43,860 nt of DNA from positions 1 to 43,860 of the forward strand of contig JAFQOI010000013.1 of the NCBI GenBank assembly GCA_017403285.1. The letters run 5' to 3'. This stretch comes from a bacterium. Lineage in GTDB: Bacteria > Cyanobacteriota > Vampirovibrionia > Gastranaerophilales > Gastranaerophilaceae. This document shows, piece by piece, positions 1-43,860 of the stretch. Within the stretch, counting starts at the first letter, position 1. Each line of letters opens with the position of its first letter. The position numbers and the translations under genes were made by a program. The notes beneath the pieces were generated by a model. The model made no database searches. It saw nothing but the letters and a program-made list of their open reading frames with translations, and was not told the origin of the DNA.

Positions 1-1260
1 CCACATATCTCCAACAGAAAATTCCGTAACAACGGCAGCTTCTGTCATTGTTTTATCAAGTTCTTTTACCGTATCAAAAGCACTTGATACCGCACGTTTA
101 AATAATTGAATGGCATTTCCGATTGAGAAGAAATCAAGAAGTTGACGTTTTAAATTTTCAATATCTTCTGCTTGACGATTCATATCTTTAACAGAATCAC
201 TAGCATCATTTATATGATCGCTGAAAGATACAGATTTTCCAGCTGCTTGCGCCATTGCCTCACCAATAGCTCTTATTTTTTCGTCAGCATCCGCACCAGC
301 TTTTGTTACAATATCGTTTAAAACGGTCTCTAAATCTTCAAAACTTTTGATAGCAGAAGAATCTATACCTTTAATATCTTTTAAGCTTTCCATCATTTTT
401 TTGAAAGCTTCACTCTCTCCGCCATCCCCAAGCTTTTCTAATTCTTGTTTTATATTACTAATTAATTCAGAAGTAGCCTAATAATTTTTATTTAATCTTT
501 CGAGTTCTTTATCTCTTCTTGATTCAGTTGTTATACCAGCTAATTCTTTTTCTTGTTTCGCAATTGCCGCAACTAAACGCTCTCTCTCTGCTAAACTTGC
601 GTTTAAAGCTTTAGCTTCTTTTGTACGACCATCAGGAGTTGTTCTCCCTGTCGCTTTCATTTTTTGTTCATTAGCTTCGGTTTCAACAACTATATTAGCA
701 TCAACTTTTTTTAATTGTTCTTCTAACTATTTTAATTCATTACGCGCTTTGGTAAAATCTGCTTCAATAACTATTTCTTTAGCATTAACTTTCTTAATCT
801 AATCTTCAATAGTAGCTAGCTCAGCATTTTGTTTAATTAAATCTTTTCTATTTTTATCAATAGATTTTGAAGACTTTTCAATAGTAGAACTATAAATCTT
901 CATAGCACTACTAATCTTATTTATCTTTGTAACTGTATCAGGAGGAAATAAGTCCATCTTCTTAGTTCCAGATAAACCATCAACTTCCACTCCTAATTTT
1001 CTAAACATCTCTAAAATTTTCTTTCCACTTTTTTCAATAGCAGAAAAATCGCCAACGGTACTTAAATTTTTCTCCGTAAGCGAACCAAAATTTTTTATTT
1101 CTGCTTCTAAACTTGAAAACAGATTTAAAAAATTCTTATTTAAATTTTGTGGTAAAGTTAATCCCTAAAGACTTTTCTAAATATTAGAAACTGCACCTTT
1201 TAAATCCCCAATATCCGCGCCAAAGTCCAGAGTAACATTTATCCTCGTATCCTTTGCCAT
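1..1260 (-). CDS. Tape measure protein, N-terminal part (runs off window), TAG-recoded
   Basis: The reading frame starts at the ATG complement at 1258-1260 (AGGAAATGAG upstream) and leaves the window at base 1 still open, giving 420 codons. Five in-frame TAG codons (478-480, 727-729, 799-801, 1165-1167, 1177-1179) interrupt it, but the sequence on both sides is coherent, so I read TAG as Gln. The protein is strongly helical and Lys/Glu-rich with coiled-coil character, typical of tape measure N-termini, which set tail length and scaffold tail-tube assembly. It lies directly downstream of two tail-tube genes, the usual place. The function is inferred from position and composition; the C-terminal part is not visible. 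Confidence 0.72.
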
Positions 1261-1274
1261 TCTCATTTCCTCCA

Positions 1275-1313
1275 AATAAAAAATCGACATTAATTAAAAA
1301 TTAATGCCGATTT
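1275..1313 (-). terminator. Intrinsic terminator between tail gene and tape measure
   Basis: On the minus strand a 14-bp stem (AAATCGGCATTAAT paired with ATTAATGTCGATTT, one mismatch/wobble) is followed by a T-rich run. It sits between the stop at 1317 and the tape measure ribosome site, so it would partly separate tail-tube from tape measure expression. Confidence 0.65.
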
Positions 1314-1316
1314 ACC

Positions 1317-2099
1317 TTAAAAATCTATATCATCATTCAAAGCAATAAAATTACAGACATAGCTTGTTCCTCTACCACCCACTGGAACTCCAACCGCATT
1401 AAAAGTTACAGTTGCAGGATCTGCATTGCGCCCCAGCCTAATAGATAAATCAGACATTAATTTTAATTTTGGGATTTGAATAATCCCAGTTACAACTCGT
1501 CCGTTTGTATCTTCCTTTAATCGCGTTTTTGCCTCTAATTTTAAATAACCACTAGTTAATCGTCTTCCAACACGAATAATTCTTCCACCTTTTTTATATT
1601 CCCAGTCATAAGTTATATAAACATCACAATAAGGTTCCTAAATAGTTATTTGTTTTCCAGAAAGCACATACTCAAGCTTTTCTCCAGTCTCCTTCTTATA
1701 AACAAAAGGTTTTCCTACTGGTGCCTGTTTTAATTCAATTATCCCATCTTCCGAACTCTCAAGATTTTCTCGTTGAGTTAAAGTAATTACAGTTTTATCT
1801 TCTTCTCCTAATTCAAGTAATTTTGAATTACTAATAAAAGCTAAATGTTCAACAGAAAAAACTCCCTAAGTGAAACTTAGTGGCATTTCTTTTGTTGTTT
1901 CCCAATAAACCCAAGAACGATTATCAAAACCACCGCGCGCATCAGTGCGTAATTTTATTTCTTGAAGCCCACCAATTTGTATATTATCAAAAGCAGCAAT
2001 TACTTCGTTTTCTTCTATTTTTCTATTACCCATCTCTATAGGATAAGTAGATTTTATTACAACATCGTACAGTTCTTTAACGCCTTGTAGATCATACAT
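1317..2099 (-). CDS. Tail-tube-like structural protein, second copy, TAG-recoded
   Basis: 260 residues, with in-frame TAG at 1863-1865 and 1638-1640. It can be aligned by eye with the neighbouring tail-tube protein at 2170-3048. Both have ARGG-x-x-N, then W...KE, then FS...LA near residue 55-80, and both have an IPK block followed by a DP block in the C-terminal half. At the aligned position the neighbour has Asp where this protein has the TAG-encoded residue. It is therefore probably a paralogous tail-tube or tail-tip tube protein. It lies between the major tube gene and the tape measure. Start: ATG at 2099 after a GGAG site. Confidence 0.6.
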
Positions 2100-2115
2100 A
2101 ATTTTTTCTCCTTAG

Positions 2116-2149
2116 AAATAAAATAAGGCGAAGGAACCTCCTCCGCCTT
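2116..2149 (-). terminator. Intrinsic terminator after major tail protein
   Basis: AAGGCG/CGCCTT-closed hairpin on the minus strand followed by ATTTTATTT, immediately after the tail-tube stop codon. It would favour excess tail-tube transcript over downstream genes. Confidence 0.7.
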
Positions 2150-2169
2150 AGACTGTTTTTATTTAATTA

Positions 2170-3048
2170 TTAGCCTTGAGCTTGTTCATCTGACTCAGCT
2201 TCATTTTTAGGAATTAAAGTATGGTTATGAATTAACTCAGCAACAGGTGTTTCAGTTACATCGGCGCCACCAACTAATTCGTACTTAACTAACTTCATCA
2301 TCTTACCATCAGCAGGACGTAGAACACGTAAGCTCATATTGAATACAGAAGGGTCCCCTTCAGCTTCTAGAGTAATAGTATTCTCAGACTGTACTTTAGC
2401 CTTAGGAATAATAAACTGGAAGAATTCATCATCGCCAGAAGCTTCACTACGGGCAAAAGTATCGCCGGTTACATAATATGTACCAGGGAAGCTGTTAGCA
2501 GAAATTTCAATTACAGAACCCTTAACTTCTAGGTCATAAGAACAGAAATATTTCTCATTTACTACAAGAGCATCCTTAACCTCTGTATTATCAGCATTAT
2601 AGAACTTAGGATTAAGCTTCTTATAGAACCTACCATTAGGAGCCTCATACTGATATTTCCAACCAGACTTATCAGCGCCTTCAGCAGGAATTTCAGTTCC
2701 AGTAGCAACAAATTGCTCTGTGCGCATAATTAAGCCATTTCCATCCTCTGCATCATCATTACCATAAGTCTTAACAGTACCATTACCAAACATAATAGCC
2801 ATGGACTTAGCAGAGAATAGAGCATCCTCTAGGGTTACATTAATTTCCTTACCATAGTCCCACATGATTAGAGCAGGATTACCTTTACCACCACGAGCCT
2901 CAGCGGTTTCAGCTGTCTGCTCAATAGTGGAAACTTTTAAAGTATCTAGATATAAAACAGGTACGGTAGGACTACCATTAGTATCTAGTTTATAGAAAGT
3001 TACGTCAGCAACTTCTTTAATACCATATCTATCAAGAATACTAGCCAT
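2170..3048 (-). CDS. Major tail (tube) protein, no TAG
   Basis: 292 residues, beta-rich and acidic, without any TAG although its neighbours have many. The segment around residues 52-88 (ARGGKGNP, MWDYGKEINVTLEDALFSA) resembles tail-tube proteins of large siphophages and myophages. A paralogue follows at 1317-2099, then the tape measure, which supports the assignment. It forms the stacked rings of the tail through which DNA passes. It starts at ATG 3048 after GGAGG and has its own downstream terminator, consistent with high expression. Confidence 0.72.
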   Translation of the reverse strand: MASILDRYGIKEVADVTFYKLDTNGSPTVPVLYLDTLKVSTIEQTAETAEARGGKGNPALIMWDYGKEINVTLEDALFSAKSMAIMFGNGTVKTYGNDDAEDGNGLIMRTEQFVATGTEIPAEGADKSGWKYQYEAPNGRFYKKLNPKFYNADNTEVKDALVVNEKYFCSYDLEVKGSVIEISANSFPGTYYVTGDTFARSEASGDDEFFQFIIPKAKVQSENTITLEAEGDPSVFNMSLRVLRPADGKMMKLVKYELVGGADVTETPVAELIHNHTLIPKNEAESDEQAQG

Positions 3049-3074
3049 TTATATAGCCTCCTATATATATTTTA

Positions 3075-3812
3075 TTAATCATCTAAATTCCTAATCCAAT
3101 ATTTAGGTTTTACTTTTTTGGCACCCGCCATAACACTTTTAATATCAACTTCATATTTTTCTCTTTCTTGAAAACTACGCATAATTAACGGGATAGCCAT
3201 ATAACTTATCTCTCCAATATTAAGTGGATTAAGACCAATTCCCATACAACAAATTGAAACCAAAGTAGATTTTAAAGTTAATCCACCACCTTGCTTCGCT
3301 TTTACCTTATCACGATAACGCGCGCGAGCTTTCATTTGTTTAATCTTCCAATGTTCGTTTGGATTAGGAGGGTCAATAGGTTTAATCCCAACACTTTCTC
3401 GTATAAGATTTTGAAAATTAAAAAATTCTTCTTCTTTAATTACAACCAATTCATCTACACTTTTTATCTTAGGTAAAACTTCTTTTAAATTTCCTACCAC
3501 TATAATTTTCTACTCAAATAAAAAAGTAATATCTTGATGGATAAAAAACTAAAAAGCTTTTTTTGCTAACTAAAGAACTCTTTTATCATTATAAGCTAAA
3601 GAAAATAAAGTCTCAAAAGGTGTTAGCATATTATTTAGCTCTTGTTTGTTTTTTACATATTCATCTTCAATTTCTTCCTATGAAGTAGTTAAAAGTTTTA
3701 AATAAATACTATATTGTTTATTTGAAGCAACTTCTTTTACCAGTGGAGGATAGACATGAATTCCTTGTTTAAATTCAACGGGTTCTTTTACAAAAAAACT
3801 AACATCATTCAT
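3075..3812 (-). CDS. Tail-region protein of unknown role, TAG-recoded
   Basis: The open frame of a standard-code reading starts only at 3500, but the same frame continues upstream through four TAG codons to an ATG at 3812 that overlaps the stop of the previous gene by 8 bases. This gives 245 residues, mostly helical, with a short hydrophobic stretch near residues 195-215 (STLVSICCMGIGLNPL) and a basic C-terminus ending KPKYWIRNLDD. Its place immediately before the tail-tube gene suggests a tail assembly or head-tail joining role. No family was recognised. Confidence 0.6.
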
Positions 3813-4305
3813 AAGCAACCAAACTAAAAGTCATTTCATAAGCAGACATTTCGTCTGTTAAGAAATTAAGGTCAAAACCAGTATATTCCATTTTACCTAA
3901 ACCTTCAATGTTTTTTCCTTCAAGGCTTTTTTGAATTTCACTCATAATTAAAAAAGGTCTTAAACTTGTATCTTTAATAATCCACTAAGTTAAAGGTACA
4001 AAAACTTCAAACGAGAAAACTATATTCTAAAACTCACTATTGGTTGAGGTTTTTCGTCCTCGAACTACTCGATAAGAAACGATAGACCTTGCTGTTTCCC
4101 TATCTTCTGGTGAAACACGAGGAACAATTTTTATTAATTTTTCAAAAATTTCTTTTTTAATTTGTTCTTGGGTTAAATCTAACTAAGATAAAGGATCTTT
4201 ATCTGTATAATACAACAATTTTAAAAGTTCCTAGTTAGCCGTTAAACGCTTCATAATTAACTATAAATTTAACCCTAAGTCCTAAAGCTTTCTAGTTTTT
4301 TTCAT
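3805..4305 (-). CDS. Tail completion/terminator-like protein candidate, TAG-recoded
   Basis: 166 residues with six in-frame TAG codons (for example within KRLTAN-TAG-ELLKLL and PLT-TAG-WIIKD); a standard-code search finds no gene here. It starts at ATG 4305, sharing ATGA with the TGA of the upstream gene, and ends TGA at 3805-3807. The size and the position between neck proteins and the tail tube fit a tail completion protein. The C-terminal segment MEYTGFDLNFLTDEMSAYEM reads as a normal folded protein. Function is inferred from order only. Confidence 0.55.
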
Positions 4306-5027
4306 TCCGTACCTCCTTCTAACCAGTAAAATTCTTCATCTAAGTCTTCTTCTGATTTAGTCGGTGCCGGTGTTAAATCAAACTCATAAATTGGATCTAC
4401 TGAAACATATTCAACTCCATTTGAAGATTGAATATCATAACCAGTAACTCGATATTGTTCTTGTAATTCTCCTTCACCAATAATGAGATAATCATCTTTT
4501 TTAATTTTTGAATTTAATGGCATAACAAAGAAACTTAGTTTTAGATTTTCAGCATATAATGTATCCATACGACTTCTTGAGCGAATTTCATCTTTAAGCA
4601 TATTATTTTCTTGCCCATACATGTAAGCCCACGATGTTTGTATTGAGCCATCGCGCGCCGTCCAAGTAAGAAAATGAGTCATTTTTAACATTATATATCG
4701 ATTATATCCACTACGTTTAATTTCTTCTAAATACCAAATCATCCAAGGTTTATCTTCACCATTTTTATTAGGTATCATTAAAACAGTACCATTGGGCATA
4801 TCTAAATCAACCTTAGTAAGTAAATAATGAATTGTCTCTGTTTCATCTTGTTTATATCTTTCAATACATCCAGGATGATACATATCATTATAATTAAATT
4901 CTACTTTATATGTACTTTTCATCCAAAGTAGTTCAAACTCATGTTCTCTTTTACCTTGAATTCGAGATTGATAATCAGTTCCATAACGATTTAATCTTTT
5001 TTTATAAATATCTTCAAAATAATTCAT
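4302..5027 (-). CDS. Neck/head-tail joining structural protein candidate
   Basis: 241 residues, no TAG. It starts at ATG 5027, directly abutting the TAA of the upstream gene, so the two are probably translationally coupled. It is rich in aromatic residues, with beta-type segments (YDDYLIIGEGELQEQYRVTG-like pattern near residues 180-215) and an acidic C-terminus. It sits between capsid and tail genes in the position of stopper or neck proteins. I do not recognise a family. Confidence 0.6.
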   Translation of the reverse strand: MNYFEDIYKKRLNRYGTDYQSRIQGKREHEFELLWMKSTYKVEFNYNDMYHPGCIERYKQDETETIHYLLTKVDLDMPNGTVLMIPNKNGEDKPWMIWYLEEIKRSGYNRYIMLKMTHFLTWTARDGSIQTSWAYMYGQENNMLKDEIRSRSRMDTLYAENLKLSFFVMPLNSKIKKDDYLIIGEGELQEQYRVTGYDIQSSNGVEYVSVDPIYEFDLTPAPTKSEEDLDEEFYWLEGGTE

Positions 5028-5291
5028 TTAAAATTTTCCTAATAAACTCATACAATCAAAAACTGTAGAGCGAAAATATTCATATTTTAAATAACGAAGC
5101 GAACTTAGTTTAAAATAAAGAGTATAATAATTAATAGTCTGCTTTTCTTCGGGAAAACCTAATAATTCAATCAAGATTGAGTCTAAAAATTTCTCCCAAT
5201 CACGATTTTTTTCTCTTTCACAAAGCAAACCATAAAGTTTGTTTTTTAATTTATTATTATACCCTTCTTGTATTTCTGGTAATATATACAT
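5028..5291 (-). CDS. Small head-tail connector region protein
   Basis: 87 residues, no TAG, helical. The stop codon abuts the ATG of the next gene at 5027 and the start lies 2 bases from the stop of the upstream gene at 5293, a tight late-operon arrangement. The position suggests a small head completion or adaptor protein, but no motif identifies it. Confidence 0.55.
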   Translation of the reverse strand: MYILPEIQEGYNNKLKNKLYGLLCEREKNRDWEKFLDSILIELLGFPEEKQTINYYTLYFKLSSLRYLKYEYFRSTVFDCMSLLGKF

Positions 5292-5292
5292 T

Positions 5293-5718
5293 TTAATTAC
5301 CTGCTAATTTTCCGTAATTAAATGGTTTTCCTTTTATTGAACGATAATAAACTCTTTCGAGTTTTAATGCCTTATATTCTTCTTTCTCAAGCATATTATT
5401 AAATTTATCAAGTAAATTTGCTTGCGAAAAATCTCTTTCTTCATAAAGCGGCTTAACATTTTCCCAAGTTAAAATCGTTCTATTTAACCATTCACACTTC
5501 ATATAAGAAGCTAAAATTTGAATCTCTTCGTTACTTAAATCTTCAATAAAACCGTTATCATCTCTATCTAATGAAACCCTAGGAAACTTAAACCATGGAA
5601 TTGCGCCTTCAAGCATCGCGCGCCAATCTGTATTGACCTCTTCCCATGACCAATCTCCCCATTCATCCTCAAGCATTTTTGCTAAAAAAGCATCATAAAT
5701 TTTTTGATAAGGAGTCAT
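5293..5718 (-). CDS. Head-tail adaptor-like protein
   Basis: 141 residues, no TAG, starting MTPYQKIYDAFLAKMLEDEW. The acidic, Trp-rich helical N-terminus followed by a region with LSNEEIQILASYMKCEWLNR resembles small connector proteins found just downstream of major capsid genes in Bacillota phages. It starts at ATG 5718 after AGGAGG. Role as head completion/adaptor is inferred from order and overall look. Confidence 0.6.
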   Translation of the reverse strand: MTPYQKIYDAFLAKMLEDEWGDWSWEEVNTDWRAMLEGAIPWFKFPRVSLDRDDNGFIEDLSNEEIQILASYMKCEWLNRTILTWENVKPLYEERDFSQANLLDKFNNMLEKEEYKALKLERVYYRSIKGKPFNYGKLAGN

Positions 5719-5733
5719 CTCAAACCCTCCTTA

Positions 5734-6276
5734 TTAATTAAATGGAAATTGTATTTGACCTGGTTTTGGTGGATTTTTAGTGGCTTGTTCTTTTTCTTTG
5801 GCAATACGCTCTTCTTCAGCTTTATTAAACTCATAAGTTTTCATAACATCAATACCAGTAATCTCCTTAATTACAGAGCATTTCTCATAATCAAACTTCT
5901 TCTTTTCTAAAACATAATCGGCCAAATTTTTACATTGATCGACAGAATATTTCCCAATTAATTCCTTAAAACGCCAAAGTGGTTGATTCATAATATCTTC
6001 CATAGTTTTTTCATTGAATATCAATATATTAGTTGGCTCTTTTGCGTCTTCAGGTTCTAATCCTAAATCTTTCTTTACTTGCATATCTTCAATATAAAGA
6101 ATACCCTGTCTTAACATATATTCAAAGCCTGGGTCAAATTGCATTTCGTCTAATTTTTCTCTTTCAACAGGAATTTTCATTCCTTTTTTATTCCAAGTTC
6201 TTTTAAAATTTAACTGAGGTACATTTACCCCAATAGTTCCACGAACTGTACTAACAATATAAACTTTATCACTCAT
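5734..6276 (-). CDS. Structural protein downstream of major capsid
   Basis: 180 residues from ATG 6276, which has AAGGAGAT nine bases upstream; an upstream ATG at 6312 lacks such a site and lies within the capsid terminator, so I reject it. N-terminus MSDKVYIVSTVRGTIGVNVP is beta-like; the rest is helical and charged, ending with a proline-rich QFPFN. No TAG. It lies between the capsid terminator and the connector genes. Unknown capsid or neck protein. Confidence 0.6.
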   Translation of the reverse strand: MSDKVYIVSTVRGTIGVNVPQLNFKRTWNKKGMKIPVEREKLDEMQFDPGFEYMLRQGILYIEDMQVKKDLGLEPEDAKEPTNILIFNEKTMEDIMNQPLWRFKELIGKYSVDQCKNLADYVLEKKKFDYEKCSVIKEITGIDVMKTYEFNKAEEERIAKEKEQATKNPPKPGQIQFPFN

Positions 6277-6311
6277 AACTAAGATCTCCTTTTCACTCGA
6301 ATTAAAATTCA

Positions 6312-6338
6312 AGGGAAGGAAGGCAAGCTTCCTTCCCT
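6312..6338 (-). terminator. Terminator after major capsid gene
   Basis: Perfect 11-bp inverted repeat AGGGAAGGAAG / CTTCCTTCCCT with a 5-base loop, followed on the minus strand by TGAATTTTAA, just after the capsid stop codon. Confidence 0.65.
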
Positions 6339-6356
6339 CATTTATTTATCTATTTA

Positions 6357-7406
6357 TTATAAATTTACGTAGGGGTTTTCAAAAGTCTGTGTAATACCAG
6401 TATTCTGATAAATAGCCCAATTATTATAAGCTAAAATAGCAGTACCCATCTTTTTATAAGTATGAATTTCAATAGACTGGTCAGGATTAATGAAATCCCA
6501 CATCTGAGTCTGACCTTCAAGACCAACTTTTACAACCTTTTCTCCACCAGTTGGGAGGATGTAAGCAAGCTGTGGATCTACCCAAGTAGAAGTATTAGAA
6601 TCATCAAGGAAAGACTGTTGCATTTGAATAATAGGTGTTCCACGGAATAGATTGATGAAACCAGTATTATGAATAGCATCAATATCCTGTGGATGATAAA
6701 TGCCTTGATAATTTGTTCCAACAGGAACGATAGCATCAGGACCCATAGCCGCGACGAACTCAGGTGGCGCAAAAATAACAGCACTAGAACCATAAGCACG
6801 AACAACATTTACAAGTCTTTGCATATCATCAGCAACGAAAGTATTGTTGATTACAAGGTTTGTATCTGGACGATTTGTAGTTGTTACAGCAGCACGAAGC
6901 GCTTTGTGAATCTGAACAAATACTGCGTCAGTAAGTCCAGTTGTGATAATCTCCATGAGGTCAGCCATACTATCTGCCCCATTAAGGAAACGTTCAAAAT
7001 CAATACGAGCAGCTCCACCGATTGCCATACCTTGCATTTCAAAAGTATCGCTATCAAGACGGAATGTCTCATAAAGACCGCTAAGTCCAACTTGAGTTAA
7101 GAACTTACGGGCACGAGCATGACCTTTTTTGGTCTTGAAAAGAATTTTCTGACCCTGTGGAACACTCTGAACTTCTGCGAAAATACCAACAGCATCAAGA
7201 ACTTTCTTAGGAACTATTTCATCAGCAGCAGTAATAATAATATCAAAAATATCATGTTTATTGCGCTGGAATTCATTAATAGAAGAACAAAGAGCAGACA
7301 TTTCCGCGCGAAGTGCTTCATTTACATTATCATTAGAGAAATTAGCAGGAGCAGTACCTTTGGCTGCGTGAAGAGCTAATTCTTTTAATTCTTTAATTGT
7401 AGCCAT
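6357..7406 (-). CDS. Major capsid protein
   Basis: 349 residues, no TAG. The order protease/scaffold, head protein, this gene, then connectors is the classical capsid order, and the protein has the expected features: a helical N-terminus, a long stretch with QGQKILFKTKKGHARARKF, a helix followed by SAVIFAPPEFVAAMGP, and a C-terminal beta domain ending YNNWAIYQNTGITQTFENPY. It probably has the HK97 fold and forms the shell. It has a strong AAGGAGG site and a downstream terminator, both expected for the most abundant protein. Its freedom from TAG contrasts with the flanking packaging genes. Confidence 0.8.
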   Translation of the reverse strand: MATIKELKELALHAAKGTAPANFSNDNVNEALRAEMSALCSSINEFQRNKHDIFDIIITAADEIVPKKVLDAVGIFAEVQSVPQGQKILFKTKKGHARARKFLTQVGLSGLYETFRLDSDTFEMQGMAIGGAARIDFERFLNGADSMADLMEIITTGLTDAVFVQIHKALRAAVTTTNRPDTNLVINNTFVADDMQRLVNVVRAYGSSAVIFAPPEFVAAMGPDAIVPVGTNYQGIYHPQDIDAIHNTGFINLFRGTPIIQMQQSFLDDSNTSTWVDPQLAYILPTGGEKVVKVGLEGQTQMWDFINPDQSIEIHTYKKMGTAILAYNNWAIYQNTGITQTFENPYVNL

Positions 7407-7420
7407 TATATTAACCCTCC

Positions 7421-7978
7421 TTACGCTTTAATTGCCTGGAACTGAATAGCAAACTGACCATCAGGCATAGAACCTGCGCCGCAGCCGTGAATTGCTAAAA
7501 GAACTGGACCTTCAGTTGGAGCAGTCGCACTAACTAAAATAGCACCAGATTCAGAAACACCACCATAAAGAGGAGCATCTCCTTTATAAGCTTCTTTTAC
7601 AGCTTCTTCATCAGCAAATTCGCCATCATCATAGGCAAGACAATTTGTAGTAAATTTATCTCCAATAGCGAGATAACCTAAACGGGGATAGATACCATCT
7701 TTTTCGAGTTTAAAATGTTTTAATCCCTGTGTTCTTTCATCATACATAAACTCTGTAGAATAGTTAAGGGCGATTGGGAAAATCGAACCTGCTACAGGTA
7801 ATTTAATTTTACGAGCAATATTATCAACCATAAGTAACATTCCAACTTCAGCAGGAATAGCCTCAAAGTCAGTGGGATCAAGCGCGCACTGTGCTTCAAT
7901 ACGACCATCGCGTGGGAAAGCTACTTGATTTAATTCTAACTGACCATAACCGTCAATTTTAAATCTCTTTTGAGCCAT
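7421..7978 (-). CDS. Head decoration/stabilisation-type protein candidate
   Basis: 185 residues, no TAG, beta-rich, Gly/Ala-rich (ATAPTEGPVLLAIHGCGAGS near the C-terminus). It lies between protease/scaffold and major capsid, where decoration or capsid-stabilising proteins are usually encoded. It starts at ATG 7978 after GGAGGAAAG and ends 15 bases before the capsid start. Absence of TAG fits an abundant particle protein. Confidence 0.6.
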   Translation of the reverse strand: MAQKRFKIDGYGQLELNQVAFPRDGRIEAQCALDPTDFEAIPAEVGMLLMVDNIARKIKLPVAGSIFPIALNYSTEFMYDERTQGLKHFKLEKDGIYPRLGYLAIGDKFTTNCLAYDDGEFADEEAVKEAYKGDAPLYGGVSESGAILVSATAPTEGPVLLAIHGCGAGSMPDGQFAIQFQAIKA

Positions 7979-7992
7979 TTTCTTTCCTCCAC

Positions 7993-9363
7993 TTATTTCT
8001 TATATTTAGCTAGAAGTCCTTCAATTCCTCCAATAGGAGTATCCTTTGGAATATATTGAGGAGTTTTTGAAAATACAGATGGATTAGATTTCTTTAATTC
8101 ATAAGCAAGTTCTTTATCAAGTTCTACTGCTGAATCATACTTATCTAAATTATCAGAATAAGTCTTAATAGTTTCTTCACTAAGAATTTCAGCATAAGAT
8201 TCAACAACTGCTTCTTTTTCAGCTTTAACAGTTTCAGCTTTATAAGATTGTAATTGTTCTAATTCACCTGTTAATTGAGAGATAGTATCTTGCGCGGTCG
8301 CATAATTAGCAGCCTAAGTATCTCTCTCTGTAGTTAAAGTAGAAATCTCACCATTTAGCTCTTCAATTTTGATGCTAAATTCTTCACAATTTGTTTTGTA
8401 TTCTTCTGCGTGTTCAAGAGTTTCATTTACTAAATCATATGAACCGCCATTTAAAGAACGTAAAGTTTCAATAGTATTTTTTTCATTTTCAGTTATATCC
8501 ATAATATAGATAGGTAAGCGCTCTGTAATTGAAACTTCTTCATTTTCATCATTTTTTACATAGTAAATTCTTTCAAATTTCGCTTCTGCATAATTATATG
8601 CTAAAGCATAATCATCATAAACTTCAGTAATGGTATAATCAATTATCCAACCATTTTCTTCATTATAGTTCTCATTTAAAAGAGACCAAAGATAATCATA
8701 CTTTTGCGAATCAGAAAGTTTAAAATTTAATTTCGACATTTCCGATTGTCCTCCTTCTCTTTTAGAATCAAGAGAATATTCTTCGATTTTTTTTACTAAA
8801 TCTTTTAAATCAGAAGCCAATGAAAAGAAGGCAGCACCCTCAAAACATGGTTCTGTAGAATCACCTAAAACCTATAACCCTAAAAAACAAGCATCTTGGA
8901 ATTTAAAAAGCTTTTCACCATTAATTATTGACCAATCCCCTGTAATAGAAGGTTCATATAACTCCATCGATTGAGATTTGCCAACAATTGTTGTAGCCTC
9001 ATCATATAGAGCGGTGTAGATAAAGACATCGGCGCAAGCATAGATGCGCTCAACGCCATCTTCATCTTTGTGTGCTTCCCAAGCAAAGTTATGTCGTTCT
9101 GGAACTATTCCATAAATACGCCCTCTGCTTCGTTCATCACCATGATCAGTATAGTCTTCATCAAAGTTATCATAAATTCCTTTTACTGGTGTATATGGTA
9201 AAGTTTTAATCAGTTTTTCAGCAAATTCATCAGTAATATAACTACCATTTCGATTTTTGTACTTATAGAAAATTCTACATCTTCCTTTTGAAATAGTAGG
9301 AGAATATTGCTCTGTGATACTATAAACTGTAACCGGAAACTCTTTAATAGTCTTTAAATCCAT
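7993..9363 (-). CDS. Prohead protease-scaffold fusion candidate, TAG-recoded
   Basis: A standard-code reading gives two fragments (8872-9363 and 8314-8820), but the frame is continuous through TAG at 8869-8871 and 8311-8313 to TAA at 7993, giving 456 residues. The N-terminal 180 residues look like a prohead maturation protease: a TDHGDERSRGRIYGIVPE block followed by the LG-Gln-VLGDSTEPCFEGA block, where the Gln is the first TAG. The rest is acidic coiled coil, as in scaffold proteins that are digested during capsid maturation. It lies between portal and capsid genes. Start ATG 9363 after AGGAGG. Confidence 0.65.
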
Positions 9364-9378
9364 TATTTAGAGCCTCCT

Positions 9379-10920
9379 TTATTCTTGATTTTCTTTAGAC
9401 TTTTCTTGTTCTATTGTTGTTTCAGCTTTTTCTGTTTCTTCTTTTTTAGGCGCTCCACCTTTTTCAGTGGTTATACCTTCTTGGACTTTTTCAGTTTCCT
9501 ATGCTTGCGCGCTTTGTGTGTAAGCCGAACTAAGTGGAATAAATTTTTCACCAAGTTTTAAAATATCATTTTCTAAATCTTTAATATTAACAATATCTCT
9601 TTGTGTAAATCCCATAGCTAAAGCAGGAACTATATAACTATATCCACTTTGCGCTAATTTAAAAGAATCTGAAATATATTCACTTTCATTATAATAAGTA
9701 ATTGGAAGAAGTGAATATTTAAAATTTATACTACCGTTACTAAAAAGTTTGTTTAATGTATTTGTAATAAACATTGAATATTTATTACCCAATACCATCA
9801 TCATAGCAGTATCATTTTTGAGTGAAGTTCCTAAAGAAGAACTACCAGTGGTAGCAAAAAGTTCGCCACTTACACCAGCCTCAGCATAAATATTCTATAT
9901 CATTTTTTCTAAAGTGTTACTTGCTGTATCAGCAGTTGTTTTTGAAACAATTGCATCAACATCAGCGTAAGTTGTTAATACTGAAACATTTTTATTGTTT
10001 CGCATCATACCAACCGTACCTTCATGAATTTCTATTGCTTCTTCTGGTTCAAATAGCAATCCTCCATCATTTAAATGAGGAATTTTTTGAACAATAATTT
10101 TTCTAATCTCTTCTAAATCACGTTCTCTTTCCGTATCAACTGCTTCATCATACTGAATTGTTGCTGGAATTACATTAAGAAATAATGGCACACCATCAAA
10201 CAATGGAAAACAAACACCTATATCCGAAGGTAATTTTACCCAAGGGCTTATAACTCTTTGTTTTTCCCATTTTTTAAAATGAGATGAAACAACTTTAGGA
10301 TAGAGTGCTAATGCTTCCTTTTGTGCATCTTTATCTACGATTGTATTAAAATAACTTACATTAAATTCTACAATATCATTACCTAAGAAGTCTCTAAATA
10401 AGGAACGGCAATAACCATGCGGTAAATCTATTAACACAAAAGTTTTTCTATCAATACTTACAAGCGCGCCGTAGTACGCGCCATCTATTAATGCTCGTAA
10501 AGAACAATTTGTAAGCATTGTTGGTAAAGACATTTTATCAACATAATCAAGAGCACTATAATAACGCTTCTAATTGTTTTTTTCGGAGAGATTTTTTCCG
10601 GGTGCAGGATTAGGTATTAACACACCCATATATTTTAAAAGCGTTGCATAATGAATCAAGATTTGTCTATAAAAACCATCTTTAGCAAAATAATTTCGTG
10701 ACAACTTCTATTGTGATTCCGCATCACCAGAATTAATAATTTTCTCAATTTCTTCAAGACTATAATCTTTAAATTTTCTATTAAAATTATATCGATTCCA
10801 ATTATTATTCCAAGAAGCGTCACTTGTAGCGACCATTCTTTCTTGTACGCGTTTAAAGGAGTCTAAACTAAAGCGGGCTTTTTCTTTAATGGCGCCCTCA
10901 GAACTAGAATTGTTTAACAT
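9379..10920 (-). CDS. Portal protein, TAG-recoded
   Basis: 513 residues, running through four TAG codons (10708, 10570, 9892, 9496). Its ATG overlaps the stop of the large terminase (TAATG). The position directly after the terminase, the size, and the segment around residues 145-185 (GAYYGALVSIDRKTFVLIDL, then YCRSLFRDF and VEFNVSYF) match portal proteins of Bacillota phages, which form the dodecameric DNA channel at a capsid vertex. The C-terminus is low-complexity Glu/Lys. Standard-code annotation would split it into three or four false genes. Confidence 0.72.
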
Positions 10921-12725
10921 TAGTAGCCTCCTGATGAATAAAATACTAAACTACGCTTTTTACCGTTTGAACTTCCAAATCTTCGTCTATTTCGTTTCGA
11001 TGCTTCCTCTTCAATTTCTTTAATTCGATATTGTCCATAAGCAAATGCGGAATATTTGTCTTTAGGAAAACGAGGATTAATCTATTCTAAAATAATATCC
11101 AATCCAGTTCCAGTACGTTTGAGGCGCAGATTAGCCATTTCTTCAAAAAGTTTAGTGGTCATTTCATGTGGCATTAGTCGTTTTATTTTATCTTCAATAG
11201 ACATTTTTTGTCCTTTTTTAGTGGCAAGTAAAGCATTTTTTGCTTCTTGCTCTTTAATTAAAAATCGAACTAAGCCTCCATTAATACGAGAATAGGCATT
11301 ACCATGAATTTTTGAGTTTAAAGGACCATTTGCTTTCATAGAATAAAGAATATTAATTGAATCTTTAGGTTGAATTTTTTTATAATCCGAATCATTAAAA
11401 AATCCATAAGAAGGTAACAAGTTACCTTCAAAGTCATAATGCGTGCGAATCATTTCATCAGCTAATCCAATACCTAAACCATTTGTATCAATTACTACTT
11501 CTCTAGGCTAAAAATCACGAATAATACATTTTAAATCTACTGCTTGCTGAACAAAAGTCTTTGTTTCAGCCTATCTACCTAATACAAATATATTAACTAA
11601 AGTTGAATAATATTTTTCATTAATAATATTAACTCTAAAGACACAACAAACAGTTTGGTCATGGAGTCTTCCTACATCCACTGATAATAAGTAAAATTGC
11701 TCACTACCAGCTCTAAATTTTGCGTGCTTTTCGGGATTTTTAATTTTTCTATACTTCTATAATTTATCAAAATTAAACCAAGACTCCTCTGAGCCACCAG
11801 ACCATACTGATAAATATTCGCGCGCAAATACTTCTTCTTGGTAGGTTGGTGACATTTTAAGTTCTTGAATAAATTGCTTTTCAAGTAATCCATGAAGTAC
11901 AGGAACTCGATAATCACAGCCCCAAACAAAAGCTTTTTTTGGATTTATAATAGACATTGTAAAACAGTCGATTAATTTTTCATAAGCATAAGATGATTTA
12001 ACTCCAGCGGAAGTCATATATAGCTGTTGTTGATTTGGTTCGTTTTCATTTGTCTCGCCATTTGGCATACGGCGCGAAACGTTCATTAAAGGAAGAACAA
12101 CAGAGTTTAATATTTCCCCATCATGATCTCTTACTTCGTCTATAAGTCCTCCCGAACGGCGCCCACCACGCTCAGAATCAAGCGCGCCTACAACGTCAAA
12201 AATAGAACCATTTCGGAAAGTTAGTGTAACGTAATCCTTACCAAAATTACCCTCACCAACAATTTCTTTCTTTAAAAAAGGAAGTTTATCCCAAATTTCA
12301 TAAATTTTGTCTTTCGCAATTTTCGCTGACTAATTCTTACCTGGCGCGCAAATAAATAACTTTGCCCCCGGTCTAAACATACACTCCAAATAAAGTGCTA
12401 AAATTGAGATAAAAGTTTTACTAAAAGCACGACAAGCCGTACAATAATGATACCTATATCTCATACAAGCACGCAAGAATATGCGCTGAAAAAAGAACAA
12501 TGAAAAATTTGAATCTTCAGGAGTAATTAAATCAATAAATATATCCGGATAAGCAGTAAAAAAATTAGCATATTTCTAAAATAAACTTTCATGCTATATT
12601 AAATAATCTTCTGTTAAAATACTACCTTTCTCAATTTCTACTCCTTCTTTATAAAACTTCTAAACTTGCGCATTTAAATTTTCTAAATCTCTTTTAATTA
12701 AACCAATTACTTCACTCATCATCAT
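10920..12725 (-). CDS. terL: Terminase large subunit, TAG-recoded
   Basis: 601 residues with eight TAG codons. ATPase: the A motif reads CAPGKN-TAG-SAK at about residues 126-135; in this terminase type the residue after GK-x is normally Gln, supporting TAG = Gln at residue 132. The B motif is GGLIDEV at about 190. The nuclease half has SVDVGRLHD, then VVIDTNGLGIGLADE, and a late acidic site. It pumps and cuts DNA during packaging. Three consecutive ATGs (12725, 12722, 12719) are possible starts after AGG. It overlaps the upstream gene by 14 bases and the portal start by one. Confidence 0.88.
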
Positions 12726-13704
12726 CACCTAATCCAGGATCAAATTCTTCATCTTTCATTAATCCAGCATAGCCCGCATCATCATACTCATCTAAGTTAT
12801 ATTCTTTATTTGTATCATAATAATCTTCCAGCTCGGCCGCAGACTATAAAGTCTAAACACGTCTATCAATTTCTTCTGCAAGTCCAGTTTCATTTGTATA
12901 AAGTCTCTAAGTGAAATTCTAAATATTCTTCATTGTTTCATCAACGATATCTCTCGTAACACCATCAAAAAACTTATTCTTCCAACCTCTTTTCTCAAGC
13001 CAACGAAATAATTCTGCAACTGATTCAAAATCAGTCGCGCTTTTAACATTTTTTGGAGTAAATTCTCCAACCTTAACCATTTTATCATAACTTGATAAAA
13101 GCTTATCGAAATCTTGTCCCGCGCGAATACGTGCGTCAATTTCAAGAGAAATTTTACATATCTTCTGCGCCTAATCAACCTAAAGCGCGCCATTCACATT
13201 TTGAGTAGAAAGCAAACCACTATATAAATCTTCAAGATAAATCAGATCTTCATCATCATAATTTGCTCCCCATTTTTCCCTTAGTTTTCTAAACTTCTCA
13301 TCTCTTAAACCAGGTAATTCATCCTCAATAAGATTAACTTCTTTTAAAGACTTAAACTAATTATAATAATCATCCCAACCTAAATCTAAATACTAATCTC
13401 CATTAAATACCTAAGCATAAACTCCCCAAATATTTTCTGGTGTATTTATTTCTTTTAATCTTTCCCACTCTTTAGGAACCCAAGGAATATCAGCCCATTG
13501 ACAAACTTTATCAACCGCGCGCCAATCAAAGTCAGCATCTTTTAAAAATTCAGTAATACAACTATTACATATTGGAAGTGTTCCATCTTTAAAAAAATAA
13601 GAAGTTGATGGAGAAAAGTTTTCCGTCCCAAAAGTCCCGCCGCACCGCTCGCACTGCTTAAAGGAAAAATTAGTTTTCTTCTTTATTTTCGGTGCTAATG
13701 ACAT
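12712..13704 (-). CDS. Zinc-ribbon protein upstream of terminase (small-subunit candidate), TAG-recoded
   Basis: 330 residues with nine TAG codons. The N-terminus has a CxxC...CxxC zinc-ribbon pattern (CERCGGTFGTENF ... PICNSC) at residues 18-50. The remainder is helical and acidic, ending DDDE just before the terminase ATGs, with which it overlaps. In phages the gene just before the large terminase usually encodes the small terminase subunit, so this is a candidate DNA-recognition subunit. The family was not recognised by sequence. It starts at ATG 13704 after GAGGT, inside the end of the upstream gene. Confidence 0.55.
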
Positions 13705-13921
13705 CGTGTTTTACCTCTCGTAACATTTTAATAATCTATCTACGTACAGGGCGCGACAGGGTAGGAAACTTTTCAATTATTTCAAATACTAGTTCTTCGC
13801 CCTTTTTAAGTTCATTACCTCTAGAAAATGAAACACACATAATGCGTGCGAGTCCATAAATTTCTTCTGGCTAAAGTTTAGTTAAAAGTGTTAAAAATTC
13901 ATTATTTTGTTTTTTATTCAT
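13670..13921 (-). CDS. Small conserved-position protein, TAG-recoded
   Basis: 83 residues from ATG 13921, which shares ATGA with the stop of the upstream gene, to TAA at 13670-13672, overlapping the next gene by 35 bases. Two TAG codons (inside LLTKL-TAG-PEEIYGLAR and RPVRR-TAG-IIKML) hide it from standard gene callers. Helical with the phrase LARIMCVSFSRGNELKKGEELVFEIIEKFP. The overlapping arrangement and codon use support that it is real; function unknown. Confidence 0.6.
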
Positions 13922-15249
13922 TTATTTATTCTCCTTGCGTCACGTTTTTTCTTATCACATCTCTTACATTGAGTAGAAAATCCATCATTTGAACGAGCTT
14001 TGTGCATAAAATTATCAGTACTTATAAACAACATTTCACCACATTCTCTACATCTTTTAAAATTTTCTGGATAAGGTAAATTCTATATAATTTCTTCATG
14101 AATGCGCGCAGCTTCATTAATTGCTGGAATAATTCTCTATTTGAATATAGTTGAAATATAGTTTGGATTATAAGTTTTATTATATTTAGGATTGATAATT
14201 TGTGTAATTTCCAAATTTTGGACGCGGCGCAATTTTAATGCTAAAATTTCTCTCTATACATCAGTTAATTTCGCGCGCGCAATATAAAAATTAAGAGTGT
14301 CTAAAAACTAATTTAAAGTTGAATAAACTTCATTTTGTTCTGCGTCATACTCTAAAACTTCTAACAAGTTAAAAGCATTATAAACATGGTTTGCTTCTCT
14401 AAAATCAAAAAACTATCCTTTTAAGCTTTTTCTATGCCAATAATCCTTAATTACTGCTTCAAGTTCTTTTTCCTAAAAATCTTCACAATAAGGAAATCTA
14501 TCCTTAGGAAAAAGTTTTGAGTTTTTTAAATATTTTAACCCTACGGGCAAAATATTAATATCGGCATCAAATATTGGGGGAATAGCTTGTTCAGTTATTG
14601 AAGCTTCTTTAATCACTCTCTAAGTTTTATATGAGTCGCGCAGTGTAAATTGTTCTCTGCGCAGTTCAACAAGTAAGTGTCTGCGTTTTAAATATGAATA
14701 TTGATTTAAATGTTTTGCTTTTTCTTTTATTTGTTCAATTTCTTTTGGTGAAAATTTATTAATTAATTCAGGTCTAGGTTCAAGTTTTCGTTTATTATGC
14801 GCGAGGTCATAGAAATTTATCAAAAGGTCTAACTCATCAATTTCCTTCCATAGCTCCTCAAAACGAGGTAATAAATAAGGTGGTGCCTCTTCGCGCGCTT
14901 CTTGTCTAGAGAAAATTTTTTTAGTTTGTTTTAGTGCTGGTTCTGTTGAAGCACGTATTATATGTTCAGAAAATCCAGGTGTCTCAAGTAAGGCATCAAG
15001 AGATTCATCCTAAACACAGTCCCATGTTTTGTTGCGCGATTCGAGTTGTATGTCTTTTGATTGTTTTGAGTTTAAACCAGTTTGAGGGTCTTTGCCCCAA
15101 AGTATATAGTTAGCGATTGTTTCAAGTTCTTCCTCGGTTGGAGGATGTTTTTGAAATTGTTCTTGGTTTAAATATTTGTTTGCGAACTCGCTTCTTTGTT
15201 CATTTGTTTGAAGAGTGAAGTCGAGTTTTAATCGATTTTTTTTATTCAT
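13918..15249 (-). CDS. First gene of late operon, zinc-finger protein, TAG-recoded
   Basis: 443 residues with eight TAG codons; a standard reading shows only two short fragments (15010-15249 and 14620-14823). It is helical, and the C-terminus (about 395-440) carries a CRECGE ... CKRCDKKKRD zinc-binding pattern suggesting nucleic-acid binding. As the first gene after the promoter at 15316-15345 it may act in packaging or late regulation. The start ATG at 15249 is fixed by an in-frame TGA just upstream. It has no close ribosome site: the only GGAG is 41 bases away across a hairpin (15263-15286). Confidence 0.62.
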
Positions 15250-15262
15250 TCATATATATAAT

Positions 15263-15286
15263 AACATTTAAGTTTTGTTAAATGTT
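15263..15286 (-). promoter_or_regulatory. Hairpin between ribosome site and start codon
   Basis: Perfect 9-bp stem AACATTTAA / TTAAATGTT with a 6-base loop in the leader of the first late gene. AAAAGGAG lies just 5' of it and the ATG 13 bases 3' of it. Folding would shorten the effective spacing from 41 to about 17 bases, comparable in idea to the T4 gene 25 leader. Confidence 0.55.
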
Positions 15287-15315
15287 ACGGCTCCTTTTAT
15301 TTTTTCTCTATTACT

Positions 15316-15345
15316 ATTATAACATAGGAGGTTGAGGAGTGTCAA
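15316..15345 (-). promoter_or_regulatory. Promoter of leftward late operon
   Basis: On the minus strand TTGACA (15340-15345) and TATAAT (15316-15321) with an 18-base spacer, upstream of the first TAG-recoded gene. It is back-to-back with the rightward promoter at 15414. Confidence 0.7.
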
Positions 15346-15413
15346 ATTTTCGGGAAGAGAACCTTATGTTGAAATTTTGCGTAGAGAGCGCGACGTCATA
15401 GATTAATAGAAAC

Positions 15414-15442
15414 TTGCGTATGGCTGGAATTTTTAGTATAAT
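15414..15442 (+). promoter_or_regulatory. Rightward promoter
   Basis: TTGCGT (15414-15419), 17-base spacer, TATAAT (15437-15442), upstream of the small membrane protein gene at 15505. Confidence 0.65.
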
Positions 15443-15504
15443 AAAAGTAAGAATAGAAGAATATTTTTTATTTAAAAAATGCTTAATGAAAGGACGTAGA
15501 ATTT

Positions 15505-15630
15505 ATGTTGGCAACGTTTATTGCAATAGTTATTGTAGGATGTTTAATGGGGTTGGATGAGTATAAAGCGATTGGGAAGGTTTTGTTGGGAAATGTGTTT
15601 GTATTAGGGCTGATTGTGGAATTATTTTAA
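15505..15630 (+). CDS. Small hydrophobic membrane protein
   Basis: 41 residues, too short for many gene callers. It begins MLATFIAIVIVGCLMGLDEY and ends VLLGNVFVLGLIVELF, that is two hydrophobic segments separated by a short charged loop, so a two-pass membrane peptide is likely. AAAGGACG lies about 11 bases before the ATG and a sigma-70-type promoter lies 63 bases upstream. It is the first gene of the rightward early region. Function unknown. Confidence 0.55.
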   Translation: MLATFIAIVIVGCLMGLDEYKAIGKVLLGNVFVLGLIVELF

Positions 15631-15704
15631 TTGGGTTTGAATTTTTATTTCATACGGTTTTGAAAATTTAGTTTGCGGGGTTTTGTTTCCAGGGACATCC
15701 GTCG

Positions 15705-15722
15705 AGTTAGTCACAACTAACT
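15705..15722. promoter_or_regulatory. Dyad element AGTTAGT-N4-ACTAACT
   Basis: Perfect 7-bp dyad upstream of the 15807 promoter. A related dyad (CGAGTTAG-N6-CTAACTCG) occurs at 21406-21427, again upstream of a TTGACA promoter. Downstream, three TTACAAA repeats lie at about 15750-15776. Confidence 0.5.
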
Positions 15723-15806
15723 AAAATTTTAGAACCTACCGCCCACTTGTTACAAAAGTGTTACAAATATTACAAAAGAAAGTCGAAAAAAAGTTTTCAA
15801 AACCCC

Positions 15807-15835
15807 TTGACATATTTAGACGGCGGGTGTATACT
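15807..15835 (+). promoter_or_regulatory. Early promoter
   Basis: TTGACA (15807-15812), 17-base spacer, TATACT (15830-15835). The spacer contains TTTAGACGG, a half-site of the 11-copy dyad element found downstream. Confidence 0.72.
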
Positions 15836-15885
15836 GATATTGTCGAAAGGGGCAAGAACCCACGGCAAGAAAGGAAGTAAAAAAA

Positions 15886-16404
15886 ATGAAACAGTACACC
15901 TTTAACAGAACAGACAGCGGAATTATTGGAAAAGCTTTTGAAATGGCAATTAAGGACGCACTTAGACGGCGGAATGCGGACAAAGTAAGTCCCTGCGGAA
16001 CAGCTGATTTTCGTTATAATGCGAAAAACTACGACACAAAACAGAATGGTTCAGTTATCCGCTACGCTGAACAGTCCCGCTATATTAAAGGTTCAAACCG
16101 CGTTATCTACGCAACGCACATTGCGCACACAATGACGGACATTGACGCGGACACGGTAGGCGTTACAATCGACTTACAAGGTACTGACTTCTTCTGTGTT
16201 GATCGTAAAGAGTTTATTGACTTCTTAATCTCTATCGGCTGTGTAAAGCTCAACGCAAGCAGAGGAACGGTCAACATACAAACAGTATATAACTACAAGA
16301 AAGACGCCTATCATGGCAAGAAGGGGAAGTTGATAGAAGCCTGGGCAAGCGAACATTACCTGGACGATGAAGTTATAGATGCCATATGGGAAGCCCTCTC
16401 TTGA
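15886..16404 (+). CDS. Putative PD-(D/E)XK-type nuclease-like early protein
   Basis: 172 residues, standard code, GC-richer than its neighbours. The N-terminal 55 residues have the spacing of a PD-(D/E)XK nuclease core: E19 in GKAFEMAIKDAL, D41 in GTADFRY, then D50-x-K52 in YDTKQNG. The rest is mixed alpha/beta. It is first in a unit with its own TTGACA promoter; GGAAG precedes ATG 15886. The stop codon lies in a GC-rich hairpin that is followed by a hammerhead ribozyme. The nuclease assignment is a motif-based inference and could be wrong. Confidence 0.5.
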   Translation: MKQYTFNRTDSGIIGKAFEMAIKDALRRRNADKVSPCGTADFRYNAKNYDTKQNGSVIRYAEQSRYIKGSNRVIYATHIAHTMTDIDADTVGVTIDLQGTDFFCVDRKEFIDFLISIGCVKLNASRGTVNIQTVYNYKKDAYHGKKGKLIEAWASEHYLDDEVIDAIWEALS

Positions 16405-16413
16405 GAGCTTCCC
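16389..16413 (+). other. Stable hairpin at the end of the first early gene
   Basis: GGGAAGC...GCTTCCC with an inner CTCTC/GAGAG arm spans the TGA stop and is not followed by a U-run. It would become the 3' end of the upstream mRNA after cleavage by the adjacent ribozyme and could protect it. Confidence 0.5.
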
Positions 16414-16414
16414 A

Positions 16415-16462
16415 CGGCTCAGCCGGTATGAGTCCGGCTCTGATGAGCAAGAGCGAAAGCCG
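16415..16462 (+). ncRNA. Hammerhead ribozyme (type III)
   Basis: All invariant core elements are present in order. Stem III 5' strand CGGC (16415-16418), then U-C with cleavage expected after C16420. Stem I is AGCCGG (16421-16426) with CCGGCT (16434-16439), loop of 7. CUGAUGA is at 16440-16446. Stem II is GC/GC (16447-16448 with 16453-16454) with an AAGA loop. GAAA is at 16455-16458. Stem III 3' strand is GCCG (16459-16462). Stem II is unusually short. Cleavage would separate the transcripts of the genes at 15886-16404 and 16489-16869. Confidence 0.85.
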
Positions 16463-16488
16463 AACATAAAGAAAGGAAGGAATGACCT

Positions 16489-16869
16489 ATGATCGACATT
16501 ATCAAACTGATTGACGAACGCTTTGAAGCTATTACACAGGCGCGCAATGAAGCAATAGAGGAATGCGCGCAAGCTACATCTTTAAACATTTACCAGATAA
16601 GAAAGAGCTTGGAGAAGAAGAAAGAAGAAGCTGAAAACGCCTATAATACAGCTTATGATGAGTATGAAGAGTTAAATAGCCTTTATGAGCTATTGGAATC
16701 ACAAGGCGCTTCTGATAGCGATTTAGATGAAGTCGAAGAAGAATGTGATGAAGCTTACGATAGGAAAATAAAAACCGAAGATATATACGAGCTATATGCT
16801 GATGCCTTGGAAATGATAATCAAACTTGAAGATATATTGGAATCAATAGAAGCTTTAGAGGGGAGATAG
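16489..16869 (+). CDS. Acidic coiled-coil early protein
   Basis: 126 residues, almost entirely helical, rich in Glu/Lys/Asp with heptad-like repeats from residue 35 to 125; probably a coiled coil. GGAAGG lies 9 bases before ATG 16489, within the 3' product of the hammerhead ribozyme. It ends with TAG, the only clear TAG stop among the early genes, located in the loop of the terminator at 16859-16882. If TAG were suppressed late, translation would continue through the terminator. Function unknown. Confidence 0.65.
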   Translation: MIDIIKLIDERFEAITQARNEAIEECAQATSLNIYQIRKSLEKKKEEAENAYNTAYDEYEELNSLYELLESQGASDSDLDEVEEECDEAYDRKIKTEDIYELYADALEMIIKLEDILESIEALEGR

Positions 16870-16882
16870 TCCCCTCTTTTTA
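16859..16882 (+). terminator. Terminator overlapping TAG stop
   Basis: GAGGGGA / TCCCCTC stem followed by TTTTTATT; the TAG stop codon of the upstream gene is in the hairpin loop. Confidence 0.75.
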
Positions 16883-16891
16883 TTCTTTGGT

Positions 16892-16914
16892 TTTTAGACG
16901 GCTGCCGTCTAAAA
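16892..16914. repeat. Dyad element copy 1 (variant GGC/GCC)
   Basis: TTTTAGACGGC-T-GCCGTCTAAAA, perfect 11-bp arms. The inner bases differ from the common copy but the pairing is kept. Confidence 0.85.
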
Positions 16915-16921
16915 TAGGGGC

Positions 16922-16950
16922 TTTACAAAACGCATTTTATATGATATCAT
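16922..16950 (+). promoter_or_regulatory. Early promoter
   Basis: TTTACA (16922-16927), 17-base spacer, TATCAT (16945-16950), directly downstream of dyad copy 1. Confidence 0.55.
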
Positions 16951-16981
16951 ATAATAGAAATTAGGAAAGGAATAATGAACA

Positions 16982-17161
16982 ATGTTAAAAGAATTTGTAT
17001 CTGATATGAAAGAATGGTTTTGTAATGACCATATACGCACACGGCGCGGACGCATTAGGGCTATGAGCTTGCTATGGTGGGTTATTAGAACGCTACAAGC
17101 TACGGCTGTTATCGCAGTTCTGTATGTGTGGTATTGTATGATGTGGCTTGCGTTTGTATGA
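16982..17161 (+). CDS. Small membrane protein
   Basis: 59 residues: a charged, Arg-rich N-terminal half (HIRTRRGRIRAMS) followed by one hydrophobic segment rich in Trp, Tyr and Val (LLWWVIRTLQATAVIAVLYV ... WLAFV). A single-pass membrane protein with a cytoplasmic basic part is likely. AAAGGA lies 10 bases before the ATG. It is followed by the gene at 17201 without a terminator, so the two form one unit. Confidence 0.6.
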   Translation: MLKEFVSDMKEWFCNDHIRTRRGRIRAMSLLWWVIRTLQATAVIAVLYVWYCMMWLAFV

Positions 17162-17200
17162 GCTATAAATAAAAGCTAGCTAAAGAAAGGAAGTAATTAA

Positions 17201-17431
17201 ATGAATCTTAAAGAAGCTGTTATATATGGAATTAAAATGGGGATGGAGACTTTTAGCATAAGACATTTTAAATATAATGGGCACTGTTTTGAGCAAAGCT
17301 TAGAAACAATTTTAGAATTTATTCAAGGCTATGAAGATTGTATTCCAATTACTTGTTATTATGGAAGCTGGGATTCTGACCGTCCAACTCATTGTCATAT
17401 TTCGTATAAATTAAAAGAAGAAAGTCTTTAA
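17201..17431 (+). CDS. Small early protein of unknown function
   Basis: 76 residues, ATG 17201 after GAAAGGAAG. Mixed helix/strand, rich in His, Tyr and Cys (FKYNGHCFEQ ... CYYGSWDSDRPTHCHISYK). The C- and H-containing C-terminal part could bind a metal, but there is no defined motif. The stop TAA is in a hairpin terminator (AAAGTCTTTAAGACTTTCTTTTTT). Confidence 0.6.
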   Translation: MNLKEAVIYGIKMGMETFSIRHFKYNGHCFEQSLETILEFIQGYEDCIPITCYYGSWDSDRPTHCHISYKLKEESL

Positions 17432-17449
17432 GACTTTCTTTTTTCTAAA

Positions 17450-17476
17450 AAAATTAGACGCACTGCGTCTAATTTT
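17450..17476. repeat. Dyad element copy 2 (variant GCA/TGC)
   Basis: AAAATTAGACGCA-C-TGCGTCTAATTTT, perfect 13-bp arms; compensatory change relative to other copies. Confidence 0.85.
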
Positions 17477-17491
17477 AAGTCAAAGTTTTTC

Positions 17492-17520
17492 TTGCTTTTT
17501 TTAAAATTTTTTGGTATAAT
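17492..17520 (+). promoter_or_regulatory. Early promoter
   Basis: TTGCTT (17492-17497), 17-base spacer, TATAAT (17515-17520). Confidence 0.6.
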
Positions 17521-17553
17521 TTAATCAAGAAATGAGGAAAGGAAATTAAAAAA

Positions 17554-17997
17554 ATGACTATTTATTTTGATATGGATGGAACTTTGGCAGACCTTTACAA
17601 TGTAGACGGATGGCTTGAAAAATTGCGCTCGTTTGATAGTCAGCCCTATGAAGAAGCTGAACCGCTGTGTGACCTGTCGTATCTTGCGCGCCTGCTGAAT
17701 TTTTTGCAAAAAAATGGACATGATATTGGTATTATTTCTTGGCTTTCAAAAGACGCTACAGCTGAATATGATAAAGCTGTTAGAATTTCTAAAAAAAGAT
17801 GGCTCGCAAAACATTTGCCGTCTGTGGTGTGGGATGAAATTCATTTAGTAAAATATGGTACTCCAAAACATTTTTGTTGTCAAGATAATTCTGGAATTTT
17901 ATTTGATGATAACGAAGATGTGAGAAGATTGTGGGATAAAAGAGGAAAAAGTTTTTCAGAAAATGATATTATTGAAGTTTTGAAAGAACTTCTTTAA
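17554..17997 (+). CDS. HAD-superfamily phosphatase
   Basis: 147 residues. Motif I is YFDMDGTLADL at residues 4-14, with both Asp residues that form and act on the phospho-aspartate intermediate; motif II lies near IISWLSKD (about residue 65-72), a Lys follows in RISKKRWLAK, and the acidic motif IV is ILFDDNEDV near 119-127. The size is that of small 5'-nucleotidase-like HAD proteins in phages, so a nucleotide or small-phosphate substrate is plausible. The unit has its own promoter and a GC-rich terminator (about 18022-18058). Confidence 0.75.
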   Translation: MTIYFDMDGTLADLYNVDGWLEKLRSFDSQPYEEAEPLCDLSYLARLLNFLQKNGHDIGIISWLSKDATAEYDKAVRISKKRWLAKHLPSVVWDEIHLVKYGTPKHFCCQDNSGILFDDNEDVRRLWDKRGKSFSENDIIEVLKELL

Positions 17998-18021
17998 TAT
18001 AAAAATTCCTTTCTTGTGTGG

Positions 18022-18058
18022 AGAAGTCGGGGCAGAAATGTCCCGATTTCTTTTTTTT
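18022..18058 (+). terminator. Terminator after HAD gene
   Basis: GAAGTCGGG...CCCGATTTC hairpin followed by eight T residues. Confidence 0.75.
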
Positions 18059-18068
18059 GGAATTTTAT

Positions 18069-18087
18069 TTAGACGTCTTACGTCTAA
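18069..18087. repeat. Dyad element copy 3
   Basis: TTAGACGT-CTT-ACGTCTAA, just upstream of the promoter at 18106. Confidence 0.85.
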
Positions 18088-18105
18088 TTTTTCTGCAAAA
18101 AATGA

Positions 18106-18134
18106 TTGACTATAAGATTAAAATATATTATACT
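18106..18134 (+). promoter_or_regulatory. First of two tandem promoters
   Basis: TTGACT (18106-18111), 17-base spacer, TATACT (18129-18134). Confidence 0.65.
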
Positions 18135-18139
18135 ATAAT

Positions 18140-18255
18140 TGTTCCAAGGGAAGGGAACAAAAATTAAAAATATAGGTAAGCAGTTTTAGCATCCTTTCTG
18201 CGAAAATCCCTTCCCAAGGAATCTCCAAAAAAACTTGAAAAAAGTTGAAAAAAGG
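18140..18255 (+). ncRNA. Possible short structured RNA/leader between tandem promoters
   Basis: No ORF. The start GTTCCAAGGGAAGGGAAC can fold alone or pair with TCCCTTCCCAAGGAA about 60 bases later, giving two competing structures. A GTTCCAAGGGAAC hairpin also starts the transcript at about 23052. Whether a separate RNA ends here is not shown. Confidence 0.35.
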
Positions 18256-18257
18256 GG

Positions 18258-18286
18258 TTGACAAAAAACCAAAAGTTTGGTATAAT
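18258..18286 (+). promoter_or_regulatory. Second tandem promoter
   Basis: TTGACA (18258-18263), 17-base spacer, TATAAT (18281-18286). Confidence 0.72.
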
Positions 18287-18326
18287 AAAAACATCAAAGG
18301 GGGACAGGAACTCCCGAAAAAATAAA

Positions 18327-18375
18327 AGGGTTGCGACCAACGCAGTAGGCGCGAAAGCGCAGAAAGGAAACTAAA
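18327..18375 (+). promoter_or_regulatory. Conserved leader motif GGGTTGCGACC
   Basis: The leader has AAAGGGTTGCGACCAACGCA followed by a GCGCGAAAGCGC hairpin and the ribosome site. The same GGGTTGCGACC-(x)-A-C-CGCA block precedes the paralogous gene at 24722. Confidence 0.5.
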
Positions 18376-18732
18376 ATGACGAACAGGAACTTTTTTGAAC
18401 TCGTAGCTGCTGGCACTCTGAATGAGGAAGTTATCGCTCACGCTGTGGCGCAGATTGAGAAAATGGATGCTACTAACGCAAAGCGAAAAGAGAAACCTTC
18501 CAAAACTGCTGTTGCTAATGAGCCTATTAAACAGGCAATTATGGATTTTATTACTGGTCGAAATGAAATCTGTATCGCAAGCGCAGTGGCGGAAGCTGTA
18601 GAAATCAGCGTACAGAAAGCATCTTCTTTGCTGAATCAGTTGGCGGAAGATGGAAAACTCACCAAGACCGAGGTCAAAGTCCCCAAAAAGGGTTTGCAGA
18701 AAGCATATGGACTGGTTGAGGTTGGGGAATAA
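18376..18732 (+). CDS. Winged-helix-like early DNA-binding protein, paralogue of 24722-25093
   Basis: 118 residues. The N-terminal FFELVAAGTLNEEVIAHA block matches MMEMVAAGKMNEEIQEMA of the protein at 24722-25093. The middle (residues 55-100: PIKQAIMDFITGRNEICIAS ... SLLNQLAEDGKLTKTE) has the look of a small winged helix, and the C-terminus is KGLQKAYGLVEV versus KGTQKGYIVVE. Both genes have tandem promoters and the same leader motif. High-expression signals suggest an abundant DNA-binding or histone-like regulator. Function is inferred only. Confidence 0.6.
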   Translation: MTNRNFFELVAAGTLNEEVIAHAVAQIEKMDATNAKRKEKPSKTAVANEPIKQAIMDFITGRNEICIASAVAEAVEISVQKASSLLNQLAEDGKLTKTEVKVPKKGLQKAYGLVEVGE

Positions 18733-18766
18733 TCCCCAACCCACAAAAAAGAAAGGAGAAAATTAA

Positions 18767-19021
18767 ATGAAAATTTATCTTGTTATGGACGCAATCAACG
18801 GAAAAGATTACAGGGTATTTACTATGAAGAATGACGCAAAAAACTTTATTCTAAAACAATATGAAAGTTTTTTGAAGTGGGAAAAAGAAAATTTTCCAGA
18901 AATGGAACAAGTGATTGATATGGAAAAAGCAAAAGTATATTTCAAAGAAATAAATGGTGTTGAAGATTTTATGTATATTGAAGAATTAACACTAGATGAC
19001 TTTTCAGATATAGAATGGTAA
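18767..19021 (+). CDS. Small acidic early protein
   Basis: 84 residues, second gene of the 18376 unit (34-base gap, AGGAGA before the ATG, no terminator between them). Starts MKIYLVMDAINGKDYRVFTM, then a helix rich in Lys/Glu, ending acidic DDFSDIEW. Not recognised. A GAGGG...CCCTC hairpin with a T-run follows (about 19032-19058). Confidence 0.6.
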   Translation: MKIYLVMDAINGKDYRVFTMKNDAKNFILKQYESFLKWEKENFPEMEQVIDMEKAKVYFKEINGVEDFMYIEELTLDDFSDIEW

Positions 19022-19067
19022 CAATTAAATTGAGGGGAGAGATTCTTCCCTCTTTTTTCAGAAAATT

Positions 19068-19090
19068 ATTTAGACGTTTTACGTCTAAAT
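19068..19090. repeat. Dyad element copy 4
   Basis: ATTTAGACGT-TTT-ACGTCTAAAT, perfect 10-bp arms. Confidence 0.85.
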
Positions 19091-19106
19091 TTTATTTAAG
19101 TTGGGG

Positions 19107-19135
19107 TTGAATTTTTAAGATTGATGTGATATAAT
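19107..19135 (+). promoter_or_regulatory. Early promoter
   Basis: TTGAAT (19107-19112), 17-base spacer, TATAAT (19130-19135). Confidence 0.65.
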
Positions 19136-19166
19136 TTAGGTACAGTAAAAAAAAGGAGAAAGAAAA

Positions 19167-19388
19167 ATGAAAATTACTGATAGATTCAAAAGAAAAGAAA
19201 CGGCATACAGAGATGTTGAAGCAGGTGTAGTATTCAAATATGAAAATGAATATTATATGACAACTGAAGAGATTACAGACAATTATGATGATGTTTGTAA
19301 TTGTGTAAATCTTGGAAGCGGAGAACTTCTTAGTTTTGATATTGATACTATGGTAGAAGTTCTTGATGCAGAATTGGTTATTAAATAA
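19167..19388 (+). CDS. Small conserved early protein
   Basis: 73 residues after AAGGAG. Beta-rich small domain with FKYENEYYMTTEEI and ending EVLDAELVIK, a type of small protein common in Bacillota phages but without known function. It is followed by a degenerate small gene (19404-19544). Confidence 0.6.
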   Translation: MKITDRFKRKETAYRDVEAGVVFKYENEYYMTTEEITDNYDDVCNCVNLGSGELLSFDIDTMVEVLDAELVIK

Positions 19389-19403
19389 AGGAGAAAAATT
19401 AAA

Positions 19404-19544
19404 ATAGCAAAGTTTAGAATTTGAGGAATGATTGACATTGAAGTTGATGTTGAATCTGAGGAAGAAGCACTGGAAGGGTTTGAGATTGGTCTTGATGATG
19501 TGGTATCATCTTGTATTGATATTGAACTGATTGAGGAAGATTAA
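19404..19544 (+). pseudogene. Degenerate copy of small acidic protein (ATA start, in-frame TGA)
   Basis: AAGGAG is followed, at normal spacing, by ATA-GCA-AAG-TTT-AGA-ATT-TGA-GGA rather than an ATG ORF. Reading through gives AKFRI-x-GMIDIEVDVESEEEALE, clearly related to the intact gene at 21650 (KFYRIYGYVEVQVEANSEEEALE). So the start is ATA where ATG is expected, and a TGA replaces an aromatic residue, possibly Trp (TGG). An internal ATG at 19428 has no well-spaced ribosome site. Most likely a decayed gene; readthrough of TGA is an unproven alternative. Confidence 0.55.
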
Positions 19545-19580
19545 AGAAATTGGGGAAGTCTCTTGACTTCCTCCCCGCGA

Positions 19581-19601
19581 TTTAGACGTCTTACGTCTAA
19601 A
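19581..19601. repeat. Dyad element copy 5
   Basis: TTTAGACGT-CTT-ACGTCTAAA, perfect 9-bp arms. Confidence 0.85.
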
Positions 19602-19619
19602 CAAAATCAAAATTAAAAC

Positions 19620-19648
19620 TTGATTTTTTAGAAAATTTTTGATATAAT
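19620..19648 (+). promoter_or_regulatory. Early promoter
   Basis: TTGATT (19620-19625), 17-base spacer, TATAAT (19643-19648). Confidence 0.65.
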
Positions 19649-19682
19649 TTATTTAGAAAATAAAAGAAAGGAATTTTATCTT

Positions 19683-20024
19683 ATGTCTAAAAAACTTGAC
19701 GATGCACTCCGTGAAAAATGGGTAAAACTTACAAAAGAATGGTTGGAATCTATTGATGAAGAAGCAATCAAATACAAAACAAATGAGATTTGTATTCCAA
19801 CGGTTGATGAAGCAGGTAATGATAAATATGTTCAGTTTGTTATAAAAATTCCTAAAGGTTCAAGAGATGGTGAAGAGTTTGACGGTTATTCTATGAGAGA
19901 GGAATACGAAATCAAACTGAAAGAGAAAGCCGAAAAGGAAAAGAAAGCTGCAGAGGCAAAAGCAAAAAAGATTGAGAGAGATAAAAAAATAAGAGAAAAG
20001 AAAACAAAAGAAAAGGAAGAGTAA
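19683..20024 (+). CDS. Early protein with Lys/Glu-rich tail, paralogue of 23096-23428
   Basis: 113 residues. The N-terminal 75 residues form a small mixed domain (EICIPTVDEAGNDKYVQFVI). The C-terminal 40 residues are an uninterrupted charged helix containing AEAKAKKIERDK, also present in the protein at 23096-23428; both share a preceding REEY-x-x-K block. The tail could bind nucleic acid or form a coiled coil. GAAAGGAA precedes the start. The TAA is followed by a weak TCTTCC...GGAAGA hairpin with TTTTTT. Confidence 0.6.
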   Translation: MSKKLDDALREKWVKLTKEWLESIDEEAIKYKTNEICIPTVDEAGNDKYVQFVIKIPKGSRDGEEFDGYSMREEYEIKLKEKAEKEKKAAEAKAKKIERDKKIREKKTKEKEE

Positions 20025-20041
20025 TCTTCCTTTTTTAATCT

Positions 20042-20064
20042 ATTTAGACGTAGTACGTCTAAAT
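20042..20064. repeat. Dyad element copy 6
   Basis: ATTTAGACGT-AGT-ACGTCTAAAT, six bases upstream of the TTGACA box. Confidence 0.85.
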
Positions 20065-20070
20065 AAAGAA

Positions 20071-20099
20071 TTGACAAATCACGCCTTATGCGTTATAAT
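20071..20099 (+). promoter_or_regulatory. Early promoter
   Basis: TTGACA (20071-20076), 17-base spacer, TATAAT (20094-20099). Confidence 0.75.
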
Positions 20100-20132
20100 G
20101 TATATGTAAATTAAAGAAAGGAAAAATAAAAA

Positions 20133-20600
20133 ATGTTAGCAAGTTATATAATCTTCAATGTATTAAATGTAATTATCCAAACAGTTAAATCCATTGTTAC
20201 CATTAAATGTAATAAATGGGTTGCCGCAATCGTCAATGCAGTTGCTTATGGTTTATATACATACATCATTGTACTAACCGCAACAGATATGAATCTTTGG
20301 GCAAAAATTATTATCACTGCCTTGGCGAACTTAGTTGGCGTTTTTGTAGTAAAGTTTGTTGAAGAAAAGAAAAGAAAAGATAAAATGTGGCTTGTTAAAA
20401 TGACTATTCCTACTGAATATGCAAAGCAAGCAAAATATTTGTTAGACCAAGCAAAAATTCCTTTTACTTACTATGATTTGAATAAATATTTTGTTTTTGA
20501 TACTTTTTGTGAAACCCAAGCCGAAACCACAAATGCAACTAAGATTTGCACTGCTTGTCAGGGTAAGGCTTTTGCAAGCGAAAACAAACTTAACTTATAA
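20133..20600 (+). CDS. Membrane protein with cytoplasmic C-terminal domain
   Basis: 155 residues. Three hydrophobic segments (about 4-24, 30-48, 52-76) are followed by a charged KRKDK stretch and a soluble domain of some 70 residues (MTIPTEYAKQAKYLLDQAKI, then PFTYYDL) that looks like a small alpha/beta module. The topology would place the C-terminus in the cytoplasm. GAAAGGAA precedes ATG 20133. The 3' end overlaps the convergent homing endonuclease gene by 6 bases within a perfect dyad (AAACTTAACTT/AAGTTAAGTTT). Function unknown. Confidence 0.65.
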   Translation: MLASYIIFNVLNVIIQTVKSIVTIKCNKWVAAIVNAVAYGLYTYIIVLTATDMNLWAKIIITALANLVGVFVVKFVEEKKRKDKMWLVKMTIPTEYAKQAKYLLDQAKIPFTYYDLNKYFVFDTFCETQAETTNATKICTACQGKAFASENKLNL

Positions 20601-20611
20601 GTTAAGTTTGT
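20585..20611. terminator. Bidirectional terminator of convergent genes
   Basis: Dyad CAAACTTAACTT ... AAGTTAAGTTTG contains the stop codons of both the membrane protein (plus) and the homing endonuclease (minus) and has T-rich flanks on the plus side. Confidence 0.55.
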
Positions 20612-21317
20612 TTTCTAAATATTCCCAATTAATTTTATCAAAATCATAATAGGGAATTTCTATTAGTATTATATTGTTATCTTTACAATACTATCTCTTC
20701 ATCTCATCGTGCGCCCGGGGTGAATTTTTCCATACTCCATGTAGTGCATTTTCATCATAGTGTTGAATTCCCTAATATTCTACTAAGCACTTTAATGTGT
20801 TATCATCATTATAAATAGCAAAATCAAAATACAGGTAATTCTTATCCTTTAAGTCGGGAAAATAAAACTAAGTTTTATATGGTATATTGTGATCAAAAAG
20901 AATACTATTTATCTTTTGTTCTCCTTTTGAGCGCACACAACCACATGAAACAATGTCCCCTCTTTTTAAACTATTAGAATTAACATAAGCAATATTTCCA
21001 CAATCACACTTACATTTCCACATAATACATCCGTCGCTACTTCTCAACTCGGTCTTTTCCAAAACCAAAAGTTTTCCATATTTGTTACCAATAATATTTT
21101 TGGCCATCATTTTTGACATCACTTCTGCGCGTTTGCAACCACAAGAAGTCGTATGCCCATTGGTTAAATTAGAAGTCGGGACAATTGTTTTGTTACCACA
21201 TTCGCATTCGCAATACCAAAACACTTTATCAGGATTGGGTCTTTGTTCTCTGGGTAATTCTCCAATAACTTTTAGTTTACCAAAGGTCATATTAGTTAAG
21301 TCTCTTTTTGCTCCCAT
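20595..21317 (-). CDS. Homing endonuclease, zinc-finger plus VSR/EDxHD-like nuclease, TAG-recoded
   Basis: 240 residues with TAG at 20868, 20772 and 20691. The N-terminal 150 residues hold two repeats of a Cys-rich module (W-x-C-x-C-x-CGN...SCGC), as in phage endonucleases. The C-terminus is a compact nuclease domain: FDFAIYND, then LVEY-TAG-GIQHY, then DEMKR-TAG-YCKDN and IEIPY. In this family the motif is EYQG-x-QHY, so the TAG stands exactly at a conserved Gln. It has a strong AGGAGG and is the only minus-strand gene in the early array, probably a mobile insertion using the phage's late code. Confidence 0.78.
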
Positions 21318-21405
21318 TTTTGTTGCCTCCTTTTTTTTGTTCTATATATAAGTGGAAAGATTGAAACTAAAATACATAAAATTGAGGCAACTTTGTACCC
21401 GGCGC

Positions 21406-21427
21406 CGAGTTAGTTCAGGCTAACTCG
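21406..21427. promoter_or_regulatory. Dyad element CGAGTTAG-N6-CTAACTCG
   Basis: Perfect 8-bp dyad upstream of the TTGACA promoter at 21458, related to the dyad at 15705-15722; it stands where the other units have the TTTAGACGT dyad. Confidence 0.5.
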
Positions 21428-21457
21428 AATTTTCTCAAAAAAGTTTTGAAAAAAGTA

Positions 21458-21486
21458 TTGACATATACGGCGCGATGTGGTATTAT
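21458..21486 (+). promoter_or_regulatory. Early promoter
   Basis: TTGACA (21458-21463), 17-base spacer, TATTAT (21481-21486). Drives a four-gene unit. Confidence 0.7.
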
Positions 21487-21517
21487 ATACTTGCCGAAAG
21501 GGAAAGGAGAATGTTAA

Positions 21518-21649
21518 ATGAGTTTTTGCGATAAGATAAATTGTGGTTACTACTACAAGGGCGAAAATGACAGATTCCCTTGTTGCCACTTTGAAGGCCC
21601 AGATGGTTGGGCGCCGTGTGAGCAGGATGAGTATGAGGAGGAAGAGTAA
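21518..21649 (+). CDS. Small Cys-rich protein
   Basis: 43 residues, ATG 21518 after GGAAAGGAGA. Five Cys (SFCDKINCGYY ... PCCHFEG ... APCEQ) and an acidic tail; it may bind a metal. The TAA is joined to the ATG of the next gene (TAAATG). Confidence 0.5.
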   Translation: MSFCDKINCGYYYKGENDRFPCCHFEGPDGWAPCEQDEYEEEE

Positions 21650-21784
21650 ATGAAATTTTATCGGATTTATGGCTATGTGGAAGTACAAGTAGAGGCAAAT
21701 AGTGAAGAGGAAGCACTGGAAATCTTTGAAGATGAATGTATTATTGATGAAGTAATGAGTGCTATTGATATTGAGGAGGAGTAA
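21650..21784 (+). CDS. Small acidic protein, intact relative of 19404-19544
   Basis: 44 residues, MKFYRIYGYVEVQVEANSEE then an acidic helix. GAGGAGGAAGAG in the preceding gene supplies the ribosome site. The SEEEALE helix occurs in many small phage proteins; function unknown. Confidence 0.5.
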   Translation: MKFYRIYGYVEVQVEANSEEEALEIFEDECIIDEVMSAIDIEEE

Positions 21785-21973
21785 ATGAAAAAAATTGTCG
21801 AAGTAAATGTTTTCTTTGAACTTGAAGTAGAAGAAAAAGAAAATATTCATAATAAAGCATGGGAATATATTGAAGATAATCTTTCTGATGTATTTAGTAT
21901 AGAAGGTAGCGAACTAACCATTTACAATCCAAATGGTGAAAGATATTTTGAAGATGATGAGGAGGAAAAGTAA
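21785..21973 (+). CDS. Small acidic protein
   Basis: 62 residues, ATG immediately after the previous TAA, GGAGGAG as ribosome site. Starts MKKIVEVNVFFELEVEEKEN; similar strand-helix-strand look to the preceding small proteins. Unknown. Confidence 0.55.
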   Translation: MKKIVEVNVFFELEVEEKENIHNKAWEYIEDNLSDVFSIEGSELTIYNPNGERYFEDDEEEK

Positions 21974-21974
21974 A

Positions 21975-22163
21975 ATGATAAGAATCGCAATTTGTCCCAA
22001 TTGTGGCGCAGAACTGGAACAAGACGAATGTTATGATACCAACTCTGAAGGTGATTTTATCGCAAACTATATGATAGGGCATTGCCCCAGTTGCGAAAAA
22101 GAATTCCAGTGGGTGGAAGTTTACGACTATACAGGAGTAGATGAAATTGAGGAAGTCACTTGA
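21975..22163 (+). CDS. Small zinc-ribbon protein
   Basis: 62 residues. ATG 21975 follows GGAGGAAAAG; I prefer it to the upstream in-frame ATG at 21933, which lies in the preceding gene. CPNCGAELEQDECY ... GHCPSCEKEFQW gives two CxxC pairs, a zinc ribbon. The stop TGA is in the terminator GGAAGTCACTTGACTTCCTT. Last gene of the four-gene unit. Confidence 0.65.
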   Translation: MIRIAICPNCGAELEQDECYDTNSEGDFIANYMIGHCPSCEKEFQWVEVYDYTGVDEIEEVT

Positions 22164-22177
22164 CTTCCTTTTTTTAG

Positions 22178-22200
22178 ATTTAGACGTATTACGTCTAAAT
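22178..22200. repeat. Dyad element copy 7
   Basis: ATTTAGACGT-ATT-ACGTCTAAAT. Confidence 0.85.
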
Positions 22201-22216
22201 TTTCTTCAAAAAAATA

Positions 22217-22245
22217 TTGCAAATCTTTCCACTATGTGTTATACT
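22217..22245 (+). promoter_or_regulatory. Early promoter
   Basis: TTGCAA (22217-22222), 17-base spacer, TATACT (22240-22245). Confidence 0.65.
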
Positions 22246-22278
22246 ATGTATGAAGTTAAAGAAAGGAATTTATCAACC

Positions 22279-22944
22279 ATGAAAATTGACCATCGCAAGA
22301 CTTATTACCTCACCATCGACACCGAAACCGCAAACGACATTGACTGCCCTATCGTCTTTGATATCGGCGGTGCTATTCATGATAAACACGGGGAAGTCCT
22401 GGAAACTTTCAGCTTCATCGTGCGTGAAGTGTTCTATGGTATGCCACACCTAATGGAAACCTGCTACTACCAAGCAAAGCTCCCTGCCTATCGTGCGCAA
22501 ATTGCCTGCGGTGAGCGTTGCGTGGTTAGTTGGTATGAAGTAAAAGCCCACATCGCGCACCTGTGCGAAAAGTATGATGTGCGCGCCATCATCGCCCACA
22601 ATATGCGCTTTGACTATCGCTCTACCAACACTACTCAGCGCTATCTGACCTGCTCCAAGTATCGCTACTTCTTCCCCAAGGATGTGGAAATCTGGGATAC
22701 GCTTGCCATGGCTCGTGATACTATCGTAAAACAGAAAACCTATCAGCGTTTCTGTCAAGCTAACGGCTACTGTACCAAGAACGGACAGCCCCGAGCTACT
22801 GCGGAAATCCTTTATCGGTATATCACGGGTGACAATGATTTTGAAGAATCCCATACGGGTTTGGAAGATGTGCTGATTGAAAAGGAAATTTTCGCCAAGT
22901 GTATGGCACAACACAAGAAAATGCGCCGGAGTCCGTGGAAGTAA
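22279..22944 (+). CDS. DnaQ-like 3'-5' exonuclease
   Basis: 221 residues. DEDDh exonuclease motifs are visible: LTIDTETAND (D14, E16), IIAHNMRFDY near residue 110, and ESHTGLEDVLIE near 195-206 with the His and Asp of motif III. It has no polymerase domain, so it is a stand-alone exonuclease acting on DNA or RNA ends. ATG 22279 follows GAAAGGAAT; the upstream in-frame ATG at 22141 lies in the previous gene and is rejected. GC content is higher than in the neighbours. Terminator TCCGTGGAA...TTCCACGGA plus T8 follows. Confidence 0.8.
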   Translation: MKIDHRKTYYLTIDTETANDIDCPIVFDIGGAIHDKHGEVLETFSFIVREVFYGMPHLMETCYYQAKLPAYRAQIACGERCVVSWYEVKAHIAHLCEKYDVRAIIAHNMRFDYRSTNTTQRYLTCSKYRYFFPKDVEIWDTLAMARDTIVKQKTYQRFCQANGYCTKNGQPRATAEILYRYITGDNDFEESHTGLEDVLIEKEIFAKCMAQHKKMRRSPWK

Positions 22945-22970
22945 TTCCACGGATTTTTTTTCGCAAATGG

Positions 22971-22991
22971 TTTAGACGTCTTACGTCTAAA
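22971..22991. repeat. Dyad element copy 8
   Basis: TTTAGACGT-CTT-ACGTCTAAA. Confidence 0.85.
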
Positions 22992-23018
22992 ATTCTTCTA
23001 AAAACTTTTCAAAAACCA

Positions 23019-23047
23019 TTGACATTCTCTCAGGGATATGGTATTAT
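23019..23047 (+). promoter_or_regulatory. Early promoter
   Basis: TTGACA (23019-23024), 17-base spacer, TATTAT (23042-23047); the transcript then begins with a GTTCCAAGGGAAC hairpin. Confidence 0.7.
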
Positions 23048-23095
23048 ATAATCGTTCCAAGGGAACAGAAAAAATTTTGAAAGGGGCAAATCAAT

Positions 23096-23428
23096 ATGAA
23101 AATTGTAGTTGCCAATGCTATTCGTGAACACTATATCAATGCTATTCTTTCCCTGTTTAATGAGGAAGACACTGGAATGATTGCTTCCAATTCTTTCAAC
23201 TTCCCCATTGTTTGGGAAGGTGAGGAAGGATGTGTAGAAATTGTTGTCAAAGTCCCTAAGTATGATGGAGATGAAATTTACGCTTTGCGTGAAGAGTACG
23301 CCCTGAAATGCGCTGAGCGTGAAGCTAAGGCCAAGGAAAAAGCAGAAGCTAAGGCGAAAAAAATCGAGCGTGACAAGGCTGAGCGTGAAGCACGCAAAGC
23401 CGCCAAAGAAAAGGAAAAGGGTGAATAA
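23096..23428 (+). CDS. Early protein with charged helical tail, paralogue of 19683-20024
   Basis: 110 residues. N-terminal mixed domain, then ALREEYALKCAEREAKAKEK and AEAKAKKIERDK, matching the tail of the 19683 gene. GC-richer codons than its paralogue suggest separate acquisition or strong expression. GAAAGGGGC precedes the start; the TAA lies in an AAAAGGGTGAATAACCCTTTT terminator. Confidence 0.6.
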   Translation: MKIVVANAIREHYINAILSLFNEEDTGMIASNSFNFPIVWEGEEGCVEIVVKVPKYDGDEIYALREEYALKCAEREAKAKEKAEAKAKKIERDKAEREARKAAKEKEKGE

Positions 23429-23446
23429 CCCTTTTCTTTTCGATAG

Positions 23447-23467
23447 TTTAGACGTAGTACGTCTAAA
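23447..23467. repeat. Dyad element copy 9
   Basis: TTTAGACGT-AGT-ACGTCTAAA. Confidence 0.85.
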
Positions 23468-23474
23468 TTTTTTC

Positions 23475-23503
23475 TTGACTTAATATATATATTATGTTAT
23501 ACT
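23475..23503 (+). promoter_or_regulatory. Early promoter
   Basis: TTGACT (23475-23480), 17-base spacer, TATACT (23498-23503). Confidence 0.68.
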
Positions 23504-23526
23504 ATATTCTGTTAGGAGGACGATGT

Positions 23527-23835
23527 ATGAAAAAAGATTTTATTTATTTTATCAGAATTGGTGAGCCAAGTGAACGACTTTTCAAAATTGGTACTACCAA
23601 TGATATACGGCGCAGAATGCGCGAACATGAAAAGTATTATGGAAAAAAGGTGATGGTACTTTGGCAAAGTCCAGCCTATTCAAAATGGACAACTTTAAGG
23701 GTTGAGGACAAAATGAAAAATCAATGGATTAAAGAAGGAGTTTTTGAATATTTAAGAAATGATAGATTTTTAATTCCAGAAAATATTAAAGAAATTAAAA
23801 TTAAAGTTAGGAAAGAATATGTGGTGTCAATTTGA
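23527..23835 (+). CDS. T5orf172/GIY-YIG-related small nuclease-like protein
   Basis: 102 residues from ATG 23527, seven bases after AGGAGG; the upstream start at 23494 would include the promoter and is rejected. IYFIRIGEPSERLFKIGTTN followed by DIRRRMREHEKYYG is the signature of the T5orf172 subgroup of GIY-YIG domains. Being only one domain without a DNA-binding extension, it may nick DNA or act with a partner. The TGA lies in the perfect terminator GTGGTGTCAATTTGACACCA plus T7. Confidence 0.68.
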   Translation: MKKDFIYFIRIGEPSERLFKIGTTNDIRRRMREHEKYYGKKVMVLWQSPAYSKWTTLRVEDKMKNQWIKEGVFEYLRNDRFLIPENIKEIKIKVRKEYVVSI

Positions 23836-23857
23836 CACCACTTTTTTTGAAAAAATT

Positions 23858-23878
23858 TTTAGACGTTTTACGTCTAAG
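23858..23878. repeat. Dyad element copy 10
   Basis: TTTAGACGT-TTT-ACGTCTAAG; the last base of the outer arm is changed. Confidence 0.8.
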
Positions 23879-23885
23879 TTAGTTA

Positions 23886-23914
23886 TTGACTCGCGCCGAA
23901 ATGTGTGGTATAAT
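23886..23914 (+). promoter_or_regulatory. Early promoter
   Basis: TTGACT (23886-23891), 17-base spacer, TATAAT (23909-23914). Confidence 0.72.
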
Positions 23915-23944
23915 TTAGATACAAAGTAAGGAAGGAATTAAAAA

Positions 23945-24127
23945 ATGAGAATTGTAAAGTGTGAGAAAATTTTTCTATCGCAGAACGAAGCAGATGTTTG
24001 GGCAAATTTTAATCTGATTCTTGAAGGTTTAGAACGAGGAAGCGAAAGTCCAGATATAGGAAATCTGGTTTGTAAAATTCTAAGTTTGCTTGATAAATTA
24101 TGGGAAGAAATTGAAGATATCGAATAA
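23945..24127 (+). CDS. Small early protein
   Basis: 60 residues, ATG 23945 after GGAAGG. Helical, acidic C-terminus (KLWEEIEDIE). No family recognised. Own promoter, and terminator AAAGGACTTAACAAGTCCTTTTTTT. Confidence 0.55.
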   Translation: MRIVKCEKIFLSQNEADVWANFNLILEGLERGSESPDIGNLVCKILSLLDKLWEEIEDIE

Positions 24128-24167
24128 AAAGGACTTAACAAGTCCTTTTTTTATTTCTCAAAAAAAT

Positions 24168-24188
24168 TTTAGACGTATCACGTCTAAA
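24168..24188. repeat. Dyad element copy 11
   Basis: TTTAGACGT-ATC-ACGTCTAAA. The last copy, followed by the iteron-like region rather than directly by a promoter. Confidence 0.85.
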
Positions 24189-24198
24189 TTTTTAATTT

Positions 24199-24469
24199 TG
24201 TCAAATTTTTAATTTTGTCAAATTTTATTCTCCCATGCACATCGCGCGACTGCGCGCAAATTTTCGGGTTTGTCAAATTTTAAACCAGCTACACCAGCTG
24301 TCAAATTAAGCCAGCTGTCAAATTTTAAACAAGCTGCGAATCAGCTGCGTTGTCAAATTTCAAGCAGCTACAAATTCTCTTTATATTTATATTTCCCCTT
24401 TTATTATACCACAAATTTAAAAAAGCTACAAGTTTTATTAAGCTACAAATTTCGCGCGATGTCAAATTT
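24199..24469. repeat. Iteron-like array of TGTCAAATT (7 copies), gene-free
   Basis: TGTCAAATTT/A occurs at 24199, 24216, 24271, 24299, 24316, 24351 and 24460, all in the same orientation, interspersed with CAGCTG/CAGCTA and AGCTACAA units. No ORF of note overlaps. Repeated short direct repeats in an AT-rich gap are typical of replication origins or multi-site regulator binding. Confidence 0.6.
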
Positions 24470-24517
24470 TTAGAGTTATTAAATAACAAATCTACTTAAA
24501 TAAAAAAAACTTAAAAT

Positions 24518-24546
24518 TTGAAAAAGCTGAGAATTTTTGTTATACT
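24518..24546 (+). promoter_or_regulatory. First of two tandem promoters
   Basis: TTGAAA (24518-24523), 17-base spacer, TATACT (24541-24546). Confidence 0.62.
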
Positions 24547-24604
24547 ATATATAGAAAGTGAGAGAAAAATAAAAAAACTTTAAAAAAACCTCGGCAATAA
24601 AAAT

Positions 24605-24633
24605 TTGAAAAAAATCTAAAAATAAGCTATAAT
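24605..24633 (+). promoter_or_regulatory. Second tandem promoter
   Basis: TTGAAA (24605-24610), 17-base spacer, TATAAT (24628-24633), followed by a GAGAGA...TCTCTC hairpin and then the GGGTTGCGACC leader. Confidence 0.65.
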
Positions 24634-24687
24634 ATATATGTAAGGTTGAGAGAGAAACAAGCTCTCTCCTTAAATAAAAATCTAATT

Positions 24688-24721
24688 GGGTTGCGACCTA
24701 CCGCAAGAAAGAGGTAAAATT
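24688..24721 (+). promoter_or_regulatory. Conserved leader motif GGGTTGCGACC, second copy
   Basis: TTGGGTTGCGACCTACCGCA just before the ribosome site (AAAGAGG) of the gene at 24722; same block as at 18327. GGT and ACC could pair, exposing GCGA. Confidence 0.5.
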
Positions 24722-25093
24722 ATGACAAAGCGTGAAATGATGGAAATGGTAGCTGCTGGTAAGATGAACGAGGAAATTCAGGAAATGGCGCAGAAAATTC
24801 TTGAAGCAATGAATGCTGATAAAGAAAAGCGTGCTGCTAAACAGGCGGAAAAGGCTGATAGTGTTTATGCTCCTTTCATTGAAAAATTTGTTAGCGCGCT
24901 GACTGCTGAGCCGAAAACTGCGACTGATATTCTTCCTGCGTTTGAAGGAGATATTGCGCCGAGTGGTAAGCCTGTGAGTGTTCAGTTCTTGACTTCTATC
25001 GGTGGTAAGGCTTTTAATCAGGGCCTGTGCCATAAGGTAGATGTAAAGGTTAAAGGTAAAGGTACTCAGAAGGGCTATATCGTAGTTGAATAA
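24722..25093 (+). CDS. Early DNA-binding-type protein, paralogue of 18376-18732
   Basis: 123 residues from ATG 24722 (a TTG start at 24686 lies inside the conserved leader and is rejected). MTKREMMEMVAAGKMNEEIQ matches the N-terminus of the 18376 protein, and the KGTQKGYIVVE end matches its C-terminus; the middle differs. Tandem promoters and the shared leader suggest common control. A GAGAGC...GCTCTC terminator with T8 follows. It is the last rightward gene before the convergent gap. Role unknown. Confidence 0.62.
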   Translation: MTKREMMEMVAAGKMNEEIQEMAQKILEAMNADKEKRAAKQAEKADSVYAPFIEKFVSALTAEPKTATDILPAFEGDIAPSGKPVSVQFLTSIGGKAFNQGLCHKVDVKVKGKGTQKGYIVVE

Positions 25094-25100
25094 GTAAGAA

Positions 25101-25127
25101 AAGAGAGCGTAAGCTCTCTTTTTTTTT
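25101..25127 (+). terminator. Terminator ending the rightward region
   Basis: AAGAGAGCGTAAGCTCTCTT stem-loop followed by TTTTTT. Confidence 0.78.
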
Positions 25128-25180
25128 TATGGTTTTTTAAAATTTGAAATAGGTCGAAATTTGCGCAGGAACAAATCCAT

Positions 25181-25235
25181 TACTTTAAACATTAATCTAC
25201 TACTTTAAACATTAATCCATTACTTTAAACATTAA
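25181..25235. repeat. Three tandem 20-bp direct repeats
   Basis: Unit TACTTTAAACATTAATCYAY at 25181, 25201 and 25221 (the last truncated). They lie just after the rightward terminator in a gap with no genes. Confidence 0.8.
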
Positions 25236-25897
25236 ATTGTTGTTGTTAAAAGTTTTGCTAACTTTTTAGAGTTTTTTTATTTTTTTTCGCTAATGAAATT
25301 GGCTTTGGAGATAGCCTAAGTGCAGCTCCGTCACCGACGCCACTGCCATGTGTTTTGAGCTTTTCAAATAACTAATACGTTTCTACTTATACGTTCCGCG
25401 CATACGACCTGCGCACTCCATCCTACGCCCCACGTACTTAACTACGTGCCCGCCCTTTACCCACAAGCTTTTTGCTTTTGAGCCGCGCAGCGGCGAACTC
25501 GTCTGCGCCCTTATTATACGTTTAACTTATACGTTTAATGTACCTGCCGCGCCCTTCTACGTAATTCTTTATGGTCCAAACTAAGCCCTCCCTTATTATA
25601 CGTAATACGTATAAGTATATATTATATATATTACGTATACGTAATATATATACGTAATACGTTCTTTTTCTTTAAGTATCTTTTTCTTAAAATCTCTCCA
25701 ATTTTTTCAGAAAATTTCCATCTCCAAAATTTACAAAATTTTTTCCCAAAAATTTCTTACTTACTCAGCGCGACTCCAAAATTTTTCAGAAAAAATTTTC
25801 CCAAAAAAATAGGAGAAGCCAAAACTTCTCCCAAATTTTCCCCAAAATATTTATCTTTTTTCTCCACTATCTAAAAATTCATTCATCTTTTTATAAC
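25236..25897. other. Gene-free convergent gap with TACGT-rich palindromic tract
   Basis: No credible ORF. The first part (25300-25520) is unusually GC-rich for this genome. From 25365 on, TATACGT/TACGTA motifs recur, ending in a dense tract at 25595-25671. The last 200 bases are T-rich. Rightward and leftward transcription converge here, so replication or termination functions are possible. Confidence 0.5.
25623..25652. repeat. 30-bp perfect palindrome
   Basis: Centred between 25637 and 25638 (arm sequence TACGTAATATATATA), embedded in further ACGTA repeats. Confidence 0.8.
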
Positions 25898-26191
25898 TTA
25901 CCATCCTATCTGAACTTCAGTAATCATTCCATCTCCATTTTTTACAAAAGAAACATCATAACCATTTTGTATAAGAAGCTTTGAGATTTTTGAAATAGCT
26001 GTTGCCCACTCTTCTAGTGAATAATTAACTATAGTATTTACACTATAGTTATAATAAAAACTAAAATACCCATCACTCGCACTCAGCTCAATTCTTTTTT
26101 CTATAAAACTTTTTATTTTCTCAAAAATCTCCCTATCTCTTTTCTCTTTTGCTTCCCTTGCAATTTCTCTCGCTTTCGGCGCCGTAAGCAT
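25898..26191 (-). CDS. Small phage protein with helical N-terminus
   Basis: 97 residues. N-terminus AREIAREAKEKRDREIFEKI is a charged helix; the C-terminal part ends with the strand MITEVQIGW. This type (helix with ARE-x-A repeat followed by a small alpha/beta domain) is common in clostridial phages; function unknown. First leftward gene after the convergent gap, so last in its operon. Confidence 0.6.
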   Translation of the reverse strand: MLTAPKAREIAREAKEKRDREIFEKIKSFIEKRIELSASDGYFSFYYNYSVNTIVNYSLEEWATAISKISKLLIQNGYDVSFVKNGDGMITEVQIGW

Positions 26192-26208
26192 AAATTTCTA
26201 CCATCCTT

Positions 26209-26712
26209 TTAATCATAAATACCTTTCTTAATAGGTATAGCATCATATTTTGTTCCATCTTTCTTTATCGGAACACAACTATCACAATAAGGTCTAATCC
26301 AATCAGTCGTTTGCCACTTAGCTGGCGCGCCGCACTCGCAGCATATCAAACGCGACTTCTTCGAACAATCCTCAATTATATTATAAATCTCATCATTCAT
26401 CCCATCAGCATACATCCTAAGTTCCCCAAACTTTTCCTTTATCTGAACAAACTTAAACTTATCATCAACCTCATTGTAAGAATAATCCAAAACATTCTGA
26501 ATCTTCTCACACATTTCCAGAAAAATTTTCCTCCAACCTGGCTCAACATCATCAAACCAAGTCGATTCATAATCATAATCCTTAATCTCATTTCCATACC
26601 AATCAGTAGGAATTAGAAAAAAATATCTAAAACAAAGCGCACGATTAAAATTCTTTGAACCATAAGGTTTGTTTCCCAGGTCAGCAAGCCAATCTTTAAA
26701 TTCAATCAGCAT
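26209..26712 (-). CDS. Zinc-ribbon protein of unknown function
   Basis: 167 residues from ATG 26712, with GAGG seven bases upstream; the longer frame to 26757 lies in the preceding gene. C-terminal CCECGAPAKWQTTDWIRPYC-DSC gives a zinc ribbon at about residues 128-152; the middle contains VQIKEKFGELRMYADG. Related proteins with a final zinc ribbon are frequent in large phages. Tightly packed between neighbours (1-base gap upstream). Confidence 0.62.
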   Translation of the reverse strand: MLIEFKDWLADLGNKPYGSKNFNRALCFRYFFLIPTDWYGNEIKDYDYESTWFDDVEPGWRKIFLEMCEKIQNVLDYSYNEVDDKFKFVQIKEKFGELRMYADGMNDEIYNIIEDCSKKSRLICCECGAPAKWQTTDWIRPYCDSCVPIKKDGTKYDAIPIKKGIYD

Positions 26713-26713
26713 T

Positions 26714-26977
26714 TCATTCCTCACTTTCTTCTTCAAATTCATCTTCGTTTTCTTCAAAAGATAAGTCCATCAAAAGTTTTGAATATGTTTCCTTAGACAC
26801 CAAACCAAAAACATCTTGAATATAAGTTACCTCATTCCATTCAATATCATTCACAAGTTGATAAATACCCAAATCCATCGCGTGCCCTTCAACAGTTTCC
26901 TGAATTTCATCATCCGAACAATCATCAGGAACATTAATTATATCAAGAATCGTATAAGATACCTGAATTTCTCTCAT
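26714..26977 (-). CDS. Small acidic protein
   Basis: 87 residues, ATG 26977 sharing ATGA with the upstream stop and preceded by AAAAGGAG. N-terminus YTILDIINVPDDCSDDEIQE then an acidic C-terminal run. The pattern (strand, then DEIQE-type helix) recurs in small phage proteins. Unknown function. Confidence 0.58.
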   Translation of the reverse strand: MREIQVSYTILDIINVPDDCSDDEIQETVEGHAMDLGIYQLVNDIEWNEVTYIQDVFGLVSKETYSKLLMDLSFEENEDEFEEESEE

Positions 26978-27141
26978 TTTAATTCTCCTTTTAATTCACC
27001 CATCGCGCACTGTGTAAGCTCAACACCAAATTTATCATAAATTGTATCAAGATAAAAACTGTCTCCTTTAACAAAATTTGTATCCCCATCATACGGCGCG
27101 AGTCCATAAAATTTTCGCAAACACATTTTTACCTGTTCCAT
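26974..27141 (-). CDS. Small protein
   Basis: 55 residues from ATG 27141, six bases after AGGAG; the longer start at 27171 overlaps the upstream gene and lacks a site. LRKFYGLAPYDGDTNFVKGD ... ELTQCAMGELKGELK. Unknown. Confidence 0.52.
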   Translation of the reverse strand: MEQVKMCLRKFYGLAPYDGDTNFVKGDSFYLDTIYDKFGVELTQCAMGELKGELK

Positions 27142-27154
27142 TCTAATTCTCCTT

Positions 27155-27370
27155 TCACAAAATAACTTCAACTGCTTCTACATGGCCTACATCGCTAATC
27201 ATATCTTCAAAATCGAATTCTTCTTTTATACTACACTTTATTTCACCAGTATCAGTTTCATAATATTCACTATTAACATATAACTCCCAAAGCTGTTCTT
27301 TTGCTTTTTCCTTGGTCGCATAGAGAGCTATATCACCAGTTTCAATATCATAAAGCTTATAAACAAACAT
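27155..27370 (-). CDS. Small protein, first gene of a leftward unit
   Basis: 71 residues from ATG 27370 (AAAGGAAG site); the start at 27430 would include the promoter and is rejected. MFVYKLYDIETGDIALYATK is a strand-turn-strand followed by helix, ending with a DVGHVEAVEVIL strand. Unknown function. Confidence 0.58.
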   Translation of the reverse strand: MFVYKLYDIETGDIALYATKEKAKEQLWELYVNSEYYETDTGEIKCSIKEEFDFEDMISDVGHVEAVEVIL

Positions 27371-27401
27371 TTTATTTCTTCCTTTCCTACTTTCTATAAT
27401 A

Positions 27402-27430
27402 ATTATATCATAATTTTCTAAAAAAATCAA
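27402..27430 (-). promoter_or_regulatory. Leftward promoter
   Basis: TTGATT (27425-27430), 17-base spacer, TATAAT (27402-27407), immediately after the terminator of the upstream gene. Confidence 0.7.
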
Positions 27431-27443
27431 ATTAAAATTAAAA

Positions 27444-27468
27444 AAGAAGAGGATTTAATCCTCTTCTT
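27444..27468 (-). terminator. Terminator with stop codon in its loop
   Basis: AAGAAGAGGAT / ATCCTCTTCTT, 11-bp stem; the TAA of the gene at 27455 forms the 3-base loop; T-run follows. Confidence 0.8.
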
Positions 27469-27760
27469 TATCCTCTTCCTTAACTAAGAAAAACTCATTT
27501 AAAATCGCAACTAAAGAATTTATATCAACAGCATAAATCTTTTCTCCATCCGAATCTATCATATAAGGTCGTGTGCCTTCAATATATTCACTTACAAAAT
27601 CCGCGCCATACTCTCCCCAAATATTATAAATCTTATCCCAAATTAGAGTAAGTAATTGAATTCCATTATAATCCCATTCTGGACCAAGATAAATCGCAAG
27701 TCCGTCATGCCATTTTACATCATTACAAAAAGCTTTTAACACATCATATGTAAGTTCCAT
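27455..27760 (-). CDS. Acidic Trp-rich protein
   Basis: 101 residues. YDVLKAFCNDVKWHDGLAIY then LLTLIWDKIYNIWGEYGADF, ending EEDKEED. Helical; no recognised motif. The stop codon is inside the terminator. Weak ribosome site (GGGGTGGAAC). Confidence 0.58.
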   Translation of the reverse strand: MELTYDVLKAFCNDVKWHDGLAIYLGPEWDYNGIQLLTLIWDKIYNIWGEYGADFVSEYIEGTRPYMIDSDGEKIYAVDINSLVAILNEFFLVKEEDKEED

Positions 27761-27770
27761 GTTCCACCCC

Positions 27771-27998
27771 TTAAAACTCTTTTTTTAAATTTTCATATTG
27801 TTCTTCACTAATTGGCACTAAAGTTAGTTCCATTCCAAATACTTCAAACATTATTAATTCATTGCCATACCAGTCTTCTAAAAATCTTACTGCTTCAGTA
27901 AAATCGCTAGCATTAATAGTATGACAAACGATTTTATGATTTTTAATTACTTCATCCCAAATCTCACATTTAAAAATATAGGTAAAAAGTTCTTTCAT
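27771..27998 (-). CDS. Small protein
   Basis: 75 residues, alpha/beta, WDEVIKNHKIVCHTINASDF then AVRFLEDWYGNELIMFEVFG. Not recognised. The start overlaps the alternative reading frames at the end of the preceding small gene. Confidence 0.56.
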   Translation of the reverse strand: MKELFTYIFKCEIWDEVIKNHKIVCHTINASDFTEAVRFLEDWYGNELIMFEVFGMELTLVPISEEQYENLKKEF

Positions 27999-28026
27999 AT
28001 CTTATTCCTCTCCAACTAAATCCCAT

Positions 28027-28182
28027 CTACGATAATCTAAATGTGGGATTGTGCCATTTTAATACCCAAATATCACTATCTTCATAATATAAATTAAAAT
28101 CATCATAACCCAATTGCTTAAGAGGAAGAATTAAAGCTAATATATCCTCAAACTTTCCAGCAACTTGATAAATATTACCCAT
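28027..28182 (-). CDS. Small protein with TAG stop or frameshift at its end
   Basis: 51 residues from ATG 28182 (GGAGG site in the end of the upstream gene) to TAG at 28027-28029. MGNIYQVAGKFEDILALILP ... NLYYEDSDIWVLKWHNPTFR. Just before the stop the +1 frame continues as PHLDYRRWDLVGEE to a TAA next to the following gene, which looks like a natural protein end. So the gene may have a recent frameshift, or TAG may be read through; both are unproven. Confidence 0.45.
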   Translation of the reverse strand: MGNIYQVAGKFEDILALILPLKQLGYDDFNLYYEDSDIWVLKWHNPTFRLS

Positions 28183-28456
28183 TCAAACCTCCAAAATCAT
28201 TTAACAAATTAAACAATTCATTACAAATTAAAAAACGCTTATCTTTTTCGGTAAAAAATTTTGCCTGTTCTGGCGTTTTTTCATTTGCCATAATAATTAA
28301 TTCATTAATTTGTTTTTCGTATTCTTCAATATAATCACTTTCTACCCATTCATCTTTTATAATTTTTTCACAATAATCTTTAAAACACATTCCTTTTGGA
28401 GTTATTTTATATTTGCGCAGTTTTCTTTTTTCTATCCAAGCTTTGAATTTACTCAT
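28175..28456 (-). CDS. Small helical protein
   Basis: 93 residues from ATG 28456 after GGGGGAAAG. Basic N-terminus (KFKAWIEKRKLRKYKITPKG), then EEYEKQINELIIMANEKTPE. The C-terminus overlaps the next start. Unknown. Confidence 0.58.
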   Translation of the reverse strand: MSKFKAWIEKRKLRKYKITPKGMCFKDYCEKIIKDEWVESDYIEEYEKQINELIIMANEKTPEQAKFFTEKDKRFLICNELFNLLNDFGGLNG

Positions 28457-28557
28457 TATTCTTTCCCCCAATCAGAATCCTCTTCATCATACCAATCATC
28501 ATAATCCCAACTAGAAAATTCATCACACTGCGCCGTAAGGATAAAATTATCTAACAT
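28456..28557 (-). CDS. Very small acidic protein
   Basis: 33 residues, MLDNFILTAQCDEFSSWDYD, ending DDWYDEEDSDWGKE. It has GAAAGGAAG before the ATG, a promoter upstream, and TAATG coupling to the next gene, so it is probably translated despite its size. Confidence 0.5.
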   Translation of the reverse strand: MLDNFILTAQCDEFSSWDYDDWYDEEDSDWGKE

Positions 28558-28585
28558 TAGAACACTTCCTTTCTTTTCTATATAT

Positions 28586-28614
28586 AATATAACAAAAATT
28601 TAAAGAAAAATCAA
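28586..28614 (-). promoter_or_regulatory. Leftward promoter
   Basis: TTGATT (28609-28614), 17-base spacer, TATATT (28586-28591). Confidence 0.66.
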
Positions 28615-28655
28615 ATTAAAATATGCTTATAGCTTTACACAGAGGGCGCGACTGC

Positions 28656-29786
28656 TTAAGATTTATTCCAAATAGTGCGCACAATTTGTTCTACTTCTTT
28701 ACTCATTAACCACTCACTCACACTTAATTCTTCATTATCCAGCTTTGAAAACAAAAAACTCTTAATTCCCGATGGAAAATCATATATTTTTTTAGCAAAT
28801 TCTTTACGCGATTTACTATAACATTTATTTTCTTCCCAGGTCTTGTTCGCAAAATTATAAAAATCATCTAAATCCGCAAGAAATTGCTTTGAAATAAATC
28901 GCAAACTTTTTGAAGTATAAGCCAAATAATCATCTAACATATCTTCTTTCAACATTTTTATGAACCGGCGCCGAGTAAGTACTCCATTATTTAAAGCACG
29001 ATGATGAAGTAAATAATCCTCTGATTTAATCTTTATACGATTAAAATTTTTATCACATACTACAAATCCTTCATAATTAGTTAAAGTATTAACAAATTCT
29101 ACACACAGGTCTAAACTTTTTAATAAATAAGATTGAGGAATCTTAATCTCTTTATCATTCTCACAATCTAAATTATATTCATAAATATTAACCGTATCAA
29201 ATCTTTCTTTACCAGAATAATTATTTCTGTGTCCTAAATAATAAATTCGTGCTTCTGGATAATCAACAACTATTTTATTTTCTAGAGAAACCAACTCAAA
29301 CATTATCGTATCTTTAACACAAAAATATTGTCCCAATTCTTCCACACTTTTTCCCAAAACTTCTTCAAATAATTCTCCAAAAGTTTTATTAAGTTCTCCA
29401 ACTGAAACTTCGAAAGCATTAATACCACCGTTGGTACTTAATCTCCACTTTCCATCCCACCAAAGCTTCATCAAAGACCCATCAATTTTTTCCAATACCC
29501 GCGCAGATGACCAATCAATTTCACAAGCATTTTCTTCTCCATAATTAAAAAACTTTGAAAAAGGACGACATACATATTCTGCGCCAGCATCATGAGTTTT
29601 AACAATCACTCCACGAGCTTCTTGAACAATAGGCAGACTCATATCAGATTCATACTGATTATACTTAAACAAAAAATAATTATTCTTCTCTTTAATCTTC
29701 AAACAATATGGCGCACTTTCAAGTTCCTTCATCCAATCTCTATTTTCTTTAATTGCTTTGTTAATAAAATTTAATAGATAATTCAT
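28656..29786 (-). CDS. RNA ligase, T4 Rnl1 type
   Basis: 376 residues, the size of T4 RNA ligase 1. Nucleotidyltransferase motifs are in order: K100 in EKIDGSL (motif I, adenylated lysine), IMFELVS (motif III-like), YEGFVV (motif IV) and RIKIKSEDYL (motif V). EARGVIV upstream of motif I is also typical. The enzyme joins 5'-phosphate and 3'-OH RNA ends, for example cleaved tRNA anticodon loops. It has its own promoter and an AGGAG site. With the kinase-HD and nucleotidyltransferase genes at 32756-34504 it forms an RNA repair set. Confidence 0.85.
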   Translation of the reverse strand: MNYLLNFINKAIKENRDWMKELESAPYCLKIKEKNNYFLFKYNQYESDMSLPIVQEARGVIVKTHDAGAEYVCRPFSKFFNYGEENACEIDWSSARVLEKIDGSLMKLWWDGKWRLSTNGGINAFEVSVGELNKTFGELFEEVLGKSVEELGQYFCVKDTIMFELVSLENKIVVDYPEARIYYLGHRNNYSGKERFDTVNIYEYNLDCENDKEIKIPQSYLLKSLDLCVEFVNTLTNYEGFVVCDKNFNRIKIKSEDYLLHHRALNNGVLTRRRFIKMLKEDMLDDYLAYTSKSLRFISKQFLADLDDFYNFANKTWEENKCYSKSRKEFAKKIYDFPSGIKSFLFSKLDNEELSVSEWLMSKEVEQIVRTIWNKS

Positions 29787-29815
29787 AAGAACACTCCTAT
29801 TTTTTTCTATAATTT

Positions 29816-29844
29816 ATTATAACATAAATTTTAAAAAAAGTCAA
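29816..29844 (-). promoter_or_regulatory. Leftward promoter of RNA ligase
   Basis: TTGACT (29839-29844), 17-base spacer, TATAAT (29816-29821). Confidence 0.72.
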
Positions 29845-29877
29845 ATAAAAAACACTCAACGCATAAGGCGCCGAGTG
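29845..29877 (-). terminator. Terminator after cell-wall hydrolase
   Basis: GCACTCGGCGC...GCGTTGAGTG hairpin followed by TTTTTT; the T-run runs directly into the TTGACT box of the next promoter. Confidence 0.75.
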
Positions 29878-29889
29878 CTTAAAACTTAT

Positions 29890-30591
29890 TTATGGCTTTG
29901 AAAAATAATGACCATCAACTTCACATACTGGAGTTCCAAAATTGTGATACCTATTCATTCTAAAATAACAAATTTCTGCTACTCTTCCACCATTCTCAAC
30001 ATAATCAATTACATCATATTGAGTTTGGGTTGGTTTTGCGCTATCCACTCGTGGGGCTACTGAGAAAGTTCCTTTATCATGAGCCATATTCCATATTGAC
30101 CTTCCACTATAATCACGCAAATTAAGTATAGCACTACAGGTATATACTTGACCCTCCCAAGTCATTCCTCCTGCTTCTCGATAAAGAAGTTTTGCTAAAA
30201 TTTCTCGTTCCGTTGTTTTTTTTGGTGTTTGTATAGTTGTTATATTTTTAGTAGTATTAGAAGCTTTTCTTAATTCTTCAGTTTTTTTTTGCTGTTCTGC
30301 TTCTTTATCTTGATATTCTTTTAATTTGACATTTATTTCATTAATCTTTTTTTCTAATTCAGATTGAACAGTTTTTAATTGTGAAACTTCTACTTCAAGA
30401 TTCTCATTTTCTAAAACAAATTGTTTATTTTGTTGTTTTAGTAAATCATTTTCTTGAGTAATAGTATTTAAAGTTTCCTGTAAATTTGTACATTCATTTC
30501 TAAAAGAAATAGCACGAAATGTTTGAAATAAAAGCATAATAATTAACAAAAATGAAATACAATATTGTATTATTTGTCTTTTTTTATCCAT
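29890..30591 (-). CDS. Membrane-anchored SleB-type cell wall hydrolase
   Basis: 233 residues. An N-terminal transmembrane segment (about 9-27) is followed by a coiled coil (about 35-100) and a C-terminal SleB/Hydrolase_2 domain: EREILAKLLYREAGGMTWEG with the catalytic Glu, then NLRDYSGRSIWNM and a final CEVDGHYFSKP. This fold cleaves peptidoglycan glycan strands. The anchor and coiled coil would hold the enzyme outside the membrane, so it could act in lysis or in exclusion at the wall. Start ATG 30591 after AGGAGG. Confidence 0.75.
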   Translation of the reverse strand: MDKKRQIIQYCISFLLIIMLLFQTFRAISFRNECTNLQETLNTITQENDLLKQQNKQFVLENENLEVEVSQLKTVQSELEKKINEINVKLKEYQDKEAEQQKKTEELRKASNTTKNITTIQTPKKTTEREILAKLLYREAGGMTWEGQVYTCSAILNLRDYSGRSIWNMAHDKGTFSVAPRVDSAKPTQTQYDVIDYVENGGRVAEICYFRMNRYHNFGTPVCEVDGHYFSKP

Positions 30592-30594
30592 AAA

Positions 30595-30849
30595 TCACCC
30601 TCCTATGATTTCTCCAGAAAGATTAATCCAATCAAATTCAGTAAAATTAAGGTCTAGCCAATCAATATTTCTTAGCTCTTCAATTTTACTTACTCCGCCA
30701 CAACAACCACAAATTACATAATCTTGATATGCGATTCCACCTAAAAAAGGACGATCTTCTTCTGTTTCACCTTTAGCAAATTCATAATCATAATCAAGAA
30801 ATTTCACTTGGGTAGGAACATTAAAATATTTAGGAATATGTTGATTCAT
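30595..30849 (-). CDS. Small acidic protein with CxCC
   Basis: 84 residues from ATG 30849 after GGAGG; the longer frame to 30888 is rejected. Contains VICGCCGGVSKIEEL, possibly a half zinc site, and acidic/aromatic segments WLDLNFTEFDWINLSGE. Four bases separate it from the hydrolase start. Unknown. Confidence 0.58.
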   Translation of the reverse strand: MNQHIPKYFNVPTQVKFLDYDYEFAKGETEEDRPFLGGIAYQDYVICGCCGGVSKIEELRNIDWLDLNFTEFDWINLSGEIIGG

Positions 30850-30862
30850 TTTTATCCTCCTT

Positions 30863-31072
30863 TCAATAATAACAACCACAATATTCACATTGCTCTTTAT
30901 ATGGATTCACTGGCGCGCCGCAATGAACACAATGAGTGGCAGTTGTCTTTTTATTCTTTTTGACTAATTCCCCTGTAATAGGTTTCGCACCAAAATTCTC
31001 TATAATTCTAAACTTACTTTCCAAATGAGTTACATTTTCTTTCTCCCACTCAAAATATTCATCAAAAATCAT
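30863..31072 (-). CDS. Small zinc-ribbon protein
   Basis: 69 residues; C-terminus CVHCGAPVNPYKEQCEYCGC is a classic zinc ribbon; the N-terminus is acidic. First gene of the unit that also holds the hydrolase. Unknown function, possibly nucleic acid binding. Confidence 0.62.
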   Translation of the reverse strand: MIFDEYFEWEKENVTHLESKFRIIENFGAKPITGELVKKNKKTTATHCVHCGAPVNPYKEQCEYCGCYY

Positions 31073-31103
31073 TTTAATTTTCCTTTCTATCTTTTCTATA
31101 AAT

Positions 31104-31132
31104 ATTATATCATAAAATTAAAAAAGAGTCAA
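31104..31132 (-). promoter_or_regulatory. Leftward promoter overlapping a terminator
   Basis: TTGACT (31127-31132), 17-base spacer, TATAAT (31104-31109). The TTGACT box is also the 3' arm of the terminator at 31123-31146. Confidence 0.7.
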
Positions 31133-31146
31133 TTTTCTGACTCTTT
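31123..31146 (-). terminator. Terminator overlapping promoter
   Basis: AAAGAGTCA / TGACTCTTT stem followed by TTTAATTTT on the minus strand. Confidence 0.72.
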
Positions 31147-31173
31147 GATAATCCTCAAACATTCAATTAAAAA

Positions 31174-31362
31174 TTATTTTATTTCTTCTTTAGAGCATAA
31201 TAATTCTACATAATATGTTTCTCTACCCAGCAATGCTTTCCACATCGCGCGCAAGCGTCCATTTTTCTTTCCAAGATAATTAGAGGTAAATGAAAACCTA
31301 AAGTCTGTTCCAAGTTCTTCTCTATCTCATTTTTCCACTTCGAAATTAACTTTACAACATCT
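31174..31362 (-). pseudogene. Broken small Cys-rich protein gene (in-frame TGA, no start codon)
   Basis: One frame reads VECDCRCCKVNFEVEK, then TGA (31327-31329), then DREELGTDFRFSFTSNYLGK and KNGRLRAMWKALLGRETYYV to TAA at 31174. The two parts look like one protein: a Cys-rich start and a basic helix, a common small phage protein type. No ATG, GTG or TTG is at the expected place after AGAGG. It is either decayed or uses TGA as a sense codon; I favour decay. Confidence 0.42.
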
Positions 31363-31372
31363 ACAATCACAT

Positions 31373-31753
31373 TCAACCTCTACTGATTGGATTGAACTGT
31401 AACTCTTGAGTTTCTTTATCTTCATTTACATAAGCCTTCAATAAATAGTCATAAAAATCTTCAATTGAATTAACTTCAAACATCTTTCCCTTTACCGAAA
31501 AACATTCACTTGCTCTTTCTTTTCTTTTTCCAAATTCAGTTTCCCAACAAAAGAAATCAAAATCATCTTCTATATCACTATGCGCGCCATATATAGAAAA
31601 ATAATCAATTAAAGCTTCATAAATTTCAACAAAGCCATCATAAATTTTTCCACGACTTAGAGGTAATCCTAAAGTTTCTTCTACTATCTCAATACTTTTA
31701 ATTCCACTTTTAATACCATTCATCATCTTTACAAAAATTTTCTTTTCTATCAT
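31373..31753 (-). CDS. Protein of unknown function
   Basis: 126 residues from ATG 31753 (GGAG nine bases upstream), overlapping the upstream gene by 44 bases. An alternative start at 31726 would reduce the overlap but has no good site. Helical, acidic: SIEIVEETLGLPLSRGKIYD then EIYEALIDYFSIYGAHSDIE. Not recognised. Confidence 0.55.
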   Translation of the reverse strand: MIEKKIFVKMMNGIKSGIKSIEIVEETLGLPLSRGKIYDGFVEIYEALIDYFSIYGAHSDIEDDFDFFCWETEFGKRKERASECFSVKGKMFEVNSIEDFYDYLLKAYVNEDKETQELQFNPISRG

Positions 31754-32195
31754 TTTTCTTACTCCATTTCTTCATTATAACTTTTTCACCATTTATAGTA
31801 CTAAATTTATATCCGCGCCGACTAAGTATTCTATAATAAGTATCCCTGCGTCGTTTATCTAACCAAGTACAAAATATTACTATATTATTAAAATAGTCAA
31901 ATTCTTCAATACACTTCTTTTCCATAGCATCAAACATTTGTAATCCGATACTAATCGTTTTTAATGGATTTTCGCCTGTAATTGCTTTTGAATCCATATG
32001 CTTATCTATATGTTTTCTTTTATTATGAACAGAAAGCATTATACTAAACCATATGGTATCTTCATTATAATCCCATTGATACATTCTCATTTCTAGTGTT
32101 TGCCTATCAATTTTATGACGGCATCTGTAAAAACAATATTCATTTTTATTTTCTATTTCTTTTGTCCATTGAATATCAAAATCAATTAATCCCAT
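31710..32195 (-). CDS. Protein of unknown function
   Basis: 161 residues, MGLIDFDIQWTKEIENKNEY then YRCRHKIDRQTLEMRMYQWD, basic C-terminal part. It overlaps both neighbours (10 bases upstream, 44 downstream), a compact translational cluster. Unknown. Confidence 0.58.
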   Translation of the reverse strand: MGLIDFDIQWTKEIENKNEYCFYRCRHKIDRQTLEMRMYQWDYNEDTIWFSIMLSVHNKRKHIDKHMDSKAITGENPLKTISIGLQMFDAMEKKCIEEFDYFNNIVIFCTWLDKRRRDTYYRILSRRGYKFSTINGEKVIMKKWSKKNDRKENFCKDDEWY

Positions 32196-32548
32196 AATGA
32201 ATTAAATTCCTTTTGTAGCATTTCAAGACCTTTATTTAAATGTTCTTGTTGTAAATCATTTCTTTCGTCCCATTCTTTTAAGTCATATTGATATAAATCT
32301 TCATTGGCTAAGCGAAAATGTTCTATCATTTCATTTAAGTATTTTTCCCATTTCCAAGTTGGATTTTCTGCTTGTTCATCAAAATACTTAATTGGCGCGC
32401 CGTGTAAATTTTCTTTAAAATATGTTAAACTATCAATAAATAACTGAATATAAAATTGATCTAAATTAAAAGTATCAAAATCACTGAATCCACGAGTGAT
32501 TCTTTGTTTTGCCCACTTTAATTGACGTAAAAAATATTTAAATCTCAA
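32186..32548 (-). CDS. Conserved phage protein with ITRGFSD motif
   Basis: 120 residues. LRQLKWAKQRITRGFSDFDT then LDQFYIQLFIDSLTYFKENL is a helical protein type that recurs in phages of Bacillota, always with a basic ITRG turn followed by aspartates; function unknown to me. It contains GGCGCGCC in the HGAP codons. Confidence 0.6.
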   Translation of the reverse strand: MRFKYFLRQLKWAKQRITRGFSDFDTFNLDQFYIQLFIDSLTYFKENLHGAPIKYFDEQAENPTWKWEKYLNEMIEHFRLANEDLYQYDLKEWDERNDLQQEHLNKGLEMLQKEFNSLWD

Positions 32549-32564
32549 TATAAAACAATACCAT

Positions 32565-32744
32565 TTATATTCGCTCTTCTAAAATATGTTTAGATTGCTT
32601 TTTATTTTCTTCTTTCTTTTCATCATAAAAATATTCCTCCATTCCAGAACCACTACAATGCGGACATAATTTTAACATATCTCTACGAAAAGGAATAAAA
32701 CCAAGTCCATCACACCAACTACAAACTTTTTCTTTCATCATCAT
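32565..32744 (-). CDS. DnaJ-type zinc-finger small protein
   Basis: 59 residues from one of three tandem ATGs (32744, 32741, 32738). CSWCDGLGFIPF ... CPHCSGSGM shows two CxxCxGxG-like units as in DnaJ Cys-rich domains; no J-domain. It may be a zinc-binding adaptor. The start follows AAGGGTG at the end of the kinase gene. Confidence 0.6.
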   Translation of the reverse strand: MMMKEKVCSWCDGLGFIPFRRDMLKLCPHCSGSGMEEYFYDEKKEENKKQSKHILEERI

Positions 32745-32755
32745 TTTTATCACCC

Positions 32756-33649
32756 TTAATGTGCATTTTTATCTCCTTCGTGTAAAAGCATAAGCTGTTT
32801 CCACATTTCTTCACCTAATCGTGTCTTCCATTTTTTAATTGATTTTTCAGTTTTACTAAAGTAAGGTTGCATATGATAGCAAATCACCGTAGCCATTCGT
32901 TGCATTTCAACATCTTCAAGAAGAGGTTCCATTGAAAGGCAAAGATAACTACCAACATTAGGATGACCATAATAGTGTGCATCTTCAGTTTTCTCGCCTT
33001 TCATCGTATGAAAAGTTTGGGTATAAAGCTTACCATAGTCATGAAAGAGTGCGGCCCGTTTTAGCCATTTTTCATCGGTTTTAATAGCCTTGTATGCCGC
33101 GGCACAGTGGTCTCCCAAACTCATAGAATGATGAGAGTTGTGCTGGTCAAACTGACACATTTTCAAAAATTCATCAAATGCACTAGGAAGTGCAGCATTA
33201 GTGTTATGAATGACTCGAATTGCATTAAAACCTTCGGAAAGGGTAGGCATTTCAAACTGGCAAAGCTGGCGCATGATTACATCTTCAGGCACAACTCGTT
33301 CACGAGAACGATTTTGTTCAAGAATTGTATCCAGCGGTGTAGCCACAACCACACCAACGCAACGCGAAAAAGGGGTTGCCTTGTCAAGAATCGATTTACG
33401 ATTTTTATAAGTCAGATTGGTAGCATCATAAATAACATGAGTACCTTCTTCAAGATACTTAATCGTGCGCGAATGCATGATTTCGAAGACATCGCGCGGA
33501 TTACCCTGAATGGCGGCATCGTCATAAAGTTCTTCACGAATTTCGTCAGAAGATACAATTTCATATTTATCAGAACTCCAAAAAGAATCGGCAAAAGTTG
33601 ATTTGCCGCATCCTGCGGGGCCAATTAGCATAAAAAAATTAGGTTTCAT
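32756..33649 (-). CDS. Polynucleotide kinase with C-terminal HD phosphohydrolase domain
   Basis: 297 residues from ATG 33649 (GGAAG site); the longer frame to 33712 includes the promoter. Kinase: Walker A GPAGCGKST at residues 10-18, SSDEIREELYDD, then THVIYDATNLTYKNRK and QNRSRERVVPEDVI as in T4 Pnk-type 5'-OH kinases. The C-terminal half is an HD domain (HHSMSLGDHC, then ALFHDYGK, then HPNVGSYLC), likely removing 2',3'-phosphates. Together these activities heal RNA ends before ligation. GC-richer than neighbours, suggesting transfer. Domain order is kinase-HD. Confidence 0.83.
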   Translation of the reverse strand: MKPNFFMLIGPAGCGKSTFADSFWSSDKYEIVSSDEIREELYDDAAIQGNPRDVFEIMHSRTIKYLEEGTHVIYDATNLTYKNRKSILDKATPFSRCVGVVVATPLDTILEQNRSRERVVPEDVIMRQLCQFEMPTLSEGFNAIRVIHNTNAALPSAFDEFLKMCQFDQHNSHHSMSLGDHCAAAYKAIKTDEKWLKRAALFHDYGKLYTQTFHTMKGEKTEDAHYYGHPNVGSYLCLSMEPLLEDVEMQRMATVICYHMQPYFSKTEKSIKKWKTRLGEEMWKQLMLLHEGDKNAH

Positions 33650-33683
33650 TCTTTTTATCTTCCTTATTTTATTTTCTACATAT

Positions 33684-33712
33684 ATTATACCAAAAATTTT
33701 AAAAAAAATCAA
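33684..33712 (-). promoter_or_regulatory. Leftward promoter of kinase gene
   Basis: TTGATT (33707-33712), 17-base spacer, TATAAT (33684-33689). Confidence 0.7.
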
Positions 33713-33719
33713 AATTAAA

Positions 33720-33740
33720 AGAGGTCTAAATTAGACCTCT
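33720..33740 (-). terminator. Terminator after nucleotidyltransferase
   Basis: AGAGGTCTAA / TTAGACCTCT stem, TAA stop inside, followed by TTTTAATTTT. Confidence 0.75.
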
Positions 33741-34504
33741 CTAAAAGCCTGACAAAATAAATTAATCAATTCTTTTTCTATCAAATCAATTAACCCATCA
33801 TCAATTGGTGCTGTAAAATTTTGTTTAATTCGTTCTAACACTTCAATTTCTGTTTTTGCAATCTGCCGCGCAGCAGCAAGTTCAAAATCTCCATTTTTAA
33901 TCTTCATTAAATATGGTTTATGATTAGACTTTAAACATTCTCCAAAAGGCATTCCTTTTGTGTAGTTTTCAGCTAACTCGCGCAAACGTACAATATGATG
34001 AAGTTCTTTTGGGTCATATCCAAACTGCGCGATTCGATCTTCTGTCGCAGGAGAGCTATGTTCCATATGTGCCATTTTGTCTTTTGCCATACCGCACATA
34101 CACTTTACACAAAGCATTGGATTATAATGAGCGATGCGTTCAGCATTAGAACGTAAAAAATCTACAAAACCACTATATTCATGATTGTAAAAAAAGTAAT
34201 CTGTGAATAAAATCTCAAGAAAATTTACATTTTGCTTTAAGAAATTCTTTATCATTAAACGCACATCTTTTACGTCGGATTGCGCGCCGTCGTCAAATTT
34301 TACAACGGAGGAATGTGGTTTTACACCAAGAGCGATATCACGCACTGAAGGAATTATAATAGTTTTAGAATCTATATCAGAGTTTTCATTGTAAAGGTCA
34401 TAGTTTTGACTTCCATATAAGCCAGTATAGATTACTTTACAACATTCTTTTAAATATTTATAATGTTCATGCAGCGGCGCGATAATATTTTCACGAGTAG
34501 TCAT
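33731..34504 (-). CDS. Nucleotidyltransferase (Pol beta-type fold)
   Basis: 257 residues. TGLYGSQNYDLYNENSDIDS at residues 27-46 is the GS...DxD signature (G30-S31, D43, D45) of DNA polymerase beta-like nucleotidyltransferases; a helical C-terminal half follows (HHIVRLRELAENYTKGMPFG). Stand-alone members of this group are often encoded beside RNA repair enzymes in phages. Possible substrates are tRNA ends or nucleotides; not known. Start ATG 34504 after AAGGAG. Confidence 0.72.
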   Translation of the reverse strand: MTTRENIIAPLHEHYKYLKECCKVIYTGLYGSQNYDLYNENSDIDSKTIIIPSVRDIALGVKPHSSVVKFDDGAQSDVKDVRLMIKNFLKQNVNFLEILFTDYFFYNHEYSGFVDFLRSNAERIAHYNPMLCVKCMCGMAKDKMAHMEHSSPATEDRIAQFGYDPKELHHIVRLRELAENYTKGMPFGECLKSNHKPYLMKIKNGDFELAAARQIAKTEIEVLERIKQNFTAPIDDGLIDLIEKELINLFCQAFREV

Positions 34505-34515
34505 TTTAAATCTCC

Positions 34516-35643
34516 TTAAAATGCCGACTTAGTTCTATTACAATGACGGCAAAGCATTTGGCAATTTTCTTTATTAGTTTTTCCACCTTTAGACCAGGGG
34601 ATTTTATGATCTGCTTCCATCTCATCAAATGAAAAAGCTTGACCACAAATTGGACAAATTCCCTTCTGTAAATGATAAACACTTAAAGCATCAGAGCGAT
34701 CAAAACTTCTAAGATTTAAAAACTTTTCATTTTTTTCAAACAAATATTTATAAATTCCTTGAACTGTTTTTACGTCATCATCCATTAGCAACCTAACAAT
34801 CTCTTCTTCAAGTTCATCTGGATTAAAAGTTTTATCTTTATATTTATTATAAAAGAAACCCCATTCAATTCCTTTCATTTCTTTTCTATAATTGGGGAAA
34901 AGTTCTTTCACCCAATCAATCACTTTTACAAAATAATTCCATAGTTCTTTCGCATCTTTATTAAATTGATTTTTAGCCATGTACTCACAAATTTTTTCAT
35001 TTTTTTCTTTTGGAATATCTGCATTAGTAAACCACTTAATAACTTTTTCAAGAACTTCCTGTCGATTAAACTCACCTTTAACATACTTCGCACCAATTTG
35101 ATATGCCGCGCCACCAGTTTTACTGAAATATCTTTTTGCATCAGTTAGCCAATCGCCAACATAATTAATATTTCTTAATTCCTGTTCAGATAGTTGTTTT
35201 CCTGCAATATTGATTGTAGTAAACCAATCTAATTGTTCTTCTTTAGTACCATTACAATGATAAACAAATAATTTATAATCTAAAATCTGTTCATATACAT
35301 TTGGCATAATACGACGAATATTATGAATATACATTTCTTTTCCGTTAATAGTAATAGGAAAATTTCCTTCTAAAAATTCACAAATAGATAAAGTTCTCTG
35401 TTGACCATCTAATACTTCATAAGTACCATTATTATTATCTACCCAATACATAGTATTTAAAGGAAAATTTTTCATAATACTATCAATCACAGCTTTTTGC
35501 TCTTTTTCATTATAAATAAATTCACGCTGAAATTTAGGGCGAATATTTAAATTACCATTAAGTGCAACAACGCCATCCTCTCCATCATTTTCGTAACCAG
35601 AATACAATTCTTTAATTGAAATAGGATTAAGAGTAATTTTCAT
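34516..35643 (-). CDS. DUF262-HNH nuclease (GmrSD-type)
   Basis: 375 residues. N-terminal DUF262 domain: RPKFQREFIYNEKEQKAVID then YEVLDGQQRTLSICEFLEG with DGQQR at 79-83, the nucleotide-using motif of this ParB-related domain. A helical middle is followed by an HNH domain from about 330: CPICGQAF, EADHKIPWSKGGKTNKENCQ, LCRHCN. Such proteins include type IV (modification-dependent) restriction enzymes and BREX or phage-defence nucleases. It lies directly downstream of an adenine methylase gene. It has its own promoter. Confidence 0.8.
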   Translation of the reverse strand: MKITLNPISIKELYSGYENDGEDGVVALNGNLNIRPKFQREFIYNEKEQKAVIDSIMKNFPLNTMYWVDNNNGTYEVLDGQQRTLSICEFLEGNFPITINGKEMYIHNIRRIMPNVYEQILDYKLFVYHCNGTKEEQLDWFTTINIAGKQLSEQELRNINYVGDWLTDAKRYFSKTGGAAYQIGAKYVKGEFNRQEVLEKVIKWFTNADIPKEKNEKICEYMAKNQFNKDAKELWNYFVKVIDWVKELFPNYRKEMKGIEWGFFYNKYKDKTFNPDELEEEIVRLLMDDDVKTVQGIYKYLFEKNEKFLNLRSFDRSDALSVYHLQKGICPICGQAFSFDEMEADHKIPWSKGGKTNKENCQMLCRHCNRTKSAF

Positions 35644-35677
35644 AAAACTTTTTCCTTTCTTTTTATCTTATATAAGT

Positions 35678-35706
35678 ATTATACCAAAAATTTTATTATA
35701 AATCAA
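35678..35706 (-). promoter_or_regulatory. Leftward promoter of DUF262-HNH gene
   Basis: TTGATT (35701-35706), 17-base spacer, TATAAT (35678-35683); it overlaps the last codons of the methylase gene. Confidence 0.7.
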
Positions 35707-36871
35707 AATTATTTTTATCAATTCTTTTAATTATAATTCGAGTATATTTAGCTTTTCCATTAATATAAGGAGAAATTTTATCAATTATTTCAAATTGATT
35801 TGGACTATATTTAGTAATAAAAGTAATAGGAACTCCCATTAAACCATAATAATCTTTTGGAATATTAATATTTTTATTTACATTGATAGCTTCATAATTG
35901 TCATAGTCATCATATGGTTCTTTTTTATTTTTATCGTCGTAATAAGACGCTGTTAAAATAAACCCTTCTTCTCTAATTTTAGTTGGCAGATTTGTAAACC
36001 AACAAATATTTCCTAGGCTTCTCCATTTTTGTCCAGTTTCATCTACCCAATACCGAACTTTTCTTGGTTCAGAGTCTGCTGGAACTTTAAATTTCATATC
36101 GCCCGCATTATATCCAGTCCAAATTTTATTTTCTTTAATAAGAGGAAAAACATCTTTATACCCAACTGCATTTTGACTTCCAATAATTAAAAATTGTTTA
36201 TTAAAATCTATTAACTGTTGAATATATTGTCTAAATAAAGAAAAAGGTGGATTTGTACAGATAATATCTGCTTTTTTTAATTCTTCTATACTTTCTTCTG
36301 TATTAAAGCCGCCATTTTGTTTTAATTCAGAAATTATTATATCAGATTCATCAATAAAACCATCTTTATTTATGTCGTCATAAACTTCATATTTTTTCCC
36401 ACAACCATCTTTATTATAACTAAAACCCACTAAACGAGTTAAATTAAAAGCATCAAAATTTAATAAGAAAAATTTAAAAAAGTTACTTTCTAAATCATCA
36501 TTACAGTTACAGAAAATAGATTTTCCTCTAAAATATTTTTTATATTGAATTAATTCCTTATTAATATAGTCTAATTGAGTATAAAACTCATCATCTTTAT
36601 TTTTCTTTGCTTTTACTAAATTTTCATTATCACAACCAAACTTCTGTTTTTCATCTATTTCAATTAACTCTTTAATATTCTCTACAAATTCAAATTTTAC
36701 TGGCGCGCCAGTATATTTTTTCATATATCCTCGATTTACAATTCCATTTAAAGTTGCTGCATTTATTTTATATCCACTTTTTTCTGTAAGTTCAGCAGCA
36801 CAAAATTGTCCAGTTGGATAATATTTTAAAGCCAAGTCAAATGCTATTTGTCCTTTTTCAGTTAAATTCAT
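35696..36871 (-). CDS. EcoRI-type adenine DNA methyltransferase
   Basis: 391 residues. IICTNPPFSLFRQYIQQLI has the catalytic NPPF (207-210) of N6-adenine methylases. KSIFCNCNDDLESNFFKFFL lies at the position of the cofactor-binding motif, and GSQNAVGYKDVFPLI plus WRSLGNICWFTNLP match the EcoRI-methylase family. The first 60 residues resemble a winged helix (CAAELTEKSGYKINAATLNG) for DNA binding. It probably protects or marks phage DNA; the target sequence cannot be read from the protein. AAAGGAG precedes ATG 36871. Confidence 0.8.
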   Translation of the reverse strand: MNLTEKGQIAFDLALKYYPTGQFCAAELTEKSGYKINAATLNGIVNRGYMKKYTGAPVKFEFVENIKELIEIDEKQKFGCDNENLVKAKKNKDDEFYTQLDYINKELIQYKKYFRGKSIFCNCNDDLESNFFKFFLLNFDAFNLTRLVGFSYNKDGCGKKYEVYDDINKDGFIDESDIIISELKQNGGFNTEESIEELKKADIICTNPPFSLFRQYIQQLIDFNKQFLIIGSQNAVGYKDVFPLIKENKIWTGYNAGDMKFKVPADSEPRKVRYWVDETGQKWRSLGNICWFTNLPTKIREEGFILTASYYDDKNKKEPYDDYDNYEAINVNKNINIPKDYYGLMGVPITFITKYSPNQFEIIDKISPYINGKAKYTRIIIKRIDKNNFDL

Positions 36872-36907
36872 TTTATTTTTTTTTCTCCTTTAAGGTTTTA
36901 TATTATA

Positions 36908-36936
36908 ATTATACCAGAAATTTTGGGGAAAATCAA
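36908..36936 (-). promoter_or_regulatory. Leftward promoter of methylase, overlapping a stop codon
   Basis: TTGATT (36931-36936), 17-base spacer, TATAAT (36908-36913). The TGA stop of the TAG-rich gene lies inside the TTGATT box. Confidence 0.72.
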
Positions 36937-38558
36937 GATTTAATTCTTGGTGAAAAATTATAAGAAGAAGTTAAATTGATATTAGATATTACTAAACCTG
37001 AGTAATTTTCATCTTTTTCTTTATTATTCAAAGCAGAAACTATATCCCTCTCATTTTTATAATCTGCAACAATTTTAAAATTTCGCTCACATTCATATAG
37101 CTATTCTTTTATATCTGACAATATTGCAGAAGCAGTTTGAAAACTCTTTCCACCCAATAGGTACAAAACATTCGCATCAATACCAGAACTCTTTTTATAA
37201 ATATCCATATACATAAAATAAGCAGCAGAAAGACTTAATAACTGTTCAATCTAATCTTCAAACCCTTTTAAAATTTCTCTGGTTGATAAAAAATCCTCTA
37301 ACCCTTCGCTAGGATTATCTGGAACACCCCTTTTATAAATTTTGTTTTCAATATAATAAGGTACGTTAAAACTTAAAGTACCAAAATAATTTAAGAATAA
37401 ATTTTTAGTCTATTGTGGCATATCAGTTTTATTTAACATTGTTTCTATACCAGCTTCAGCAAAAGAAATTTCACCAAGATCCTCTTTTATTGAGTTTTTT
37501 ATCTATATACCCAAATCTTTTATAATAACATCTCTGTGTGGCTTAGTGTTCTTTTCTCCAGTATAGGTTCCTCCGGCCCAGAAAATTACTTTCTAACTGA
37601 ACCCACCAAAAAATTTACTTAGATAATATAAACCAGTAATTTCACCTAAAATACCCGTTATATCATTTGTATTTTTACCAACAAAAAAGGCATAGCGATT
37701 CTAACTAAGAATATGGTTTATAATAGCCCTTAGAAGTTGTTTATCTTTTGGTGCTTTAGAAATAATAAAATTTTCTATTCTAGTATTTATAAAATCAATT
37801 TTTTTAGAATTACTTGTATCAAGTTCTTTCGCTTGTTTCTAAGTCATCCTGTCTGTTATTTCTGACCAAGTAAGAGTGTGCTAAACCTAAAAACCATTTT
37901 TATTCTAAGATAATTGGATCTTCATGCCAGAATTTGCTCCAGTTGATTTAAAATTCTAAACATAATAAGCAACGGCGGGAGAAGTTTTTTCCTTTTTCTT
38001 TTGAAATTCTTCTTCCATTGCTCTTCGCCAAGCATCTTTTTGTTCTTTGGTAAAAGAAGAAACCTAAATATCTTTATTATTATATCCTCGTCGAGAAGAA
38101 AACTAAAATCTTCCTTTCTTTCCTTCAAGCTAACTATTTAAAAAATCTAAAGCCATATCCTAAACTTTTTTTGATGTAAAAGACTATAAAGGTTTTAATT
38201 CTAAAATGTTTCTTTGAAAAAAATCAAAAAAAGCCTATTCAAACGCATCATATTCTTCCTAATTTTCTGCTGTTAAAATTGCAATAAATTCTTCATTTAA
38301 TTCCGCGCCAGAAAAATTAATAACAGCTTCCTCATATTCTTTCATTCGTTCATTAAGCTATTCTAAATTTTCCACACCAAGCAAATTAAAGAGTTGCTAT
38401 TCTTTTGTTTCTAAAATTTCAATTTGTCTAGATAATTTTTGTCTTCCTTCGGCTAAAAAATGATAACCATAACTAGATGATAATTCAGTTGAGATTAAAG
38501 CAACTCGATTTTTATATTGATTTAAAGTATAAACATCCGTATAGGTCCCAAAACCCAT
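36933..38558 (-). CDS. Large protein of unknown function, most TAG-dense gene
   Basis: 541 residues with about 20 in-frame TAG codons; standard annotation shows no gene here. It starts at ATG 38558 seven bases after GGAGGTGAT and ends TGA 36933. N-terminus MGFGTYTDVYTLNQYKNRVA then a coiled coil (GRQKLSRQIEILETKE); the middle contains TSKKV and SRRGYNNKDI, and DKQLLRAIINHIL and FFGGFS occur later. A few more than a dozen consecutive residues separate most TAGs. Strict dependence on recoding suggests a late, possibly structural or lysis-time product. Family not recognised. Confidence 0.66.
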
Positions 38559-38575
38559 ATATTATCACCTCCAAT

Positions 38576-38598
38576 AAAAAAGGACGCCAACGGCGCCC
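38576..38598 (-). terminator. Terminator upstream of the TAG-rich gene
   Basis: GGGCGCC-GTT-GGCGTCC stem (one G-U pair) followed by TTTTTT; the ribosome site of the TAG-rich gene begins right after the T-run. Confidence 0.72.
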
Positions 38599-38812
38599 TC
38601 ATCATTTAATCTTAATCACCTAAATAATTTAGGCTATTATTAAGTAAAAATTTTCAATTAAAAATCCATAAAATTAAAACAAGAAGATGACTAGTAGAAC
38701 AGGTAAGAAAAAAGAAATGTATATAAAAAACTTAATAGACCAGATAGAGGTGAAAAAATGAGTGATTAACTAGCCATCTTCTTGGATTAAATATAAACGG
38801 TCTATTAAGTAG
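38599..38812. other. Gene-free AT-rich stretch with pseudoknot-like repeats
   Basis: Two inverted repeat pairs cross: AAGAAGATGACTAGT (38681-38695) with ACTAGCCATCTTCTT (38769-38783), and CTTAATAGACC (38731-38741) with GGTCTATTAAG (38799-38809). On the plus strand AGAGG followed by ATG-AGT-GAT-TAA (38758-38769) lies between them. No gene seen. Confidence 0.6.
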
Positions 38813-38886
38813 TGGCAGCAGGTTGAGGATTTGAACCTCAAATGCAAGAATCAAAATCTTGTGTCATGCCTTTTAACGAACCTGCT
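38813..38886 (-). tRNA. tRNA-Gln (UUG)
   Basis: Cloverleaf on the minus strand: acceptor AGCAGGT/ACCTGCT, anticodon stem CAAGA/TCTTG with loop TTTTGAT (anticodon UUG), T-arm TGAGG-TTCAAAT-CCTCA, discriminator G and encoded CCA. The D-stem is weak. It reads CAA/CAG, not UAG, by normal pairing. It lies between the gene at 38890 and the TAG-rich gene. Confidence 0.88.
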
Positions 38887-38889
38887 AAA

Positions 38890-39183
38890 TTAAGCCCAAC
38901 AATCACGCATTAATCTATTATACCAAATAAAATCAGTATGTTTAATATCATCAAGCAAAAGCGCTTCTTCATCTTTTGGTTTATAAACTCCATTAAAATC
39001 AAAAAATTCATCTTGCGCGCCTGCTACAAAATGTCCAGTAATAGGTAAATAATACATTCTCAATTTAGAAAATCTTTCACATAAAATTAAAGCAAAATAA
39101 TAACAATTTCCATTAGTCCAATTACAATCTTTTTTAAATCTACGCTCAATGAAATTTAAAACTTCTGCGGTGAATGTTGGCAT
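38890..39183 (-). CDS. Small Cys-His-Asp protein (cysteine-peptidase-like), paralogue of 42637-42924
   Basis: 97 residues. CNWTNGNCYYFALILCERFS, then YYLPITGHFVAGAQDEFFDF and NGV share order and spacing with the 42637 protein. Conserved Cys at the start of a helix (GNCYYF), then GHFV His, then FDFNG Asp/Asn resemble the triad order of papain- or transglutaminase-like enzymes. No catalytic role is shown. It sits just upstream of tRNA-Gln; its paralogue sits just downstream of tRNA-Leu. Confidence 0.62.
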   Translation of the reverse strand: MPTFTAEVLNFIERRFKKDCNWTNGNCYYFALILCERFSKLRMYYLPITGHFVAGAQDEFFDFNGVYKPKDEEALLLDDIKHTDFIWYNRLMRDCWA

Positions 39184-39199
39184 TTCTTTTTCCTCTTTT

Positions 39200-39330
39200 T
39201 AGTTTTTTTACGAAGAGTAGTGAGTACGATTATGCGTACTAACCACTCAGTAGGCGGCGCCAAGACACAAATAAATTATATAGATTAAAAGTCTATTCCT
39301 TAAAATTGCTGAATGTGTCTTAAAGCTTAA
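39200..39330 (-). other. Leader with long hairpin and AAGACAC element
   Basis: Contains AAGACACATTCAGCAATTTT ... GTGTCTTGG (39248-39322) and then a near-perfect hairpin GAGTGGTTAGTACG-CATAAT-CGTACTCACTACTC (39203-39236). The AAGACACAT-x-CAGCAA element is repeated at 39810-39885. Confidence 0.45.
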
Positions 39331-39338
39331 TTAGTCTT

Positions 39339-39605
39339 TTAGTTCCAAAAAGGAAACATATCAAAAAAGTCTTTACTAGAAATAGTTGTATGATAACCAC
39401 CAAAGTCCTTACAAAAATCTTTAACTAAGGCTCTCCAATGCTTATAAGCTTCATCTATTTCTTTTGCGCGCTGTGCTCGATTTTTAGCTTTCTCTTCAGC
39501 AATTCGCTTTTCTTCAGCTTTTTGAGCTTCAAAGGCGCGCTCATCACAGAGACATTCTTCTACTGATTCGTATTCTTTTCCTGTGATTTCACTAATAATT
39601 CTCAT
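39339..39605 (-). CDS. Small charged helical protein
   Basis: 88 residues from ATG 39605 with AAAGGAGGAAAG upstream; the longer frame to 39638 is rejected. MRIISEITGKEYESVEECLC then a Glu/Ala/Lys helix (EAQKAEEKRIAEEKAKNRAQ), a type common in clostridial phages. Unknown function. Confidence 0.6.
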   Translation of the reverse strand: MRIISEITGKEYESVEECLCDERAFEAQKAEEKRIAEEKAKNRAQRAKEIDEAYKHWRALVKDFCKDFGGYHTTISSKDFFDMFPFWN

Positions 39606-39935
39606 AGAGTTCCTTTCCTCCTTTAAAAAAATAAACAAGATGCTTGAGCGTCTGCTTCCTTTTTATCCTCAGATAAAACCATATGTCGGACTTTTATTTT
39701 TTCGCTCAAGAAATAAAAATCTTAGTTTTGATAACAAAACGCATTGCTTTGTAAAATATCTTCTAAAGTTTTGCTGTAAGCATCTTAACACCATAAAAAT
39801 AAAATACAAGACACTTAATTCTTAATAAAAATATTTTCTTCAACCAAAAAAAATTCATTATTAAATTTGCTGTATGTGTCTTAAAATAATTATAAAAATA
39901 GAGGATATGTTTTATTTTATGGTGAGACTACCTCT
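39606..39935 (-). other. Non-coding stretch with second AAGACAC element
   Basis: No convincing ORF on either strand. The minus strand holds AAGACACATACAGCAAATTT ... AAGTGTCTTG (about 39808-39886), matching the element near 39248-39322 in its 5' half and in the closing stem. May be an untranslated structured RNA segment or leader of the 39605 gene. Confidence 0.4.
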
Positions 39936-40004
39936 TTACACTCTTGTCTCACGAGTCGGTGCGGGTGGAGAATCCTCCACAAGGATTTTCGCAAATACAA
40001 TCAT
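39936..40004 (-). CDS. Micro-ORF, MIVF peptide 1
   Basis: 22 residues, MIVFAKILVEDSPPAPTRET then RV and TAA. AGGAGG lies nine bases before the ATG. A second peptide with the same start, spacing and ribosome site occurs at 41774-41824 (MIVFTKYLAEDEPPA). Conserved translation signals in two copies argue that it is translated; it could be a leader peptide in the tRNA transcript. Confidence 0.5.
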   Translation of the reverse strand: MIVFAKILVEDSPPAPTRETRV

Positions 40005-40274
40005 TAGCAATTACCTCCTATTTTTCACATCGAACATTGGGTTTTTCTGTTGCCCATCAACGCTCAGTTCCTTCCAGTTTTCCTGTTCTACTGCATCAAT
40101 CGGTTTTACTTTCGTTTTCCTTATTTATAAAGCGTTTCCAAATGACTAAGCCACATATCTACTACGACTCCCAAAGGGTCGAATTACATAGCCGGTGGTA
40201 GTTTAAACCGTAAATCCATCCTCTCACGCTATGACGAGCATCTTACTTATTGTCAGATACGCTCACACTGACAA
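40005..40274 (-). other. Spacer between tRNA-Met and micro-ORF
   Basis: No gene. It shares short blocks with the spacer at 41825-42016: AACTACCACCGGC, GATATGTGGC and TGTGAAAAATAGGAGGT in the same order, so the two spacers are diverged copies. Begins with a TTGTCAG...CTGACAA hairpin just after tRNA-Met. Confidence 0.5.
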
Positions 40275-40350
40275 TGGTTGCGCGGGAAGGATTTGAACCT
40301 TCGACCTCTAGGGCATGAACCTAGCTAGCTACCACTGCTAACACCGCGCG
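40275..40350 (-). tRNA. Initiator-like tRNA-Met (CAU)
   Basis: Acceptor CGCGCGG with CCGCGCA leaves a C1-A72 mismatch, the hallmark of bacterial initiator tRNA. Anticodon stem CTAGG/CCTAG with loop TTCATGC (CAU); T-arm GAAGG-TTCAAAT-CCTTC; A73 and CCA encoded. The anticodon stem has two rather than three G-C pairs next to the loop, so it is a divergent initiator. Confidence 0.85.
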
Positions 40351-40868
40351 GCATATGGGGTTTAGTGTTAGACAGCAAACCCTAACTGTCAAGAATTTAG
40401 TTTAGTGCAAATCCTCTAAATCACTAAGTCTGCCCCATACCAGACTCCGGAGAAGCCTCTTCTAACATTTGCTCTCGTTACCTATCGTCATAGGATTTTT
40501 AAATCTAAACCAAAATCAAACTCTTTTTACTTCCGCCCGCGTTGATGCCTATGAAAGTTTTAAAAGTTAGCTACTCCTTTTGGGCAAGTTTCTATCTTCC
40601 TACTACCGGAAGCCGAGTCACGACTCTCGCGGATGATTTGGATAAGGTCACTACGCGTTTGCGCCTTATCGCTTTGGTTTAAATTTAAGTGTCCTCCCCA
40701 TTTCATTCACCGAACCATCTTCGAAAGGACTTACCCTATCGATCGAGGAATCGAACCATCGAGCTATTTGCTGACTTGGAACAGCCTGTGGTAGGGTTAC
40801 ACTTCGATTTCAAGTGAGCAAGAGCGGGAGAAAGTTAAGGAAGGATGAGAGATCTCTTGCTCACTTTG
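40351..40868 (-). ncRNA. Large structured non-coding RNA, ROOL/GOLLD-like candidate
   Basis: About 510 nt without ORFs, from a consensus promoter, ending at tRNA-Met. Many strong pairings: AAGTGAGCAAGAG/CTCTTGCTCACTT at the 5' end; CCCTA/TAGGG; GTCC/GGAC; a long-range TTTAAATTTAAACC/GGTTTAGATTTAAA; ATAAGG/CCTTAT; GAGTC/GACTC; CTTCC/GGAAG; CCTAT-GACG-ATAGG; TGTTAG/CTAACA; TATGGGG/CCCCATA; GACAG/CTGTC. Large ornate RNAs of the ROOL and GOLLD classes have this size and lie next to tRNAs in Bacillota phages. Identity not proven. Confidence 0.6.
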
Positions 40869-40875
40869 TACTTAA

Positions 40876-40904
40876 ATTATAACATAATTTTAAGTGAAAA
40901 TCAA
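40876..40904 (-). promoter_or_regulatory. Promoter of the large RNA and tRNA-Met
   Basis: TTGATT (40899-40904), 17-base spacer, TATAAT (40876-40881). Confidence 0.75.
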
Positions 40905-40908
40905 ATTT

Positions 40909-41568
40909 TTAATCAATATTATTGCTAATAAATTTCCATTTATATCCTGCCGCGGTCTTTCTTTTTCCTCGGCAAACTTCTGAAATATGTTGTTTTATGG
41001 TAGAAACTTTACACCCTGTTAAATTGTTATCAACCATATAATTTGCTGCTTCCCATAAAGAAGAAAAGTTTTTTATAAAATTCTCTTTTAAATCAAACAT
41101 ATTTACCGGTTTTCCAAACTTTTCTTTTTGTACCTCATATGAGGTCAAAGGAACAATATTATTTTCCCTTAATATTCTTAAAACTGAATCTGAACATATA
41201 TTTAGCTCTTTTGCGGTATCTTTTGCTGACCTTAATTGATTATAAATATTTATAACTTTTTCTCTATCAATATAAGGCTTCCCATCTCCACCTATTGTGG
41301 CATTATATCCATATTTAAAAGAGCCATAAAACTCAATCCAATATTTCTCTCGATTAGAAGAATCTTCCAAACTACATTCTTCAATAGTCTCTACCAAAAA
41401 ATTTTTTATACCATATTTTCGCATGGCAGAATACAAGGGTCGTTTTTCTAAGGTTTCTTTTACACTATCTCTTTTATGAGATTCCCATCTTTCTTCAACA
41501 GTACGATTAGTTTTTCCTATGTAGATTTTTCCATTTATTTTATTGGTAATTTTATAAATGTATGACAT
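40909..41568 (-). CDS. GIY-YIG homing endonuclease
   Basis: 219 residues, standard code. YIYKITNKINGKIYIGKTNR at residues 3-22 is the GIY-YIG core; Arg in TVEERWESHK and Glu in NREKYWIEFY complete the nuclease. The C-terminus has NUMOD/helix-turn-helix repeats (AKDTAKELNICSDSVLRILR, then the VNMFDLKENFIKNFSSLWEA module) for DNA recognition. It stands free between tRNA-Thr and the large RNA promoter and may mobilise itself or the nearby group I intron. ATG 41568 after GGAGG. Confidence 0.85.
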   Translation of the reverse strand: MSYIYKITNKINGKIYIGKTNRTVEERWESHKRDSVKETLEKRPLYSAMRKYGIKNFLVETIEECSLEDSSNREKYWIEFYGSFKYGYNATIGGDGKPYIDREKVINIYNQLRSAKDTAKELNICSDSVLRILRENNIVPLTSYEVQKEKFGKPVNMFDLKENFIKNFSSLWEAANYMVDNNLTGCKVSTIKQHISEVCRGKRKTAAGYKWKFISNNID

Positions 41569-41643
41569 ATTTAAATGCCTCCTAAATTATTAAGACAATT
41601 AGTTAAAACAACGTCACCACGTGAAGGTTTGTCTTTTGACGTC

Positions 41644-41716
41644 AGCCGGCGATAGGAATCGAACCTACAACCTACGGTTTACAAAACCGTTGCTCTGCCA
41701 ATTGAGCTACGCCGGC
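41644..41716 (-). tRNA. tRNA-Thr (UGU)
   Basis: Acceptor GCCGGCG/CGCCGGC, D-arm GCTC...GAGC, anticodon stem ACGGT/ACCGT with loop TTTGTAA (UGU), T-arm GTAGG-TTCGATT-CCTAT. Discriminator T; CCA not encoded, unlike the other tRNAs here. Confidence 0.88.
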
Positions 41717-41773
41717 ATGAGGGGAGTAATTTTTATTTTACCGGAAGTCCACTCCCCAAGTTCTCGACTCCCC

Positions 41774-41824
41774 TCACTATGCGGGCGGCTCATCCTCCGC
41801 GAGGTATTTAGTGAATACAATCAT
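41774..41824 (-). CDS. Micro-ORF, MIVF peptide 2
   Basis: MIVFTKYLAEDEPPA, then TAG immediately followed by TGA (41774-41776). AGGAGG lies nine bases before ATG 41824, the same geometry as at 39936-40004. The frame is open upstream to an ATG at 41905 (42 residues plus TAG), but that has only a weak site. With TAG = Gln the peptide gains one residue. Confidence 0.45.
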
Positions 41825-42016
41825 AAACATCAACCTCCTATTTTTCACATAGTTAGCAGTTTTGCTTCGCTTCTTTCTATACCCTTTTCCGCTTTCTTGC
41901 CACATATCGCCTCACTTTTGATTTCGCTGAGGTCGCCGGTGGTAGTTGAAACTGCTAAAATCCGTGTTAAGGGTCACTCTTTTTATTTGGGAGGCAAGGA
42001 GATGTTGACTTGCCGT
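41825..42016 (-). other. Spacer between tRNA-Asp and micro-ORF
   Basis: Diverged copy of the spacer at 40005-40274 (shared AACTACCACCGGC, GATATGTGGC, TGTGAAAAATAGGAGGT). Contains the in-frame upstream extension of the micro-ORF (basic, GYRKKRSKTANYVKNRR). Confidence 0.45.
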
Positions 42017-42093
42017 TGGCGATTCGTAGGAGACTCGAACTCCTGACCTCCACCGTGACAGGGTGGCGTTCTACGCTACTGAACTAACGAACC
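42017..42093 (-). tRNA. tRNA-Asp (GUC)
   Basis: Acceptor GGTTCGT/ACGAATC (one G-U), anticodon stem CCACC/GGTGG with loop CTGTCAC (GUC), T-arm CAGGAG-TTCGAGT-CTCCT, G73 and encoded CCA. Confidence 0.9.
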
Positions 42094-42266
42094 ATATAAA
42101 TGTTAGGCAGCTACCCTTTAGCGGTCTAAGACGACCACAAAGCATACATTTAAATACTTACTACGCTTTACACCAACAAAGCATTAGCCGTATAATAAGC
42201 GATTCTTTCGTCTCCTCTTCCCCGCCCAGGTTTTTCCGCTACGAAGGTACTGGGAACATACCTTAA
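42094..42266 (-). other. Spacer between tRNA-Asn and tRNA-Asp
   Basis: 173 bases without an ORF or a complete tRNA; some pairing potential (GGTCG/CGACC, GGTAGCTGCC). Possibly remains of a deleted RNA gene. Confidence 0.4.
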
Positions 42267-42342
42267 TGGCTGCCCCGACAGGACTTGAACCTGTGACAAG
42301 CCGGTTAACAGCCGGCCGCTCTACCTGCTGAGCTACGGGGCA
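42267..42342 (-). tRNA. tRNA-Asn (GUU)
   Basis: Acceptor TGCCCCG/CGGGGCA, anticodon stem GCCGG/CCGGC with loop CTGTTAA (GUU), T-arm ACAGG-TTCAAGT-CCTGT, G73 and encoded CCA. Confidence 0.92.
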
Positions 42343-42385
42343 TCAATGGGGAGTTTTTTTCTTCCTCCCTCAACCTTACATATAT

Positions 42386-42414
42386 ATTATATCAAAAATT
42401 CCAAGAAAATTCAA
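42386..42414 (-). promoter_or_regulatory. Promoter of the Asn-Asp-Thr tRNA unit
   Basis: TTGAAT (42409-42414), 17-base spacer, TATAAT (42386-42391), then the leader AAGGTTGAGGGAG, also found after the promoter at 43370. Confidence 0.75.
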
Positions 42415-42415
42415 A

Positions 42416-42640
42416 TTATTTTTCAGCAACAATTTTCGTTAGCCGTTCAACAACTTGAGATAGAATTGCTGAATGTTTTAGCTCTTCAGATACAATCTCC
42501 TTGAACTGCGCCATTTCTTCTGGAGTTAGCAAATGAACAAACTTTGTCAGACAAAGATAATAACTCCTTCGAGCATCTGCTTCTTCACATATAAGCTTTT
42601 CGAGTTCTGCGCCAAAGGCAAATTTTTCAGCATCATTCAT
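42416..42640 (-). CDS. Small ferritin-like helical protein
   Basis: 74 residues from ATG 42640, sharing ATGA with the upstream stop. ELEKLICEEADARRSYYLCL then EIVSEELKHSAILSQVVERL contains E-x-x-AR-x-x-Y and EE-x-KH-x-x-x-L patterns seen in ferritin/rubrerythrin-like helices. It is only half the usual length, so it would need to dimerise to build a four-helix bundle; metal binding is speculative. Confidence 0.5.
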   Translation of the reverse strand: MNDAEKFAFGAELEKLICEEADARRSYYLCLTKFVHLLTPEEMAQFKEIVSEELKHSAILSQVVERLTKIVAEK

Positions 42641-42924
42641 AACACACAATCCCTCACTATTCGGTCATACCACAAAGTATCTTCTTTGGCTATGTCGTCT
42701 AATAAAATCAACTTTTCATAGTCAAAAAATTCACCATTAAAGTCATAAAAGTGCGCGCCGTCTCCCGCAACAAAATGTCCCAAGATAGGTTCATAGAAAA
42801 TTTGCAAGTTGGGAAAACGAGAACGGAGAATTAAGGAGAAGTAATAACAATTTCCATCAGTCCAATGACAATCAGACGGAAAACGACGCCTAATAAAAGA
42901 GAGGATTTCATTTGATTGGGACAT
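42637..42924 (-). CDS. Small Cys-His-Asp protein, paralogue of 38890-39183
   Basis: 95 residues. CHWTDGNCYYFSLILRSRFP, IFYEPILGHFVAGDGAHFYD, FNG: same order and spacing as the 38890 protein, with the Cys, His and Asp/Asn conserved. Possibly a papain-like or transglutaminase-like enzyme, or a structural fold without activity. GC-richer than its paralogue. AGGAG precedes the ATG at 42924. It starts 15 bases after tRNA-Leu. Confidence 0.62.
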   Translation of the reverse strand: MSQSNEILSFIRRRFPSDCHWTDGNCYYFSLILRSRFPNLQIFYEPILGHFVAGDGAHFYDFNGEFFDYEKLILLDDIAKEDTLWYDRIVRDCVL

Positions 42925-42938
42925 TTTTAAACTCCTTC

Positions 42939-43239
42939 TGGTGCGGAAGACGGGAATCGAACCCGTATGCCCTTGGGGCGAGGGATTTTAAGCTGTTCTC
43001 TGGACTATCTCATTACCTTCAACTTTACTTGGTCAGGTAGTGGTCGCTCTTGCCTGTTATTAAGAAGATTTACTTCTCAGGTAGTCTCTACACCTTCCTT
43101 GAATTTATTCAAGGCTTGGCTCGCCCTCCGCGCCCTCACGCTTCAGCCGAATTCAACCACTTATTCGATATACATTTCTGTATAAAGGGGACTCCTCTAA
43201 TTGATTCTCCCTTGCGTATGCCTGTTCCGCCACTCCCGC
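42939..43239 (-). tRNA. tRNA-Leu (UAA) interrupted by a group I intron
   Basis: The 5' exon from 43239 (GCGGGAG, D-arm TGGCGGAACAGGCATACGC, then AGGGA) and the 3' exon from about 42992 (CTTAAAA loop, TCCCT, variable arm GCCC-CAA-GGGC, T-arm ACGGG-TTCGATT-CCCGT, CTTCCGC, A73, CCA) together form a complete class II tRNA-Leu with anticodon UAA. Neither exon is functional alone. A consensus promoter lies upstream. Confidence 0.87.
42993..43207 (-). ncRNA. Group I self-splicing intron in tRNA-Leu
   Basis: About 215 nt. Core elements in order on the minus strand: P region AATTCGGCTGAAGC (43140-43153), R region GTGTAGAGACTAC (43081-43093), S region GAGATAGTCC (43002-43011), where ACTA and TAGT form P7; last base G (43993-type omega-G at 42993). 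The exact 5' splice site is uncertain because the exon ends AGGGA/G rather than in U. No ORF inside. The GIY-YIG gene lies 1.4 kb away. Confidence 0.82.
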
Positions 43240-43369
43240 ATAAATATAAGATCAATGGTTTTAAACTCTATTTTCGACGCACTCGCTAGCATCCGGCGCC
43301 AAGTGCATAACCTTTAGCATTTCCTGATAGCCGCACTTAATTTGCTATCTCCCTCAACCTTGTATATAT

Positions 43370-43398
43370 ATTATATCAAAACTTTTGAAATTTTTCAA
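43370..43398 (-). promoter_or_regulatory. Promoter of tRNA-Leu unit
   Basis: TTGAAA (43393-43398), 17-base spacer, TATAAT (43370-43375), leader AAGGTTGAGGGAG. Confidence 0.75.
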
Positions 43399-43419
43399 AT
43401 TTTAAACACTAAAGAATTT

Positions 43420-43623
43420 TTATTCTTCAATGTAGAAAAACTCCGACCAACTGCCAACATCAACAACAGTCCTACCACGCTCATCTTTCCAAGAACGCAT
43501 ATAATGAATAGTATAGTTTCTTTCAGCGCAAAAATCGTTAATAATCCTATACGCCCACTGTTCATCAGTTGCAAGACCAATTACGCGTTCAATACCTTGA
43601 CTATTTTCAAAATAAACTTTCAT
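43420..43623 (-). CDS. Small protein
   Basis: 67 residues, MKVYFENSQGIERVIGLATD, alpha/beta, with a central NYTIHYMRSWKDERGRTVVD. AGGAG precedes ATG 43623. Common small phage protein type of unknown function; 10 bases from the upstream gene. Confidence 0.58.
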   Translation of the reverse strand: MKVYFENSQGIERVIGLATDEQWAYRIINDFCAERNYTIHYMRSWKDERGRTVVDVGSWSEFFYIEE

Positions 43624-43632
43624 TTTTCTCCT

Positions 43633-43821
43633 TTAGCGATAACGCTCGTCCTCAGCATATTCATCGTAATCTTCATCATAACGCGGCTTATACTTGCGCT
43701 TGCGTTCAGCCTTACGTTTCTTATCCTCAAAGATTTTAGTAGAAGGGTCTACTTCACCCCAATCGCGCCGAATCTTTCGATATCGTTCATAAAACTGATT
43801 TTCTTCTACACGCTTAGGCAT
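43633..43821 (-). CDS. Small highly charged protein
   Basis: 62 residues, rich in Arg, Lys, Glu, Asp and Tyr: FYERYRKIRRDWGEVDPSTK then KRKAERKRKYKPRYDEDYDE. Probably disordered and possibly nucleic-acid binding. AAAGGAGAT precedes ATG 43821. Another frame ends just upstream (stop TAA in the ribosome site, about 43836), likely the 3' end of a gene outside the window. Confidence 0.55.
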   Translation of the reverse strand: MPKRVEENQFYERYRKIRRDWGEVDPSTKIFEDKKRKAERKRKYKPRYDEDYDEYAEDERYR

Positions 43822-43860
43822 AATTATCTCCTTTACATATCAAGCCACATAGGCATAAAA

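Follow-up and report, generated by a model that had tools for sequence, protein, structure and literature searches.

In the tailed phage described here, UAG is decoded as glutamine (code 15), judging by comparison of its genes with those of its relatives. Our favoured explanation, which we regard as probable, is that a phage-encoded tRNA whose anticodon is CTA decodes UAG as glutamine, and that TAG is carried by late genes of modest demand and excluded from early genes and from the genes in highest demand. The DNA analysed (43 860 nt, hereafter the window) is the entirety of one contig (C162) in a 2.23 Mb metagenome-assembled genome (MAG). The genes at both ends of the window are cut by the contig boundary, and so it represents a fragment of a phage genome: a piece of a tailed gut-type phage of approximately 135–140 kb, distantly akin to phAss-1. 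Among the matches listed, relatives of its large terminase subunit (TerL) included phages of Alicyclobacillus, Geobacillus (E3), Enterococcus, Bacillus (SPbeta type) and Lactococcus, as well as phAss-1 and numerous IMG/VR contigs reaching 140 kb in length; no named crAss-like phage was among the 40 TerL matches listed. The remaining phage genome was not found in the MAG when queried with two proteins of the relative G007, one of which matched only a probable DNA polymerase of the host itself and the other nothing. The MAG may not represent the host of the phage. A TerL 81 % identical to that of the window sits in a MAG from goat ileum labelled Methanobrevibacter (L154, JAFRFD010000017.1); the contig is recoded and belongs to this clade, and its presence in that MAG is most likely a binning error.

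Once TAG is opened, positions 1–15249 resolve into 17 tightly packed minus-strand genes, 10 of which carry 51 in-frame TAGs (Table 1); code 11 leaves the same region in short frames. Two further minus-strand genes, 36933–38558 with 20 TAGs and 20595–21377 with four (three if translation starts at the ATG at 21317), bring the count to about 74–75 over twelve genes, and every recoded gene that ends inside the window does so at TAA or TGA. Under code 11, stop-to-stop frames 150 codons or longer cover 0.43 of positions 1–15249. Opening TAG raises this to 0.93, while opening TGA gives 0.47 and opening TAA 0.71, TAA being a weak control in AT-rich DNA. PHROG profiles span the TAGs in the portal gene (phrog_2739, 1e-62) and in the genes matched by phrog_3314 (3e-40) and phrog_3313 (1e-32). 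Two profiles match parts of TerL (2e-52 and 3e-22) and, given this partial coverage, PHROGs may hold fragments of recoded TerLs. The same genes are uninterrupted in G001 (IMG/VR contig 3300013947_000136, also L009), whose TerL is 83 % identical. Long conserved genes with in-frame TAGs, together with the gain in coding density on opening TAG, constitute a code-15 feature.

The first-pass annotation, made from the sequence alone, had claimed that these twelve genes (20595–21377 given as 20595–21317) need readthrough of about 70 TAGs and, where they end inside the window, do so in TAA or TGA, and had proposed a comparison of code 11 with TAG open as a check. Gene reads, profiles and relatives agree with it, as do the frame coverage and the profile matches of portal and TerL. 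It was also right that TAG is read as an amino acid, which proved to be glutamine, and that standard annotation fragments the terminase, portal, protease-like gene and tape measure, although the last of these is not whole in any case, the gene at 1–1290 being truncated at the contig end.

Table 1. Features of the window, with coordinates and in-frame TAG content
Feature	Coordinates	Strand	Remarks
Presumed tape measure, N-terminal part	1–1290	-	5 TAGs; runs off contig end; weak local matches in relatives
Virion structural protein	1317–2099	-	2 TAGs; phrog_2729, E 7e-15
Presumed tail tube protein	2170–3048	-	No TAG; phrog_2729, E 1e-48; PJN02 homolog annotated as tail tube
Conserved gene	3075–3818	-	4 TAGs; phrog_4051, E 5e-19
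Virion structural protein	3805–4305	-	6 TAGs; phrog_6123, E 3e-16
Four operon genes (4302, 5028, 5293, 5734)	4302–6312	-	No TAG
Presumed major capsid protein	6357–7406	-	No TAG; phrog_4088, E 3e-47; named by position only
Presumed decoration protein	7421–7978	-	No TAG; named by position
Presumed prohead protease/scaffold	7993–9363	-	2 TAGs; phrog_3313, E 1e-32; homolog named putative prohead protease
Portal protein	9379–10920	-	4 TAGs; phrog_2739, E 1e-62, residues 20–512
Terminase large subunit	10920–12752	-	9 TAGs; phrog_9 and others; TerL relatives
Conserved gene	12712–13704	-	9 TAGs; phrog_3314, E 3e-40
Small gene	13670–13921	-	2 TAGs
First gene of the operon	13918–15249	-	8 TAGs; phrog_5767 (labelled sigma factor), E 1e-11
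Promoter-like site TTGACA-18-TATAAT, extended -10	15316–15345	-	Operon start; consensus match only
Homing/HNH-type endonuclease	20595–21377	-	3–4 TAGs; phrog_374, E 4e-40; phrog_9084, E 7e-21; opposes direction of neighbours
Conserved 541-aa gene	36933–38558	-	20 TAGs, neighbours TAG-free; possible PD-(D/E)xK nuclease (motif only)
Terminator-like hairpin	38580–38600	-	About 20 bases before start codon of the 541-aa gene
tRNA-Gln (TTG)	38813–38886	-	
Four tRNAs (Met, Thr, Asp, Asn)	40275–42342	-	Probably near end of tRNA array

The identity of the inserted residue can be read from relatives that use the standard code. At the 73 TAG sites of the window, these phages carry glutamine most often (30/73), followed by glutamate (10/73), and the summed BLOSUM62 scores are 150 for glutamine and 90 for glutamate. 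In the nearest relatives the codon opposite a window TAG is mostly CAA or CAG, and residue 141 of TerL is glutamine in 57 of the 57 relatives that cover it. The TAG at the glutamine of the motif GIQxKN in the 541-aa gene recurs in G003 and G007, and most other homologs have a glutamine codon there. In five other recoded relatives, as in the window, glutamine fits TAG best, and for the window so clearly that other amino acids were rejected. In phAss-1 alone did glutamate score slightly above glutamine, over only 28 sites and at low identity. Peptides measured from crAss-like phages do contain glutamine at TAG (PMC9523058).

The distribution of TAG among genes is uneven at two levels. Between transcription units, the operon at 1–15249 has 51 TAG versus 148 CAA/CAG codons, the early-type unit at 25898–39183 (leaving out one gene) has 0 versus 102 (P 6e-11 against the operon), and the plus-strand unit at 15886–24000 has 0 versus 26 (P 0.001); these P values take codons as independent, and related genomes share ancestry. 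The first-pass annotation had described a clear split by transcription unit. Most genes on the plus strand, and most of the remaining minus-strand genes, indeed lack TAG, but the split holds only in part, with exceptions in both directions: seven genes of the recoded operon are TAG-free, and one TAG-rich gene lies in an otherwise TAG-free unit. Recoding in this phage is found mostly in late genes, lateness being judged from gene function.

Within the operon, the contrast is sharp. In seven recoded genomes taken together, the presumed capsid, decoration and tail-tube genes hold one TAG versus 174 CAA/CAG codons, and the other operon genes hold 245 versus 675; the difference is visible in each recoded genome singly. 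Capsid and decoration genes are TAG-free in all of the recoded relatives examined, and the one TAG among the seven genomes is in a tail-tube gene. A simple rule that late genes are recoded therefore does not fit. Conservation was rejected as the cause of the exclusion, as TerL is equally conserved yet TAG-rich, and so was a shortage of CAG, which is one step from TAG, as CAG predominates in the three genes. Across 15 genes the TAG share falls as the CAG share in standard-coded relatives rises (rho -0.62, P 0.013), a trend that is not significant once the capsid, decoration and tail-tube genes are removed (rho -0.28). The gene at 4302, TAG-free in the window, has TAG-bearing homologs in six relatives. 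The contrast is similar in Dulem virus 42, a presumably unrelated phage and the only crAss-like one compared: the TerL frame has 11 TAGs, the portal four and the capsid frames 0, 0 and 1, the single TAG falling just before or at the edge of an annotated exon start; Azobacteroides phage ProJPt-Bp1 had no TAG in the genes read. It is more likely that TAG marks late, low-demand translation than that it marks a transcription class, with expression levels presumed from the class of protein.

In the mechanism that we propose, a phage-encoded CTA tRNA would be charged with glutamine by host enzymes and would accumulate during infection until it outcompeted release factor 1, making TAG a usable but slow glutamine codon. 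TAG would then gather in late genes whose products are needed in modest amounts, namely the terminase, portal, protease, connectors, tape measure and the gene at 36933–38558. Its translational cost would keep it out of the virion genes in highest demand (capsid, decoration and tail tube), and genes whose translation precedes the build-up of the tRNA would be free of it as well.

The most serious alternative, possible but in our judgement the less probable reading, is that TAGs have been selected in late genes as a regulatory gate, blocking premature production of virion proteins until a suppressor tRNA is available; this proposal is that of Borges et al. 2022 in the form summarized in PMC10879173 and PMC9523058. 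The TAG-bearing genes are of late type, the operon has a perfect sigma70-type promoter-like site that the host polymerase could use early, and three other recoded phages have a TAG-rich version of the isolated 541-aa gene. All seven relatives with a readable operon start, recoded and standard-coded, have a TTGAC...TATAAT-like box (consensus match only), so host RNA polymerase, without modification, appears able to transcribe the operon whichever code the phage uses. Such a promoter leaves room for a translational gate; it also means that a standard-coded relative manages without one. That relative is G001, which shares operon order and a similar promoter with the window but is standard-coded, its shared genes being TAG-free save for one TAG. 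This TAG precedes the likely start of TerL, and a view of G001 as transitional was rejected on that ground. The gate also sits poorly with the near absence of TAG from the presumed capsid and tail-tube genes, which encode the most abundant virion proteins, and with the repeated gain or loss of recoding among close relatives. In a TerL tree of 46 rows, the recoding state changes at least three times on well supported branches and five times in all, with G001 placed among recoded phages, beside the window. Two other close relatives, G002 and G003 (IMG/VR contigs 3300021400_000949 and 3300021256_000278; one species or nearly), have TerLs 77 % identical to that of the window and are both recoded, but their TAG positions and per-gene counts differ: the homolog of the gene at 4302 has six TAGs in these phages and none in the window. 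Rapid code switching among relatives has been reported previously (PMC7886860, PMC12386605).

The isolated gene at 36933–38558 bears on both readings. Three other recoded phages have TAG-rich homologs (13, 11 and 15 TAGs), and in four others the homolog is TAG-free. A promoter-like site, TTGATT-17-TATAAT with TG preceding the -10, recurs at its neighbours, and no such site was found close to the 541-aa gene itself, which has the terminator-like hairpin upstream. The gene is probably transcribed apart from its neighbours. The product may be a PD-(D/E)xK nuclease, as suggested by E, D, Q and K residues that are invariant and follow a helix-strand-strand order. Profile and structure searches did not confirm that fold, the predicted structures being unusable (pLDDT 48 and 58) and the fold search uninformative, and a single-sequence search of viral contigs with this gene gave no match. 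The gene was also considered as the restriction partner of the adjoining methylase and rejected, the more likely partner being 34516–35643 (-), a type II restriction enzyme gene (PADLOC PDLC03418, E 1e-123) with GmrSD_N and HNH domains. This gene adjoins an EcoRI-family adenine methylase gene at 35696–36871 (-; PF13651, E 2e-100), for which a single-sequence search of viral contigs likewise gave no match. The pair (34516–36871) is phage-borne and TAG-free, with a promoter-like site for each gene. Elsewhere in the window, a T4-type RNA ligase is encoded at 28656–29786 (-) and an HD-domain ATPase resembling polynucleotide kinase at 32756–33712 (-); both are present in G007, and the pair looks like a tRNA repair system.

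The recoded relatives link TAG to a dedicated tRNA. Five of them carry a CTA tRNA: G007 (within an array of 30 tRNAs), G014 (one), G015 (two), phAss-1 (three) and G002, where it is divergent and was detected only by relaxed ARAGORN or Rfam. At default settings none was found in seven standard-coded relatives with 6–30 tRNA genes, a group that includes G017, of intermediate coding density. G014 and G015 are near-identical in a shared gene. Five tRNAs lie in the window (Gln TTG, Met, Thr, Asp and Asn), and no credible CTA tRNA was detected there by ARAGORN at default and relaxed settings, introns allowed, or by Rfam at a permissive threshold; CTA candidates at relaxed settings lay inside coding genes and were dismissed. 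Its last 4 kb resemble the beginning of a tRNA array as in relatives, and we infer that the phage's own CTA tRNA lies beyond the contig end, in an array of which 40–43.8 kb is probably the near end. A GIY-YIG-type homing endonuclease gene (40909–41568, -) lies between the tRNAs.

Several of the CTA tRNAs have features of their own. Those of G007 (L109 15354–15443), G015 (L174 20089–20178) and phAss-1 (62445–62532) are approximately 90 nt in length and have an extended variable arm, which sets them apart from ordinary tRNA-Gln, and TAG in G007 still fits glutamine best. The tRNA array of G007 also contains a ROOL RNA (RF03087, 318 bits; L109 16296–16930, -, equivalent to contig 96296–96930), about 0.9 kb from the CTA tRNA. 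In G014, the interval 8678–10880 (+; loci L163 and L176) ends in a CTA tRNA (10807–10880), about 0.5 kb downstream of the 541-aa homolog with 15 TAGs.

It is very unlikely that TAG has no tRNA of its own and is read instead by a host suppressor tRNA or by the near-cognate phage tRNA-Gln (UUG) at 38813–38886. The window does lack a CTA tRNA, and the tRNA-Gln lies upstream of its most TAG-rich gene; however, CTA tRNAs are present in recoded relatives, standard-coded relatives have tRNA-Gln TTG without recoding, and 8–10 TAGs per gene demand efficient reading. Even less plausible is a host that itself uses TAG as a sense codon, as the RF1 gene of the MAG is full-length and without internal stops, no CTA anticodon occurs among the MAG tRNA loci (best 30 of 53 matches), and close relatives from the same habitat type are standard-coded. 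Least credible of all are sequencing errors, pseudogenes or fragments of separate proteins, which the many short frames under code 11 might suggest: the approximately 74 interruptions are all TAG, with no TAA, TGA or frameshift, profiles read across them, standard-coded relatives have the genes whole, and the repetition of the pattern in independent relatives rules out chance, error and separate fragments.

Late-gene TAG recoding and switching between close relatives are already known. Recoding confined mostly to late genes has been described in crAss-like and other phages (PMC7886860, PMC9523058, PMC10879173), and TAG read as glutamine, suppressor tRNAs and standard-coded early genes were reported by Yutin 2021 (PMC7886860), Peters 2022 (PMC9523058) and Kienbeck 2024 (PMC10879173). 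The code-15 crAss-like phages (PMC7886860, PMC9523058) share with the window phage the glutamine reading, its occurrence mainly in late genes and switching at short phylogenetic distance, but probably belong to a different lineage, judging by the 40 TerL matches listed. The exclusion of TAG from capsid and tail-tube genes inside a recoded operon was not found stated in the literature searched, and may be published. The same code was described in phAss-1 by Babkin 2023 (OQ749652; proposed genus Phassvirus, PMC10607447), which like the window phage reads TAG as glutamine in many virion genes, has a TAG-free capsid homolog, and resembles the relatives of the window in its large tRNA array and genome size. 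However, its portal homolog has no TAG in the aligned part, where the window portal has four, and its genome has three CTA tRNAs, the window fragment none. Phassvirus members are 80–86 % identical in nucleotides (PMC10607447), and with a TerL protein identity of 38 % to phAss-1 the window phage is too distant for the same genus.

Standard-code annotation misses the terminase, portal and tape measure in phages of this group. The reason for stop-codon recoding in phages is debated, between a timing gate and the passive accumulation of a slow codon wherever it is least harmful. As close recoded and standard-coded relatives share this operon and have similar promoters, and the contrast within it is sharp, the two can be told apart here. 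A further reading, possible though less likely than not, is that TAG load is graded by translational demand within one late operon, with the switch acting as a checkpoint on assembly and packaging, and that this is general to code-15 phages. If so, recoding would not be an on/off switch for late genes: the low-copy parts of the virion (terminase, portal, protease and tape measure) would depend on the code switch, whereas the unmodified host could still read the bulk proteins, namely capsid, decoration and tail tube.

Follow-up and report, generated by a model that had tools for sequence, protein, structure and literature searches.

A predicted type III hammerhead ribozyme between two early phage genes and its proposed role in forming single-gene mRNAs

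The closest described systems are the hammerhead ribozymes found between genes of phages and prophages, often clustered around single genes (Perreault 2011; PMC3088659). According to the main text of that study, type III members exist among them, a 2-bp stem II is common, and a natural example with a 1-bp stem II cleaves with a k_obs of >1.2/min at 0.5 mM Mg2+; cleavage was seen in vitro for phage hammerheads that flank genes and in cells for the A. tumefaciens set, and the authors propose processing into single-gene mRNAs. The type III hammerheads of satellite RNAs (sTRSV, sLTSV; PMC6155905) have the same topology as the element described here and make non-canonical contacts between loops 1 and 2; they process rolling-circle RNA replicons, whereas the present element, whose stem II is shorter, is part of an operon in a DNA phage. 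The theta (HDV-like) ribozymes of gut phages (PMC10879173) are self-cleaving and have been proposed to act in RNA maturation, as in our reading, but they belong to another class and are associated with tRNA genes, while ours has protein genes on both sides. A 2017 review (PMC6155905) listed the role of hammerheads in prokaryotes as an open question.

The hammerhead reported here is of a kind already known from Perreault 2011 (PMC3088659), and it resembles the set described in the main text of that paper in its type III topology, its 2-bp stem II and its intergenic phage position. It differs from that set in a fixed 6-bp stem I, a URNRAGU-like loop 1, an ANNA loop 2, the lack of an evident Watson-Crick pseudoknot between the loops, and, in the subfamily to which it belongs, an abutting hairpin that spans a stop codon; the main text of PMC3088659 uses neither the term “stop codon” nor the term “terminator”. 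Some members of the subfamily may already be among the supplementary alignments of that paper. Judged against the open-access literature, which leaves priority uncertain, what seems new is a constrained subfamily missed by Rfam, its association with a stop hairpin, and its place amid single-gene early units.

Within the window, by which we mean the whole 43,860-nt stretch of DNA that was analyzed, the element combines the CUGANGA and GAA(A) core in a three-way junction with an open-ended stem III and loops closing stems I and II, the topology of type III (Table 1). The predicted cleavage site shows the N16.1–N15.1 pair (here U-A) and an H17 that is not G, and stem II is closed by the G10.1–C11.1 pair. 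The ribozyme begins 10 nt after the TGA of gene A (16402–16404) and ends 26 nt before the ATG of gene B (16489); the complete core, the three paired stems and this spacing thus agree with what a preliminary description of the locus had reported. That description had also expected modest activity from the 2-bp stem II. This does not follow, and we see no reason to expect weak activity, because the main text of PMC3088659 reports 2-bp stems as common and a 1-bp example as active. Chance motifs with permissive type III dimensions arose at 5e-4 per window, and those with the observed full-size dimensions at 1e-4 per window, in 820 Mb of sequence simulated with the dinucleotide statistics of the window. 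Folding of 16376–16470 gave −35.1 kcal/mol for the hammerhead plus the upstream hairpin vs −36.9 kcal/mol for the predicted optimum, and an alternative fold was 1.4–1.8 kcal/mol more stable in silico than the hammerhead fold; minimum-energy folding is not decisive on this point.

Table 1. Coordinates of the ribozyme, its neighboring genes and signals, the early palindromes, and two natural core variants (window positions unless a contig is named).
Feature	Position	Strand	Details
Type III hammerhead ribozyme	16415–16462	+	predicted cleavage between 16420 and 16421 (H17 = C16420)
Stem III	CGGC 16415–16418 / GCCG 16459–16462, plus U16419-A16458 (16.1–15.1)	+	from sequence
Stem I	AGCCGG 16421–16426 / CCGGCT 16434–16439	+	6 bp, 7-nt loop UAUGAGU; from sequence
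Core CUGAUGA	16440–16446	+	from sequence
Stem II	16447–16454	+	GC-AAGA-GC, 2 bp; from sequence
GAA and A15.1	16455–16458	+	from sequence
Hairpin TGGGAAGCCCTCTCTTGAGAGCTTCCCA	16387–16414	+	spans gene A stop, abuts stem III, −17.7 kcal/mol, no T-tract after it
Putative sigma-70-like promoter	15807–15835	+	TTGACA-17-TATACT, 11/12 matches
Gene A	15886–16404	+	172 aa, cistron upstream of ribozyme
AAGGAAGG	16473–16480	+	likely ribosome-binding site of gene B; from sequence
Gene B	16489–16869	+	126 aa, cistron downstream of ribozyme
Predicted intrinsic terminator	16857–16885	+	overlaps gene B stop; end of transcription unit
Palindromes, first six of eleven	16894, 17454, 18069, 19070, 19582, 20044	+	
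Palindromes, last five of eleven	22180, 22972, 23448, 23859, 24169	+	array 16894–24187
Natural core variants	L003 5935–5984 and L023 1933–1982 (−)		G12U and U4C, respectively

Relatives were sought with a DNA pattern in which AGTCC, CTGATGAGC and GCGAAA alone were prescribed; neither the 5′ strand of stem I nor stem III nor the U-H of the cleavage site was constrained. Viral contigs contained 31 matching stretches and cellular genomes 6. By strict type III criteria 29 of the 31 viral stretches qualify, and all 31 scored at least 54 bits with a covariance model; contig L005 and the genome matches L037, L040 and L041 were treated as chance matches. The members form a compact phage subfamily of about 30 uncultured viral contigs and a few cellular assemblies, and many of the carrier phages are apparently gut phages. 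Every strict member has a 6-bp stem I and a 7-nt loop 1, though the pattern permitted other spacings. Across 24 distinct sequences, standard pairs filled 94.3% of pair cells, both sides had changed in 79 cells, and stems I and III together gave a covariation score of 0.558, compared with 0.113 for shuffled and 0.02–0.12 for slid partners, the highest slid score being 0.115; stem III covaries at five of its six pairs. The U16.1–A15.1 pair is present in all 24, with U16.1 not fixed by the patterns, and position 17 is mostly C, A or U in single cases, and never G. Core letters and the U-H site are, apart from two variants taken up below, exact in the same 24 sequences, part of the core being fixed by the pattern. 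Invariance is no evidence for stem II, for the inner portion of stem I or for this part of the core, all of which the main pattern prescribed.

Scans with relaxed patterns extended this picture. The G10.1–C11.1 pair, invariant in relatives but fixed by the main pattern, is also present in L077 and L078, which were found with the length of stem II left free and have slightly larger stem II loops; the 2-bp stem II itself recurs in relatives, including some from that scan. Leaving loop 1 free gave further type III members among the matches listed. Six of the eight new members from both relaxed scans, again among the matches listed, carry a URNRAGU-like or UANNAGU-like loop 1 (two differ), and four of these six came from scans in which the loop was not fixed. 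The first U of loop 1 and the last A of loop 2 are invariant and neither is pattern-fixed; judged from sequence, these residues would suit a U:A:U triple by analogy with sTRSV and sLTSV. The ribozyme sits between same-strand genes, mostly 5–21 nt past a stop and 9–49 nt ahead of a start, and the genes around it vary widely among loci. Covariation, the exact core and this between-gene position in relatives strongly support the type III assignment made in the preliminary description, and point to a genuine hammerhead that is very probably under selection for cleavage.

At Rfam gathering thresholds, the window element had no match, so the search with the hammerhead III model that had been named as a check on the assignment did not confirm it. 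Relaxed thresholds gave a match to Hammerhead_II (RF02276) alone, at 14.4 bits and with the wrong topology. Both this model and Hammerhead_3 (RF00008) describe the same core as our element, which shares its open-stem-III topology with RF00008. The best Rfam scores in the subfamily were 24.6 bits for L024 (RF00008, cut-off 48.5) and 24.2 bits for L009 (RF02276, cut-off 37), and no member searched reached the gathering score. Because the RF00008 model appears too narrow for the phage subfamily, the miss weakens membership in that model but leaves the hammerhead claim as it stands; this subfamily of phage hammerheads escapes the current Rfam models.

A search of the host genome with RF00008 gave no match, and no second strong ribozyme copy was found in that genome outside the window. 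Model R1, run against 383 genomes of the host family, scored strongly in the window alone, the other scores (≤26.6 bits) being taken as background. From the lack of a second strong host copy and this weak background, we assign the ribozyme to the phage. Searches of named phages found nothing related to the gene A–ribozyme–gene B unit at the nucleotide or protein level; weak blast matches to the ribozyme in MT838164 and MN988542 were rejected on inspection because the core was absent.

The stable hairpin that the preliminary description had placed just upstream of the ribozyme is present (Table 1), and in most relatives a stable hairpin likewise stands directly 5′ of the ribozyme, commonly 0–3 nt away. 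At 16 of 24 assessable sites this hairpin includes the stop codon of the preceding gene. As controls, we took 46 same-strand gene junctions without a ribozyme from the same sequences. The upstream 40 nt folded with a mean of −14.5 kcal/mol at ribozyme sites vs −6.5 kcal/mol at controls (p = 3e-6), the shuffle z was −2.42 vs −0.91 (p = 9e-4), and strong hairpins (z < −2) occurred at 14/24 ribozyme sites vs 8/46 control junctions (p = 7e-4); near-identical loci were removed, and the p-values ignore shared ancestry. In L023, which carries three tandem ribozymes, the order gene, hairpin, ribozyme is repeated in series, each ribozyme being preceded by its own stop hairpin. This enrichment and the L023 series lend comparative support to the earlier suggestion that the hairpin would cap the 3′ end of the gene A mRNA. 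A stop-spanning hairpin, GGTTGGGGAATAATCCCCAACC, is also found at 18700–18770 (+) of the window, with no T-tract and no ribozyme ahead of the next gene (18732). Stop-spanning hairpins at junctions of this kind suggest that the hairpin alone may have a role at mRNA 3′ ends.

Genes A and B form a unit laid out as promoter, gene A, hairpin and ribozyme, gene B, terminator. A homology search with gene A found three viral contigs (L001, L002 and L003); in all, homologues share 59–68% identity in L001, L002, L003 and L020, and 25–32% in L017 and L004. The gene A protein has no Pfam, PHROG or PADLOC family, and its predicted fold is confident (pLDDT 86) and had no Foldseek match in PDB or BFVD. A by-eye likeness to PD-(D/E)xK nucleases was dropped, as this model found no such match. 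L002 carries a gene A homologue without a ribozyme, followed by a stop-spanning hairpin and then by a terminator-like hairpin with a T-tract, and in both L001 and L003 gene A stands between two hammerheads. For gene B, no relative was found among the viral contigs; in L001, L004 and L020, the genes that follow the ribozyme encode mutually related proteins.

From the gene B terminator to about 24200, the early region repeats a series of stop-overlapping terminator, palindrome (TTAGACGN5CGTCTAA), promoter and gene. The plus strand has eleven perfect palindromes, where 0.12 would be expected with up to two mismatches allowed; most of them stand between a stop-overlapping terminator and a sigma-70-like promoter 8–28 nt downstream. 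Arrays of this palindrome recur in L001, L003, L004, L017 and L033, and the arrangement has the look of a regulon in which early units of one gene each share one regulator site. At the gene A–gene B junction, the stop hairpin and the ribozyme stand where other junctions have terminator, palindrome and promoter. The pattern is not universal, as some early genes are co-transcribed without either a ribozyme or a terminator and promoter; the junction 17161/17201, for example, has neither a stop-spanning hairpin nor a ribozyme.

Hammerhead cleavage leaves a 2′,3′-cyclic phosphate on the upstream product and a 5′-OH on the downstream one. Hairpins at 3′ ends block 3′ exonucleases, and 5′-OH ends and terminal stem-loops hinder decay that depends on the 5′ end. 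Beyond the ribozyme anatomy, the covariation, the hairpin association and the layout of the unit, which are shown here, we infer cleavage in the cell, effects of the new ends on stability and a functional purpose: an early dicistronic transcript would be split constitutively into two mRNAs of one gene each, both of them protected. We regard this reading as probable. A single transcript would run from the 15807 promoter through genes A and B to the 16857 terminator, and the ribozyme would cut co-transcriptionally and constitutively after C16420. The gene A mRNA would then end in the stop-spanning hairpin and a 6-nt tail with a 2′,3′-cyclic phosphate and should resist 3′ exonucleases, while the gene B mRNA would begin with a 5′-OH and the 6-bp stem I hairpin and should resist 5′-monophosphate-dependent decay. 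The ribozyme would thus do at this junction what a terminator and a new promoter do at many other early junctions. A ribozyme at a dicistronic junction amid mostly single-gene units, together with the stop hairpin, allows a specific function to be proposed, namely terminator-independent formation of the 3′ and 5′ ends of single-gene phage mRNAs.

The preliminary description had called the element a self-cleaving switch that uncouples two cistrons. Uncoupling has comparative support in the hairpins, the L023 series and the layout of the unit, and is the function best supported here. The switch was dropped because nothing points to control by a ligand: the 48-nt minimal element, with loops of 4 and 7 nt and an invariant, compact architecture, showed neither an aptamer domain nor a ligand-like insert, and no other Rfam riboswitches were found in the region. 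A regulated riboswitch was accordingly rejected for want of a sensor domain. A long shot, in our view, is that the hairpin at the stop codon and the hammerhead work as a single module coupled to translation. While terminating there, a ribosome would hold open the hairpin and the 5′ strand of stem III, and once it left, the hairpin would close and stack on stem III and the ribozyme would cut. If so, trimming to a protected 3′ end would be confined to gene A mRNA that has been translated in full, a translation-gated and again terminator-independent route to single-gene mRNAs.

RNases E and J prefer a 5′-monophosphate. The ends left by the ribozyme are unusual and their fate would be set by host nucleases, and the ribozyme, in every case with the gene A family, stands after the same gene; cleavage might thus speed the decay of the gene A or the gene B mRNA and set unequal protein levels. 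We consider such differential expression unlikely, as strong hairpins abut the cut on the 3′-end side, the other product has stem I as a 5′-terminal stem-loop, and generic processing fits better because the genes around the ribozyme vary so widely.

A distinctly improbable alternative is a non-cleaving, hammerhead-like intergenic RNA, such as a decayed ribozyme kept as an mRNA stabilizer. Four of the 18 consensus hammerheads tested in PMC3088659 were inactive, according to its main text, and two natural core variants exist here. In the upstream copy of L003, G12U (TAAA for GAAA) should abolish activity, while the near-identical L001 is intact, and the first of the three tandem copies in L023 carries U4C. 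These are either decaying copies or errors, and their existence means that single ribozyme copies are dispensable or that the assemblies are at fault. Loss of core bases in close relatives, which had been named as grounds for doubt, is therefore seen in the L003 copy, whereas the core and U-H are otherwise exact in the 24 distinct sequences (the core being partly pattern-fixed), and neither the invariance of U16.1 nor the absence of G at position 17 was imposed by the pattern.

A mobile or hitchhiking RNA element, or one that acts in trans or in RNA ligation or circularization, appears very improbable. The ribozyme adjoins many unrelated genes, as a mobile element might, but no conserved DNA was seen past the ribozyme across loci. 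A phage RNA ligase and kinase could rejoin 2′,3′-cyclic phosphate and 5′-OH ends, and among the proteins of the window are an Rnl1-type RNA ligase, a polynucleotide-kinase-like protein and a nucleotidyltransferase. Against this, an Rnl1-type ligase was found in 0 of 25 other ribozyme-carrying records (the controls gave no signal, and the records may be fragments), and resealing by the phage ligase was set aside on this lack of association. Spliced or circular products were also sought in Perreault 2011 and none were found, according to the main text (PMC3088659). It is hardly credible that the hammerhead match is incidental and that the hairpin before it works as an intrinsic terminator: stop-spanning hairpins are predicted to act as terminators elsewhere in the phage, but here no T-tract follows, the 8 nt after the hairpin hold 0–2 T at nearly all loci, and the ribozyme covaries independently.

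The ligase, the polynucleotide-kinase-like protein and the nucleotidyltransferase make up an RNA-repair-like set on the minus strand at 28656–29786, 32756–33712 and 33731–34504, and the C-terminal half of the polynucleotide-kinase-like protein is weakly similar to Cas3 HD domains. Grouped with this set are five tRNAs at 38813–42342 (−), for Gln, Met, Thr, Asp and Asn, and close to the tRNA genes is a GIY-YIG/NUMOD1 homing endonuclease (40909–41568, −). A restriction-modification pair occupies 34516–36871 (−): a GmrSD_N/HNH protein, whose match to a type II restriction enzyme model has an E of 1e-123, adjoins an EcoRI-type adenine methyltransferase.

Follow-up and report, generated by a model that had tools for sequence, protein, structure and literature searches.

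TAG codons in a predicted free-standing homing endonuclease among the ordinary-code early genes of a recoded phage

Introduction

Recoding in phages has mostly been considered as a switch that serves structural and lysis genes. The window, i.e. the whole stretch of 43,860 nucleotides analysed here (contig JAFQOI010000013.1 of the Gastranaerophilaceae assembly GCA_017403285.1), raises the question of why a gene with three in-frame TAG codons is placed, on the opposite strand, inside a block of early genes that follow the ordinary code. The answer depends on what the gene encodes, how its TAG codons are read, whether its product is kept intact and when that product would be made in full.

Table 1 Features of the window, with strand and codon content
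Feature	Position	Strand	Remarks
Late block (head, packaging, tail)	1317..15249	-	46 TAG, 105 CAA, 33 CAG; stops TAA/TGA only
Terminase large subunit	10920..12752	-	nine in-frame TAG
Terminase TAG at invariant Gln, residue 141	12330..12332	-	CAPGKN-TAG-SAK
Ordinary-code block, 14 called genes	15886..25093	+	0 TAG in 47 Gln codons
TAG as stop codon of early gene 16489-16869	16867..16869	+	
Sites of palindrome TTTAGACGT-nnn-ACGTCTAAA	18069-18087, 19068-19090, 22971-22991, 23445-23469, 23858-23878, 24168-24188		
Convergent neighbour of endonuclease, early gene	20133..20600	+	0 TAG
Palindrome encoding last residues of both convergent genes	20584..20614	.	both end ENKLNL
Predicted homing endonuclease, Vsr/EDxHD-type	20595..21317	-	240 codons, three TAG; PHROG matches, model
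Endonuclease TAG codon 209	20691..20693	-	DEMKR-TAG-YCK; column E14/Q12
Endonuclease TAG codon 182	20772..20774	-	LVEY-TAG-GIQHY; column D34/Q8/TAG2/N1; TAG also in L220
Endonuclease TAG codon 150	20868..20870	-	IPYKT-TAG-FYF; column E24/Q20; CAA in L220
541-codon gene, no known family	36933..38558	-	20 of 33 Gln codons are TAG; adjoining genes TAG-free
tRNA-Gln, anticodon UUG	38813..38886	-	

Results

The gene opens with an ATG at 21317, preceded by AGGAGG, and its frame holds no TAA and no TGA besides the three TAG; read by the ordinary code, it would stop after 149 residues. Its PHROG matches are HNH/homing endonuclease families. The structure model, built from 32 homologues, reached a mean pLDDT of 91, and its residues 128-240 form a nuclease domain, containing all three TAG codons, which superposes, over residues 129-240, on E. 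coli Vsr (1cw0, Z 10.5) and on I-Bth0305I (3r3p, Z 10.1). With these two enzymes the window protein shares the fold of the nuclease domain over about 100 aligned residues as well as conserved acidic and His residues, whereas identity is 13-15%, the protein is free-standing and two Cys-rich repeats in its N-terminal part take the place of the known DNA-binding parts. D165, H186 and D204 are invariant among 32 family members and E133 is nearly so; these four were matched to the published EDxHD catalytic set by position, without superposition. When PDB sequences were searched, neither the endonuclease profile nor the terminase gave a match. No group I intron or other intron family was matched anywhere in the window, and thus the gene is taken as free-standing, as many homing endonucleases are, and an intron-encoded enzyme was dropped from consideration. 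The gene is classed as a free-standing Vsr/EDxHD-type (I-Bth0305I-type) homing endonuclease, for which cleavage and homing are predicted.

The meaning of TAG can be deciphered from the late genes and from the endonuclease family itself. The earlier note had placed a terminase TAG at the Gln typical of the Walker A loop. The Gln stands, since residue 141 is Gln in 66 of 66 IMG/VR relatives (also in 5 of 5 named standard-code phages, and TAG in phage phAss-1); the Walker A label does not, as the P-loop is the invariant R108-A-F-S-K-T/S113 and the TAG falls 28 residues beyond it, in a downstream A-x-x-K-x-Q-[AS]-A element. Ten late genes, with X at each TAG, were aligned with about 80 relatives which the terminase had picked out in IMG/VR. 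Over the 44 scorable TAG columns Gln was enriched 11.5-fold over background and was the plurality residue in 19, while every other residue stayed at or below 1.6-fold; the reference values were 12.2-fold for CAA columns (plurality Gln in 42 of 89) and 14.1-fold for CAG columns. Several columns are Gln throughout, including terminase 141 and position 178 of g12712 (62/62). All recoded genes of the window end in TAA or TGA only.

A second line of evidence comes from the endonucleases. At 81 TAGs of the family, Gln is enriched 5.5-fold in the homologue columns, and the near-invariant Gln of the G-x-Q-H motif is TAG in about nine other homologues, each independent (L224, L225, L228, L229, L247 twice, L260, L267 and G008). 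In total the Vsr-type family holds 90 in-frame TAG against 12 TAA/TGA, ten of the latter being TGA at Trp positions of one TGA-recoded contig and 2 lying elsewhere. In the window gene, codon 182 sits two residues past the invariant E180 and four ahead of the invariant H186 (peptide CLVEYQGIQHYDENALHGVWK). The TAG that had been noticed in EY-TAG-G is present in the nuclease domain as described, but its column is mostly Asp and does not mark a conserved Gln. Altogether, the reading of TAG as Gln is firmly supported, as well as sequence can do so, and both the late genes and the G-x-Q-H columns corroborate what the earlier note had proposed.

As regards its setting, the endonuclease has 3 TAG and 3 CAA codons, which differs from the plus-strand block around it (Fisher p = 0.0009), and it is oriented opposite to its plus-strand neighbours. 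The observation that no other gene of the standard-code early block is recoded, and that this one lies on the opposite strand, holds for the window. Most genes of the block possess their own sigma70-like promoter, and for the endonuclease a search for its own -35/-10 promoter gave no sigma70-like match. Ahead of it there is just a TATATATA stretch, together with a strong AGGAGG site resembling those of late genes, a likeness that carries no evidential weight. A GIY-YIG endonuclease that the window also contains (40909-41568) is without TAG in its 3 Gln codons.

The palindrome TTTAGACGT-nnn-ACGTCTAAA is repeated between the early genes, just upstream of sigma70-like promoters, and may be an operator or a terminator; contig G001 has a repeat resembling it.

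The same site was compared in two related contigs, L220 and G001, in both of which it is flanked by an orthologue of the gene at 20133-20600. L220 has an orthologue of the endonuclease (61% identical) at the same site and in the same orientation, with one TAG at the shared EY-TAG-G codon and another elsewhere, only one position being common to both genes. The palindromic design of the convergent pair is kept there in a different sequence, and both proteins end in NKLGL. L220 also carries an additional GIY-YIG endonuclease with 8 TAG, on the early-gene strand. G001, whose terminase is 82% identical to that of the window, is not recoded and has no endonuclease at the site; its terminase has one TAG, ahead of the conserved part. 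The flanks are too diverged for a base-level reconstruction of the empty-site junction in G001. When the window gene is compared with its L220 orthologue, pN/pS comes to 0.34 for the whole gene and to 0.51 for its first half, with a value of 0.20 behind the first TAG (pN 0.17, pS 0.86). Such a low value behind the first TAG indicates that this part is made and used, and the endonuclease is, by this comparison, intact past its TAGs.

Recurrence of the pattern was assessed in recoded relatives, all of them metagenomic contigs, in which genes were called with TAG as sense by a simple greedy method and endonucleases were found by two profiles built here (Vsr type and GIY-YIG). A neighbourhood was regarded as TAG-free when the six nearest genes had at most one TAG. 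In such neighbourhoods 13 of 18 endonucleases had at least two TAG, compared with 21 of the 158 genes of other kinds (p = 2.6e-7, odds ratio 17), a count in which some contigs had been picked for TAG-bearing endonucleases. After removal of the endonucleases by which contigs had been picked, and of the window, 9 of 14 endonucleases still had at least two TAG (p = 5e-5), and in contigs picked by the terminase alone the figures were 3 of 4 against 8 of 70 other genes (p = 0.009). Under a stricter pairing, 46 of 174 Gln codons were TAG in endonucleases and 68 of 568 in other genes (p = 0.02). Greedy calling leaves some spurious antisense frames in the comparison group; their TAGs inflate its count and thus bias the test against an excess in endonucleases.

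Individual phages bear this out. In phAss-1, which was not chosen for the pattern, a GIY-YIG endonuclease (63005-63985) has TAG at 8 of 24 Gln codons, and on the same strand the ribonucleotide reductase has 0/29 and two topoisomerase-like genes have 0/27 and 0/14. In G013, an endonuclease with 7 TAG overlaps a topoisomerase-like gene with 0/16. In related recoded phages some TAG-bearing endonucleases run in the same strand direction as the replication genes. The pattern is not universal, as 11 of 67 endonucleases of recoded contigs are without TAG. G026, recoded with 4 TAG in its terminase, is a clear exception (endonucleases with 0 TAG in 11 Gln codons), and G011 has a CUA tRNA and an endonuclease without TAG. 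The homing endonucleases that carry TAG among TAG-free genes thus belong to two structural types or more, and the pattern recurs.

In L256, two endonucleases (512-1375 and 8834-9514) have five TGA each at family Trp positions, and by its sequence this appears to be a TGA = Trp phage whose endonucleases behave likewise.

Translation of the TAG codons was considered from the side of phage and host. A pattern search with stem pairing, which recovered the tRNA of G008, found no CUA tRNA in the window. The window phage is incomplete, its tape-measure gene running off the left end, and in G002, the nearest 80-kb relative, a CUA tRNA lies about 24 kb past the point that corresponds to this end. Searches of the assembly for the remainder of the phage matched only the host DNA polymerase, and a search with the G002 tRNA gave no match. 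CUA tRNA genes are present in the recoded relatives G008, G016, G017, G021 and G002, and phAss-1 has three (PMC10607447). The assembly contains host release factor 1 (prfA, 488.8 bits, above cut-off), and no CUA anticodon was found among the host tRNAs read in it; the host reads TAG as stop. Joint mobilisation of the endonuclease with the suppressor tRNA was considered and rejected, the two being near each other in phAss-1 only and at chance distance in other phages.

In the CUA tRNA of G002 (41637-41711, equal to L142 1501-1575) the T arm is odd and the T loop differs from TTCGAAT; this tRNA was missed by ARAGORN and is just above the Rfam cut-off; the tRNA-Gln(UUG) of L147 has a similar odd arm. 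Such odd-armed tRNAs may explain suppressors that seem to be missing in recoded phages. A ROOL RNA lies beside the tRNA arrays of two phages with CUA tRNAs (L082 4139-4709 and L139 2090-2724).

Discussion

These results are best brought together by assigning the window to a phage of the code-15 type (TAG = Gln) that is related to phAss-1 and lives in a host whose translation is ordinary. With three TAGs in the nuclease domain, the full-length enzyme would need a phage suppressor tRNA-Gln(CUA). In the published view, reassigned TAGs are translated late, once the suppressor tRNA is made (PMC9523058). Because the host has release factor 1 and the relatives carry CUA tRNAs, and given this view, the full-length endonuclease is expected only late, when the suppressor would appear, despite the position of its gene among ordinary-code early genes, where it would form a late-coded island. 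The reading as a whole, i.e. an intact homing endonuclease that is suppressor-dependent, and hence late, among early genes, is in our judgement probable.

The competing account that survives best, to which we give slightly less than an even chance, states that endonucleases which are dispensable or needed in traces are under relaxed constraint only, CAG drifting to TAG wherever a suppressor exists and TAG having no role in timing. It accounts for these data and needs no new function: TAG has nearly taken the place of CAG, as it has in TAG-rich genes (pooled TAG/(TAG+CAG) of 0.80 in endonucleases and 0.74 in TAG-rich genes, figures that fit tolerated TAGs and a translational lock alike), TAG positions turn over between orthologues, and some endonucleases of recoded phages have no TAG. 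Yet conservation continues behind the TAGs, so that the protein is used, and a selected timer fits the findings equally. Relaxed constraint is compatible with suppressor dependence and disputes the timing role alone, and our confidence in it therefore overlaps with that in the suppressor-dependent, late endonuclease.

The opposite extension, namely that the in-frame TAGs are a selected translational lock by which endonucleases of early operons are co-transcribed and completed only when suppressor tRNA accumulates, is put forward tentatively, as a possibility that we rather doubt. It would be the counterpart of the hairpins of T4-like phages; in T4 I-TevI and Aeh1 mobE, late translation is enforced by an RNA hairpin over the ribosome site (PMC3014915). 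Here too a homing endonuclease lies among early or middle genes and is expected late, but in-frame TAGs would do what is achieved there by hiding the ribosome site.

It is improbable that one endonuclease lineage adapted to recoded phages was spread by homing, although the gene is of a mobile type, is absent from G001 and has in L220 a nearest relative that also bears TAG. In a tree of 46 Vsr-type endonucleases the TAG-bearing members are scattered, with 12 changes of the TAG label against a shuffled mean of 14 (deep branches being poorly supported), which argues that they are not one lineage. The sister pair L238 (no TAG) and L241 (seven TAG) differs in code at 64% identity, four of the L241 TAGs being Gln in L238; GIY-YIG endonucleases behave likewise, and an orthologue at the same site speaks for residence instead of recent arrival. 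The scatter over the tree, together with the single TAG position shared by the orthologues, indicates that TAGs were acquired in place, repeatedly, in recoded genomes. The earlier note had suggested that the gene came in by mobility and was adapted to the code of the phage; its mobile character can thus be retained and the pre-adapted arrival given up. A single origin is largely refuted by the tree, weak as its deep branches are; local spread inside one phage genus is conceivable.

Reading of TAG by ordinary near-cognate decoding without a CUA tRNA, for instance by the UUG tRNA of Table 1, the only phage Gln tRNA seen in the window, is very unlikely, as a UUG anticodon could read TAG only with G-U pairing at the first position of the codon, CUA tRNAs occur in recoded relatives and the contig covers part of the phage only. 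A decaying pseudogene with nonsense mutations, to which in-frame stops by the ordinary code would point, is hardly credible, given that all three stops are TAG, that the family outside the one TGA-recoded contig has 90 TAG against 2 TAA/TGA, that conservation is stronger past the first TAG and that the confident model has a Vsr fold with its conserved acidic and His residues.

The closest match is with phAss-1 and the Phassvirus group proposed for it (OQ749652; PMC10607447). There, too, late genes use TAG for Gln and the terminase has TAG at the corresponding codon, CUA tRNAs are present as in the recoded relatives, and a GIY-YIG endonuclease rich in TAG lies between genes that have none; the terminases are 37.8% identical over 87%, and the gene content is otherwise unlike that of the window. 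The term homing endonuclease is absent from the phAss-1 paper (PMC10607447). Code-15 crAss-like phages are alike in TAG = Gln, late use and an ordinary-code host, and for them TAG = Gln has been proved by proteomics with peptides from late structural proteins (PMC9523058); the word 'endonuclease' is absent from that paper. In the open-access literature we found no earlier mention of the pattern of TAG-bearing endonucleases.

The pattern would mean that the late code is followed, time and again and in two structural types, by selfish genes situated where the genome otherwise uses the ordinary code, with the in-frame TAG as a marker, legible from sequence alone, of genes that need the code switch. 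It would link the delay of homing endonuclease translation, already known, to the reassignment of a stop codon, and TAG-bearing endonucleases could be used to test if recoding sets the time at which proteins are made. Annotation of early regions by the ordinary code cuts short or misses such endonuclease genes.

Additional observations

Homologues of the TAG-rich 541-codon gene of the window are found in G003 (5068-6621) and in G008 (11 TAG). The gene at 32186-32626 (minus strand), in a second TAG-free block, has one TAG near its start, which may be a recoded codon or point to a later start. At 34516-36871 an EcoRI-type adenine methyltransferase adjoins a GmrSD_N-HNH protein, possibly a pair of modification and defence. 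Split terminase genes, probably interrupted by introns or endonuclease genes, were seen in G013 (39436-41979), G028 (33843-38062) and G029 (44290-47053).
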